This document shows positions 1-46,900 of a DNA stretch of 46,900 nt, piece by piece. The stretch covers positions 1 through 46,900 of IMG/VR virus record IMGVR_UViG_3300045018_000069, one strand, 5' to 3'. Positions within the stretch are counted from its first letter, which is position 1; each line of letters begins with the position of its first letter. The notes under the pieces are model-generated. The model was given only the letters and a program-made list of their open reading frames with translations, was not told the origin of the DNA and did no database searches. This DNA is from a virus. The position numbers were made by a program, and so were the translations under genes.

Positions 1-36
1 TCAAAACCAGTCGGCCGACTAAATCCCCGGGATGAA

Positions 37-93
37 GGGGTCCTTTTTGCACGCCGATCACCCCACGAAGGGGGTGCCTATTGCACGCTGATC
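37..93 (+). repeat. Two IS21-like terminal repeats
   Basis: Two 23-bp units at 37-59 and 71-93 match at 19 of 23 positions and share GGGGT near the left and TTGCACGC near the right. They start 34 bp apart. Multiple short direct repeats of this style, just inside the terminus, are typical of IS21-family elements, so the window probably begins at the end of an IS21-like copy or remnant. No istA or istB coding sequence is visible here, so the assignment rests on the repeats alone. Confidence 0.45.
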
Positions 94-233
94 CTCAATG
101 AGAGCATTCAAGAGGATGATGAGCGGCTTCGCCGCGCGCGGAACCTAGTCGACCCACCCAACGCCACCATTCAAACAGGCCTTCCGACAGCTGCGTTGCT
201 CTCGGAAGAGGATGCCGGCTGCGCCGGCATCAT

Positions 234-260
234 GGCTCTCCGGGGGAGCCAGCGGTTTTT
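234..260 (+). terminator. Rho-independent terminator-like hairpin
   Basis: GGCTC at 234-238 pairs with GAGCC at 246-250 across a 7-base loop, and five T residues follow at 256-260 after a short GC stretch. It would end rightward transcription coming out of the IS-like sequence. The stem is short and the T run is offset, so strength is uncertain. Confidence 0.4.
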
Positions 261-518
261 GCGCGCTAGCGCCATATGCTCGATCGACATCCCCCGCGAG
301 AAGGCCGGCACGGGGCGGCGCGACGCCCGCAATGGCCTGTCTGCGCATCAAAACGCATCACGGCCGCCGCAAGGTCGCGACGCACTCTAGGGCCTAGATC
401 CGGGCGATCTCGGGCCGGTCGGTCTGCATCAAATCCGATCGAAAAAGCGTCCGGGCGAGGCGCGGGGGCAAGCGCGGCGCTGAGGTCGGAGCGGCGGCCG
501 AGCTGACCCGGCCGCCCC

Positions 519-549
519 TTGCGCCTCCGTTCCGCTTTTGTTCTTATAC
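519..549 (+). promoter_or_regulatory. Candidate promoter just before the first small gene
   Basis: TTGCGC at 519-524 and TTATAC at 544-549 resemble -35 and -10 elements with a long 19-bp spacer. The -10 ends only 5 bp before the ATG at 555, so a transcript from it would be nearly leaderless. The match could be chance. Confidence 0.25.
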
Positions 550-554
550 GCGCC

Positions 555-746
555 ATGGAACGACTCACCCCTGACGCCCTTGCGGCGGTTATCCTCGAGG
601 CGCCGGGCTGGACCCGGCTTGGCATCACAGTGCGAGACCCGCGCCTGCGCGAGCATGCGGCGCGGACCTTGGCCTCACGGATCATCGCCAGCCTGGACGG
701 TGGCGACGACAATGATGACCGGCAGCTGGCGCTACCGATCTCGTGA
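555..746 (+). CDS. Small DUF6771-like protein
   Basis: This 63-residue protein begins MERLTPDALAAVILEAPGW and ends in an acidic stretch followed by RQLALPIS. Short proteins with this N-terminal helix pattern and a QLALP-type tail are widespread in sphingomonad mobile DNA; I recall them as DUF6771, but the name needs a profile search. The start at 555 was chosen over an upstream in-frame start at 519 because homologues as I know them begin at MERL. No function is known. The next gene starts 4 bp after its stop, so the two form one transcription unit. Confidence 0.6.
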   Translation: MERLTPDALAAVILEAPGWTRLGITVRDPRLREHAARTLASRIIASLDGGDDNDDRQLALPIS

Positions 747-749
747 CCG

Positions 750-1085
750 ATGGCGATCTATAGGGACGGCCTGAAGATCCCGACCGAGCTGTGGGAAGCG
801 GCGATGATGCATCACCATCTCAAGGTGCAGTGCTGCGTCCCGGGCTGTGGCAACAGCGCCGTCTATCACGCGGCCGCGTTGTGGCTGCTATTCGTACGAC
901 GCGGGTGGGAACAGCCCCTCCGCCTGGCGGAAAAGCGGTTCTGGTGCCGGCTTTGTACCAGGGCGGTAGGGTGGAAGGTCAAGCACGCCAGGCTCGGCAC
1001 TACGAGGGACGCGCTTACGGTCACGTCCCTGCCCCTGCCGACCGACGCTGTCTGGAAAAAGTTCGCTTCCAGGCATAGGGGCTGA
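750..1085 (+). CDS. Cys-rich hypothetical protein, possible zinc binder
   Basis: The 111-residue product has two cysteine groups, CCVPGCG near residues 28-34 and FWCRLC near residues 64-69, with a histidine between them, a spacing that suggests a treble-clef or similar zinc site. The C-terminal part is basic. It starts 4 bp after the DUF6771-like gene and is probably cotranscribed with it. I do not recognise the family. A DNA- or RNA-binding accessory role is possible but is inference only. Confidence 0.6.
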   Translation: MAIYRDGLKIPTELWEAAMMHHHLKVQCCVPGCGNSAVYHAAALWLLFVRRGWEQPLRLAEKRFWCRLCTRAVGWKVKHARLGTTRDALTVTSLPLPTDAVWKKFASRHRG

Positions 1086-1156
1086 TGTCTGGATTCGCCG
1101 ACTTGCGCGGAAGAGCCGACCGTCGGGAAGCGACCCCATTCCGGTCATTCAGCCAT

Positions 1157-1777
1157 TCAAGTTTCTGCTGTAGCCCGCTCACATACGAAAACGGTACCGC
1201 CGAGTTGGACAATCAATTTCTGGTTAGAAGTGCGCTCTGTGGTGATTACGTTGTGACAAACGTTCTGCCTCCGCAGTTCCTTTACAACCAATTCGTGAAT
1301 CTTGGGTGGCGCTTCGGCTAGCAAGTAAGAGCTTGTGCCAGTTATCTCACGGAAGCGCGCAAGTGAGCCGTTCGGGATATTAAGGTAGTCTCTCGCAGAG
1401 CGCGGGGCTCCGGCGGTCCAGAGGTAATCCTGAATGATTGAGTAGAGCTGTAGCGGATGCGGCAGCGGCTCAGAGCAGTATGTCGCAAAAGATGTGCCTG
1501 CTTCAGCCCACTCCTTTTCCGACAGCAGTGAAACCTCGAAAACCTCAAGTGCTTCGTCTTGCTCCATGTCCAAAAGTGTCACTGGATCCAGAATTCCTTC
1601 GCCAATTCCTTCAAATGTGAAAATAATCTGCGCTTCTTCAACATTTGCATCGTTCCGCCACCATTGGTTGCCAGAAACTATGACACGAAGCCGCCTGTGG
1701 CCCGCCTCAACAGCAACAACGCGCGTGGGGTGACAAACGCTAGTTCGCTTGAGCAGTTCTAGCAAATCAGCTTTCAT
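1157..1777 (-). CDS. Hypothetical protein, 206 residues
   Basis: Reading from an ATG at 1777 gives MKADLLELLKRTSVCHPTRVV and a mixed alpha/beta-looking soluble protein that ends with a Cys-containing segment. A longer frame from 1894 exists, but its first 39 residues look like noise, so 1777 is preferred. Base composition is less GC-rich than the phage structural genes and codon use is mixed, consistent with recently acquired cargo. No domain was recognised. It is transcribed against its neighbours and stands alone. Confidence 0.6.
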   Translation of the reverse strand: MKADLLELLKRTSVCHPTRVVAVEAGHRRLRVIVSGNQWWRNDANVEEAQIIFTFEGIGEGILDPVTLLDMEQDEALEVFEVSLLSEKEWAEAGTSFATYCSEPLPHPLQLYSIIQDYLWTAGAPRSARDYLNIPNGSLARFREITGTSSYLLAEAPPKIHELVVKELRRQNVCHNVITTERTSNQKLIVQLGGTVFVCERATAET

Positions 1778-1972
1778 GCGTCGCAACTGCCTACAAAAAG
1801 CTTTAGAAAGCAACAGGCTTGAACGGCAGCTCCCCACCCCATTTCGGTCATCGCGGGCTGCTGGCAATAGCGCGCACAGCTGACAGGCAGCCATCTCAAC
1901 CGTTCGGCCAAAAGCAGAACTTCCCCTGCCGATCCACTAGCGGTCGTTCGGCGATTGAGACATTCACAAGCG

Positions 1973-2233
1973 ATGATCAGTCAACTCCGTCATGTAAAAC
2001 CGGTCTACGGGTGGGGATGGTTGAATGCCGACGGTGTGACGCGTGACATCCCTGAGCCGTTCCGACTTGGCTGCGACGATCCAGACGCGTTGGCGGGCGT
2101 CGTATTGGGTGATCACGAGTTTTCTGGTGCGACAGCCCGCCTGTCACCGCGTCACGCGACGCCCGATGGTTGCTTCAATGTCGAGATCGAGCTCGACGCT
2201 AAGCGTATCGCGAGCGGGTATGCCGAAGCCTAA
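1973..2233 (+). CDS. Small hypothetical protein
   Basis: An 86-residue frame starting MISQLRHVKPVYGWGWLNAD. Aromatic and acidic residues are well distributed, and the frame has no large antisense competitor. A TTG start at 1955 would add six residues. No domain or signal peptide is visible. It could be a real small cargo gene or a chance frame. Confidence 0.4.
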   Translation: MISQLRHVKPVYGWGWLNADGVTRDIPEPFRLGCDDPDALAGVVLGDHEFSGATARLSPRHATPDGCFNVEIELDAKRIASGYAEA

Positions 2234-2391
2234 CCGGAGAGGTGATTGCTAGGCTTAGCCAACGGCAGCTGTAAGTGTCCGGTGACTGCCGTCAGGCGAA
2301 AAATTGAGCGTCGGCTCCCGACTCCTTTTCAGCCGTTCCCCGCCATTTGATTATGCACCATAAGCGGATACGAAAAGCCGGGGGTGTGGAC

Positions 2392-3045
2392 ATGAAAATG
2401 CAGCGCGTATTACAGTTCGCGGCGATTGCCACGCTGTCACTGGGCCTTGATACAACTCCCGTCTCCGCTGACCAGGAGGCAATTGCCACCGTCGGGGCGA
2501 TTATAGCGAGGACCAAGCTCACCCGAGAGACATACGCGGCCTACTATTGGAATAGCATTCAGCATCCGGGACAACAGATAGTGGAAGAATGGTCCGCGGA
2601 GTTTAACTCGGGCAGCCTACACAGGGTCGAAACGCCACGAGACCGCGTAGTCGCTGATTGCGCCGCACAGACTGGAACTTACCTTTCACTAATTAGCGGG
2701 GAAGTTGTCACAGGGCCTCAAGTTGCCCGCGTGGCATGTGGGATAAACACGAACCATCAGTTTTTAGCTGTAGAGACACTTGGACGCGTCGAGACAGACT
2801 TTGGGGTTGCGGACCGAGTTCGTGTAAGTGACGCGGAAAATGTCAGGACATATGACATCTCTGAAGCTGGCATCATCTTACGCACCAGTTTTGAGACCAA
2901 CGACGCTAGGCACCTAGCTGTTCTTAACATGAAGGCCATAAACGTAACCCACAGTCTTCCTAGCCCCGATATGTTCGACACAGCCTCGCTGCAGACGAGC
3001 TTCGTTTCAGACCGCTTCAGGACTGCTCCGAAGTCGGTCCAATGA
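2392..3045 (+). CDS. Secreted hypothetical protein
   Basis: This 217-residue protein starts MKMQRVLQFAAIATLSLGLD and has a good Sec signal peptide with a likely cleavage after VSA near residue 26. The mature part is about 190 residues, rich in Thr, Val and Asp, with three Cys near residues 85, 110 and 121 but no recognised domain. The start at 2392 gives the signal peptide directly; the upstream extension to 2347 would bury it. Its codon use is less GC-biased than the phage core, which fits acquired cargo. A periplasmic or exported role is inferred from the leader only. Confidence 0.65.
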   Translation: MKMQRVLQFAAIATLSLGLDTTPVSADQEAIATVGAIIARTKLTRETYAAYYWNSIQHPGQQIVEEWSAEFNSGSLHRVETPRDRVVADCAAQTGTYLSLISGEVVTGPQVARVACGINTNHQFLAVETLGRVETDFGVADRVRVSDAENVRTYDISEAGIILRTSFETNDARHLAVLNMKAINVTHSLPSPDMFDTASLQTSFVSDRFRTAPKSVQ

Positions 3046-3174
3046 TCTGTGCCAAGGCCAACATGACCGTCCGGCAGCTTTCGCTGATCTGACGAAAATT
3101 CCGGCTATTCCGCTTCCCACCCTATGCCGGTCAAAAAAGATAATGCTTGGAGCGCCTAAAGGCCGACATCGGCT

Positions 3175-3202
3175 AAAAAAGGGCCGAGCTTGCGCCCGGC
3201 CC
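3175..3202 (-). terminator. Strong Rho-independent terminator of the leftward late operon
   Basis: Read on the minus strand, a 9-bp stem (one G-T wobble) closed by a GCAA tetraloop at 3181-3202 is followed by six T residues at 3180-3175. It lies 110 bp beyond the methyltransferase stop and marks the end of the P-Q-com-methyltransferase transcription unit. Confidence 0.8.
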
Positions 3203-3312
3203 CCGAAGGTCACTCAATAGCCTGTTCCATTTACTCCGGAACGGCTCGATCAGAGCGTGATTTTGGCTTCAGGTGGACAGATCCGACATGTCCCTCGACG
3301 AGATTGTCGCCT

Positions 3313-4239
3313 TCAGGATCGAACGCCATGAGCAGCCTTGAGAACTGCCCACGCGATCGCCGCAACCAGGCTGGAAACTCCGTTACCGACTCCCCGGATG
3401 CGGTCCACCCGATCGGCCAGCCCATCATCATCTCGTGGAAGCGCGGGTTGGAGGTCAGGCCGCTCAAGAAGGAGCCGCTCCCACTCTTGAAGCTGAGCCG
3501 GACCGGGAGCGAAGAGAGGGATTTCGCCATCGATGATGTCCACCCCAGCGCCCGGATCGCCAGCCAGGCCACCGTCCAGCTCCGCGTCGTTTGCGACAGC
3601 GAGATCTGACCGCCACTGCTCTCCGGAATGTCGATCGGCGAGCTCGGCGACATCCCGCCGGCTTGGATGATCAGATCCGGAAAATACCCCGCGTCGCTCG
3701 CTGTCGGCGTGGGCCAGGATGAACAGGCGTCGCCGACGATGGCCAGCGCCAGCCTCTCGCGCCGTGAACAGGCCCGCCTTTGTCGTATAGCCCAGCTGCG
3801 ATAGGCTTTCGGCGACCTCGGGGTATCCCAAAGTGAGGTGTCCTTCGACATTCTCACAGAATATCCATTCCGGCGAGATCTCCTCCACGATGCGGGCGAT
3901 ATCGGGCCAGAGATGCCGGGGATCGGCCGATCCAAGCCGGTTCCCGGACGTGCTGAAGGGCTGGCAGGGATAGCCGGCAGCGACGAGATGAACGCGGCCG
4001 CGCCACGGTCGGCCGTCAAAGGATCGCAGGTCATCCCAGATAAGCGCCTCACCCAAGGCCTGGTCTTCCATCCGCGCCACGAGAGTGGCCGCCGCATGGG
4101 CTTCCCGCTCGACGAAAGCCACAGTCCGGTATCCCGGCTCTGCGATGTGCAGGCCGAGGTCGAGCCCGGCATAGCCGGCGCAGAGCGAGATGCCTCGAAA
4201 GTCGCCTGTTTCAGGCACGAAGCTGGCAGATAGATCCAC
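3313..4239 (-). CDS. C5-cytosine DNA methyltransferase
   Basis: The 308-residue product transfers a methyl group from S-adenosylmethionine to C5 of cytosine in a specific DNA site. Visible motifs in order: the SAM-binding GISLCAGYAGLDLGLH (residues 16-31), the catalytic PCQPFS with Cys92, ENV at 129-131, a basic HRRRRLFILA (167-176), a target-recognition region of about 100 residues, and motif X GVGNGVSSLVAAIAW near the C terminus. Length fits a compact phage enzyme. Its ATG lies inside the upstream com-like gene, 29 bp before that gene's end. No cognate restriction enzyme is nearby, so it is probably an orphan phage methylase that protects the genome against host restriction. Target site cannot be read from sequence. 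Confidence 0.93.
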   Translation of the reverse strand: MDLSASFVPETGDFRGISLCAGYAGLDLGLHIAEPGYRTVAFVEREAHAAATLVARMEDQALGEALIWDDLRSFDGRPWRGRVHLVAAGYPCQPFSTSGNRLGSADPRHLWPDIARIVEEISPEWIFCENVEGHLTLGYPEVAESLSQLGYTTKAGLFTAREAGAGHRRRRLFILAHADSERRGVFSGSDHPSRRDVAELADRHSGEQWRSDLAVANDAELDGGLAGDPGAGVDIIDGEIPLFAPGPAQLQEWERLLLERPDLQPALPRDDDGLADRVDRIRGVGNGVSSLVAAIAWAVLKAAHGVRS

Positions 4240-4411
4240 AAGGTAAGCTCCTGTCGGTCACTCGATCGGCGATCTCGAAAGGGCTCAAAGGCCTCAGGCA
4301 ATTATACTGTCCGCAGCGACGGCATTTGATCTCGATCTCGCCGGCGATCGCCGCACTATCCGCCCTGAACAGGAGGGCGCGGCACCCGGCGCAACGAATG
4401 TCCGCCTTCAT
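4211..4411 (-). CDS. com: Com-like zinc-finger translational regulator
   Basis: This 66-residue protein has the Mu Com layout: an N-terminal IRCAGC knuckle (Cys7, Cys10), the core EIEIKCRRCGQYN (Cys30, Cys33), then LRPLSP. In phage Mu, Com binds the mom mRNA and opens its ribosome-binding site so that the Mom DNA-modification enzyme is made late. Here com overlaps the start of a C5 methyltransferase by 29 bp, in place of mom, which suggests the same control of a different modification enzyme. The family is recognised from motifs; the regulatory link to the methylase is inferred from the overlap. Confidence 0.88.
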   Translation of the reverse strand: MKADIRCAGCRALLFRADSAAIAGEIEIKCRRCGQYNCLRPLSPFEIADRVTDRSLPCGSICQLRA

Positions 4412-4659
4412 TGGACCTTCTCCGAGTAGCCGGGCCGATCGGAGCGCGCAACATCATTGAACGCTAGGGAAACTTCGCTCTTCGTTAACCATTTCATAAG
4501 CTTGGGACTCGATATCGCCCCCGCCCGGTGCACGGGTGCGGGGCATGGCCAGGTCGGCCGGTCTGGTCATGGCGAGATCCGCTCTCGTCGGTTACGGCGT
4601 TGGCGCGCCGTGCCCCCCGCTCCGGCCTTGGCGTGCCGGCACGGGGTGGGTCTGGATTG

Positions 4660-5694
4660 TCAGGCTGCGGCCGCCGGCTGCGGCGACATGGGGCGATAGT
4701 CTTCGAAGGCGATGATCTCCTCGCCGGCCCAATCGTTGATCTCAGCCATGCGCAGCTGCAGAGGGGCGATCTCGGCATAGTGGAAGGCATCGGTCGCGGT
4801 GCGGACGTCTCCGAAACCGGTCCCGTTCTGGGGGATCACGCCGAGCAGCTGCGGCGGCACCCTGTGCGCCGCCAATATGTCGTCGCGCGTCGTGCCCTTG
4901 ATGCCCAGGAACTCATCCTTGGTCGCATATTCCCCGACCGGGATGACCTGGACGCCGTCCTTCTTGCCGCCCGGCACATGCAGGAACATGTTGCGGAAAT
5001 TGCCGGCGCCCTTCCCTGCCACGATCTGCTCCTCGATCGCGTCGGCCGACTCCTCGTCGATGTTCGCCTCGCTTAGGTAGAAGATCGAACCCATATGGCT
5101 GCCATTCTTGAAATAGCGCCGGCGGAACAGCGTCGCCTCCTCGTTGAGAAAGCCGGAATTGAGCGCCCCCAGATATTCGGGCAGCCCATAAATCTCCTGC
5201 GCCAGGTCCGGCTCGCTCAGCTGGAAGACATGCCCCGCGCGAAACGGGGTCTCCTGCCGCTCGCGCGGCCGCCCGCCGCCATAGGGTGGCACCCACCAGA
5301 AGACGCCCTCCTCCACCCCGCGCCGCGTGTACAGCGCAGGCGCGTTGAGAAACGACAGGGGCTGTCCCAACAGGTTCGATCGCCGCTCGATATAACCGTT
5401 GCCGATCACCAGATAGTTGAGCGCAAAGGCCCCGAACTCCGCCCGGGTCAGATATCGGCTCGGCCTGAAATGCCGGACCAGCTGGTTGCGCTTATACTGG
5501 ATGGCAGAGGTATGGTGCGGCGCCACGCGATACGCCCGGTTCAGGTCGCCCGGCTTGATCGGCGGCTCATACCAGCGGTCGTTGTGATAGCATTCGACCG
5601 CAAGCAACAGGTCGCGCCGCGATAGCACGCTCTCCGGCTCTCCGAAGGTGAAGGACTTTATCCGCGTCGTCTTCGCGGCCGCCGGCGTCGTCAT
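4660..5694 (-). CDS. Q: Phage portal protein (P2 Q, PBSX family)
   Basis: A 344-residue portal subunit; twelve copies form the ring through which DNA enters and leaves the head. Features of the PBSX/P2 Q family are visible: EPPIKPGDLNRAYRVAPHHTSAI, the LVIGNGYIERRSN segment, EIYGLPEYLGALNS, RRRYFKNGSHMG and the C-terminal VPPQLLGVIPQNGTGFGD. The start at 5694 overlaps the terminase stop by 4 bp (ATGA), which signals translational coupling. About 250 bp separate its stop from the com-like gene. Confidence 0.95.
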   Translation of the reverse strand: MTTPAAAKTTRIKSFTFGEPESVLSRRDLLLAVECYHNDRWYEPPIKPGDLNRAYRVAPHHTSAIQYKRNQLVRHFRPSRYLTRAEFGAFALNYLVIGNGYIERRSNLLGQPLSFLNAPALYTRRGVEEGVFWWVPPYGGGRPRERQETPFRAGHVFQLSEPDLAQEIYGLPEYLGALNSGFLNEEATLFRRRYFKNGSHMGSIFYLSEANIDEESADAIEEQIVAGKGAGNFRNMFLHVPGGKKDGVQVIPVGEYATKDEFLGIKGTTRDDILAAHRVPPQLLGVIPQNGTGFGDVRTATDAFHYAEIAPLQLRMAEINDWAGEEIIAFEDYRPMSPQPAAAA

Positions 5695-7511
5695 GGGGAG
5701 AACCTCACTCTGCTCTTGCTGCTCAGGAGTTTGCCGTCCAGCGGCTCGAAATGGAGCGCGTGCATGATCGCCCACGCGACGTCGGCATGGCCGGTGTCGC
5801 CGGCGCGGCTCGCGACATAGGTGACGTTGGTCTGGCTCTGCGTCAGCTGCGCCCGGATCGACATGAAGCTCGCGGCGACGTCGACCCATCCCGTGTCGAA
5901 GCGCAGGCGACCGCGGGAGATGACGCTCTTCGCCTTCAGCACCATCGACGTCTTCAGCGGCACGGAATAATCGATCCGCGTCGCCAGCGGGAAGAACTTC
6001 ACCACCAGCTGCCAAACCGCGGCGCCTATGCCCGTCGTGTCGATGCCGATCTTCGTGACATTGTACCTTTGGCACAGGCCCCGGATCTTCTCGGCCTGCG
6101 CCTGGAAGTCCTCACCGCGCCAGCGATGCTTCTCGAGGATGCGGAAGATCCCGCCCTCCTGCTTCGGCGGCGCCACCACGACGCAGGCGCCATCGTCGCC
6201 GGCGGCGCTCTCCTGCGGATCGAAGCCGAGCCACACCTCGCCATCGCCGAAAGGCCGCAGCGCGTAAGGGTCGAAGTCGTCCTGCCAATCCTCCCAGCTG
6301 TCGACCATGCATCGCCGCATGAGCGCGAAGGGGAACATCGATTCCCCATCGTCCAGGAAGTTGCAGCGATAGAGCTGGTCGATCTCCTGGTCGGAATAAC
6401 CGGCGAGCAGCTTTTCCAGGATGAACAGGTCGCACCCGCCGGCGATCGCGTCGTCGATCGTGACGATCTGGCGCCAGATCCCGTCGGGGCCGAGCACGCC
6501 CGCCTGCAGCGCCTCGTGCGAAACGTCGATCTCGACACGATCGCCCTTGGCGCGCCCTTCATTGTTCCGCTCGCCCGTCCACAGCTTGTAGGCTAGGTGC
6601 GCCTTGGTCGAAGGCGTCGAGAACAGCGTGATCCGGTAATATTTCTGCGACGCCATCGCAGAGGCGACGGTCCAGATCTTGTCGAACCCGTGGACCCAGA
6701 AAACCTCGTCGAGATAGACGTCGCCATGATAGCCCTGCGCCGTCCGGTAATTGGTGCCTAGAAAATAGAGCTTCGGCGGCTCCCCGCCCGGCCCCTCGAC
6801 GCCTTCCAGGTCCAGGACGATCGGCGAGCCCTGCAGCTTCACGCCCGTCACGCCGGCAACGAAGTCGATGATATATTCGCGGAAGATATTGGCCTGGTTC
6901 TTCGAGGCCGAAATGAAGATCTGGTTGTTGCCGGTCTCGATCGCGCGGATCAGCGCCTCGCGCGCGAAGTAGAAGGTCGCGCCGATCTGGCGGCTCTTCA
7001 GGATGAACCGCGTCGCCAGCGCCGTGCTGCCCTCGAGCAGCGCCTTGGGCGATCGCCAGCCCTTCTGATAGTCGAACAGCCCGCGATCGAACGCCTCGAT
7101 CAGCTGCTCGATCTGCTCGGCCGCCAGCCTGTTCTTGGCCGGCGGCGTCTTCGGCCCGGCATTGCGCGCCAGGATGTTCGGGTTGAGGTCGCTCTCCTTC
7201 CCGCCCTCGCGGTACCGCTCGATCCGCGCGAACCGCTCCAGGCCCCGGCACAGCGCGTCGAACAGCTTGTAATCCGAACCGGTCCAGTCCGCCTTGGCGA
7301 GCAGCATATTGATCCGGTGGGCTATGCCATCGGCCGTCACGTCGTGCGGTTTCAGCTCATCCCACCGGTGGCGCTTCTTCCAGCTCGCCACCGTCGGCCG
7401 GGGGAGCTTCAGTTCGCCCGCGATCTGCTGGACGCTCCAGCCCATCCAGTACAGCCGGCGCGCTTGGCGCTCGGGCGTCATCTCCGGGAAGGGCAGGATC
7501 GTGGCGGTCAT
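5691..7511 (-). CDS. P: Terminase large subunit, ATPase (P2 P)
   Basis: This 606-residue motor subunit drives DNA packaging by ATP hydrolysis and works with the endonuclease subunit M. The first 60 residues carry a helix-turn-helix with YWMGWSVQQIAGELKLPRPTV, typical of P2 P proteins. The ATPase core includes ATRFILKSRQIGATFYFARE as the Walker A-like segment and DVYLDEVFWVHGF as Walker B. A nuclease-like fold follows, with GFDPQES and IGIDTTGIG. The gene is divergent from O, and the shared 165-bp gap carries the dyad at 7555-7586. Confidence 0.95.
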   Translation of the reverse strand: MTATILPFPEMTPERQARRLYWMGWSVQQIAGELKLPRPTVASWKKRHRWDELKPHDVTADGIAHRINMLLAKADWTGSDYKLFDALCRGLERFARIERYREGGKESDLNPNILARNAGPKTPPAKNRLAAEQIEQLIEAFDRGLFDYQKGWRSPKALLEGSTALATRFILKSRQIGATFYFAREALIRAIETGNNQIFISASKNQANIFREYIIDFVAGVTGVKLQGSPIVLDLEGVEGPGGEPPKLYFLGTNYRTAQGYHGDVYLDEVFWVHGFDKIWTVASAMASQKYYRITLFSTPSTKAHLAYKLWTGERNNEGRAKGDRVEIDVSHEALQAGVLGPDGIWRQIVTIDDAIAGGCDLFILEKLLAGYSDQEIDQLYRCNFLDDGESMFPFALMRRCMVDSWEDWQDDFDPYALRPFGDGEVWLGFDPQESAAGDDGACVVVAPPKQEGGIFRILEKHRWRGEDFQAQAEKIRGLCQRYNVTKIGIDTTGIGAAVWQLVVKFFPLATRIDYSVPLKTSMVLKAKSVISRGRLRFDTGWVDVAASFMSIRAQLTQSQTNVTYVASRAGDTGHADVAWAIMHALHFEPLDGKLLSSKSRVRFSP

Positions 7512-7554
7512 CGCCCGCGAACCTAGTCGGCGATCGTCAGGCCCCGCGTCGCCC

Positions 7555-7586
7555 CGGCGTTGTCGGACCGCGCTTCGACAACGCCG
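7555..7586. promoter_or_regulatory. Late operator between P and O (CGTTGT-N14-ACAACG)
   Basis: A perfect inverted repeat with 11-bp arms, CGGCGTTGTCG at 7555-7565 and CGACAACGCCG at 7576-7586, around a 10-bp spacer. It is the only strong dyad in the gap between the divergent P and O genes. The same half-sites recur before J and before the V-W-FI operon. P2 Ogr activates late promoters through TGT-N12-ACA dyads; this site is TGT-N14-ACA. Being symmetric, it could serve both divergent late promoters. Confidence 0.75.
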
Positions 7587-7676
7587 CCGCCTTTCCTTCG
7601 GCCCGCCTTCTCGTCCCTCTTGGCCGCGTCAAACCGGATCGACCCGGCCGCAACGCGAACCGTCACCAGAGGTACC

Positions 7677-8537
7677 ATGGCCAAGTCCAAATTCTTCCGC
7701 GTCTTTGTCGAAGGTGCCACCGCCAGCGATGGCCGGAAGATCGAAGGCGCCTGGATCGACCAGATCGTCGCCAACTTCAACGCCGCGACCTACACGCCGC
7801 GGATCAATTGCGAACATATCAAGGGCTTCAGCCCCGAACCGCCCTTCAACTGCTATGGCGACGTCGTCGCGGTGAAGGCGCAGGTCGACGAGATCGAGAT
7901 CGGCGGCCGCAAGGAAAAGCGCAAGGCGCTCTACGCCCAGCTCGAACCCAATGAGCAGCTGATCGCCATCAACCAGAAGGGCCAGAAACGCTTCACCTCG
8001 GTCGAGATCTCGCCCAACTTCGCCGGCACCGGCAAGTTCGGCATTGTCGGCCTCGCCGTCACCGACAATCCCGCCAGCCTCGGCACCGAGGCCCTGACCT
8101 TCGCGGCGCTCAAGCCGATGTTCGACGCGCGCAAGGAGCATCCGGACAACCTCTTCACCGTGGCGGAAGAATTCCAGCTCGAGCTCGACGAGCCTGCAGC
8201 CCCGGTCGATCCCGCCGCTGCGGGCTTTTTCTCAAGCGCCAGCGCCTTCTTCCAGGCTGCGCTCAAGGGACTGAAGGGCGAAGCGGAACCCGAACCCGCG
8301 ACCCCACCCGTTCCGGCCAACGACAACAAGGCTTTCGCGGCGATGCTGCAGGGCGTCGAGCAGCTCAGCCGGGGCATGCAGGCGATGCAGGCGCAGCAGG
8401 GAAAGTTCGCGACTTCGCTTTCGCGGCTCGAGGTCGACCACCAGGCGCTGAAATCGGCGCTCGCGAAGACCGATGACGGCGGCGATCGCCGCAAGCCTGC
8501 CGCCGGCGGCGGCAACTTCGCCCGCACCGACTGCTGA
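7677..8537 (+). CDS. O: Capsid scaffolding protease (P2 O)
   Basis: A 286-residue scaffold and maturation protease that guides assembly of the procapsid and cleaves capsid proteins. Asp18, His47 and Ser108 occupy the positions of the P2 O catalytic triad (Asp19, His48, Ser107), in SDGR, NCEH and FTSVEI. The C-terminal half contains a predicted helical scaffold tail (residues 200-270). The start MAKSKFFRVF was chosen because upstream in-frame residues look like noise and the divergent promoter region must lie there. First gene of the rightward head operon. Confidence 0.95.
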   Translation: MAKSKFFRVFVEGATASDGRKIEGAWIDQIVANFNAATYTPRINCEHIKGFSPEPPFNCYGDVVAVKAQVDEIEIGGRKEKRKALYAQLEPNEQLIAINQKGQKRFTSVEISPNFAGTGKFGIVGLAVTDNPASLGTEALTFAALKPMFDARKEHPDNLFTVAEEFQLELDEPAAPVDPAAAGFFSSASAFFQAALKGLKGEAEPEPATPPVPANDNKAFAAMLQGVEQLSRGMQAMQAQQGKFATSLSRLEVDHQALKSALAKTDDGGDRRKPAAGGGNFARTDC

Positions 8538-8576
8538 TCGCCGCCCGCCCCGCCCCTTTCCCGCACCGAGGATTCC

Positions 8577-9596
8577 ATGCGCAACGAAACCCGCGAACTC
8601 TTCAACCAGTATCTCGATCGCCAGGCGGAGTTGAACGGCATCGCCGACGCGACTCAGAGCTTCACCGTGGAGCCTACGGTCGAACAGAAGCTCGAGGATC
8701 GCGCGCAGGAATCGAGCGAGTTCCTGCAGCGGGTCAACATCTCGCCCGTCGCCGAGCTCAAGGGCGAAAAGCTCGGTCTCGGCATCGGCGAAAGCCTCGC
8801 GCGCCGCACCAACACCGACGTCAATGATCGCCAGACCGGCGATCCCACCGACCTCGACGGCCGCATGTACGAGCTCGCCAAGACCGAGTTCGACACCCAC
8901 ATCAAATGGGCGAAGCTCGACATGTGGGCGAAGTTCCCGGACTTCCAGGAACGCATCCGCAACCAGGTCATCCGCCGCATCGCGCTCGATCGGATCATGA
9001 TCGGATGGAACGGCACCCATGCCGCCGCCGAGTCCAATCGCGCCACGCACCCGCTGCTTCAGGACATGAATGCCGGGTGGATCGCGCGCTGCCGCGCCGA
9101 CAAGGCCGAACATATCATGTCGGAGGGCACGAAGGCGGCCGGCAAAATCCTCGTCGGGCCCGGCGGTGACTATGCCACCATCGATGCGCTCGTCTGGGAT
9201 CTGTACAACGGGCTGCTGCCGACCTGGGCCTCGGGCGACACCGAACTGGTCGCGATCGTCGGCCGTGACATGATTCACGACAAATACTTCCCGCTGATCA
9301 ACCTCGATCAGCCGCCGACGGAGCAGCTCGCCCGCGACATCATCATGTCGCAGAAGCGGCTCGGCAAGCTGCCCGCCTTCCAGGTCCCCCATTATCCGGC
9401 AAACGCCGTCACCGTCACCCGCTTCGACAATCTGTCGATCTATTGGCAGGAGGGCTCGCGCCGCCGCTACATCATCGACAATCCGAAACGTGACCGGATC
9501 GAGGATTATCAGTCGGTCAACGAGGGCTATGTCGTCGAGGATTACGACTGGTTCTGCCACGCCGAGAATATCGAGATCATCGGCGGGGACGACTGA
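8577..9596 (+). CDS. N: Major capsid protein (P2 N)
   Basis: A 339-residue coat protein of the P2 N family. The N terminus MRNETRELFNQYLDRQAELNG, with FTVEPTVEQKLEDRAQESSEFLQ following, is the segment normally removed by protease O. Further family marks are DRIMIGWNGTHAA and the C-terminal NEGYVVEDY. It lies 39 bp after O and its stop overlaps the start of M by one base. Confidence 0.96.
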   Translation: MRNETRELFNQYLDRQAELNGIADATQSFTVEPTVEQKLEDRAQESSEFLQRVNISPVAELKGEKLGLGIGESLARRTNTDVNDRQTGDPTDLDGRMYELAKTEFDTHIKWAKLDMWAKFPDFQERIRNQVIRRIALDRIMIGWNGTHAAAESNRATHPLLQDMNAGWIARCRADKAEHIMSEGTKAAGKILVGPGGDYATIDALVWDLYNGLLPTWASGDTELVAIVGRDMIHDKYFPLINLDQPPTEQLARDIIMSQKRLGKLPAFQVPHYPANAVTVTRFDNLSIYWQEGSRRRYIIDNPKRDRIEDYQSVNEGYVVEDYDWFCHAENIEIIGGDD

Positions 9597-10417
9597 TGCT
9601 CAGCCCGGCGCAGATATCCCGGCAGAAGGCTCTCGCGGCCAAGCTCGGCCGCGCCGTCCCGGTCGTTCTCGGCATCGATGTCGCGGCACCCGGCAGCGAC
9701 ATGACCGTCCTGGCGGCGGCCGGCGCCGATGGCGCGCCGGTCGTCGTCGACGGCGGCCGCGAGATCTCGGAGCGCGAACTGCTGCTCGCGCGCCTCGGCG
9801 TCGATCTGCGCAAGCTCCACGGCATCCAGGCGCTCGAAAAGAAGCTCGAGGCCAAGGCCGTCATGATCGACGCCTATCTCCCATGGGTCGAAGGCCTGCT
9901 GAAGGCCGAGCGCGAAACGGGACGCGGCGTCCAGGACGAGATCCTCGTCCAGATGATGATCTGGCTCCTCGATCTCGGCCGCTACGAACGGGCGCTGCCG
10001 CTGATCGGCTACGTCCTCCGCCACAAGCTTGCCCTGCCCGAGCGATTCAAGCGCACCGCCGCGACATTGATCGCCGAGGAGAGCGCTGATGCAGCCTTGA
10101 AGGCGCTCGGACAGGGCAAGGCCGTCGATCTCGGCTTCCTGCTGAAGATCGATGCCCTCACCGGCGATCTCGACATGATCGACCAGGTCCGCGCCAAGCT
10201 CATGAAGGCGATCGGTCTCGTCTATCACGGCATCGCCCTGCAGGCAGCCGAGGATGATGACGGCGCTGCCGGCGCGCGCCGCTCCGCCCTCGCCAACGGC
10301 CTCCGCTATCTCGGCCGCGCGCTCGAGCTGGACAGCAAGGCGGGCGTCAAGACCGCGCTGCGCGATCTCGAGCGGGCCGAGGCCAGGCTCCAGGAAGACA
10401 AGGGACAAGCCGCATGA
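9596..10417 (+). CDS. M: Terminase small subunit, endonuclease (P2 M)
   Basis: A 273-residue subunit that recognises and cuts cos DNA together with P. The N-terminal part begins with LSPAQISRQKALA and the middle has a long helical stretch around HGIQALEKKLEAKAVMIDAY, followed by EILVQMMIWLLDLG and RALPLIGYVLRHKLALPERF, as in the M family. Family membership is supported by sequence and by its place between N and L. It overlaps N by one base and the next small gene by 4 bp (ATGA). Confidence 0.9.
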   Translation: MLSPAQISRQKALAAKLGRAVPVVLGIDVAAPGSDMTVLAAAGADGAPVVVDGGREISERELLLARLGVDLRKLHGIQALEKKLEAKAVMIDAYLPWVEGLLKAERETGRGVQDEILVQMMIWLLDLGRYERALPLIGYVLRHKLALPERFKRTAATLIAEESADAALKALGQGKAVDLGFLLKIDALTGDLDMIDQVRAKLMKAIGLVYHGIALQAAEDDDGAAGARRSALANGLRYLGRALELDSKAGVKTALRDLERAEARLQEDKGQAA

Positions 10418-10590
10418 TCAATCTGTTTCTGAGCTTCGCTCTGATTGCGATCGCGTTGATGGCCGTGTTGCCGCTCGCGATCCCCGCCTTCGTGGCGCTC
10501 GCGCTCGCGGCCTTGCGCCCGCCGGCGGTTCGCTATGGCCCGCCCGAGCCGCGTTCGATCTTCGACACGCGGCGCATGGGCCTCGCCTGA
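10414..10590 (+). CDS. Small membrane protein between M and L
   Basis: A 58-residue frame, MINLFLSFALIAIALMAVLP, with one or two hydrophobic segments at residues 3-35 and a polar C-terminal tail ending in SIFDTRRMGLA. Its ATG overlaps the M stop (ATGA), so it is probably translated by coupling. P2 has no gene here. Role unknown; it could be a lysis-related or superinfection-exclusion protein, but nothing in the sequence decides this. Confidence 0.7.
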   Translation: MINLFLSFALIAIALMAVLPLAIPAFVALALAALRPPAVRYGPPEPRSIFDTRRMGLA

Positions 10591-10713
10591 CCTTCACCAG
10601 CTCGCCCCGCGGCGCCGGGGGGCGGGACATGCGACCAGTTGGCGGAAGCTCGCTTCCCCACCGTCTGACCGCCTGACCCTCACCCCCCACTTCGCGGCCT
10701 GCCCGAGGACAAG

Positions 10714-11199
10714 ATGAGCGCTTTCATCGCCATCGATGCCGATCCGGTCGTCACGGCCGAGGATCCGTCTGCGGGCTCCATCGCCGGCGACGGCTTCTGG
10801 CCTGCCGTCGATCTCGACCGCGTCCGCGCGATCGGCCGCATCCCGACGATGGTGACGATCGACCAGCTGCGCGAGGCGACGATCGGCGCGGTCATCGCCG
10901 TCACCCGGCAGCTCATCGCCTGGCGCCAGAGCCATCTCGACGCTGGTCGGGCGACCCTTGCCGCGATCGATCCGACCCTGATCGCCGGCACCCTCCGGCT
11001 CGAGCATCTCTACCTGCGCGCGGTCACCGCCACCGTTGCCGCCGATCTGCTGGACACCCGGCAGGAGATCGGCGCGACGCGCGACGGCCGCGATCGCGCC
11101 GACGTCGAGGAAGTCCCCTCGCCAGACTGGCGCCGCATGGCAATCCACGCGATCCGCGACATCGCCGGCAAGCCCCGCACGCGCGCGAGGCTGCTGTGA
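10714..11199 (+). CDS. L: Head completion protein (P2 L)
   Basis: A 161-residue protein of the P2 L family, which stabilises filled heads and joins head to neck. Family signs are the early FWPAVDLDRVRAIGRIP, the helical ATIGAVIAVTRQLIAWR and the C-terminal DWRRMAIHAIRDIAGKPRT. It follows a 123-bp non-coding stretch after the small membrane gene and overlaps X by 4 bp (GTGA). Confidence 0.93.
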   Translation: MSAFIAIDADPVVTAEDPSAGSIAGDGFWPAVDLDRVRAIGRIPTMVTIDQLREATIGAVIAVTRQLIAWRQSHLDAGRATLAAIDPTLIAGTLRLEHLYLRAVTATVAADLLDTRQEIGATRDGRDRADVEEVPSPDWRRMAIHAIRDIAGKPRTRARLL

Positions 11200-11420
11200 C
11201 GATCGCCGCCTTCAGCGCGGCCGCCCTCCAGGACGAAACGCTCGACGAAATGGTCTGGCGGATCCTCGGTCGGGGATCGCCGATTGTCGAGCGGGTCCTC
11301 GACGCCAACCGCAAGCTCGCCGCCCTCGGTCCCCGACTGCCCGAAGGCACCATCGTCACCTTCCCCGCGATCGAGACCGCTCCGCCCGCCCTCGATCTCG
11401 TCCAGCTGTGGGACCTGTAA
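11196..11420 (+). CDS. X: Tail protein X (P2 X)
   Basis: A 74-residue LysM-like small tail protein of the P2 X family, starting at GTG 11196, which overlaps the L stop. The DETLDEMVWRILGR motif and LPEGTIVTFPAI are typical. It is thought to act in tail assembly. Stop overlaps the holin start by one base. Confidence 0.9.
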   Translation: MTIAAFSAAALQDETLDEMVWRILGRGSPIVERVLDANRKLAALGPRLPEGTIVTFPAIETAPPALDLVQLWDL

Positions 11421-11770
11421 TGGCCGAAGATATCTATCATGCTTTCGTCGCGGCCCTGCTGAAGCTGCTCGCCGCCTTTGTGCCGGCGGCCTTTGGCGCG
11501 CTGATCTCACAGCTCCTCCAGCGCGGCATCACGATCCGCGACCGCATCATCCAGTTCGTCGTCGGGATCCTGGTCTCCTACTATGTCACGCTCGGCATCG
11601 TCGCCTGGTGGGCGCTCGACCCTCTGGTAGGGCAGGCGATCAGTTTCGTGCTCGGCATGTCCGCCTATCAGGCGACGCCCAAACTCATCGCCAGCATCAC
11701 CGAGGCCTGCTCGCGCATCCCCGGGCTGATCGTCGGCCGCCTCGGCGGCCGCAGCGACCGGGAGGGCTGA
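11420..11770 (+). CDS. Phage holin
   Basis: A 116-residue membrane protein with three hydrophobic segments near residues 13-32, 44-66 and 71-85. It sits exactly where P2 Y lies, between tail gene X and the endolysin. Holins form timed holes in the inner membrane and let the endolysin reach the cell wall. Sequence similarity to a named holin class was not certain, but position and topology agree. Confidence 0.85.
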   Translation: MAEDIYHAFVAALLKLLAAFVPAAFGALISQLLQRGITIRDRIIQFVVGILVSYYVTLGIVAWWALDPLVGQAISFVLGMSAYQATPKLIASITEACSRIPGLIVGRLGGRSDREG

Positions 11771-11773
11771 GCG

Positions 11774-12244
11774 ATGGAAACTACCATCATCCGGCTGTCG
11801 CCGCATTTCACCATTGCCGAGTTCACCGCGAGCGCCACCGCCGATCGCCTGGACATCGACAATAGCATGCCCGAGCGGCTGCTGCCGGCGGCGCGCCTGC
11901 TCGCGGCGCATGCGCTCGAGCCCGTGCGCGAGCGCTTCGGCACGACCCGCCTCAACAGCGGCTATCGCTGCCTCGCGCTCAACCGCGCCGTCGGATCATC
12001 CGACGGAAGCCAGCACCGGCTCGGCGAGGCCGCAGATCTGCGGGTGCCCGGCGTCGAGAACCGCCTGGTCGCCGAGTTCATCCAGGACGAGTGCCAGTTC
12101 GACCAGCTGATCCTAGAAAATGTGCGGGCGGGCGTCCCGGGCAGTGGCTGGGTCCACGTCTCCTATCGCGCTGGCAGGCTGCGCCGGCAGGTGCTGACGA
12201 AAATCGTCGGCGAGCGCGGCTATCGCCAGGGGCTGGTCGCATGA
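11774..12244 (+). CDS. Endolysin, peptidase M15-type
   Basis: A 156-residue DD-peptidase-like endolysin that cleaves peptide cross-links of peptidoglycan. The zinc and catalytic pattern is visible: NSGYRCLALN, then GSQHRLGEAADLR with His81 and Asp88, and GWVHVSY with His128. There is no signal peptide, so it depends on the holin. It replaces the K lysozyme of P2. The gene overlaps the spanin gene by 4 bp. Confidence 0.93.
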   Translation: METTIIRLSPHFTIAEFTASATADRLDIDNSMPERLLPAARLLAAHALEPVRERFGTTRLNSGYRCLALNRAVGSSDGSQHRLGEAADLRVPGVENRLVAEFIQDECQFDQLILENVRAGVPGSGWVHVSYRAGRLRRQVLTKIVGERGYRQGLVA

Positions 12245-12705
12245 TCCGTCGCGCCCTCGCCCTGGTCGTTCCGCACGGCCCGTTCATCGTCCTGCTCCTG
12301 ATCGCGTCGGCCGCCGCCTGGCTCTGGGTCCGTGGCGAGCGTGCCATCGCTGATCGCGACCAGGCCGTCGCCTCGGCCGAGATGGTCTGCGCGGCCGCCT
12401 CGAGCAGCTTTGTGCCGGAAGACACCCGCGCCCGCGATCGTGGCCTCGTGTGTCGCAAGGCCGTGAAGGGCCTCGCCGACTTCCGCCTCAAGGCGATCGC
12501 CGACAGCAACGCCCTGCTCGTCCAGGCCGAACGCGATCGGCTCGAGCGCAGCCGGCGCGACGTCGAAACAGCGGTCGCCGCCGCCAACCGGACAGCGGCC
12601 GCCGCGCGCCGCATGGAGGAAGCCAATGCAAAAATCGGTTCGGATGATCGCGTTGATGGCGATTGGTTCGCTCGCCTTAATGACCTTGCCGGGCTGCGCC
12701 CGTAA
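12241..12705 (+). CDS. Rz: i-spanin (Rz-like)
   Basis: A 154-residue inner-membrane spanin: a signal-anchor helix at about residues 14-30 and a long charged coiled coil after it (residues 30-145). Together with the outer-membrane lipoprotein encoded in the overlapping frame it disrupts the outer membrane at lysis. The start overlaps the endolysin stop by 4 bp. Confidence 0.85.
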   Translation: MIRRALALVVPHGPFIVLLLIASAAAWLWVRGERAIADRDQAVASAEMVCAAASSSFVPEDTRARDRGLVCRKAVKGLADFRLKAIADSNALLVQAERDRLERSRRDVETAVAAANRTAAAARRMEEANAKIGSDDRVDGDWFARLNDLAGLRP

Positions 12706-12964
12706 CCGCGTCGAATCGGCCGGCACCAGCCCGCCCCTGACGCCGATCGCCGTCCAGGTCGACGCGACCCCGCCGGCCGAGCTGCTGGTCTGCCCGCAGC
12801 CGCCTGTCGCCTTCCCCGTCGATCAGGCCGCGATCCTGCCGGTCGACGTCCGATCGGCACTGACCAGCCTCGCCTTCGCCTATCGCGCGACGCTCCACCA
12901 GCTGCAGCGCCTGATCGCCTGGCACCGGCCGCCCGGATGCGTCCCCGATGCTCAAGCCCAATAG
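12626..12964 (+). CDS. Rz1: o-spanin lipoprotein (Rz1-like)
   Basis: A 112-residue protein whose first 24 residues end in LPGC, a clear lipobox with acylated Cys24, followed by a Pro-rich stretch. It overlaps the i-spanin gene by 80 bp in another frame, the usual overlapped Rz/Rz1 arrangement. It is longer than most Rz1 proteins and its C terminus overlaps the next gene by 17 bp. It is expected to bridge the periplasm with the i-spanin. Confidence 0.88.
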   Translation: MQKSVRMIALMAIGSLALMTLPGCARNRVESAGTSPPLTPIAVQVDATPPAELLVCPQPPVAFPVDQAAILPVDVRSALTSLAFAYRATLHQLQRLIAWHRPPGCVPDAQAQ

Positions 12965-13457
12965 CCTCCGCAAAGCGATCGTCGCCGCGCTGCCGGATCT
13001 GCGCGACAAGCCCGACGATCTCCGCCTGTTCGTCCGCAAGGGCCGGGTCCTGTCGAAAGACGGGCCCGGCCTTGGCTTCGAATATCGCTATACGCTGCTC
13101 GTCGAGCTGCTCGACTATGCCGGCGATCCGGACACCGTCTTCGCCGCCATCCTGCTCTGGGCTCGCCGCAACCAGGTCGACCTTCTGCAGGGCAACGGCG
13201 AGAGCGCCGGGATCCGGTTCGATGCCGACCAACTGTCGGCGTCGGCTGTCGATATCGTCGCCGAGCTTGAGCTAAGCGAGAATGTCGCCACCCGCCCACG
13301 CCAGGCCGGCGGGCTCGAGCTGGTGCACGTCCAAGAACCGGCGCCCGAGGATATCTACAACCCCGAGCTGCTCGAGGATCTCGGACGGCCGCCGCTCACC
13401 GCGATCTATGCTGGCAGCGTTCGCCTGGTACCGGGCCCGGACGATGACGGCGCCTGA
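12948..13457 (+). CDS. R: Tail completion protein R
   Basis: A 169-residue member of the P2 R family, needed for joining tails to heads. MLKPNSLRKAIVAALPDLRDKPDDL and the FEYRYTLLVELLDYAGD segment are characteristic. It overlaps the Rz1 gene by 17 bp and ends on the first base of the S gene. Confidence 0.93.
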   Translation: MLKPNSLRKAIVAALPDLRDKPDDLRLFVRKGRVLSKDGPGLGFEYRYTLLVELLDYAGDPDTVFAAILLWARRNQVDLLQGNGESAGIRFDADQLSASAVDIVAELELSENVATRPRQAGGLELVHVQEPAPEDIYNPELLEDLGRPPLTAIYAGSVRLVPGPDDDGA

Positions 13458-13942
13458 TGGCCGACATCGAGGACCTCGATCAGCTGCAGACATGGATCGG
13501 CGACATGCTCGCCGGGCTAGAACCCGGTCGGCGCCGGGCAATGGCGCTTCGTATCGCGAAGCAGCTGCGCCGCGCCAATGCCGAGCGGATCCGCGCGCAG
13601 GTCCAGCCTGATGGCTCCGCCTTCGTACCCCGCAAGCCGCAAAAGGGCACGCGCGGCCGCGTCGGCACGATCAAGCAACGCCGGCAATCGCGGAAGATGT
13701 TCGCGCGCCTGCGCCGCTTCGACAATTTGAAGGCGGAGGCCTCGGCCGAGGAGGCTGTCGTCGGCTTCCTTAATCCGGCCGTCGCCCGGGTCGCCCGCGT
13801 CCACCAGCTCGGGCTGCGCGATCGCGTCGCTCGTGACGGCCGCTCTCCCCAATATGATTATCCGGAGCGCGTGATCCTCGGATTTACCGACGGCGATGAT
13901 GCGGCTGTGCTGGATCTGCTCGCCGCAGCGTTGGAGGGCTGA
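13457..13942 (+). CDS. S: Virion morphogenesis protein S
   Basis: A 161-residue P2 S-family tail completion protein. The opening DLDQLQTWIGDMLAGL, the basic RRRAMALRIAKQLRRANAERI, the FVPRKPQKG segment and YDYPERVILGF are family marks. It is the last gene of the head operon; the 78-bp gap after it carries the second late operator. Confidence 0.93.
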   Translation: MADIEDLDQLQTWIGDMLAGLEPGRRRAMALRIAKQLRRANAERIRAQVQPDGSAFVPRKPQKGTRGRVGTIKQRRQSRKMFARLRRFDNLKAEASAEEAVVGFLNPAVARVARVHQLGLRDRVARDGRSPQYDYPERVILGFTDGDDAAVLDLLAAALEG

Positions 13943-13949
13943 TCGGCTC

Positions 13950-13977
13950 GCGTTGTGCAAGTGCATTCGCACAACGC
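13950..13977. promoter_or_regulatory. Late operator before J (CGTTGT-N14-ACAACG)
   Basis: A perfect inverted repeat with 9-bp arms, GCGTTGTGC at 13950-13958 and GCACAACGC at 13969-13977, and a 10-bp spacer. It repeats the half-sites and spacing of the P/O site and fills the gap between S and J, where P2 has its V-operon late promoter. The centre lies 57 bp upstream of the J start, so a transcript activated from the usual distance would have almost no leader. Confidence 0.72.
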
Positions 13978-14020
13978 TAGGCGGTCGCGAGGGTGACCGC
14001 TGATCGGCGAAACGTCGATC

Positions 14021-14911
14021 GTGTCCGATCTCGCCGCCAGCACCATCGCCGTCGATCTGTCGCGGCTCGCGCCGCCGGCCGCAGTGCGCCCGCTCGAATT
14101 CGAAACGCGCTTTGCCGAGATCCTGACCAGATTTCGCGCGCGCTATCCCGATCACGACGCTCTGCTCGAATCCGATCCGGTCATGAAGCTCCTCGAGGAG
14201 CTGGCCTATCGCGACGTCCTCGGTACCGCCGAGATCAACGACACCGTCCGCGCGCTGCTGCTCGCCTTCGCCGCCGAGGAAGATCTCGATCATATCGCGG
14301 CGCGGATGAACATCGCCCGGCGCGTGATACGCCCGGCCGAGGGGAACATCCCTGCCCTCATGGAAAGCGATGCCGAGCTGCGCCGCCGCGTCCAGCTGGC
14401 GCCCGAGCGCTTTCCCCTGCCCGGCCGCACCGCCGGCGGCTATGTCGCGATCGCGCTCGAGGCGGCCCCGCTGGTCAAGGACGTCGGTCTCGTCCGCCGC
14501 GAAGGCGGTCGCGTCGATGTCATCCTGCTCGGCCGCGAGGGCGACGGCGCCGTCCCGGCCGACATCGTCCAGGCGGTCTATCGCGCGCTCGAGCCCGATG
14601 GTGCGAGCGGCCTGACCGATATCGTCTCGGTCGCCTCGGCAACGATCATTCCCTACGCGCCGACCCTGACCGTCCATGTCCGCAGCGGTCCCGACCCGAC
14701 CCTCGTCCGCAATGCCGTCGAGACGTCTGTCCGCGCCTTCGCCGCCGATCGCCACCGCATCGGCGCGCCGGTCTTTGCGCAGATGCTCGCGGCTGCCGCC
14801 GGTACCGCCGGCATCGAGCGCGTCGAGGTCGATATCGGCGATGTCGCGGTTGGTCCGCGCGAGGCGGCCTGGCTCCAATCGCTGACCGTCAACGTTGCGA
14901 TCGCGGCATGA
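14021..14911 (+). CDS. J: Baseplate protein J
   Basis: A 296-residue baseplate wedge protein of the P2 J/Mu gp47 family. AVDLSRLAPPAAVRPLEFET corresponds to the start of P2 J, and DPVMKLLEELAYRDVLG and LDHIAARMNI are family marks. GTG 14021 is the only upstream start that keeps the family N terminus; no clear ribosome-binding site precedes it. It overlaps I by 4 bp. In P2, V and W precede J; here they lie 8 kb downstream. Confidence 0.92.
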   Translation: MSDLAASTIAVDLSRLAPPAAVRPLEFETRFAEILTRFRARYPDHDALLESDPVMKLLEELAYRDVLGTAEINDTVRALLLAFAAEEDLDHIAARMNIARRVIRPAEGNIPALMESDAELRRRVQLAPERFPLPGRTAGGYVAIALEAAPLVKDVGLVRREGGRVDVILLGREGDGAVPADIVQAVYRALEPDGASGLTDIVSVASATIIPYAPTLTVHVRSGPDPTLVRNAVETSVRAFAADRHRIGAPVFAQMLAAAAGTAGIERVEVDIGDVAVGPREAAWLQSLTVNVAIAA

Positions 14912-16209
14912 CGTTGCTCCTTCCCCCCAACAGGACACGGCTCGAGGCGGCTCTCTCCGCGACGATCGCTGCCAGCTTCCCGCGCCCCGCCGGCGCGATC
15001 GCGGCCGTCTTCGACGCCGACAGCTGCCCGCTCGACCTTCTGCCCTTCCTCGCCTGGGAGCTGTCGGTCGATCTCTGGGACGACGACTGGAGCGAAAGCA
15101 CCAAGCGCAAGGCCTGCCGGGATGCCTATCGCCTTCATGCGCTGAAGACGACGCTCGCCGGCATCCGGGAGCATGTCGCTCTGACCGGCGCCACCGTCGT
15201 CGGCGCGCGCCGCCCCAACACCTCGGCTTTCTACCTTCCGGCCCGCGATGAGGCTGCCCGACGCCGCTGGCGCGAGTCCATGCCCCGGGTGCAGCTGCGC
15301 ACCGCGCGCCAGCGCGGCATCGCCGGCGACCGCGCTTTCCTGTGCGCCGGTCGCATGCGCCGCTGGTCGGCCTTCACCTTCGACAGCGACGAAACCAACT
15401 GGACCTGGGACAGCGACCGACCCGTCCTCGACATGGCCGGCGCGGATCCGCAAAGCGGCATTTCTCCGAGCTTCCATGGCAGCAGCTTCTGGCAGACCTC
15501 GCGCGGCCCCGATCGGCTGCGCCTGGCGGCGACACTGGTCGACGGCGAGACAACCAGGGAACTGCCCCTGCAGCAGCTCGGCGACGGCGCGCTCCAGGTC
15601 GATCTTGCGACGCCGACCGCGCGCGATTTCGTCGGCCGCGGCTTCCTGGGGGCAGTCCGCCTGGCGGCGACCCGGGCGCCGACGCTTCGCGCAACGATCC
15701 GGCTCGACGATACGGCCGAGGCCTTCGCCATCACGCGCGGCGAGGATCCGCGCACCGTCCGTCCCGACATCCTGCCCGGGCGGCGCATCGCGCCCGCCCC
15801 GACCGCCTTTCATCGCGGTCCGATCGGCGGCCGCTTCCTGCGCACCACCCGTGCGCCCGAGCTGCTGTTGCGCCAGATCGCCATCCATGATCCCGCGCGG
15901 ATCTTCAGCGGGCAGCGCTCCCGCGCCTTCCATGGCGCCCACCGCCTGGGCTTTACCCCCTTTGAGGCGGAGCTGCGCATCGCCATCCCGATGACGCGCC
16001 CCGTCGCCCGTTCCTTCCGCTGGCATGGTGCCGGCCATCTCCGGGCGGCCGACCTGCGGCCGCTGGCGAACGCTCTCGAGGCGATCCGCGTGTCCAAGGC
16101 CTTCCGCGACCGCATCCTGGTCGACACGGCACTGCACCGGCCCGTCAAATTCTCTCGTGGACGGCGCTTCGGCACCTTCACTTTCGGCCAGATCATGGAG
16201 GCGAGCTGA
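14908..16209 (+). CDS. I: Tail protein I, with a long C-terminal extension
   Basis: A 433-residue protein whose first 190 residues are a P2 I-type tail protein: LLPPNRTRLEAALSATIA, LDLLPFLAWELSVDLWDDDW and TLAGIREHV. P2 I is about 176 residues, so about 240 residues at the C terminus are extra. That part is rich in Arg, Phe and Thr and may be a baseplate or fibre-attachment domain. The start overlaps the J stop by 4 bp. Confidence 0.9.
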   Translation: MTLLLPPNRTRLEAALSATIAASFPRPAGAIAAVFDADSCPLDLLPFLAWELSVDLWDDDWSESTKRKACRDAYRLHALKTTLAGIREHVALTGATVVGARRPNTSAFYLPARDEAARRRWRESMPRVQLRTARQRGIAGDRAFLCAGRMRRWSAFTFDSDETNWTWDSDRPVLDMAGADPQSGISPSFHGSSFWQTSRGPDRLRLAATLVDGETTRELPLQQLGDGALQVDLATPTARDFVGRGFLGAVRLAATRAPTLRATIRLDDTAEAFAITRGEDPRTVRPDILPGRRIAPAPTAFHRGPIGGRFLRTTRAPELLLRQIAIHDPARIFSGQRSRAFHGAHRLGFTPFEAELRIAIPMTRPVARSFRWHGAGHLRAADLRPLANALEAIRVSKAFRDRILVDTALHRPVKFSRGRRFGTFTFGQIMEAS

Positions 16210-16210
16210 C

Positions 16211-18460
16211 ATGGAACGCAAAGTCATTTTCCGCGACGGGATGGACGCGGACCCCAACGATTTCAACAATCTGCAGAACTTCGCTCAGACCTCATCCGAT
16301 CATGTCGTCGGCGATGGTATCTCGTCCGATCGTAAATTCGCCGGCTTCGCCGTGGCACAGCTCAGCGCGACCGAGATCGAGATGCAACCGGGTCGCCTCT
16401 ACAGCAATGGGGTGCGCTACGTCCTGGACACCAGCTACAGCCGCAACTTCCTGACGTCCCTGCCGGTCGCCACGAAGAAGCATATGCTGCTCGTCGTCTT
16501 CGGGCAGGAGGTCGAGACCGACGCCCGATCGCGCGAATATCTGATCGACGAGCTGACCCGCGCGACCGAGACCAAGTCGCTGCCGATGGAAGTCACCCGC
16601 CTCTGCAACGTCAACATCGTCGCCGGGCAGGAAAGCGCCGACCCGATCGACCCGACCTTCGATATCGGCGCGATCGCGGTCGCGCGCGTCATCCTCACGC
16701 CCGCCGGCATCGACGCCATCGAGATGATCGAGGAGAACCGGCTGCCGAGTGTCGCCAGTGTCTCGGCCGACGTCGATGTCCTGAAGGACGTCCAGGCGAA
16801 GACCGGCCCGAAGATCGCATCGCTCGATTCCGATCTCGCCGCGCTCAAGGCCGCCAGCGCCGGCAACGTCAACATCGTCGCTTATGGTCGCACGCTCGAG
16901 CGCCTGGCAGTGCTCGAGGCGAAGAACGGCGTCCCTTCCGCCGCCACTGACAGCGCTGCCTTCTACTATCTCGACACCAACGGCTCGGATCTCGCCTTCG
17001 TCGGATCGAACTGCAAGGTGCAGGAAGGCGTGCGCTTCGCCGACATCAACGCGGCCGAGGCAGCCCTCAATCTGTTCGAGCCGCTCAACCCGAATGCGAA
17101 GAATGTCGGCGGCACGCTCTTCCCGACCTACACGCTCGAGCGGCGCCTGACCTCCGGCCCGCGCCAGGGCGAGCTGCAGGCGGCCTCCCTCACCTACCAG
17201 AGCCACGAAATGGTCCAGAAGACCATGTCGCGCACCCGTATCCGCTATGGTTCGGCCTTCACCGTCTGCACCAATGCGGGCTGGTGGGGTGCGATCACTG
17301 ACCAGTATATCCCGCGCACCTTCCAGCGCGACGGCGAGACCTTCCAGGTGCTCGACGTCGATTGGGACGGCCCCACCCATGGCTGGGTGCGCCTGCGCGA
17401 ATATTGGTACGACACCTATGACGAGCCTTATTGGGAGGCCGTGACCGTCGACCATTCGGTCCTGGGCACCCAGACGGCCGAGACCTTCCTCAACGCCAAC
17501 GACATGTGGCTGGCGTCGATCGGCCTGACCTTCACCCGCCTTGCGGCCGAGGGCAATGCGACGATCGCGATCTGCGAGACCGATCGCGGGATGCCCAGGC
17601 TCGACAGCGCGATCAGCGTCACGACGCTTCTCCGCGCCGATATGAAGCTCAACCAGGAAACGGTCATCCCGATCCAGCCCACCTTCCTCAAGGGCGGGCA
17701 GCGCTACGCGATCCTCGTCATCACGGCCGGTGATCACTGGCTCGCGACCACCGGCGGCGCCAACTTCCCCTCGGGCACGCTCTTCACCGTCCTCGATGGC
17801 GCCTATCAGCAGGGCGACGGCACCCGCGACCTGTGCTTCTCGCTCTACGCCTGCAAGTTCGCACAGGCGCGCGCGATCGTGCGTCTCAACGACCTGCAGC
17901 TCGCCGGCGGCATCTCCGATATCGATATCCTCGCGGACTGCATCGAGCCGGCGAGCTGCGACCTGACCTTCGAGATTCAGGTCGACGGCAACTGGTACCC
18001 GCTCGACCGTAGCGGCTCGGTGCTCGGCGCCGGCGGCAGCATCCCGCCTGTCGTCCCGCTGCGCGCCATCTTCACCGGCACGACCGATGTCATGCCGGCC
18101 GTCCGCCTGACCGGCTCCAAGGTCCGGGTCAGCCGCTCCGCGACCAACCTGCTCCACGTCTCGCCGGTGCGGACGCTGCCCGGTGCCGGATCCGCGCAGA
18201 TCCGCGTCATCGCCCGCTATGAGGCCTTCGACCCGGCGCATCATACGGCAACCTGCAAGCTGCGCACCGGCGCCGGCTATGCGACCGTCGTAGCGCCGAC
18301 CAGCTTCACCGATATCATCAACCCGGACGGCTCGCGCGAGCGGACCTTCATCTTCAACCTCGGCGCGGCCGTCACCAGCTTCCGCTACCAGCTCGAAGCC
18401 ACGACCGACTCCGCGCTGCTGACTTTCCACCACGCCTGGACGAAATATTTCGCCCTCTGA
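16211..18460 (+). CDS. Large tail or baseplate structural protein
   Basis: A 749-residue protein placed where P2 has the tail fibre gene H. It begins MERKVIFRDGMDADPNDFNN, resembling N termini of baseplate proteins of the DUF4815 type, and continues with beta-rich segments and few helices. It starts one base after the I stop region, and the small genes following it are tightly packed, so it is part of a tail-tip operon. Its exact role (baseplate hub, fibre or receptor binding) cannot be told from the sequence. Confidence 0.75.
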   Translation: MERKVIFRDGMDADPNDFNNLQNFAQTSSDHVVGDGISSDRKFAGFAVAQLSATEIEMQPGRLYSNGVRYVLDTSYSRNFLTSLPVATKKHMLLVVFGQEVETDARSREYLIDELTRATETKSLPMEVTRLCNVNIVAGQESADPIDPTFDIGAIAVARVILTPAGIDAIEMIEENRLPSVASVSADVDVLKDVQAKTGPKIASLDSDLAALKAASAGNVNIVAYGRTLERLAVLEAKNGVPSAATDSAAFYYLDTNGSDLAFVGSNCKVQEGVRFADINAAEAALNLFEPLNPNAKNVGGTLFPTYTLERRLTSGPRQGELQAASLTYQSHEMVQKTMSRTRIRYGSAFTVCTNAGWWGAITDQYIPRTFQRDGETFQVLDVDWDGPTHGWVRLREYWYDTYDEPYWEAVTVDHSVLGTQTAETFLNANDMWLASIGLTFTRLAAEGNATIAICETDRGMPRLDSAISVTTLLRADMKLNQETVIPIQPTFLKGGQRYAILVITAGDHWLATTGGANFPSGTLFTVLDGAYQQGDGTRDLCFSLYACKFAQARAIVRLNDLQLAGGISDIDILADCIEPASCDLTFEIQVDGNWYPLDRSGSVLGAGGSIPPVVPLRAIFTGTTDVMPAVRLTGSKVRVSRSATNLLHVSPVRTLPGAGSAQIRVIARYEAFDPAHHTATCKLRTGAGYATVVAPTSFTDIINPDGSRERTFIFNLGAAVTSFRYQLEATTDSALLTFHHAWTKYFAL

Positions 18461-18471
18461 GGAGCCGATCG

Positions 18472-18651
18472 ATGACCGAACCTGCCTACCCGCCGTCGCC
18501 GTCCGGCTATTACCGCGTCAATCTGATGCGGACCTTTCCGCATATGGGCTATGACTACAAACCCGGCGTGGATCACACCGTCAACGAGGAGCTGCTGCAG
18601 CTGATGCTCGCCGAAGACGGCCTGCTCGACGGTCAGCCCGTCCCCGCCTGA
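18472..18651 (+). CDS. Small tail-operon protein
   Basis: A 59-residue protein, MTEPAYPPSPSGYYRVNLMR, with many Tyr and Pro residues. A clear GGAG ribosome-binding site lies at 18461-18464, and the stop overlaps the next ATG by one base (TGATG). No family recognised; it probably belongs to the fibre or baseplate set because of its tight packing. Confidence 0.7.
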   Translation: MTEPAYPPSPSGYYRVNLMRTFPHMGYDYKPGVDHTVNEELLQLMLAEDGLLDGQPVPA

Positions 18652-19088
18652 TGGCGACCGAGCTTCCCGTCGAACTCGACTTCGTCAAGGATGACGAAGC
18701 ATCGTCCGAGCGCATGAACCGGGCGATGCTCTTCCTGTACCTGCTCGCGCGCGCGGCGGCCTCGGTAAAGCCCGACTATGAGCGGGCGATCCGCGAGATC
18801 CAGGCAATCGGTCTCGAGCGGCTCAACGAGGTGCTTTCGCCGATCTTCTTGGAGACGCAGGCCCTCGCAATAGAGATGCAGTCGACCCGCGACTATTGGG
18901 TCCAGGGCAACATCCTCTCGGATCTGCGCACCGAGCTGCTCGGCGCGCTGTCCGACGCGGTCGAACCCGTCGCCGGCGACGTCGAGACCCTGACGGACGC
19001 TGTCGCCACTCTGCAGGCCTCGGCCGGCAGCGACGTCGCCCGCCTGACCCGGCTCGAGAATGACCGCTGGTTCATCAATCACGGATAG
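18651..19088 (+). CDS. Hypothetical helical tail-operon protein
   Basis: A 145-residue protein with long predicted helices (residues 15-60 and 85-135) and an ending LTRLENDRWFINHG. It could be a fibre coiled coil or fibre-assembly protein. It is coupled to the previous gene by a one-base overlap. Family not recognised. Confidence 0.7.
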   Translation: MATELPVELDFVKDDEASSERMNRAMLFLYLLARAAASVKPDYERAIREIQAIGLERLNEVLSPIFLETQALAIEMQSTRDYWVQGNILSDLRTELLGALSDAVEPVAGDVETLTDAVATLQASAGSDVARLTRLENDRWFINHG

Positions 19089-19094
19089 GACATC

Positions 19095-19424
19095 ATGGCC
19101 GCCGCAACTCTTCCCCCCGTCAACCGCACCGCGCCTGTCGCCCTGGCGAAGGCGCTCGGCCCCGTCCCCGCCGGCGAGGAGTGGAGCGTCGACGTTCGGA
19201 TCTGCAACAATGCCCCGCTCGACGACACCTTTGACCTGCGTATCCGCAAGACCGATGGCAGCAACGCAGCCTGGCGCGCAAAGGCGCACCCCGTGCCTGT
19301 CGGCTCGGGCACCTTCGATATCGAGCTGAAGCTACTGCTGACCGAGGGCTTCGAGCTGTGGGATGCGTCCGCCGCCGGCCGGGTCGACGTGTCCTACACC
19401 GGCGCCAAGCGCAGCATCGCATGA
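19095..19424 (+). CDS. Hypothetical beta-rich tail-operon protein
   Basis: A 109-residue protein with a likely beta-sandwich (VDVRICNNAPLDDTFDLRIRK, GSGTFDIELKLLLTEGFELW, GRVDVSYTG). Such folds are common in virion decoration or fibre-tip proteins, but the family is not recognised. It overlaps the next gene by 4 bp (ATGA). Confidence 0.7.
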   Translation: MAAATLPPVNRTAPVALAKALGPVPAGEEWSVDVRICNNAPLDDTFDLRIRKTDGSNAAWRAKAHPVPVGSGTFDIELKLLLTEGFELWDASAAGRVDVSYTGAKRSIA

Positions 19425-20206
19425 CCGCCCGGGTCGCCAATGCGCGCGGCGGCGGCACCGTCGCGCAGATCACCGAGCCAGAAGCGATCGCGCTCTTCTC
19501 GCGCGGCAGCTTCAGCCAGGCGCGCCAGCGCCGTATCTCCGCCTATATCCGGCGCTTCAAGCAGGCGGGCCTGTGGGGGAAGATCGCTGGCCTGTGGTTC
19601 GTCGCGGCCGAGAGCGAGGCGCAAGCCCTGCTCAATTGGGCCGATGCAAGCGGCGCGGGGGATCTTTCGATCAGCGGAGCTGTGACCTTCACGGCCGATA
19701 AGGGGTTTTCCGCCCTATCTCCGACGTCCTTTGTCAGTGGTCCCTTCGTTCCCACACCCGCCGACGGCGACGACTGGTCTTTCGTTTTCGCTGGGCTGAT
19801 CAATGGCTCGCTCACCACCTCGAGCGACTCGGCGGCCCAACGCATTCTCATCGACGCCGCTGAAAGCCGTGGACATTTGAATGTGGGCATGCTGTCGATG
19901 CAGAACCAACCCACCCGCATGGATCGGATCGGCGTCGGTCGAGCGGTCGAGCGGCTGTCGTTGCTCAAGACGACAGGCTACGCGATCTGCGGCGAGACCG
20001 AATATGAAAGCTCGCTCAACACCAGTTCGACATACTCGGGCTTCGGCGCGACCCTGTTTCGCGTTCCGGGTGCTGTTTCGCGAACTGGCGTACTCTCCCG
20101 CTGGTGCGGATCCGCGATCCTGAAGGGCGGCATGACCCAGGCGCAACGCCATGCCTTCATGCGGATCTGGGACGCCCTCGTCGCTGAGAGCGGCTGTCTC
20201 GAATAG
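19421..20206 (+). CDS. Hypothetical tail-tip or fibre protein
   Basis: A 261-residue protein beginning MTARVANARGGGTVAQITEP, with a short helical region to residue 70 followed by a lectin-like beta-rich part rich in Ser, Thr and Gly that contains DDWSFVFAGLINGSL. Its position at the end of the tail-tip operon and composition suggest an adhesin or receptor-binding part. Start chosen at the coupled ATG. The gene is followed by an abrupt drop in GC content. Confidence 0.7.
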   Translation: MTARVANARGGGTVAQITEPEAIALFSRGSFSQARQRRISAYIRRFKQAGLWGKIAGLWFVAAESEAQALLNWADASGAGDLSISGAVTFTADKGFSALSPTSFVSGPFVPTPADGDDWSFVFAGLINGSLTTSSDSAAQRILIDAAESRGHLNVGMLSMQNQPTRMDRIGVGRAVERLSLLKTTGYAICGETEYESSLNTSSTYSGFGATLFRVPGAVSRTGVLSRWCGSAILKGGMTQAQRHAFMRIWDALVAESGCLE

Positions 20207-20304
20207 CGATCGTACCTCTGCTTGACGAACCCCTATCCTCCCAGACATCAAGCAGAATGTCCGTTTCGGTGGAGAATCGGCGCCCCTCGTGATAGGCCCA
20301 AACA

Positions 20305-20451
20305 ATGAGACTGCCACAGAAGTCGAAACGCACGAAAAAGAACAAAATTGAAATTCATGAAAGAAGGAACAAAATTCTTCTGGTAATTTCAATCATATTT
20401 ATAGCAACGATTTTTGAAATAATATTCATTGTTGCCTTAAATAAGGTGTAG
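20305..20451 (+). CDS. Possible 48-residue membrane peptide
   Basis: A short frame, MRLPQKSKRTKKNKIEIHER, followed by a very hydrophobic helix rich in Ile and Phe at residues 24-46. The basic N-terminal half and single helix would put the N terminus in the cytoplasm. It lies in the AT-rich leader before the glycosyltransferase-like gene. It may be real or an accident of AT-rich sequence; no good ribosome-binding site is seen. Confidence 0.35.
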   Translation: MRLPQKSKRTKKNKIEIHERRNKILLVISIIFIATIFEIIFIVALNKV

Positions 20452-20507
20452 AGCATTAAGATTTGACGATGATCTAGGCAAGAAAATTAAAGCGAGAAAG
20501 AAAGAGA

Positions 20508-22094
20508 ATGAAATCGCCTTACCTTTTTGAATCTCGATCAAAATCGCTGCTCTTGCCGATATTAATAACTTTCGTCATTGCATTCATTCTTTATATTCCA
20601 TGGACCAATCCTAATTTTCGGGTTGCCCTCACACATGATAATCTTGAAGCCGAGATTGTTTTCAACAGATTAATCGGCCTTGTTTTGGCGAACTCTTCGG
20701 AAGGAGCCTCGCTAGCGTTAAACGGCAACTTGCCAACATACGCTTTTACGCGATTGTTTCAGCCTCTGAGCGTTCTGTACGCCGTACTCCCAGCATGGAC
20801 AGCCTACGCAACACTCGATGTGATCGAGCGATCCATCGCGTTCGCCGGAGTGTTTTTGCTCTGCCGAAGGAAGCATTTGCCCCCGGCACCAGCCGCGTTA
20901 GCAGCATCCTGCTTCGCAACGATGTTCAGCTACTCGGTTTTCTTGCTCAGCATCGCAGGAATTCCCCTCATCCTTTGGATGGCGCTGAAGCGACCAGACG
21001 GGCGTCTGCAACAAGTTGCATTGGTCGCGCTCACGCTCTTCATAGGGGCGAACAGTTCGCTGCCTCTCGTTGGCGTTTTCATGGTACTCGCAGCTCTTCC
21101 CACACTGCGCTACGGGCTCGGCCTCCGCCTCTCGGCATGGCAACTCATCGTTATTGGCGCCTATGGCCTTGGCCTTGCATTAGGAAATGCAAACCTCATC
21201 TACGCACAACTCTTCTCAGGTGTAGTCTGGCATAGGGTCGAATTGATAGCACCAAGACAGGCGATCAGCTACACATTCTACCAGATGCTTGTCCGCAATC
21301 CATTTTATCATGCATCCGCTCCACTCCAACTACTCCTTTATCCACTTCTGGCCGCCAGCATCTTTTATCGGCGCCACCTTTACTTCGTCGGCTTCGTCAT
21401 TTTCATGTGGATAATGCGAGCTTTTTACCTGTCTCCTCTTGCTGGAAGCTTTGCACATATCGGTTTCGAGTGGGACAGGTTCTTTTTTCTCTTGCCAGCT
21501 ATAGCGATCGTTTTTTGGATTATGCACTACAGCCACGCCCAAAAGGCTTGGCAGCGTAACGGCCTCCTCGCTTTGTTGATTGTCCAGTTTGCGGTGAACT
21601 TCGCCTATCAGCCGCAGGTGTCCGCAATGGCTCGATCTCTAGCTGGCCGAGAACCTCTACAAGAGATCGCAACATTTCCAGCATTCTACCGCTATCCAGA
21701 AATGGCTTCAATCCACCATTTCGTAAAAGGAGCTCCAGTCATGTCTGTCGGCCTAGACCCGATGGTGGCTCCGATGAATCGGATAAAGTCGATTGACGGA
21801 TATTACAATTTTTATCCACTCTGGTACAAACATGCATTCCGCCCTGTAATTGCCGATACACTTAACACCGAAGATGACCGCAAATACTTTGACGATTATG
21901 GCAGCCGAGTGTACGCATTCAACAATTCGGTTGCTCCCGAATTAATCGACTACTGCAAGGCTTTTGCTCTCGGAGCGCGCTACGTAATTTCGACCAAGCC
22001 GATCGCCGCCAATGTGTTGACGGAAGTACACCCCACGGGGTTGAAAACGCTTCGCCTCTATCGAGTTTCGGGCTGCCGCCCATTGGGCGACTGA
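20508..22094 (+). CDS. Polytopic membrane protein, GT-C/YfhO-like; lysogenic-conversion candidate
   Basis: A 528-residue protein with about 10-12 transmembrane helices, a first periplasmic loop containing THDNLEAEIVFNRL and a 120-residue soluble C-terminal domain. This layout (acidic loop after the first helix, many helices, extracytoplasmic tail) is that of GT-C glycosyltransferases and YfhO/DUF6044-like proteins. Such genes in prophages alter surface polysaccharide and block superinfection. A ribosome-binding site (AAAGAGA at 20500-20506) precedes the start. Its GC content is clearly below that of the tail genes on both sides, a sign of separate acquisition. No GtrA/GtrB partner is present, so the donor lipid and target are unknown. 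Confidence 0.8.
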   Translation: MKSPYLFESRSKSLLLPILITFVIAFILYIPWTNPNFRVALTHDNLEAEIVFNRLIGLVLANSSEGASLALNGNLPTYAFTRLFQPLSVLYAVLPAWTAYATLDVIERSIAFAGVFLLCRRKHLPPAPAALAASCFATMFSYSVFLLSIAGIPLILWMALKRPDGRLQQVALVALTLFIGANSSLPLVGVFMVLAALPTLRYGLGLRLSAWQLIVIGAYGLGLALGNANLIYAQLFSGVVWHRVELIAPRQAISYTFYQMLVRNPFYHASAPLQLLLYPLLAASIFYRRHLYFVGFVIFMWIMRAFYLSPLAGSFAHIGFEWDRFFFLLPAIAIVFWIMHYSHAQKAWQRNGLLALLIVQFAVNFAYQPQVSAMARSLAGREPLQEIATFPAFYRYPEMASIHHFVKGAPVMSVGLDPMVAPMNRIKSIDGYYNFYPLWYKHAFRPVIADTLNTEDDRKYFDDYGSRVYAFNNSVAPELIDYCKAFALGARYVISTKPIAANVLTEVHPTGLKTLRLYRVSGCRPLGD

Positions 22095-22105
22095 ATTCCC
22101 GGCAA

Positions 22106-22130
22106 CGTTGTTGACACAGCTTTAACAACG
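22106..22130. promoter_or_regulatory. Late operator before the V-W-FI operon (CGTTGT-N13-ACAACG)
   Basis: CGTTGTT at 22106-22112 and AACAACG at 22124-22130 form a perfect 7-bp inverted repeat with an 11-bp spacer, giving TGT-N13-ACA. It is one base shorter than the other two sites. It lies in the 109-bp gap after the glycosyltransferase-like gene, and a -10-like AATCAT at 22163-22168 sits about 50 bp from the centre, as in P2 late promoters. Confidence 0.68.
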
Positions 22131-22203
22131 GAACGCCCACGCGCGGTAACGCGACCCTTGGCAATCATGCGCTGTTCGATCCAGCCCATGGGAGCCAGGG
22201 ACC

Positions 22204-22689
22204 ATGCGTATCCACAAGACTGCCCGCGCTAGCTTCGCGCGTCCCGCCAACACCACGGCTTATGCTGTCGGCGATATCGTCGCCAATGCCACCGCCGCCA
22301 ATGCGGTCGCCCCGCTCGTCCTCGCGGTCGCCGGCGCAGCCGGGCAGGCCGGCAAGGTCGCCCGCGTCAGCGTCGCGAAGTCCTCGACCGTCACCGCCGA
22401 CGCCGCCTTCCGCCTCCACCTCTATGCCAAGGCGCCGACGCCTGCGAATGGCGACAATGGCGCCCTGTCCGTCAATGGCGTCGCATCGAACTATCTCGGC
22501 TCGGCCGATGTTACGGTCGACAAGGCGCAGGACGATGGCGCGATCGGTTTCGCCGACGTCGCCATCCCGTTCCAGTGCGAGAGCGGCGTCCTGACGCTGT
22601 TCGGCCTGCTCGAGGCACGCGGCCCCTATGTGCCTGCCAGCGGCGAGACGCTGAAGGTCGCCGTCTCCGTCGAACGCTCGCAGCTCTGA
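22204..22689 (+). CDS. Virion decoration-like protein
   Basis: A 161-residue protein starting MRIHKTARASFARPANTTAYAVGD. The RPANTTAYAVGDIVAN segment followed by beta strands and GLLEARGPYVPASGETLKV is shared by a family of small phage structural proteins; I know the pattern but not a functional name. It is the first gene of the third rightward late operon, which favours an abundant virion protein. Confidence 0.75.
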   Translation: MRIHKTARASFARPANTTAYAVGDIVANATAANAVAPLVLAVAGAAGQAGKVARVSVAKSSTVTADAAFRLHLYAKAPTPANGDNGALSVNGVASNYLGSADVTVDKAQDDGAIGFADVAIPFQCESGVLTLFGLLEARGPYVPASGETLKVAVSVERSQL

Positions 22690-22691
22690 TC

Positions 22692-23246
22692 ATGCGTCGC
22701 CCCGGCCGCGACATTGATGCCGATCTCGGCGACCTGATCCGCTTCGGCACCATATCCGAGGTGGACCTGGACGCTGCGCGCTGCGTCGTCGCGGTCGGGG
22801 AGGTCCGCACCGGTCCCATAAGGTGGGTCTCGCTGCGCGCCGGCGATACCCGCACCTGGTCGCCGCCCTCGATCGGCGAGTCCGTCCTGCTGATCTGCCC
22901 CGAGGGCGATCTCGCGGCGGCCGTCGCCCTGCCGGGCCTCTCCTGCAATGCCTTCCCGCCCGCCGGCAACAGCCTGCGCGAGCTGATCGCGTTCCGGGAC
23001 GGCTCCGTCATCGCCTACGACCGCGAAGCGCATACATTCGAGTTGCTGCTCGTCGACGGCGCGACCGCGCGCATCCGGGCCCCGGGCGGTCTCGCCATTG
23101 AGGGCGACGTTGCGATCAGCGGCAAGCTCGACGTCGCGGACTCGATCGCGGCCGAGGGCGACGTGACCGGTGCCGGCATCTCGCTCAAGGATCATCGTCA
23201 CGCTGGCGTCCAGCCCGGCAGCGGGCAGAGCGGGAAGCCCCTTTGA
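22692..23246 (+). CDS. V: Baseplate assembly protein V
   Basis: A 184-residue baseplate spike protein of the P2 V family. An OB-like N-terminal domain (residues 10-90) with RFGTISEVDLDAARCVVAVGE and a short beta-helical part (IRAPGGLAIEGDVAISGKL) lead to the tip motif HRHAG, whose histidines bind iron in P2 V spikes. It is followed by a one-base overlap to a small membrane gene. Confidence 0.92.
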   Translation: MRRPGRDIDADLGDLIRFGTISEVDLDAARCVVAVGEVRTGPIRWVSLRAGDTRTWSPPSIGESVLLICPEGDLAAAVALPGLSCNAFPPAGNSLRELIAFRDGSVIAYDREAHTFELLLVDGATARIRAPGGLAIEGDVAISGKLDVADSIAAEGDVTGAGISLKDHRHAGVQPGSGQSGKPL

Positions 23247-23368
23247 TGCCCTCTCGCCCCCGAAGCCATCGCTCAACGCCCTTCGACGCCTGGATCGCCG
23301 CCGCGCTCGTCCTGGCGCTGTGCATCATGTCGGGCTTGGTCGGCTTCGCGATCGGAGCCGGGCAATGA
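23246..23368 (+). CDS. Small membrane protein between V and W
   Basis: A 40-residue frame (MPSRPRSHRSTPFDAWIAAA) with a basic N terminus and one transmembrane helix at about residues 16-38. It overlaps V by one base and W by 4 bp, so it fits the operon exactly, which favours a real gene. P2 has no counterpart. Function unknown. Confidence 0.6.
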   Translation: MPSRPRSHRSTPFDAWIAAALVLALCIMSGLVGFAIGAGQ

Positions 23369-23715
23369 TCGGCATGTCGCGCACCACCGGCAAGGCGATC
23401 TCGGGCGATGAGCATCTTCGCCAGTCGATCGACGATATCCTGACGACGCCGATCGGCAGCCGCACCATGCGGCGCGACTATGGCTCGCTCGTCCCCGAGC
23501 TGGTCGACGAGCCGCTCAACCGGGGTACCATCCTGCGCCTCTATGCGGCCGTGGCTCAGGCACTGCGCCGTTGGGAACCGCGGCTGAAGCTCGCGAAGGT
23601 GACCGTCAACGCCGGCGCCGATGGCGTCGCATCGATCCATGTCGAAGGGCGCCGCGCCGACGCGCCCGCCCCCAACGCCTTTCTCTCTCTCACCATCCCG
23701 CTGCGCGCGGCCTGA
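23365..23715 (+). CDS. W: Baseplate wedge protein W (gp25-like)
   Basis: A 116-residue member of the P2 W/T4 gp25 family. Marks are HLRQSIDDILTTPIGSRTMRRDYGSLVPELVDEPLN. It helps join the baseplate wedge and start sheath assembly. ATG 23365 overlaps the preceding stop by 4 bp. Confidence 0.95.
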   Translation: MIGMSRTTGKAISGDEHLRQSIDDILTTPIGSRTMRRDYGSLVPELVDEPLNRGTILRLYAAVAQALRRWEPRLKLAKVTVNAGADGVASIHVEGRRADAPAPNAFLSLTIPLRAA

Positions 23716-23732
23716 CACAGGAGCATCTTTCC

Positions 23733-24851
23733 ATGGCTTATGAGCATGGCATCCGGATCACCGAGCGCGAAGGCGGCACCCGCCCTGTTGCCGGCAGCGC
23801 GACCGAGGTCCTCGGCCTGGTATCGGTCGCCAGCGACGCCGACGTCGCCACCTTCCCGCTCGATACTCCGGTCCTGCTGACCGACGTGCGCGGCGCGCTG
23901 TCGAAGGCAGGCGAGCTGGGCAAGCTCGCGGCCGCGCTCGAGGCGATCGCCGCGCAGACCAATCCGATTATTGTCGTCGTCCGCACCACCGAAGGCAGCG
24001 GCGCCGGCGCTGAAGCCACGACCGAGACCAACGTCCTCGCTGGTATCGATCGGCTGCTCGCGGCGGAATCGCAGCTGGGCTATCGCCCGCGCATCCTCGG
24101 CGCGCCTGGTCTGGACAGCCAGGCCGTCGCCGAACGGCTTGCGAGCGTTGCCGCGCGCCTGCGCGGCTTCACCTATACCAGCTGCGGCGCGGCCGACACG
24201 GTCGCCGAGGCCGTCACCTATCGCGCCGAGTTTTCCGCGCGTGAGCAGATGCTCATCTATCCCGGTACCAGCAAGGGCGCGGCCGACGCGATCGCGCGCG
24301 CCATGGGCCTGCGCGCGAAGATCGACCGCGAGACGGGATGGCACAAGACGCTGTCCAACGTCCCGATTGCCGGCGTCACCGGCCTGCAGTTCCCGATCTC
24401 GTTCGACATCATGTCGAGCGACAACGACGCCGGCGTCCTCAACGATGCCGAGGTGACGACGATCGTCCGCCAGAACGGCTATCGCTTTTGGGGCAACAGT
24501 ACCTGCAGCGATGATCCGCTCTTCCGCTTCGAAAGCGTCGTGCGCACCAACCAGGCGCTGCAGGATGAGATCGCGGCCGGGCTCGCCTGGGCTGTCGACA
24601 AGCCCCTCGGCGGCGGCCTGCTGAAGGACATCCTCGAGACGATCAACGGCCGCTTCCGTTCGCTGCGCGCGCAGGGCCGCGTGATCGGCGCCGAGGCCTA
24701 TTTCGACGCCTCGCTTAACCCGGCCGGCGATCTCGCCGCCGGCAAGGTGCGGATCCCCTACCGCTACACCGCCTGCGCGCCCGCCGAGAGCATCGGCGTC
24801 CTGCCCGAGATCACCGACGAGTATTACGCGACCATCGGTCAGGGCCTCTGA
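23733..24851 (+). CDS. FI: Contractile tail sheath protein FI
   Basis: A 372-residue sheath subunit, which contracts during injection. Start MAYEHGIRITEREGGTRPV, the segment VLLTDVRGALSKAGELG and the C-terminal FRFESVVRTNQALQDEI with GGLLKDILETINGRFRSL fit the P2 FI family. A good ribosome-binding site (CAGGAG at 23718-23723) precedes the start. No separate promoter is seen; it is likely expressed from the operator at 22106. Confidence 0.96.
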   Translation: MAYEHGIRITEREGGTRPVAGSATEVLGLVSVASDADVATFPLDTPVLLTDVRGALSKAGELGKLAAALEAIAAQTNPIIVVVRTTEGSGAGAEATTETNVLAGIDRLLAAESQLGYRPRILGAPGLDSQAVAERLASVAARLRGFTYTSCGAADTVAEAVTYRAEFSAREQMLIYPGTSKGAADAIARAMGLRAKIDRETGWHKTLSNVPIAGVTGLQFPISFDIMSSDNDAGVLNDAEVTTIVRQNGYRFWGNSTCSDDPLFRFESVVRTNQALQDEIAAGLAWAVDKPLGGGLLKDILETINGRFRSLRAQGRVIGAEAYFDASLNPAGDLAAGKVRIPYRYTACAPAESIGVLPEITDEYYATIGQGL

Positions 24852-24889
24852 CCGCCGCCACACCGCCCCCCATTTTCCGGAGCTGAACC

Positions 24890-25402
24890 ATGACCCTGCC
24901 TTCCAAGCTGAAGATGATTAACCTTTTCGAGAACGGGACGAGCTGGCTCGGCGAGTGCGCCGAGGTCACCATCCCCAAGCTCGAGATGGACATGGAAATG
25001 TGGCGCGGTGGCGGATCCATAGGCGAACTGCCCTGGTCGAAGGGCCAGAAGGCGATTGACGTCGAGTGGAAAGCCGGCGGTTGGATGCGCGCGCCCTTCC
25101 GCCAGTGGGGCGCGGCCGCGATCGACGCGGTTCAGCTGCGCTGGGTCGGTGCCTTCCAGAACATCCAGACCGGCTCAGCCGAGAAGGTCGAGATCGTCGC
25201 GCGCGGTCAGTACACCGAGATCGACCCGGGCAAGGGCAAGCCCGGTGACGACACCGAACAGAGCTACAAGCTCGCCTGCGTCTATTACCGGCTCGAGCAT
25301 AATGGCGTCGTCGACCTCGAGGTCGACTTCCTCAACAACATCCTCGTCTCGGGCGGCATCGATCGCACTGCCGAGCTACGCGCGATCCTCGAGACTCTCT
25401 GA
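24890..25402 (+). CDS. FII: Tail tube protein FII
   Basis: A 170-residue major tail tube subunit of the P2 FII family: LPSKLKMINLFENGTSWLGE, EVTIPKLEMDMEMWRGGG and LVSGGIDRTAELRAILE. Forms the inner tube of the tail. It starts 38 bp after the sheath gene with a GGAG-type site at 24878-24882. Confidence 0.95.
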   Translation: MTLPSKLKMINLFENGTSWLGECAEVTIPKLEMDMEMWRGGGSIGELPWSKGQKAIDVEWKAGGWMRAPFRQWGAAAIDAVQLRWVGAFQNIQTGSAEKVEIVARGQYTEIDPGKGKPGDDTEQSYKLACVYYRLEHNGVVDLEVDFLNNILVSGGIDRTAELRAILETL

Positions 25403-25409
25403 CCCTCGC

Positions 25410-25433
25410 GCCGGGCCTGACATCGGGCCCGGC
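25410..25433 (+). promoter_or_regulatory. Stable hairpin between FII and E
   Basis: Perfect 8-bp arms GCCGGGCC (25410-25417) and GGCCCGGC (25426-25433) with an 8-base loop. There is no T run, so it is more likely an attenuator or an mRNA-end protector that keeps tube protein abundant and E low than a true terminator. Inferred from position. Confidence 0.5.
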
Positions 25434-25459
25434 ACCCTTCCCTCAGGCTGGACCGGACC

Positions 25460-25762
25460 ATGAACCAGGACGCGAACATCAAGACGATCGAACTCGACGA
25501 GGAGCTGGCGATCGGCGACCAGAAGATCACCTCGATCCAGATCCGTCGCCCCAAGTCGGGGGAACTGCGCGGGCTGAGCCTCGCATCGTTGGGGCAGATG
25601 AACGTCGACGAGCTGCTGAAGCTGCTCCCGCGCATCACTATCCCCACGCTCCCGACAGCCATCGCCGCCGAACTGGACTCGGCCGACCTGATGGCGATCG
25701 CCGAGGCCGTGACGGATTTTTTGCTGACGAAGCGCCAGAAGGCCGCCTTGCCGACGATGTAG
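25460..25762 (+). CDS. E: Tail assembly chaperone E (upstream frame)
   Basis: A 100-residue protein of the P2 E family, a chaperone for the tape measure. IKTIELDEELAIGDQKITSIQIRRPKSGEL and GLSLASLGQMNVDELLKLLPRITIP are typical. Codons 86-88 cross the slippery site TTTTTTG, where part of the ribosomes should shift to -1 and make the longer E+E' fusion. The stop is at 25762 in the zero frame. Confidence 0.93.
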   Translation: MNQDANIKTIELDEELAIGDQKITSIQIRRPKSGELRGLSLASLGQMNVDELLKLLPRITIPTLPTAIAAELDSADLMAIAEAVTDFLLTKRQKAALPTM

Positions 25763-25893
25763 AAGAGGTGATGGCGAATATCTTCGTCATCTTCACCGGC
25801 TTTGCACCGTCGACGGTCGACCCGATGCCGCTCTCCGAACTGATGCGCTGGCATGAAAAGGCGCTCGAGCGCCATCAAGCGAAAGGCCAATAG
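25460..25893 (+). CDS. E': E+E' frameshift fusion; E' part at about 25723-25893
   Basis: The -1 product of the E gene: 88 residues of E, then 56 residues from the overlapping frame. The downstream part contains FVIFTGFAPSTVDPMPLSELMRWHEKALERHQA, matching the GpE family of P2 E'. A methionine at 25771 begins a 40-residue open frame, but in related phages E' is made only by frameshifting. The fusion and E together assist tape-measure folding. Its stop directly abuts the tape-measure start. Confidence 0.85.
25717..25723 (+). promoter_or_regulatory. Programmed -1 frameshift site T TTT TTG
   Basis: In the E frame the heptamer T-TTT-TTG falls in the X-XXY-YYZ register, as required for a -1 slip. 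After the slip the frame stays open through ADEAPEGRLADDVEEV, joins MANIFVIFTG and stops at 25893. The fusion would be 144 residues; P2 E+E' is 142 and uses the same kind of slip. Confidence 0.9.
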
Positions 25894-28260
25894 GTGGCGC
25901 TCGATCGCACCCTATCCCTTCTGGTCAAATTCGGTGCGCTCGACCGCATGACCGCGCCCATGCGCGCGATCGGCCGCACTGCCGGCGCGACATCGCAGTC
26001 GATCGGCAAGACCCGCGCCGAGATCGCAGCGCTCGAGCGCGCGCAGACCCGTATCGCGAAGCTGAAGGCGCTCGAGGGGCGGCTCGGCCGCGACAGCGCC
26101 GCGCTCGCCGAGGCACGTGCCCGCATGGAGGAGCTGAAGCGCCAGGTCGATGCGACCGAGACGCCGACGAAGAAGCTGACCAGGGCGCTCGCGGACGCGA
26201 CCCGGAATGTCGAGCAGCTCGGGGCCACCGTCGACAAGCATGGGCAGGATCTGCAAGCGCTGTCAACGAAGCTCGGCGCCGCCGGAATCGATGTCGCCGA
26301 CCTCGGCTCGGCCGAGCGCCGCCTCGGCGCCGATATCCACGACGCTAACCGCCGGCTGCGCGAACAGCAGGCCGAACTGGCAAAGACCCGAGCGGCCCGC
26401 GAGCGCTTTGAAAAGACGCGCGCGCTTGGCGAGACCGTGCGTGGCGCAGGCTATGGCATGACCGCCGCCGGCGCAGCGATCGGCGCCCCGCTCGCCGCAA
26501 CCGTCTCGCCTTATCGCGACTTCGAGAGCGGCCTGACCGACGTCGCACAAAAGGCGGAGCTGTCGCGCCAGAAGGCGAAGATGCTCGGGGAAACGCTCAA
26601 GCGCCTCGGGCCCGACATCGCACAAGGGCCGATGGCCCTCCTCACCGGCGTTGACGATCTGCTCGGCAAGGGCCTGGATCCGGCCCGGGCGATGGCAATG
26701 ATCCGCCCGATCGGCATGACCGCCACTGCCTACAAAGCGGAAATGGCCGATCTCACCTCAGCGACCTATGCCGGCATCGACAATCTCAAGGTCCCCGTCG
26801 CGCAGGTCACCCGCCAGCTCGACATCATGGCGGCCGCCGGCAAGGCCGGTTCCTTCGAGATGCGGGATATGGCGACCCATTTCCCGATGCTCACCGCTTC
26901 GGCGCAGGCCCTCGGGCAGAGCGGCGTCGGCGCCGTCGCGGATCTCGCGGCCGCGCTGCAGATCGTCCGCAAGGGCACGGGCGACAGTGCCTCGGCGGCG
27001 AACAACCTTCAGAACCTGCTCGCGAAGATCAACACCGAGGACACGATCAAGAATTTCAAGGAGTTCGGCGTCGATCTGCCGGCCGAGCTGAAGCGCGCCG
27101 CCGCCGCCGGCAAGTCCCCGATCGAGGCGATCGCCGAGCTGACCAACCGCGCCCTCGGCGGCGACCAGTCGCGCATCTCTTTCCTGTTCGGCGACATGCA
27201 GGTCCAGCAGGCCCTGCGCCCGCTGATCGCCAACATGAAGCTCTATCGCGACATCCGCAGCGAAGCGCTTGCCGCCTCGGGCACGGTCGAGCGCGACTTC
27301 GCCGAGCGCATGCGCGACGATGCCGCGCGCCAGGCGCGCTTCAGCGCCTCCATGGAGGCCCTGTCGCAAACCGTCGGCGGCATCCTGTCACCACGGCTCG
27401 CCGCGCTGCAGGATCTGCTCTCGAATGCAGCCGAACGCTTCAGCGCCTGGTCGGCCGCCAACCCGCGTCTTGCCTCGGCAGTCGTCACCACCGCCGCCGC
27501 CCTTGCCGTACTCTTGGTCGCCTGCGGCGCACTCGCGATCGCCGGCGGCACGCTGATCACGACATGGGCCTATTTCGCCCGCGCAATCGGCGGCGTTTTC
27601 TCGATCCTGCGGGTCGGCGCCAGCGTCATCGTCGGAATCGCGTCGGTCATAGGCTGGCCCTTCACCCTGCTTGCGCTCGCGGTCGTCGCGGTCGGCGCGC
27701 TGATCTATGCCAATTGGGAGCGGATCAAGGCGCTCTTCAGCGCGGCCCGCTCCTGGCTCGCCTCGCTCGACTTCCGCAAGATCGGGACCGACATGCTGAC
27801 CGGCCTGATCAACGGCCTCAACCCGTTGAACCTGGTGCGGCACATCATGAAGCTCGGCACCCGGGCCGTCGCCGCGCTGAAGAACGTCCTGGGCATCCGA
27901 TCGCCGAGCCGCGTCTTTGCGGCCCTCGGCGGCTATATGGCCGACGGCCTCGCGGTCGGCGTCGATCGCGGCGCACCTCGACCGGTCGACCGCGTACGCC
28001 GCCTCGCGCGCACCGTTGCGGCCGCCGGCGCGATCTCCGCCGCGCCGATCGCCGCTACGCCGGCCTTCACGCGTCTCGCCATCCCCAACCTCGCGGCGCA
28101 GCCGGCGCGCCCGGCGCCGGCCGTCGGCGGCAACACCTATCATCTTCATCTCGCCATGCCGTCGACCGCGCAGGATCCCGAGGCCTTCGCGCGCCGCGTC
28201 CTGGAAGAGATCCGCCGCCTCGAGCGCGCCGAGGCCCGCTCGAGCTATCGGGACGACTGA
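25894..28260 (+). CDS. T: Tail tape measure protein T
   Basis: A 788-residue protein that sets tail length and is ejected ahead of DNA. The start is GTG directly after the E' stop. An Ala- and Arg-rich coiled coil (residues 30-180) precedes the conserved tape measure region with YRDFESGLTDVAQKAELS. Two hydrophobic membrane segments lie near residues 530-550 and 575-605, and the C terminus has IRSPSRVFAALGGYMADGLAVG. The frame is intact. Confidence 0.95.
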   Translation: MALDRTLSLLVKFGALDRMTAPMRAIGRTAGATSQSIGKTRAEIAALERAQTRIAKLKALEGRLGRDSAALAEARARMEELKRQVDATETPTKKLTRALADATRNVEQLGATVDKHGQDLQALSTKLGAAGIDVADLGSAERRLGADIHDANRRLREQQAELAKTRAARERFEKTRALGETVRGAGYGMTAAGAAIGAPLAATVSPYRDFESGLTDVAQKAELSRQKAKMLGETLKRLGPDIAQGPMALLTGVDDLLGKGLDPARAMAMIRPIGMTATAYKAEMADLTSATYAGIDNLKVPVAQVTRQLDIMAAAGKAGSFEMRDMATHFPMLTASAQALGQSGVGAVADLAAALQIVRKGTGDSASAANNLQNLLAKINTEDTIKNFKEFGVDLPAELKRAAAAGKSPIEAIAELTNRALGGDQSRISFLFGDMQVQQALRPLIANMKLYRDIRSEALAASGTVERDFAERMRDDAARQARFSASMEALSQTVGGILSPRLAALQDLLSNAAERFSAWSAANPRLASAVVTTAAALAVLLVACGALAIAGGTLITTWAYFARAIGGVFSILRVGASVIVGIASVIGWPFTLLALAVVAVGALIYANWERIKALFSAARSWLASLDFRKIGTDMLTGLINGLNPLNLVRHIMKLGTRAVAALKNVLGIRSPSRVFAALGGYMADGLAVGVDRGAPRPVDRVRRLARTVAAAGAISAAPIAATPAFTRLAIPNLAAQPARPAPAVGGNTYHLHLAMPSTAQDPEAFARRVLEEIRRLERAEARSSYRDD

Positions 28261-28262
28261 TC

Positions 28263-28637
28263 ATGCTGATGGCGCTTGGCATGTTCGTCTTCGAAATGGG
28301 CACCCTGCCCTATGAAGAGATCCGCCGCCGCATCGCGTGGCGTCACGAAGGCGCGCCGCGCCTCGGCGCCCTGCCCGAAAACCAGTTCCTCGGACCCGAT
28401 TCCGATGAGGTCTCGATCCAGGGCACGCTCGTCCCGCAGATCGCAGGCAAGGCCTCGTCGATCGCGCGGATCGAGGAAATGGGCGCGCAAGGCGACGAAT
28501 ATGCGCTCGTCGACGGCCTGGGCAACGTCATCGGCCATTATGTCATCCGGGGCCTCGACACCCGCTCGAGCCACTTCATCGACAATGGCATCGCGCGGAA
28601 GATCGACTTTACCATCGATCTCGGCCGGGTCGACTGA
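28263..28637 (+). CDS. U: Tail protein U
   Basis: A 124-residue P2 U-family tail completion protein: MLMALGMFVFEMGTLPYEE, WRHEGAPRLGALPENQFLGP and GKASSIARIEEMGAQGDEY. It starts 2 bp after the tape measure and overlaps D by one base. Confidence 0.95.
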   Translation: MLMALGMFVFEMGTLPYEEIRRRIAWRHEGAPRLGALPENQFLGPDSDEVSIQGTLVPQIAGKASSIARIEEMGAQGDEYALVDGLGNVIGHYVIRGLDTRSSHFIDNGIARKIDFTIDLGRVD

Positions 28638-29674
28638 TGGCGCGCGCGGATCTCCTCTCGGCCGCCTCGGCGCGCGACACCAACGTCCCGGCTTGGCGCG
28701 TCACCCTCGACGGTGCGGATCTAACCGATCGCATCCGCCCCCGCCTGATCATGCTATCCCTCTCGCAACGGCGCGACGGCGAGGCCGACGAGCTGCGCCT
28801 CGAGCTGCAGGACGAAGACGGCCGCCTCGATCTGCCGAAGAAGGGCGCGCTGCTCTCGGTCGAGCTGGGCTGGTCGCGCGGCCGCGACGTCACCCTCGGC
28901 CTCGTCCGCATGGGCAGCTTCAAGGTCGACGAGGTCGGCCATAGCGGCCCGCCCGACAAGGTCACCGTCCGGGCGCGGTCGGCCGACCTGACCGGCGACT
29001 TTCGCATCCGCCGCGAGGAAAGCTGGCGCGACACCACCCTCGGCAAGATCCTCGAGACGATCGCCGGCCGCAACGGCCTGCAGCTGGGCATCGCGCCCGA
29101 ACTCGCTTCGCAGGCCATCCCCTTGCTCTCACAGGCGGGCAAGAGCGACATGGCGCTCGTCCGCGAGCTCGGCCGCCGCTTCGACGCCGTCGCCACCGTC
29201 AAGCAAAGTCGGCTGATCTTCTCGGCGATCGGGCGCGGTACAAGCGTCGCCGGCGCCGACTTCGGCACGGTCACCCTCACCCGCCGGCACTGCGCCGACC
29301 ATAGCTACAGCGAGGTCGACCGCGACCAGTACAAGGGCGTCCAGGCCAGCTGGCACGACCAGGACGGCGCCGAGCGGAAGTCGGTCCACGCCGGCGAGAC
29401 CAAGGGCGCCAAGCGCTTGAAGCGGACCTATGCGAGCGAGGCGGAGGCCGAGCAGGCCGCCTCGGCCGAGTGGAAGCGCCTGCAGCGCGGCGCGGCCGAG
29501 TTCGACATCACGCTCAACCTCGGCCGCCCCGATATCCGCCTCGAGCAGCGGGCCGCCCTGTCCGGATGGAAGCCGGCGATCGACGGCCGGTCCTGGCTCG
29601 TCGCCGAGGTCGAGCACAGCCTCGGCGGATCCGCAGGCCTCCGCACCCGCCTCAAGCTCGAAACCGCCCCCTGA
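28637..29674 (+). CDS. D: Tail hub protein D
   Basis: A 345-residue baseplate hub protein of the P2 D family (late control protein D, gp27-like). PAWRVTLDGADLTDRIRPRLI, LRLELQDEDGRLDLPKKGALLSV and SWRDTTLGKILETIAGRNGL are family marks. It starts on the last base of U. In P2 the ogr gene follows; here a fibre gene does, and the Ogr-like gene is 10 kb away. Confidence 0.95.
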   Translation: MARADLLSAASARDTNVPAWRVTLDGADLTDRIRPRLIMLSLSQRRDGEADELRLELQDEDGRLDLPKKGALLSVELGWSRGRDVTLGLVRMGSFKVDEVGHSGPPDKVTVRARSADLTGDFRIRREESWRDTTLGKILETIAGRNGLQLGIAPELASQAIPLLSQAGKSDMALVRELGRRFDAVATVKQSRLIFSAIGRGTSVAGADFGTVTLTRRHCADHSYSEVDRDQYKGVQASWHDQDGAERKSVHAGETKGAKRLKRTYASEAEAEQAASAEWKRLQRGAAEFDITLNLGRPDIRLEQRAALSGWKPAIDGRSWLVAEVEHSLGGSAGLRTRLKLETAP

Positions 29675-29685
29675 TCGAGGACGCC

Positions 29686-30777
29686 ATGATTTTCACCCCT
29701 ATCAACACAGGCAGCGCACCGAACGACGGCACCGGCGACACGCCCCGGGCGGCCGCGCAGAAGATCAATTCGGGCTTCGAGGAGGTCGAAGCCCGGCTCC
29801 ACGACCAGGGCGAGCAGATCGCCTATGCGAAGCGGTCGATCGACGACGTCGTTACGCTCGCGCAGGAAAGCGCCGAGGCCGCCGCCGCCGATCGGCAGCA
29901 GACCGGCGAGGACCGCGACGCCGTCGAGGCAGCCGCGATCGCCGTCGCGGCCGATCGCGTCCAGACCGCGCTCGATCGGGTGGCAACCCAAGCCGACGCC
30001 GTCTCGACCGCCGCCGATCGCACGGCGGCCGCAGCTGCTGCTACCACCGCGACCGACAAGGCAACGATCGCCACGACTAGGGCCGGCGAGGCTGCCGGCA
30101 GTGCAACAGCGGCCGCCGGATCTGCGACGGCCGCGGCGAACAGCGCAACGGCCGCCGCCGCCTCGGCTGCGATCGCCGACAGGGCGGCGGGCGGTTCCAA
30201 CGGGCAGATCCAGTTCAACAGCGGTGGGGTCTTGGCCGGCAGCGCCAGCCTGATCTGGACCGGCAGCCGCCTCGGCATCGGCGCCACCGGCGGCGCCCCT
30301 GGTTCGGAACTGGAAATTCGCAAGTACACCGGCGACGTCAATTTCACACTGCAGTCGGACGCAGGCGGCACGACCTATATCAACCTGACGGGGCCGCTCG
30401 TGGCCTATGGCGGCGTGCGGGCGAACAACGGCACAAGCGAGGAATGGCGGATCGGCGGCCTCGGATCGGGGGGCACGTTCGGCGTTTCTCTGGCCGGCGT
30501 CGAACGGCTGAAGATCAACAGCCAGAGCGTCACGATCGGGACCTCCTCAGCGCCCGGCGTGGCGCTGCGCGTCGGCGGCGTCATCGCTGCGACCGGCGCC
30601 ATCCGACCGGGGTCGTTCACCGTCGCGACCTTGCCTAGCGCTTCCGGCGTCGGTCCTGGCTCGCAGGCCCATGTCACCGATGCCAGCATTACCACCTATC
30701 GCGCCGTCGTCGTTGGCGGCGGCAGCGATGGCGTCACTGTGACCAGCATCGGCGGCCAATGGTTGATAGGAGCTTGA
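29686..30777 (+). CDS. Tail fibre-like protein
   Basis: A 363-residue protein with the common fibre N terminus INTGSAPNDGTGDTPRAAAQ, a long Ala-rich heptad region (residues 40-165) expected to form a trimeric coiled coil, and a Gly/Ser/Thr-rich beta region to the end. A fibre in this place can add a second receptor-binding system besides the tail-tip genes at 16.2-20.2 kb. ATG 29686 is close behind D and preceded by ATCGAGGAC. No intramolecular chaperone motif was noted. Confidence 0.82.
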   Translation: MIFTPINTGSAPNDGTGDTPRAAAQKINSGFEEVEARLHDQGEQIAYAKRSIDDVVTLAQESAEAAAADRQQTGEDRDAVEAAAIAVAADRVQTALDRVATQADAVSTAADRTAAAAAATTATDKATIATTRAGEAAGSATAAAGSATAAANSATAAAASAAIADRAAGGSNGQIQFNSGGVLAGSASLIWTGSRLGIGATGGAPGSELEIRKYTGDVNFTLQSDAGGTTYINLTGPLVAYGGVRANNGTSEEWRIGGLGSGGTFGVSLAGVERLKINSQSVTIGTSSAPGVALRVGGVIAATGAIRPGSFTVATLPSASGVGPGSQAHVTDASITTYRAVVVGGGSDGVTVTSIGGQWLIGA

Positions 30778-30779
30778 CC

Positions 30780-31088
30780 ATGAGTATCGAACAGACGACC
30801 CACGTCCGCGAAGTCCTCCTCGTCCGCCCGACTCCGGGAGCGGCCGTCGTCGGACACCAGAAGAAGATTACGATCACGACCGGCGCGCCGGTCGCCATCC
30901 CTGACGTCTATGGCGAAGCCGAGCCACTGAACCCGGGCGACCTGGAAGGCTTTCTCGACACCGCGTTCGTCGAGCTCCTGAACGATCGTGATGGCAAGGC
31001 GGCGGCCCTTGCCGCGATGACGGAGCAACGCGACGCCCTGGCCGCCCAGCTCGCCGATCTCCAGGCCGGGTCCAGCCAGGCCGCGTGA
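30780..31088 (+). CDS. Small fibre-associated protein
   Basis: A 102-residue protein starting MSIEQTTHVREVLLVRPTPG, beta-rich at first and with a C-terminal helical region (AAALAAMTEQRDALAAQLADLQ) that looks like a coiled coil. It overlaps nothing but is only 2 bp from the fibre gene, with an AGGAG site at 30768-30772. Probably a fibre cap, chaperone or fibre component; family not recognised. Confidence 0.65.
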   Translation: MSIEQTTHVREVLLVRPTPGAAVVGHQKKITITTGAPVAIPDVYGEAEPLNPGDLEGFLDTAFVELLNDRDGKAAALAAMTEQRDALAAQLADLQAGSSQAA

Positions 31089-31118
31089 CGTACGCGGGCT
31101 ATGGTCGAACCCCGGCTC

Positions 31119-31146
31119 TTGTGCTACCTCTGAAAATCGCTAGAGA
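31119..31146 (+). promoter_or_regulatory. Candidate promoter of tRNA-Val(UAC)
   Basis: TTGTGC at 31119-31124 and TAGAGA at 31141-31146 with a 16-bp spacer, ending 11 bp before the mature tRNA. An own promoter would make the tRNA independent of the late operon that ends at 31088. Confidence 0.4.
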
Positions 31147-31157
31147 GCGCCAAACAG

Positions 31158-31233
31158 GGGCGGTTAGCTCAGTTGGTAGAGCATCTCGTTTACACCGAGA
31201 GGGTCGGCGGTTCGAGCCCGTCACCGCCCACCA
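31158..31233 (+). tRNA. tRNA-Val, anticodon UAC
   Basis: A complete 76-nt cloverleaf: acceptor GGGCGGT with ACCGCCC, D arm AGCTCAGTTGGTAGAGC, anticodon loop TTTACAC, T arm GGCGGTTCGAGCCCGTC and encoded CCA. It looks like an ordinary alphaproteobacterial tRNA rather than a trimmed phage tRNA. It lies 69 bp after the last late gene and its last 21 bases reappear at 32004-32024. Confidence 0.95.
31213..31233 (+). repeat. Attachment-like repeat, copy 1 (inside the tRNA 3' end)
   Basis: The last 21 bases of tRNA-Val(UAC), from CGAGCCCGT to the encoded CCA, are repeated perfectly at 32004-32024. Neither flank extends the match. A repeat of a tRNA 3' end is the usual trace of integration by a tyrosine integrase. 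Confidence 0.85.
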
Positions 31234-31351
31234 GTCAAGGCGCGTCGGCGCATTTCCCTTCCAGATGGTGCGGAGGGCCAGGTTCCTTCTCCTGGCCGCA
31301 ACCGATGCAGTTATCCGGGATGGCCGGCGACCGAGCCCAAATGGCTACTGC

Positions 31352-31942
31352 CTATAGGCGGCACCCTGAGAGCCGGGGCACGCCCGCCGTGCTTATGACG
31401 GTCGAGCATCTAATCGTTACGATATCTCCCTTCGCCTTCGTCTCGATCTTGCCGCGATAATCTCCGCTGAAGCTCGCTTGAGGCTGGTGGAACTCATCCG
31501 GTCCCTGGAACTGCAGCGAAGGATTGCCAAATGAATCCAGCGAAATATCCTCAACCGTCCCGGTGATTTCGAGCTCACCGAAATCAAACCGGCGCTTTGC
31601 TGCAGCCTCGTCCCCACTGAAGGCATTGGCCAACTCCAAAGCTGTCACCTTGATCGCGTTCTCCTCGAGCGGCACGATCTGATGCTCTGCCTCCGTCCTC
31701 AAGGGAGTTGCAATTTCATCGGCTTCGACGGTCGTTCTGTAAATCGCCAGGATCGCGAGTAACGTCAGAAGGGTCCAGCAGAACCCCGCGACTCTTACCC
31801 TTGTCGAGTAGCCCGCGCGAAGAAGAAACCACACGCACAGGATCGGAGCGAGCGCGATCCCGGCCCCGAGCAATACACCGATCCGGCGATGCTGCTTGGA
31901 TCTGGTGGGCTGCCGCCCCCCAGCGGCCCGAATGTCGCTCAT
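31352..31942 (-). CDS. Membrane-anchored protein with OB-fold (tRNA_anti-like) region
   Basis: A 196-residue protein with two hydrophobic helices near residues 23-42 and 51-68, then a soluble part with ALELANAFSGDEAAAKRRFDFGELEITGTVEDISLD. That pattern matches small OB-fold proteins called tRNA_anti-like. It is the only gene inside the 21-bp repeats and is thus their cargo. A membrane-located ligand-binding role, for example superinfection exclusion, is a guess. Confidence 0.65.
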   Translation of the reverse strand: MSDIRAAGGRQPTRSKQHRRIGVLLGAGIALAPILCVWFLLRAGYSTRVRVAGFCWTLLTLLAILAIYRTTVEADEIATPLRTEAEHQIVPLEENAIKVTALELANAFSGDEAAAKRRFDFGELEITGTVEDISLDSFGNPSLQFQGPDEFHQPQASFSGDYRGKIETKAKGDIVTIRCSTVISTAGVPRLSGCRL

Positions 31943-32003
31943 AGGATAGCCTTGCTTTCACAGTCTTGGTCTACCCTCTAGCATAGGCCGCTCGATATTG
32001 AAG

Positions 32004-32024
32004 CGAGCCCGTCACCGCCCACCA
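32004..32024 (+). repeat. Attachment-like repeat, copy 2
   Basis: Perfect 21-bp copy of 31213-31233 in the same orientation, 791 bp downstream. It ends directly at the stop codon of the next leftward gene (32025-32027). The 770 bp between the copies hold one leftward gene and a hairpin at 31276-31297. Confidence 0.85.
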
Positions 32025-32591
32025 TCACCGCATGGCAAAGCAGATCTCTTCGTACACCGCTTCGGGTCCGTGGATGCGGTACCGCTCCATTCGGGCGCCG
32101 AGTTCGGTTATCACGATCCGCTGCGCCGCCTCGAAGCGCTTGTCCGGAAACAGATACCAGCGCTCCACCGTCTCATCGGCATCGTCCATCGCGCCGAGCA
32201 GGACATAGTCCAGCTCGATCGCCGGCTTCCGGCTCATGCGCCAATAGGTCTCGCGCCGCCCGTGGACCTTTGTCGCCAGCGCCACGCCGACGATCGTTCG
32301 GCCATCGACGACCAGGACCTTCGTGCCCCGCACCATGTCCACCCGGGCGCCGTCACTACGAAGGCGCTCCCGAACCTCGTCGATCGTGCGCAGCGTCCTT
32401 TCCCGCAGATGCCGGCCGATCGAGCAATAGGACAGCTGCGACGGAAAATAGCCGGCGAGAGCATAGGCCTTTTCCAGGCTGAAGAACGCGTACTGACAGG
32501 TCTTCACGCTCGGCGTCGCGCGTGAAACCGCAATGATCGAACTGATCAGCATGTCATGCCGTTCGAGCAGTTCGCTCAGCCGTTTCAGCAT
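32025..32591 (-). CDS. Hypothetical protein, 188 residues
   Basis: Starts MLKRLSELLERHDMLISSII; a soluble alpha/beta protein with VLVVDGRTIVGVALATK and a C-terminal helical region. The stop codon directly abuts copy 2 of the 21-bp repeat. A palindrome lies 6 bp upstream of the start. It is unrelated to anything I recognise in P2; it may be an accessory regulator or a remnant of a second element. Confidence 0.6.
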   Translation of the reverse strand: MLKRLSELLERHDMLISSIIAVSRATPSVKTCQYAFFSLEKAYALAGYFPSQLSYCSIGRHLRERTLRTIDEVRERLRSDGARVDMVRGTKVLVVDGRTIVGVALATKVHGRRETYWRMSRKPAIELDYVLLGAMDDADETVERWYLFPDKRFEAAQRIVITELGARMERYRIHGPEAVYEEICFAMR

Positions 32592-32596
32592 CAGCC

Positions 32597-32617
32597 ACGG
32601 AGAACGATATTCTCCGT
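32597..32617. promoter_or_regulatory. Perfect palindrome upstream of 32591
   Basis: ACGGAGAA (32597-32604) and TTCTCCGT (32610-32617) around CGATA. It lies between the leftward hypothetical gene and the toxin-antitoxin operon. It could be an operator for either; a weak hairpin is an alternative. Confidence 0.45.
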
Positions 32618-32748
32618 CCGAGCGGGAGCCGCTATAGACCGAACCTTCGGCCGAAACTGCGCCCCCTGCGGGCGCCTACACTGACGGCGCCGAGCAGCGG
32701 GGGGAGGGTCTCATATGGACGTAGGACTCGTATTTACCGAATGAACAC

Positions 32749-32758
32749 CTCATATGAG
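32749..32758. promoter_or_regulatory. Operator candidate of the MqsR/MqsA-like operon
   Basis: The 10-bp perfect palindrome CTCATATGAG sits 35 bp upstream of the first gene, and CTCATATG occurs also at 32710-32717, 39 bp away. Antitoxins of the MqsA family bind palindromes in their own promoter. The site differs from the Escherichia coli MqsA operator. Confidence 0.4.
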
Positions 32759-32793
32759 TTATTGAGGCCTTCACACTCAGGCTCGCGACATCT

Positions 32794-33156
32794 ATGAGTG
32801 CATTTGAAGATGTGAGCGCAATGCGTACGCAGCTGGCAATGCTATGCCGCATGCCTACAGGACGGATAAATTGGCCGGAGATCGACATTGCCAACAACTG
32901 GAAACCGTTCACGGTGGTCCATCCAGGCACGCTTGGGCTCTTCAACGATAGTTCCGCATGGGAGTTCATCGCCGACCGACTGCAGGACGGCACCCATGTC
33001 CGCTATAAGCCGCCGTCCGCGGCCTACCCTGACCATGCGTACGAACTACTCGCGCAGCCACAGGATGGGTCCAAGCGTATCTACATGAAGGTTGCCATAA
33101 GGCCGGGTGTGAAAAAACTGATTGGGATCAGCTTCCACTATGAACGAAATTCTTGA
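32794..33156 (+). CDS. MqsR-like small protein, probable toxin
   Basis: A 120-residue protein. The second half, WEFIADRLQDGTHVRYKP followed by RIYMKVAIRPGVKKLIGISFHYE, has the strand-turn-strand ending of MqsR/RelE-type small ribonucleases, and it overlaps a gene for an MqsA-like antitoxin by 17 bp. The N terminus is longer than in Escherichia coli MqsR. No catalytic residue could be fixed. Role inferred from the partner and overlap; it might be a non-toxic partner instead. Confidence 0.55.
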   Translation: MSAFEDVSAMRTQLAMLCRMPTGRINWPEIDIANNWKPFTVVHPGTLGLFNDSSAWEFIADRLQDGTHVRYKPPSAAYPDHAYELLAQPQDGSKRIYMKVAIRPGVKKLIGISFHYERNS

Positions 33157-33721
33157 GATGATGATCCAGGCTGCCACTGAGGAGGCAGCCGCTCGCACTT
33201 CCAACGGAAAGCCCTGCAGTTGCGAGGGCGCCAGTGAAGAGACGACAGTCTCCGAACGCGTTCCCATTGGGGAGCACGGCGACTACTTTGTGGTTGAGGT
33301 TCCGATTATACACTGCTTGGAGTGCGGCGTTCGCTTTCGCGACCACCGCGCGGAAAAGCTGCGACATGCCGCTGCCTGTAGGCACGAGGGCCTACTCACA
33401 CCAGAAGAGATCAGGTCCATTAGGGAGAGCCTTGGCATGACGCGAAAGGCGTTCGCCGAAGCCTTTCGGATTCCACCTGCGTCTATGGAACGTTGGGAAA
33501 ACGGAAAACTCATGCAGAACGGGAGCAGCGACATGCTTTTGCGGGCGCTGCAACTACCTGGCGTCGCGACCGCGTTGGACAAGCGCGTGAAAGTTACGCC
33601 TCGAGCGGATGCTAGCAACGTGATCTACGTTAATTTCGCCGCCTTGGCAGCCCGATCGCCCGCAGAGCAGCGGGACGCGATTAGACGCAGTAAGGCTTTT
33701 GATCTTCGAGCGCAGGCCTGA
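33140..33721 (+). CDS. MqsA-like antitoxin and HTH regulator
   Basis: A 193-residue protein with an N-terminal zinc-binding part (CSC at 26-28 and CLEC at 59-62) and a central Xre-type helix-turn-helix (LTPEEIRSIRESLGMTRKAFAEAFRIPPASMERWENGK, residues 86-123). This is the domain order of MqsA/YgiT antitoxins. A further 60 residues follow, a longer tail than in MqsA. ATG 33140 is preferred to TTG 33122. The next gene begins one base after its stop, so a three-gene unit is likely. Confidence 0.8.
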   Translation: MNEILEMMIQAATEEAAARTSNGKPCSCEGASEETTVSERVPIGEHGDYFVVEVPIIHCLECGVRFRDHRAEKLRHAAACRHEGLLTPEEIRSIRESLGMTRKAFAEAFRIPPASMERWENGKLMQNGSSDMLLRALQLPGVATALDKRVKVTPRADASNVIYVNFAALAARSPAEQRDAIRRSKAFDLRAQA

Positions 33722-33722
33722 C

Positions 33723-35621
33723 GTGTTCTGCGCAACTTTCTATAGCTACAAGGGTGGTGTGGGCCGGACTCTTGCATTGGCCAACGTTGCGGCAGCACTC
33801 GCGCAGAAGGGCCGGAGGGTTCTAGTCGTCGACTTCGACCTCGAAGCTCCGGGCCTCACCACGCTTCCGCCATTCGCCTCCGCCACCGATTGCAGGGGAG
33901 TCATCGACTTCGTCGGCGAATTTATCGTGTCCGGGAAGGCCCCTAACCCGCAGGATTTTATTCGCTCCTGTGAACTTGTGGACCACACGGATGACGATCC
34001 ATCGCAGCCCCCGCGAACCTTCTCTATTGATGTCATGCCAGCAGGATCAGACGGAGATAGCGGCTATGCAAACCGGCTTGCCAGTATCGACTGGAATGAC
34101 CTCTATCTCAACCGCGACGGCTTCCTTCTCATGGAGAATCTCCGCGCAGCTTGGGAGGATGCCGGTTACGACTATGTTCTGATCGACAGCCGAACAGGCC
34201 ACACCGACGTTGGCGGCATTTGCACGAGACAGCTGCCGGACGCGGTCGTTGCCGTCTTCTTCCCAAACGAGCAGAATCTGGTTGGGCTCAAGCAGGTGAT
34301 ACAGAGCGTGCGCACAGCAGGCGCTCGACCTCGACCGATCGAACTCACCTTCGTGGCTTCCCGTGTTCCAAGGCTCGATGACGAGCACGGCCATCTGAAG
34401 CATTGGTTGGACCGATTTCAGTCAGAGCTGGATTATCCGGATGACCGCCTGACCCTCGTGCAGCATTACGACAGCCTGATGCTATTGAACCAAGCTTTGT
34501 TCGTGCTCGACCGACCGCGTACCGGCCTTTCTCAGCAATACAAGGCAGTTGCCGCGAGCATTGCGCGTCTGAATCCTGAGGACGCCGATGGTGCGCTGGA
34601 CTACCTTGCAGCTCTCACAAAATCACGACTGGGGCCGAGATCTCGAGAAGCTGATATGGCGACCCGGTGGAACGATTTGCATTTGGATGCAATCGCCGGA
34701 AAGCATGCGACGGACGCCATGATACAGCTCGCACTAGCTCGCACCCATTATCGCGCAAGAAACTTGCTGAAAGTTATTGAGGCCTGCACTTTGGCGCTTT
34801 CGGCGGGAGGAAAGACGCGCACGAGCAGGGAGATACCAGCAACGCTGGATGCTAGCGCTCGTCAACTGCGACTAAAAGCACATGCTGAGCTTGGTCGAGC
34901 AGGAGAGGCAATTGATGACGCTAAAGAAATCCTAAAGGATAACAAAGCTACTTCAATCATGCTGGTGGACGCTGTCCTCGCCATCGCAAGTACTGAACCG
35001 GAGGCGCTAAAAGACCCGCTTCAGTTTCCGGCGCTCCAAGCGGCTGAACCGCGAACTTTGATAAAGCTCGCGATCCAACTGGCTGAATTTTCCACCATGT
35101 CGGAGGTGGCCGCGCAGTTGGCGGAGGAAGCCCTTCGGGATGGAAGAAAAGTCACAGAAGTTATCGGTCCCGACCAAACGGATGTCCAGTTGGTGCTAAT
35201 TGCGGGTGGCCATTTTGAAGCCGCGGTTCGAGCGGCCCAACTGGCTGGCTGGGACAATGACATCCAAGTCATGTTCAACACCGCCATGGCCCATTGGGGG
35301 CAAAGTGGCCGTCCGGATCATGGGCAATTTCGCGCTCTCGCGCATCTCTTCGATGAGGAACAGCGTGAGAACAATCAGCCGAACTGGTATCAGTGCAACG
35401 CGCTCACCCGCGCTGTTCTCCGGGAATTCGATCTCATGGAGAAGGCGGCCACTCGAGCGCTGCAACTTCTGGCTCCTCTGAAGCGAAAGGAGTTTAGCTG
35501 CTGGAGCTACACGCAGGTGACCAAACCACAGTTCGAGGAACACGTCGCAGCCATCATCCGGTTCGGCCATGGTGAGGGACCACCGCCGGAAGTTTTCACT
35601 CGGGCACCAGCGCGCTTATAA
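33723..35621 (+). CDS. KGGVGR-variant ParA/MinD-like ATPase with helical repeat domain
   Basis: A 632-residue protein. The N terminus FYSYKGGVGRTLALANVAAAL carries the deviant Walker A KGGVGRT (residues 10-16), VLVVDFDLEAPG the A' motif (33-44) and YDYVLIDSRTGHTDVGG Walker B with Asp155. After about residue 320 the chain is helical, with repeats resembling TPR. KGGVGR-type ATPases of this form are found in bacterial conflict and defence loci, often fused to repeats or effectors. GTG 33723 was chosen because it starts the family pattern; TTG 33699 would add eight residues and overlap the antitoxin gene. Codon use and lower GC differ from the phage core. Confidence 0.82.
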   Translation: MFCATFYSYKGGVGRTLALANVAAALAQKGRRVLVVDFDLEAPGLTTLPPFASATDCRGVIDFVGEFIVSGKAPNPQDFIRSCELVDHTDDDPSQPPRTFSIDVMPAGSDGDSGYANRLASIDWNDLYLNRDGFLLMENLRAAWEDAGYDYVLIDSRTGHTDVGGICTRQLPDAVVAVFFPNEQNLVGLKQVIQSVRTAGARPRPIELTFVASRVPRLDDEHGHLKHWLDRFQSELDYPDDRLTLVQHYDSLMLLNQALFVLDRPRTGLSQQYKAVAASIARLNPEDADGALDYLAALTKSRLGPRSREADMATRWNDLHLDAIAGKHATDAMIQLALARTHYRARNLLKVIEACTLALSAGGKTRTSREIPATLDASARQLRLKAHAELGRAGEAIDDAKEILKDNKATSIMLVDAVLAIASTEPEALKDPLQFPALQAAEPRTLIKLAIQLAEFSTMSEVAAQLAEEALRDGRKVTEVIGPDQTDVQLVLIAGGHFEAAVRAAQLAGWDNDIQVMFNTAMAHWGQSGRPDHGQFRALAHLFDEEQRENNQPNWYQCNALTRAVLREFDLMEKAATRALQLLAPLKRKEFSCWSYTQVTKPQFEEHVAAIIRFGHGEGPPPEVFTRAPARL

Positions 35622-35727
35622 TTCTCTAGGATGGCTCTGGCCTGAAGGTTTCATCTAACTGAGCAGTGCCGGCATGATGACTGGAAGATCTGACCGATAT
35701 CGTTAGAACCCGGAATCGGTTGCTTCT

Positions 35728-37134
35728 CTATACGTCATCCCACTCTATCTCGGCATACATTTCCGTTTCGACCAGACGAGCAAGTTCGCACTGTACTGGA
35801 TAATTTTTCAATAGCTCCAGAGTTTCCAAATCCACGAGTTCATCCGGCCGGGTCTCGACGATTTTCTTTTCCATGCAGAAGGCTCTGCTAAACTCTCCTC
35901 GCAGATTTTTTGCAGTAATACTGACCGTGATTTCAAGAGGCTCGGCTGCGGCAGCCGGTACTACCACCCCCTCAAACTGGTAATGTTGTCTGCTTCGAAA
36001 ATCCTCACAGGCCACCTCCATTTTCTGGCTTCGTCGCGCCTCAATATTTGTTTCGAACTCATGTCGACCAACACGATTCGGAATTTGCTGACGCATAAAA
36101 TGGGGACTTGCATCATAATGCCGCAAATAGTCTGGTCGGGGAACCGGAGCGATTGGGCCGCTTAGGCGGAGCGCAACGATATTTCTATTTATCCAACCTT
36201 GGTTTGATCGGATGGATAAAACAAAATTATCGGCCCTAATATTTCCGCTATTAGAAACAACTATTTTTATTTTTCTTTGATTAAATAGACGTTCAATTTT
36301 CTCGTTGAAATCAGAAACGAATTCGGGAATTTTTTGTTCATAATACTTCCGATATTCGGCATCATAAGAGCTGTCTCTATCCTGCCCAATGCCAATACTT
36401 GATCCGAAACGAACACCGAACGCACCAAAATCATCACGTCCATTCGGCTGCTTAGGATTTCGTCTCCTTATAGCGTGTATAAGGTCTTCCGATTGGGCCG
36501 CATTCAAGGGCGCGACCCTGTAGATTTCCGCAGGAGAGCAGTCGGAGATTTCGATAGAGATGTTGAATGTTGGCTCGTCCTTCCTGAACTCGGCCAACTG
36601 TTGCTTAAGCCTCTGTATTTCCTTATCTTTTGGTCCCGGCTCCGATGCGCGCAGCCAATCGTCAGACGCTTGATACACAGGCAAGCCACGTCCACGGGCA
36701 TAGACGAGTGGCTTGATATCGTGACTGATTAGAATGCGTTTTTCTGCTGCCGCGTTCCGTATATTGAGCGCCTCTGCTACGATCCTGCTGTCCCCATCGT
36801 CTGGGTCCAGTTCGTCGTAATCGCCCCAAGGAATTCGTGAGCACGTCGCCATTTCGAGTTCGACGCGCGGCCCACTTTCTCGCAGAATGATTGGCTGCCC
36901 ACTGATTACAGATGGACCGATAAGGCGATTGAAGGCACGCGCATGAGGACCCAAGCGGCCGTCGCGCTTCTTCGCATCTATCTCCTCCATCGCTTTAGGC
37001 ACGATCAGTACGCGGATTAAGCCATCTGCTTCCACCTCATCCCAAGGGAGATCGGTTAAGGGGCGACCTTCGAGCACAATGTTTGCGTCGAGGAAGGCAA
37101 TCAATTCATCGGCTTTGTTGTCAGCGCTGCTCAT
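35728..37134 (-). CDS. PIN-domain nuclease-like protein with C-terminal domain
   Basis: A 468-residue protein whose first 160 residues form a PIN domain. The acidic residues are in place: Asp16 (FLDANIVLEG), Glu51 (KAMEEIDAKKRD), Asp115 (DDGDSRIVAEAL) and Asp139 (ILISHDIK). PIN domains cut RNA, often tRNA or mRNA. A short coiled coil around residue 170 links to a 300-residue part of unknown type. The long size excludes a simple VapC toxin. It converges on the KGGVGR ATPase gene, stops only 106 bp apart. Composition is AT-richer than the virion genes. ATG 37134 is preferred to GTG 37137. Confidence 0.78.
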   Translation of the reverse strand: MSSADNKADELIAFLDANIVLEGRPLTDLPWDEVEADGLIRVLIVPKAMEEIDAKKRDGRLGPHARAFNRLIGPSVISGQPIILRESGPRVELEMATCSRIPWGDYDELDPDDGDSRIVAEALNIRNAAAEKRILISHDIKPLVYARGRGLPVYQASDDWLRASEPGPKDKEIQRLKQQLAEFRKDEPTFNISIEISDCSPAEIYRVAPLNAAQSEDLIHAIRRRNPKQPNGRDDFGAFGVRFGSSIGIGQDRDSSYDAEYRKYYEQKIPEFVSDFNEKIERLFNQRKIKIVVSNSGNIRADNFVLSIRSNQGWINRNIVALRLSGPIAPVPRPDYLRHYDASPHFMRQQIPNRVGRHEFETNIEARRSQKMEVACEDFRSRQHYQFEGVVVPAAAAEPLEITVSITAKNLRGEFSRAFCMEKKIVETRPDELVDLETLELLKNYPVQCELARLVETEMYAEIEWDDV

Positions 37135-37324
37135 CACCCAATTATTGGCTCGAGCGTCATTCCAAACAAGTCATGATCTCCATCTGTTTGTGCTCCGGGA
37201 TCATACGAGCCAACAATCCGGATCGTTTTTGCACATGTGTGGAGGGGCCATGAGGCCACACAAAACGCCTGTGCGTAGAAGATGATGATCGATCGATGAT
37301 CTCCAGATTTGACTCTTCCAACCG

Positions 37325-37705
37325 TCAGATGCCGCCCATCCAACCAACCCCCAACGCCTCCACCCGCGCGATCAGTATCGCGCGGGCGGCCGCCGCCAGC
37401 GTCTCGATCGACCATAGCCCGGCCTTGCCGGCGGCGTGCTTCACCCGGCGCCAGATGACCGGGTCGCGCACCGCGTCGAGGAAGTCATAGCCCTCCCAGG
37501 TCAGGCGGATGCAGAGCCAGGGCTGGCCGTCGCTCCGGTCGGGGAAATAGGTGCGCAGGAAGCCCTTCTCGACGAGCAGGCGGGTATGGAAATGAACCGC
37601 CTCGTCCGCATAGCCGGTGATGCGCGACAGGCTGAACACCTCGCAGCGCGGCTCGGCTTCGACGGACAGGAGGATCGTGCGGATCAGGTCGGAGTCGCGT
37701 CTCAT
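37325..37705 (-). CDS. DUF2513 family protein
   Basis: A 126-residue protein, MRRDSDLIRTILLSVEAEPR, with a winged-helix-like middle (ITGYADEAVHFHTRLLVEKGFL) and the usual LTWEGYDFLDAVRD of DUF2513. The family is found in prophages and is thought to bind DNA or regulate; its biochemical role is not known. It stands alone in the leftward orientation. Confidence 0.85.
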   Translation of the reverse strand: MRRDSDLIRTILLSVEAEPRCEVFSLSRITGYADEAVHFHTRLLVEKGFLRTYFPDRSDGQPWLCIRLTWEGYDFLDAVRDPVIWRRVKHAAGKAGLWSIETLAAAARAILIARVEALGVGWMGGI

Positions 37706-37771
37706 GCGACCTTTGTTCTATTTTTGTTCCAACATTGAAAGTAGTTTCGAAAAGACTGATTGCTTTGGAGT

Positions 37772-37999
37772 TCACCCCTCCAGAATCAGCCTGACCGCCA
37801 TCCACAGACACACCGCACTAGTCAGTGAAAGAAACACGATCATTCCCCAAAAGCTTTTCGGCTTTGTGTCTCGAGGATAGATGGACGTACGCACCTCATC
37901 TTCCCACTCAATCTCACCCGATCGCAGCCCCTTCCAAACCTCCCATGCACACCAAGCCGAGATAGCCAGGCTGCTGATCAATCCGGCTGCAAGATCCAT
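37772..37999 (-). CDS. Small two-helix membrane protein
   Basis: A 75-residue protein, MDLAAGLISSLAISAWCAWE, with helices at about residues 4-22 and 50-72 and a charged loop. ATG 37999 follows a GGGGGT stretch that can act as ribosome-binding site. A longer frame from 38236 is noise because it covers the divergent promoter region. Perhaps a superinfection-exclusion or immunity protein; no family recognised. Confidence 0.6.
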   Translation of the reverse strand: MDLAAGLISSLAISAWCAWEVWKGLRSGEIEWEDEVRTSIYPRDTKPKSFWGMIVFLSLTSAVCLWMAVRLILEG

Positions 38000-38198
38000 C
38001 GTACCCCCGCCGCCGCCTGAGGGCTGACCTTGGCGGCGCCCAATTACACAAGCCTTACGCCCAATCGACCGCAGCCATGGGCCGATACCCTTAAAGACAA
38101 ACAACGCGCACGCCCGGGCGTCCAAGCCTTGCAAAGCGTTCTGGACCGCACGATGCCATGCAAGCCCTTTAAACTCCTGCCTGAGACTATAGACGAAA

Positions 38199-38657
38199 AT
38201 GATACGGAGGCTGACGCTGAAAAGCCCTGCGAGCAAGGCGCTGCCAATCTTGGGCCTGCTGGTCGTGCCGTGGATCCTCGCAACAGTACCGATCGCTCAG
38301 GCTAAACCCTCCGAAAAAGTTACGAAGTTCGGCTGTGCCAGCCCCCAGCATCACGACGGCGATGCGATCCGCTGCGGATCTAAAGGCCGGTCCATGCGGC
38401 TATACGGGATCGACGCGCCAGAGATGCCGGGCGCCTGCAGGCCAGGGCGCCAATGCACTCCCGGAGACCCGATTGCGGCGCGCGATCATCTGCGGGCCCT
38501 GACCGCAGGCAAGTCCGTCGTCTGTCAGCAGGTCGACCAGGATCGCTATGGCCGGAAGATCGTTCGCTGCACTGCCGACGGCGTTGATCTATCCTGCAGC
38601 ATGGTGCGGGATGGCTACGCGGTTGAGCGGTACGGTAGGCTGAATTGCGCTCGCTAA
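38199..38657 (+). CDS. Secreted thermonuclease-like (SNase) protein
   Basis: A 152-residue protein with a Sec signal peptide (cleavage after AQA near residue 35) and a small nuclease core. MRLYGIDAPE with Arg67, Asp72 and Glu75, and DRYGRKIVRC with Arg119 match the SNase catalytic residues Arg35, Glu43 and Arg87; YGIDAPE is the family signature. It would degrade DNA or RNA in the periplasm or outside. Its stop overlaps the repressor stop by a few bases (convergent genes). Confidence 0.82.
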   Translation: MIRRLTLKSPASKALPILGLLVVPWILATVPIAQAKPSEKVTKFGCASPQHHDGDAIRCGSKGRSMRLYGIDAPEMPGACRPGRQCTPGDPIAARDHLRALTAGKSVVCQQVDQDRYGRKIVRCTADGVDLSCSMVRDGYAVERYGRLNCAR

Positions 38658-38998
38658 TCAGTGAGTGGGAGTGAAGCCAGAAACTGGCTCATGTAACCGA
38701 GTTGAGCCGGGGTCATTCGCCGCGCAAGGCGCAGGAGTTCCGCCTCGCTAGGCTCGATACATGCCTCAGCACGCTGTCCGGCGACCACGTATAGGAGATC
38801 GACCCCGTTTTCTGACAACGAGAGCAGATACGCCAAATCGGGCGCACCGGCTCCTGTTTCGTACCGGTTCTGCGTGTTGAGACTCACGCCCCCTAAGGCG
38901 GCAAAATCTGCCTGGTTGAGCCCGAGGCGCGCTCGCTCCTCGCGCAGACGAGCGCCTGCTTCCCTAATTTTGGTGGATTGATCTTGACTCTTCGCCAA
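38654..38998 (-). CDS. Xre-type phage repressor
   Basis: A 114-residue protein with an N-terminal helix-turn-helix: IREAGARLREERARLGLNQADFAALGGVSLNTQNRYETG. A C-terminal helical part may mediate dimerisation; there is no LexA-type peptidase domain. The start is TTG 38998; the frame is open far upstream to 39301, but that part overlaps the divergent gene and operator. Position and orientation fit a lysogeny repressor facing a Cro-like gene. Confidence 0.82.
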   Translation of the reverse strand: MAKSQDQSTKIREAGARLREERARLGLNQADFAALGGVSLNTQNRYETGAGAPDLAYLLSLSENGVDLLYVVAGQRAEACIEPSEAELLRLARRMTPAQLGYMSQFLASLPLTD

Positions 38999-39004
38999 AA
39001 TTAG
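38964..39004. promoter_or_regulatory. Long-arm inverted repeat over the repressor start
   Basis: CTAATTTTGG at 38964-38973 and CCAAAATTAG at 38995-39004 form a perfect 10-bp inverted repeat, centres 31 bp apart (about three helical turns). One arm spans the TTG start, the other lies inside the coding start region. This is suited to looped or cooperative binding of a repressor that controls its own gene. Confidence 0.6.
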
Positions 39005-39046
39005 TGATCTCTGCGCCCGAATGTCACCAGTTGTGGGTAATGACAC
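39005..39046. promoter_or_regulatory. Divergent immunity control region
   Basis: The 48-bp gap between the repressor TTG and the Cro-like ATG must contain both promoters. It holds an imperfect dyad ATGTCACC-N8-TAATGACA, another plausible operator. A -10-like TAATGA at 39038-39043 leaves only 3 bp before the ATG, so the rightward mRNA could be leaderless. Confidence 0.5.
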
Positions 39047-39292
39047 ATGCAGCCCGATTCGGTCGCATCGAAAGCGTTGCGCGCTGACAAGAATGTCATT
39101 GTCGGATTCGATCCCGATCGCGTCATCGCCGCGCGGCGGAAGCTGTCCGCCATGGGCATCAGCATGCGTGAGTTCGCCGATCGCAATGGCTATCCCTATC
39201 CCCTCGTCCGTCAGATCATGGCCGGGCAGAAACGGTGCCTGCGTGGCAAGTCGCACCGTATCGCCGTTCACCTGGGCCTGAAGGACGCATAG
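39047..39292 (+). CDS. Cro-like DNA-binding protein (BcepMu gp16 type)
   Basis: An 81-residue protein with RKLSAMGISMREFADRNGYPYPLVRQIMAGQK, a helix-turn-helix of the phage-associated BcepMu gp16 family, and the ending HRIAVHLGLK. It is divergent from the repressor and is probably the lytic-switch partner. Two ATG/TTG codons downstream could start a shorter form, but the helix-turn-helix is kept in all. Confidence 0.8.
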   Translation: MQPDSVASKALRADKNVIVGFDPDRVIAARRKLSAMGISMREFADRNGYPYPLVRQIMAGQKRCLRGKSHRIAVHLGLKDA

Positions 39293-39499
39293 GTGCCGCA
39301 TGGGGGCTGATCTCCGCTACTGGGGCTTGTCCTGCGTAATCGCCGCAATGCGCGCCGTCGCTTCCAATTGCGCGCGCCTTGTGGATGCCCACGCCCTTTC
39401 TCATTTCGCCATCGTCGCTCGTCCGAATCCGGCGGCGATCGCCCGGCAGGTGCCCCAACCTCCCATTACCTGCCGGGCCCCCTTTCGCGGCGCGGCCGC

Positions 39500-39979
39500 A
39501 TGACGAAGCTCCGTCCCCCTCTGTCCTTCGAACAGGCGATGAACCGCATCGCCGGCCTGTTGGGCTGGGATGGCATGGCGGGCGCGCTCGGCCTCACCGA
39601 GTCCGCCTGCCGGAAGAAGGGCGATCCCGACTGCCCCGGGTCGCTCAGCTATGAGGAAGCCTTCACGCTCGACAGTGCCTATGCGGCCGCCGGCGGCGAA
39701 GGCTTTCCTCTGCACGATGCCTATGCGCTGCGCCTCAGCCTGTCGATCGAGGAACGCGCGGCATGCGAACGCGACCTTGTCCGCGCCGTCGGCCGGGTCG
39801 CCAAGGAAACGGGCGAGGCGGTCGATGCCCTTCTCGCCGCCAGCGATTCGAGGGCCGACCGGTACACGCGCGAAACTGCCACGCGCGAGGCCGAGGAAGC
39901 GATCCAGGCTCTCACCGGCGCAGTGCGCAGGATCGGCGGCGGGCCGATCGGGCTGCAGGACCAGGAGGCAGCGTCATGA
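39500..39979 (+). CDS. CII-like phage regulatory protein
   Basis: A 159-residue protein: RPPLSFEQAMNRIAGLLGWDGMAGALGLTESACRKKGDPDCP suggests the CII-like (CP76) family of P2/186-type phages. The C-terminal part is helical and charged. The family assignment is moderate. In 186, CII turns on the repressor promoter. The ATG is preceded by a GC-rich 200-bp stretch (39293-39499) with no gene. Confidence 0.65.
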   Translation: MTKLRPPLSFEQAMNRIAGLLGWDGMAGALGLTESACRKKGDPDCPGSLSYEEAFTLDSAYAAAGGEGFPLHDAYALRLSLSIEERAACERDLVRAVGRVAKETGEAVDALLAASDSRADRYTRETATREAEEAIQALTGAVRRIGGGPIGLQDQEAAS

Positions 39980-40326
39980 ACAGGGACTATCAACGAAAAC
40001 AGCGCGGGCTGAAGATGGAATGCCCGCACTGCGCGGAGCCGTCGAACGTCCGCACCAGCAAGACGGTCACCCCCACCTATCGCGAATTCTATTATCAGTG
40101 CCCGAATATCGATTGCGGCCACACATGGAAGGCCGCGCTCTCCTTCATCCACACCATCTCGCCCAGCGCCTGTCCGCGCATGGGGCTTGAGCTGCCCGTC
40201 GCCCCGCCGCATCCGCCCGCCAATGATCGCGGACCGCGCACCCGGCCGGTGACGCCGCGCGACAACGCCAATGACGACAGCCTGCGCGACAGCGCCTCGG
40301 CCGCCATGCGCGCCTCGCCCGGCTGA
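39976..40326 (+). CDS. ogr: Ogr/Delta-like late gene activator
   Basis: A 116-residue protein with the P2 Ogr/Delta zinc finger: MECPHCAEPSNVRTSKTVTP, REFYYQCPNIDCGHTWKA and the ISP ending; four cysteines in CPHC and CPNIDC. P2 Ogr binds TGT-N12-ACA dyads and recruits RNA polymerase to late promoters. It overlaps the CII-like gene by 4 bp. The C-terminal extension is longer than in P2 Ogr (72 residues) and disordered-looking. In P2 ogr is the last late gene; here it sits in the early region, so late activation would follow early transcription. Confidence 0.9.
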   Translation: MNRDYQRKQRGLKMECPHCAEPSNVRTSKTVTPTYREFYYQCPNIDCGHTWKAALSFIHTISPSACPRMGLELPVAPPHPPANDRGPRTRPVTPRDNANDDSLRDSASAAMRASPG

Positions 40327-40430
40327 TCCTGCGGCCCGCGCCGCGCCCTAGCCCCTCACCATCCGATCATCGCGAGGCCCGCCGACCCTTCGGCCGGGAT
40401 CGCCTTTCTGTTGCCTGAAAGGATTGCACC

Positions 40431-41066
40431 ATGTCCTCTTCGTCGACGACACCCCCGATCACCGCCGGCACCTATCTGCGCCTGCGGCGCGAGGCACAGG
40501 GCCTGTCGCTCGAGGAGATCACGGCGGGCTGCGCCCTGCCCGCCAACCGCGCCGCCTTCCTGCACCGCCTGCACGAGATCGAGGGCGATCGCGACGTGGC
40601 CACCGGCCACACCCTTGCAGCGCTGCGCGACTGCTTCGCCTTCAGCACCGCCATCTATGCGAACCTCGTCGCCGGCGTGCCTGCCGGCGCCGCCCTTTGC
40701 CGCGCCTGCGCCTGCAGCTGGAACGATCCCTGCGGTTCGGGCGCGCATGCCTGCCATTGGGTCGAGCCTGATCTCTGCTCGCGCTGCGCGGCCGGCTCTC
40801 GCGCGGAGAAGCGGGCCGAACCGGCCTTCACCCTGCGCGCCAGCGATCCGCACGCGATCGCCCTGCTGTCGATCCTCGCCTATCTCCGCCTGGGGGAGGA
40901 CGATGCCGCCCGCCGGGAACTGGAAAGCGTGATCGCCGACGGCGCCCGCCGCCGCGCTGGTTGCGCCGCCGATCAGCGCGCTGGGCAGGATCTCGCCGCG
41001 CTCGCCCTCGACATGACCGAATGGAGCGGCCGCAACCGTGCCGCCGGGCGGGTCGCCCATGCGTGA
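40431..41066 (+). CDS. HTH protein with Cys-rich metal-binding motif
   Basis: A 211-residue protein: a possible Xre-like helix-turn-helix (residues 10-65, ITAGTYLRLRREAQGLSLEEI) is followed by CRACACSWNDPCGSGAHAC and WVEPDLCSRC, a recurrent phage motif with seven cysteines (residues 90-119) that could bind zinc or an Fe-S cluster. The C-terminal part is helical. It stands at the head of the ParB-like gene set and may regulate or initiate replication, which is inference. Confidence 0.75.
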   Translation: MSSSSTTPPITAGTYLRLRREAQGLSLEEITAGCALPANRAAFLHRLHEIEGDRDVATGHTLAALRDCFAFSTAIYANLVAGVPAGAALCRACACSWNDPCGSGAHACHWVEPDLCSRCAAGSRAEKRAEPAFTLRASDPHAIALLSILAYLRLGEDDAARRELESVIADGARRRAGCAADQRAGQDLAALALDMTEWSGRNRAAGRVAHA

Positions 41067-41283
41067 AGCCTTGCTCTGCACCTGCGCCGAATGCTGCGCC
41101 TCGGCCGCACGCTTCCCGCGCGATCCGATCCAGCTGCCGCTGATTTCAGGCGGGCCCGTGGCCTGCGGGCCCGCCCTTCCTCAACTCGACAGGACCGCGG
41201 CTGCCTCCGCGATCCTGGGCGACCCGAAGCCGCACCGTCGAGGACGAACGCCCGCGGCTCCCCAAACCGGAGGCGTCCGATGA
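41059..41283 (+). CDS. Small Cys-containing protein
   Basis: A 74-residue frame with an N-terminal CTCAECC group and a polar remainder. It overlaps the upstream gene by 8 bp and the ParB-like gene by 4 bp, which fits a translated small gene in this operon. Function unknown. Confidence 0.5.
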   Translation: MREALLCTCAECCASAARFPRDPIQLPLISGGPVACGPALPQLDRTAAASAILGDPKPHRRGRTPAAPQTGGVR

Positions 41284-43343
41284 CCATTATCGCCGTTCCG
41301 CTCTCGAAACTGCAAGTCTCCCCGCTCAACGTCCGTATCAATCAGGAGGACGCTGAAAGCACCGACGCGCTCGAGGCGTCGATCCTCGCCCATGGTCTGC
41401 TCGAGCCGATGATCGGCCATCCTGTCGCCGATCGGCCGGGCGATTATGCGATCTTCGCCGGCGGCCGTCGCCTGCGCGCGCTTCGCAACCTCGCCGATCG
41501 CGGCGAACTGCCCGCCGGCTTCACCGCCGAAATCATCGTCCGCGACCTGAGCGACGAGCAGATCACCGAGGCCAGCACCGCCGAAAATTATCTGCGTCGC
41601 GACCTGCGCGAATATGAACTCTACCGCGCCTTTGCGACCGCGCAGCGACAGGGCATCTCGCGCGAGGATCTCGCCCGCCATTTCGGGCAGCGGCAGATCG
41701 TCGTCGATCAGATCCTCCGACTGGGCAATCTCCACCCGCTGATCTTCGACGAGCTGGCCGCCGGGCGCCTGACCGATGAATGCGCGCGCGCCTTTGCTGC
41801 GACCGAGGACCAGGAGCTGCAGCTCGCCATCTTCTCCGGCCTGCGCCAGAAGCGCCTCGGCCTGCATCCGGTGGAGATCCGCCAGGCGCTCAAGGTCCGC
41901 GATCGGGACGACGAGCCCAGGCTGCTATTCGTCGGCCGGGACGCCTATGAAGCGGCCGGCGGCTATTTCGAGCTCGACCTGTTCGACGAGACCGGAAGCT
42001 CGGGCCGCGTCGCCAATCCCGAGATCCTGCTCCGCCTCTACGAAGAGAAGCTCGCCGCGACCCGCGAGCGCTACCTCGCCTCGGCCAACCGCGAGTTCCG
42101 CTTCGTCGACGCGCGGCCGACCACCGGCGGCCAATATGGCTATGTCGACTATCAGCTCCAGATAGAGGCCCGCCTCTCGCCGCTGTCCCCGGAGGACAAG
42201 GCACGTCGGGAAGCGCTCGTCGCGACAAAGACCGCGCTGGAGGATCAGGCACGCGCCCTGCTCCTGGATGACGCAGGCGAACGGCTTCCCGGCCTCGAGG
42301 CCGAGGAGGCGGATCTGGACGCGCGCTATGACGCGATCGAGGCCGAGCTCGCGGCGATCGACGCCACCCGCCGCTACCAGCTGCCACGCAAGGGCGACAT
42401 CGTTGCCGTGCTCGAGGTCGATCGCGCGGGCGTCGCCGGCATCACTTTCTGGTACCCGAGCAAAGCCGCGAAGAAGGAAGCGACCGCCGGGAAGAAGGAT
42501 CCTGCCATCGCCGAGGGCGGCGCAGCCAATGGCGACTGTGGAGCGACCCGGGCGGCGAATGCGCGCGCACGGGACGAGCTCGGCGTCAACGCCAACGGCA
42601 TCGAGGTCGCCCGCTCGCTTCGCCGCAGCCTGCTGCGCGCCATATTGATCGAGGATGCCCAACGCGGCGGCGATGTCGCCCGCGACTATCTCGTCTGGTC
42701 GCAGCTGCGCGCCGCCGTCTTCGATTTCGGCCGCACCGTCGACACCGGCGCCTTCACCATCTCGGCCGGCATGTACGACAGCACCGCCGACCCCGTCGCG
42801 AACCTGCCCTTCCTGAAAGATTGCCGGGCCAGCGAAGTCTGGGACGAGGCCGTTGCCTTCCTCAAGGAACAGAGCTTCATCACCTCGAAGAATCTCGGCG
42901 GCGCCTTCATCGACTTCCAGGCCGCAGACCCGCACGTGAAGATGCTCGCGGCCGCCGTCGTCGCCGGCATCTCGCTCAAACGCTCGGTCAACGCCGATGG
43001 CTATCGCATCGAGGTCCACGACGTCGTCGCGAACGCGACCTGTCGCTCTTACCCCGAGGCCCTGCGCGAGCTCTGGACGCCCACCACCGCCTTCGTCGAT
43101 CTGCTGCCGAAGGCTAAGCGCCTCGAGCAGATCGCCGACATGGTCGATGCCAAGACCTTCGCCGCATGGGGCAAGCGCAAGGCCGCAGAGATCAGCGATC
43201 TGGTCGTGAAGGTGATGACCGGGCGGTCTCCCTCGCTGAAGGCTGGCGCCGTGTCGAAGGCGAAGGCATGGGTCCACCCGCTCCTGACCTTCGGCCGTCC
43301 CGACGTGCTAGAGGCCAGCGTCGCGGAGCGCGAAGCCGCATGA
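41280..43343 (+). CDS. ParB-like protein with long C-terminal region
   Basis: A 687-residue protein. The N-terminal 250 residues are ParB/Noc-like: LSKLQVSPLNVRINQEDAES, FAGGRRLRALRNLADRGELP, STAENYLRRDLREYELY and a helix-turn-helix with ISREDLARHFGQRQIVVDQIL. The remaining 440 residues contain a charged coiled coil near 305-360 and no recognised domain; a break in conservation at the Gly/Lys-rich stretch near residue 400 separates the two halves. Sphingomonad plasmids and prophages carry similar long proteins. A role in partitioning a plasmid-like state or in replication is possible. It overlaps its neighbours by 4 bp on both sides. Confidence 0.8.
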   Translation: MTIIAVPLSKLQVSPLNVRINQEDAESTDALEASILAHGLLEPMIGHPVADRPGDYAIFAGGRRLRALRNLADRGELPAGFTAEIIVRDLSDEQITEASTAENYLRRDLREYELYRAFATAQRQGISREDLARHFGQRQIVVDQILRLGNLHPLIFDELAAGRLTDECARAFAATEDQELQLAIFSGLRQKRLGLHPVEIRQALKVRDRDDEPRLLFVGRDAYEAAGGYFELDLFDETGSSGRVANPEILLRLYEEKLAATRERYLASANREFRFVDARPTTGGQYGYVDYQLQIEARLSPLSPEDKARREALVATKTALEDQARALLLDDAGERLPGLEAEEADLDARYDAIEAELAAIDATRRYQLPRKGDIVAVLEVDRAGVAGITFWYPSKAAKKEATAGKKDPAIAEGGAANGDCGATRAANARARDELGVNANGIEVARSLRRSLLRAILIEDAQRGGDVARDYLVWSQLRAAVFDFGRTVDTGAFTISAGMYDSTADPVANLPFLKDCRASEVWDEAVAFLKEQSFITSKNLGGAFIDFQAADPHVKMLAAAVVAGISLKRSVNADGYRIEVHDVVANATCRSYPEALRELWTPTTAFVDLLPKAKRLEQIADMVDAKTFAAWGKRKAAEISDLVVKVMTGRSPSLKAGAVSKAKAWVHPLLTFGRPDVLEASVAEREAA

Positions 43344-43582
43344 CCGCGCTCCTGCTTATCTGGGTCGCCGCCGGCAGCCTGGTCATGGCGTGGGAAGTGG
43401 CGCAGATCTGGCGCGACGGCTCCGATCTCGCCACCGTCTGCCGCGCGAGCCGCGCCGAAGCCCGTCTCGCCGGCAACCCGCGCATGGGGGCCATCCTCGG
43501 CAACCGCCTCGCCGTCATCGCGATCGTCGTCCTGATCTGGCCCCTGCCGCTCTGGCAGCGCCTGCGGGCGCACGCGCGATGA
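43340..43582 (+). CDS. Small membrane protein
   Basis: An 80-residue protein with a hydrophobic N terminus (MTALLLIWVAAGSLVMAWEV) and a second helix near residues 53-70 (RLAVIAIVVLIWPLPLW). It overlaps the ParB-like gene by 4 bp. It has no recognised family and may be a membrane partner of the gene set. Confidence 0.65.
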   Translation: MTALLLIWVAAGSLVMAWEVAQIWRDGSDLATVCRASRAEARLAGNPRMGAILGNRLAVIAIVVLIWPLPLWQRLRAHAR

Positions 43583-43627
43583 TCGGCCGGCCACATCCCC
43601 CGTCCTTCCGATTGTCGGAGCTCCGCC

Positions 43628-43996
43628 ATGGGAGACTTTGAAACATCGCTGCACGATCGCGCCGCCGCCGCCCGCGCCTCCGCTGGCGTCGTCGGCCTCG
43701 ATCGCAAGCTCAGCCGCGCAGTCGAGCTGGGCAAGGGCATTCGCCTTGAGGCGTGCGACCTCGACCTGCTGGTCGGCATGGGCCTGATCGGCTTGGTGCA
43801 TCAGGCGAAGGCTCAATATCTGAAGGAACAATCTGCATGTCGGGACGCGAAAAGGCGCTCTATGTCCGGGGCAAATATTGGCTCGACTGGGACACGAAGG
43901 CCGACGGCACCAGGCGAAGCCCCTGCCTCACCATCTTCTGGTACGACGAGGCAAAGCGACGTGTCTGCAGCGCTTCGACGCGCACGGCGGATCTGA
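43628..43996 (+). CDS. Small protein ahead of the integrase (possible excisionase-region gene)
   Basis: The first 70 residues (MGDFETSLHDRAAAARASAG to the acidic and hydrophobic DLDLLVGMGLIGLVHQ) look like a real soluble protein. The last 50 residues read through the start of the integrase in another frame and look like noise, so the gene may have a biologically irrelevant tail or use an internal stop not visible here. The overlap with int is 160 bp. No excisionase motif was identified. Confidence 0.5.
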   Translation: MGDFETSLHDRAAAARASAGVVGLDRKLSRAVELGKGIRLEACDLDLLVGMGLIGLVHQAKAQYLKEQSACRDAKRRSMSGANIGSTGTRRPTAPGEAPASPSSGTTRQSDVSAALRRARRI

Positions 43997-45171
43997 CGCT
44001 GGCGGAGAAGGCGCTCGATCGCCGTTTCCTCGCCGATCGGGGCGAAAGCAACGCCTATTGCGAGGCTTGCGGGCAGCCTCTTGCTCGCGCGGCCGAATAT
44101 CTGCTGACCGACGCGATCGCGGACTATCGCACCGAATGGGGCGATCTGCAGAGCTCGGCCGATTCTATCCGGGCCCGGCTCTCCCACGTCGTCAATTTCC
44201 TCGAGCAGGACCGCGAAGGCCCTGGCCTCGCCACCAGCTGCGCCGAAGCTGCCACGACGCCATTCATCCGGCGCTTCCGCGCCTGGTCGCAGGCCGAGCC
44301 GGTCACATGGAAGAACGGCAAGGGCGAGGTGACGGTCTCGCGGCCGCGCGCGCCGTCCACCACCGAGGAGTCCGTCGTTCAGCTCATGGCGGCGCTCAAC
44401 CACGCCTGCGACGCGGATCCGCCGCGATCGACAATGCGGCCCACCTACAGCGCGATCGGACGGAAGAAAGTCAGCCCCCGGCGCAAGCACCGGATCAGCG
44501 ACGTCGGCATCCTCGCCGCGATGCTCGAATATGCGAAGGACAATCGCAGGCGCCGGCCGCTCCACGCCTTTCTGGTCGCCTCGCTCTGCACCATCGCTCG
44601 CCCCGACGCGATCGTCGACATCTCCACCGATCCCGCGCGCCGCCAATGGCACCCGGGTTCGCCGACCATCGACCTCAACCCGGCCGGGCGGATCCAGACG
44701 AAGAAATACAGGCCCATGCTGCCGGTGCTCGAGCCGCTCGCCGCCTGGCTGGATATCACCCTGCGCATGACCGCTCCCGCCGACGAGGCGCTACGCCGCG
44801 ATCGGACCGGTGGCTGGCTGGTCAACTATTACGGCCGCCCCGTCCAAAACGTCGAAAGCGCGTGGGACGCGATGCTGGTCGAGCTGGGCCTCCCCCGCGA
44901 CCGCGAATGGAAGCCCTACATCCTGCGCCACAGCCTCGCCCAGCTATGCCGCGCGGCCGGCGTCGTGAAGTGGGACCTGCAGGGTTTCATGGGTCACGTC
45001 GACGCCGGACAGACCGAAACCTACGCCCCGGGCGGCGAATTCGCCTCCGTCACGAGCGCTCTGAATCGCCTGCTCGAATCCATCGACACCCTCCGCCCGG
45101 GCGCCCTCCACCGGAGCGCCACCGGACCGGCCCTAAAGACCGGAACCAAGGAGGCTGAAAAAATGACGTAA
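43837..45171 (+). CDS. int: Tyrosine integrase
   Basis: A 444-residue tyrosine recombinase that integrates the prophage at tRNA-Val(CAC). Catalytic residues visible: Arg255 (TIARPDA), Lys near 289, Arg364 and His365 (YILRHSLAQLCR), His387 (MGHVDAG) and Tyr396 (TETYA). The N-terminal part has a CEACG motif near residue 75 and a core-binding helical domain around 95-170. The AAGGAA site at 43823-43828 precedes ATG 43837. The gene ends 15 bp from the tRNA. Confidence 0.93.
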   Translation: MSGREKALYVRGKYWLDWDTKADGTRRSPCLTIFWYDEAKRRVCSASTRTADLTLAEKALDRRFLADRGESNAYCEACGQPLARAAEYLLTDAIADYRTEWGDLQSSADSIRARLSHVVNFLEQDREGPGLATSCAEAATTPFIRRFRAWSQAEPVTWKNGKGEVTVSRPRAPSTTEESVVQLMAALNHACDADPPRSTMRPTYSAIGRKKVSPRRKHRISDVGILAAMLEYAKDNRRRRPLHAFLVASLCTIARPDAIVDISTDPARRQWHPGSPTIDLNPAGRIQTKKYRPMLPVLEPLAAWLDITLRMTAPADEALRRDRTGGWLVNYYGRPVQNVESAWDAMLVELGLPRDREWKPYILRHSLAQLCRAAGVVKWDLQGFMGHVDAGQTETYAPGGEFASVTSALNRLLESIDTLRPGALHRSATGPALKTGTKEAEKMT

Positions 45172-45186
45172 AAACAAGGTACAGAG

Positions 45187-45261
45187 TGGTGGGCGCAGCA
45201 GGGTTTGAACCTGCGACCCCTGCGGTGTGAACACAGTGCTCTACCACTGAGCTATGCGCCC
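45187..45261 (-). tRNA. tRNA-Val, anticodon CAC; probable attachment site
   Basis: A 75-nt cloverleaf with acceptor GGGCGCA/TGCGCCC, D arm GCTCAGTGGTAGAGC, anticodon loop TTCACAC, T arm CAGGTTCAAACCCTG and encoded CCA. Its 3' end faces the integrase, 15 bp away, so it was the target of integration and was restored by the phage attachment sequence. It differs in its 3' half from tRNA-Val(UAC) at 31158. Confidence 0.95.
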
Positions 45262-45336
45262 ACTCTGCGTCGTTCGGTACGGTGTATATCCGCCGATGGC
45301 GACGCGGATAGGGTGGGACGCGGGCGCTGTCCAGCC

Positions 45337-45379
45337 AAAAAAAGCGAAGGCCGCTCGCGCGAATAGCCACGCGGCGGCC
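45337..45379 (-). terminator. Rho-independent terminator after HU
   Basis: On the minus strand GGCCGC (45379-45374) pairs with GCGGCC (45354-45349), with an inner CGCG pairing, followed by a short link and seven T residues (45343-45337). It ends the HU transcript about 40 bp after the gene. Confidence 0.75.
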
Positions 45380-45417
45380 CTGCCCCCAAGGTGCCCGTCG
45401 TAAAGTGGGCGCCTAAA

Positions 45418-45690
45418 TCAGTTAACCGCGTCCTTGAGCCCCTTGCCCGGCTTGAACTTTGGCTGGCTCGACGCATCGATCTGCATCGGCTCGCCCGTCC
45501 GCGGATTGCGACCGGTCGAGGCCTTGCGCTTGGTCACGGAGAAGGTCCCGAAACCGACCAGCCGGACCTCGTCGCCATTTTTGAGCTGCGCGGTAATCGA
45601 GTCGAACACGGCCTCGACCGCCTTGGTGGCATCGTTCTTGGTCATGCCGGTGGCCTCGGCAACTGTGCCGATAAGCTCCTGTTTATTCAT
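45418..45690 (-). CDS. hup: DNA-binding protein HU
   Basis: A 90-residue histone-like protein: MNKQELIGTVAEATGMTKND, VRLVGFGTFSVTKRKASTGRNPRTGE and KFKPGKGLKDAVN. HU dimers bend DNA and organise the nucleoid. A longer frame from 45801 lacks the family start. Host gene, transcribed toward the tRNA. Confidence 0.97.
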   Translation of the reverse strand: MNKQELIGTVAEATGMTKNDATKAVEAVFDSITAQLKNGDEVRLVGFGTFSVTKRKASTGRNPRTGEPMQIDASSQPKFKPGKGLKDAVN

Positions 45691-45831
45691 GCCTTCGTCC
45701 CCTACCTGTCTCTCTTTGATGCCAGAACGCTCGCGCCCCGGCGGCGGCGCCCGGCTCGACTCCGCAACGCCGATGCTGCAACAATGGCGACATCTCCGCA
45801 AGGGTCTGAAAAGGCCGACAAGCGCAGTGTT

Positions 45832-46617
45832 TCAGGGCTTTGGCGTCGCTTGCAGTTGCGCCCGCGCATAGCGTTCGAAATCGGGATCGAGCAGCGGCGG
45901 CTCCAGCGGCACAACGCGTTCCAGGCGTTCGGCAATATGGTTGAGCACGGCGATCCGCGCCGCCTTTTTGTCATTGGCGTCGAATATAGCCCAGGGTGCC
46001 CAACGCGTGTCTGTTTCCCGGAACATCTCCGTCATGGCCGCGACATAATCGGCGCGTCGCGCCCGGTTACGAAAATCCTCGGGAGTTACCTTCCACCGTT
46101 TCCAAGGATGGTCGAGCCGATCCGCTAGGCGCCGGTCCTGTTCCGCCTGAGTCACATGAAGGAAGATCTTGATGATCGTGACGCCGTCGGTCTGCTGCTG
46201 CGCTTCGAACTCGTTGATCTCGTCATAGCCCCGTCGCCAAGCCCGTTCGTCGGCATAGGCTTCGACCCGCTCGACCAGCACGCGCCCGTACCAGGTGCGG
46301 TCGAAAATCGCGATCCGTCCCTTGCCCGGCAACTTCTGCCAGAAGCGCCAGAGAAAGTGCCGGCCGCGCTCTTCGTCGGTCGGCGCGCCGATCGGCCACA
46401 CGCGAAAATGCCGGGGGTCCCATCCGCTGGTCAGCCGCTGGATCGCGCCACCCTTGCCGGCCGCGTCCCATCCCTCGAACAGGATCATGGTCCGCAGGTT
46501 GCACACGACATGCGCGACATGCAGCCGGCCCAGGCGCTTCTGCACCTCCGCCAACGCGGCCTCATAGTCGCCGTTGAAGGGTTCACCCTTCTCATAGTTA
46601 GCAAGATCGACTGCCAA
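45832..46617 (-). CDS. ppk2: Polyphosphate kinase 2 family protein
   Basis: A 261-residue PPK2 enzyme, which moves phosphate between polyphosphate and nucleotides. Walker A is GWDAAGKGG (residues 49-57, Lys55) and the lid/Walker B region is FDRTWYGRVLVERV with Asp106 and Arg107. The basic WKVTPEDFRNR segment is also typical. Which nucleotide is used cannot be told. Host gene between HU and aspS. Confidence 0.93.
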   Translation of the reverse strand: MAVDLANYEKGEPFNGDYEAALAEVQKRLGRLHVAHVVCNLRTMILFEGWDAAGKGGAIQRLTSGWDPRHFRVWPIGAPTDEERGRHFLWRFWQKLPGKGRIAIFDRTWYGRVLVERVEAYADERAWRRGYDEINEFEAQQQTDGVTIIKIFLHVTQAEQDRRLADRLDHPWKRWKVTPEDFRNRARRADYVAAMTEMFRETDTRWAPWAIFDANDKKAARIAVLNHIAERLERVVPLEPPLLDPDFERYARAQLQATPKP

Positions 46618-46747
46618 GCGTCACCACTCCACCCGACCCGATCCCATGATCGTCGGGACAGGATGGTTTAATCGCAGGAGTCGGTAAACAGTTTCCCTAC
46701 CGTCCAGCTATGGGACAGATCACAGGCAGATCGATAGCGGCGACAAG

Positions 46748-46774
46748 AGGGGGAAAGCGGGTCGCCCTCCCCCT
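46748..46774. terminator. Hairpin between aspS and ppk2
   Basis: AGGGGGA (46748-46754) and TCCCCCT (46768-46774) are perfect arms with an inner GGG/CCC pairing. There is no T run on the minus strand, so it may be a weak terminator or processing hairpin after aspS. Confidence 0.45.
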
Positions 46775-46780
46775 TCATCC

Positions 46781-46900
46781 TCAGGACTTTTGCGGCTCGA
46801 CCACACGGATGTTGAGTTCGCGCAATTGCTTCAGGCTGACCTGCGACGGGGCCCCCATCATCAGGTCCTCGGCCTTCTGGTTCATCGGGAAGAGCACGAC
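46781..46900 (-). CDS. aspS: Aspartyl-tRNA synthetase, C-terminal end (partial)
   Basis: The frame reads [20 protein letters not shown] and continues to [15 protein letters not shown] before a stop at 46783-46781. The [16 protein letters not shown] segment is the conserved end of bacterial AspS, which charges tRNA-Asp. The rest of the gene lies beyond the window. Host gene. Confidence 0.95.

Follow-up and report, generated by a model that had tools for sequence, protein, structure and literature searches.

What do three matching inverted repeats do in the gaps before the late operons of a P2-like prophage? The window, by which we mean the whole stretch of DNA that was analysed, is IMG/VR virus record IMGVR_UViG_3300045018_000069 (46,900 bases), a P2-like prophage in which a sequence-only reading had picked out three CGTTGT/ACAACG dyads spaced 13-14 bp and had seen no further copy by eye. 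When we searched both strands for CGTTGT-N10..16-ACAACG, we found exactly three exact matches, at 7558-7583 (N14), 13951-13976 (N14) and 22106-22130 (N13), and looser searches with GTTGT-N10..18-ACAAC and TTGT-N13/14-ACAA returned the same three window sites and no more, so both parts of that description hold. Read letter by letter, the two arms pair perfectly over 11 bp in site 1 (7555-7565/7576-7586), over 9 bp in site 2 (13950-13958/13969-13977) and over 7 bp in site 3 (22106-22112/22124-22130).

7555..7586 (centre 7570.5), no strand: dyad 1, CGGCGTTGTCG-N10-CGACAACGCCG; predicted operator common to the divergent P and O promoters; P/O-gap dyad kept in relatives
13950..13977 (centre 13963.5), no strand: dyad 2, GCGTTGTGC-N10-GCACAACGC; predicted operator of the J operon; J-gap dyads in relatives
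22106..22130 (centre 22118), no strand: dyad 3, CGTTGTT-N11-AACAACG; predicted operator of the decoration/sheath (FI-type) operon; third-gap dyads in relatives

Site 1 lies between divergent P (5691-7511, minus strand) and O (7677-8537, plus strand), site 2 between the end of S (13942) and J (14021), and site 3 between the end of a DUF6044 gene (22094) and the gene at 22204-22689, upstream of the tail sheath gene. These coordinates agree with the gaps that had been proposed (between P and O, before J and before the decoration operon), and in the window search the dyads sit only there; many matches inside genes, named beforehand as evidence against the proposal, do not occur in the window. With mismatches allowed, the only near-copies in the window are at 877-901 (one mismatch) and 2432-2457 (two mismatches), and three-mismatch matches are at chance level for N12 and N13 and above chance for N14 (25 found vs 12 expected). 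The window search found no dyad copy upstream of ogr. The one-mismatch copy at 877-901 reads CGTTGT-N13-ACGACG and lies within an ORF near the left edge.

By the measures of a P2-type late promoter set, the window has inverted repeats with TGT..ACA cores and a spacer near 12 (TGT-N14/N14/N13-ACA), one site per late operon with one common to P and O, and an encoded activator of the Ogr/Delta type.

39976..40326, plus strand: Ogr-like activator, Ogr_Delta (PF04606 57.5 bits, cut-off 26.3; PHROG 603 transcriptional regulator)

The zinc finger of this protein reads C-x2-C-x22-C-x4-C, as in P2-type activators, and carries an RTS triad at Cys1+10..12. Direct search found no close Ogr relatives in IMG/VR, and an AlphaFold model of the window Ogr alone was of low confidence (mean pLDDT 57.7) and was left out of the analysis. 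In several sphingomonad prophages (L395, L396, L397, L399), a different frame no more than approximately 400 bp from ogr codes for a small cysteine-rich stretch (CxxC...CxxC, often with a PPGWA motif).

One of the closest known systems is P2 (NC_001895; PP/PO, PV and PF, with Ogr): there too a dyad lies between divergent P and O and one lies before each other late operon, the half-site is GTTGT and Ogr is a C4 zinc-finger protein. In contrast, the second promoter is before V in P2 and before J in the window, and the P2 spacers are N12/N11 with imperfect second half-sites, whereas the window has N14/N14/N13 between perfect CGTTGT and ACAACG. The P2 sites had been summarized as TGT-N12-ACA, which is only loosely so; the record reads GTTGT-N12-CCATC (P/O), GTTGT-N11-ACAAA (V) and GTTGT-N12-CCAAC (F). 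The further suggestion that the wider spacer is peculiar to this phage does not survive comparison with relatives, where the spacer in 45 non-redundant P/O dyads is 13 in 31, 14 in 7, 12 in 5 and 11 in 2. In the Ralstonia phages phiRSY1 and phiRSA1, TGTTGT-(X)13-ACAACA is found 5' of four late genes, centred at -50 to -90 from the start codon (PMC5694545); these dyads, also proposed from sequence, have a wider spacer like those of the window, but with T rather than C as the outer base and N13 throughout. For Stenotrophomonas phage Smp131, whose J-type operon layout matches the window, one palindrome is listed for both PP' and PO', followed by PJ' and PV', and the sites are described as similar to TGT-N12-ACA (PMC3931495). 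Thus, N13 dyads and a palindrome common to P and O are already known, and the N14/N14/N13 set of the window is a variant within the known range.

To follow the dyads across relatives, we collected 129 loci on the basis of related capsids. In many of them, the P/O gap contains a TGT-N11..14-ACA dyad approximately 0.9-1.1 kb upstream of the capsid start; the outer letters are phage-specific, and a second copy often lies 4-9 kb downstream. GTTGT-N11..15-ACAAC gave 42 matches, mostly N13, in 19 of 34 related virus records, as compared to 5 for a reversed control. In the closest relative, L002 (capsid 84% identical), the CGTTGT half-sites are kept and the spacer is altered in sequence and in length (N13 vs N14). 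Among 398 sphingomonad genomes, we found a related capsid in 31 and an Ogr in 40, and we read their prophage stretches. In most of these prophages, a single dyad type recurs in two or three of the gaps known from the window, at P/O and then approximately 5-9 kb and 10-16 kb downstream, and 24 loci gave 106 dyad matches vs 33 for scrambled half-sites. Half-sites vary by phage, non-TGT forms included (GCGTCGG, CATTTGG, ATTGGG, CTCCTT, CTCGTT), and copies within one phage are almost the same; L374, for instance, has GCCTTGTAGAGTGCGTCTCTACAAGGC in three places. Relatives with an Ogr similar to that of the window have dyads at the same places; the reverse, an equivalent Ogr without dyads, had been named as a finding that would speak against the proposal. 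Chance repetition within GC-rich DNA, as an explanation of the three window matches, has nothing in its favour beyond the small copy number; dinucleotide shuffles of the window gave 0 matches in 100 (expected number 0), and the recurrence of dyads in the same gaps across many relatives already refutes it, leaving this explanation a probability close to nil. An initial ranking of dyads from the sphingomonad loci was overrun by GC-rich coding matches and was replaced, and a 14-base palindrome scan of IMG/VR, with many unrelated matches among the matches listed, was set aside.

L103 (Brevundimonas UBA7664) has six N14 dyads of one type over approximately 14 kb, one of them 4.8 kb before the capsid gene, and an ATG lies close to the start predicted for most of the six. 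In L376, a possible tandem operator consists of two dyads of the CGTTGT type, which lie 41 bp from each other at +12387 and +12428 relative to the capsid start.

Where would transcription begin in relation to a dyad? We chose 45 P/O dyads on the dyad alone and then aligned them on the half-site nearest each gene. On the O side, TTG is present at offsets 14-16 (38, 36 and 37 of 45) and a -10 ending in T at offset 42 (39/45). On the P side, TAnnnT is present at offset 37 or 38 in 21/45, as compared to a shuffle maximum of 5 at any one position. Where a -35 is present, it begins at offset 14 for N12, N13 and N14 dyads and at offset 15 for both N11 dyads, and this constancy across spacers indicates that the proximal half-site, not spacer length, sets the position of polymerase. 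From the -35/-10 alignment of the relatives, a start is predicted near offset 49, which places the dyad centre at about -56. Counted from the proximal half-site, the annotated, measured starts of P2 are at 49 for both O and P, at 50 for F and at 51 for V, and the V start is the A of its ATG.

The spacing to the start codons is rigid. The P start codon is 56-60 bp from the dyad centre in 26/26 sphingomonad prophages and the J start codon is 56-60 bp from it in the phages read, whatever the half-site, and start-codon distances played no part in dyad ranking. TTG upstream of O is found at centre+20/21 in 25/26 sphingomonad gaps, a count that leans toward the model because some of these dyads were ranked partly on promoter features. 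Sphingomonadaceae P2-like prophages (L365-L394, L400) thus share with the window the three gaps, the start-codon spacing and the place of the -35 before O, while their half-sites differ by phage (CCTTGT, TGTTGT, TATTGT; non-TGT CGTCGG, ATTTGG, ATTGGG, CTCNTT). In L114/L370 (Sphingomonas PR090111-T3T-6A), TGT is wholly lost and GCGTCGG...CCGACGC occurs three times with the -35, spacing and start codons retained; the Ogr of this phage has EDR in place of RTS.

Placed on the same offsets, the window has the following features.

7520..7525, minus strand: predicted P -10, TAGGTT; offset 38 from the proximal half-site, where TAnnnT stands at 37/38 in 21/45 relatives
7509..7511, minus strand: P (terminase large subunit) start codon ATG; 59-60 bp from the dyad centre, offset 52; near-leaderless mRNA predicted
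7592..7597, plus strand: predicted O -35 region, TTTCCT; relatives carry TTG at the same place
7677..7679, plus strand: O (scaffold/protease) start codon; predicted leader approximately 50 nt
14021..14023, plus strand: GTG start codon of J; dyad centre 57-58 bp away, offset 50; at the predicted transcription start
22162..22168, plus strand: predicted -10 region of the third late operon, CAATCAT; by alignment on the promoter offsets of relatives
22204..22689, plus strand: opening gene of the third late operon; matches no family, named a decoration protein in the sequence-only reading; its ATG is 86 bp away from the dyad centre

Apart from the P -10, the -35/-10 matches of the window are weak; J is without a good -10, the O -35 has TTT where 25/26 sphingomonad P/O gaps have TTG, making the window the exception, and promoter consensus scans found nothing at the window dyads. 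Given the rigid 56-60 bp distance, near-leaderless P and J mRNAs are predicted, as measured for P2 V; the P leader in the window would be 2-3 nt, in contrast to 23 nt in P2, and that of the third operon approximately 30 nt.

Position, recurrence in relatives and a promoter geometry that fits the P2 starts all uphold the proposal of Ogr-type late operators, one of them common to P and O, and we assign a probability of roughly 0.9 to the reading in which this P2-like prophage uses its three dyads as operators for Ogr-dependent late promoters. On induction, the Ogr-like zinc-finger protein (39976-40326) would bind the paired half-sites and would most likely bring in RNA polymerase at a set distance from the proximal half-site, with transcription starting, at the distance seen in P2, approximately 49-51 bp beyond it. 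At site 1, each half-site would be proximal to one of the two divergent promoters, so that a single dyad could serve P and O, while site 2 would act for the J operon and site 3 for the decoration/sheath operon.

The same palindromes might instead act in RNA, as hairpins between operons that serve as terminators, attenuators or processing sites. All three fold stably as RNA (-24.5, -16.9 and -9.3 kcal/mol, with z of -4.0, -2.9 and -1.9), two dyads directly follow the end of a co-directional gene, past its stop codon, and the bases beside TGT are palindromic inside a site yet unlike between sites. However, the genes on either side of site 1 are divergent, and no transcript would have to end there; no T-run follows any dyad, so that none has the stem-loop and T-run of an intrinsic terminator, and no terminator-like site coincides with one; and conserved half-sites at a fixed distance from -35/-10 and start codons fit DNA sites. 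We regard hairpins as a very unlikely explanation.

If the dyads are operators, is Ogr the protein that reads them? We paired Ogr with dyads from 49 phages, P2 and the window included; some pairs combine an Ogr and a capsid from different contigs of one genome (e.g. L111, L371, L392), and the L104 genome has two Ogr genes. Arg is present at Cys1+10 in 37/37 TGT phages vs 2/12 non-TGT phages, a contrast picked after inspection among related sequences from few independent lineages (Fisher p 8e-9 without correction, 0.08 after merging into 9 clusters). The two non-TGT phages with Arg have C-x5-C in the second knuckle. Among 34 Ogr positions, Cys1+10 was the best class separator (z 13.3), and the next two were its neighbours (6.9 and 6.3). 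Ogr proteins with HGN and EGS were seen with CTCNTT in two phages; L382, L392 and L393, of the same type, were then checked and have CTCNTT-type dyads, and in the sphingomonad set the phages whose Ogr has HGS, HGN, EGS or CGN are exactly those with CTCNTT dyads, with no others. L349 (VRTRK, CGTTGT) and L274 (LEDRK, CGTCGG) form a near-minimal pair at 56% identity.

The full half-site behaves differently from its core. The sequence-only reading had proposed to search the window and related prophages, expecting hits restricted to late-operon gaps that track with one Ogr subtype; the first part stands, since exact matches in the window are in late-operon gaps only, but the full CGTTGT half-site does not track one subtype. 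Overall similarity of the Ogr proteins did not correlate significantly with that of the half-sites (r 0.10, p 0.12; with capsid partialled out 0.03, p 0.37), and the L274 Ogr, which is 50% identical to the window Ogr over the zinc-finger stretch, goes with CGTCGG. Ogr vs spacer length gave a weak association (p 0.035). In these pairs, only the TGT core of the half-site tracks an Ogr feature, the Arg at Cys1+10. An out-of-sample test in wider Alphaproteobacteria, with the prediction set beforehand, yielded one new phage, G701, whose dyad was not confidently readable.

These associations bear on whether the operators belong to another regulator, for instance the HTH protein encoded at 38654-39301 or a factor of the host. 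The phage does encode an HTH_3 protein, and sequence alone cannot name the binding protein; against this, the half-site core shifts with one Ogr residue, the CTCNTT dyads coincide with the HGS/HGN/EGS/CGN type of Ogr in the sphingomonad set, and dyad position equals that of the annotated activator sites of P2. Another regulator is thus very improbable, and Ogr is the preferred activator. Beyond this, we lean slightly toward the view that Ogr activators and late operators diversify together by a short code, in which the residues at Cys1+10..12 and the spacing of the second cysteine pair would set the half-site while the scaffold and the 56-60 bp distance, with its near-leaderless P and J mRNAs, stay fixed. 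The code residues may be RTS, VKT, EDR and HGS/EGS, and the half-sites a TGT core, GTTGG/C, CGTCGG and CTCNTT.

The specialist interest is the rigid spacing with half-sites that change along with one Ogr residue, rather than the dyads themselves. Cys1+10 is a candidate specificity determinant, and a recognition code from natural variation would be useful because no solved-structure relative of Ogr was found by sequence. The comparison also suggests a general rule for finding late promoters in P2-like prophages that have no obvious TGT-N12-ACA. The window phage itself offers a testable late-gene switch, and its predicted near-leaderless mRNAs are testable by 5'-end mapping.

Other genes in the window include the DUF6044 membrane-protein gene at 20508-22094 (PF19510, E 8e-46), which is inserted after the J operon and ahead of the third late operon, at roughly the place of fun(Z) in P2, and is possible lysogenic-conversion cargo. 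In the 31-39 kb cargo region, a ParA/AAA_31 ATPase at 33699-35621 matches PDC-M28B, a model for candidate defence genes in PADLOC (E 2e-27), and its neighbours have no or weak matches. At the right edge, a polyphosphate kinase 2 gene (45832-46617; PF03976) is probably host DNA flanking the prophage.
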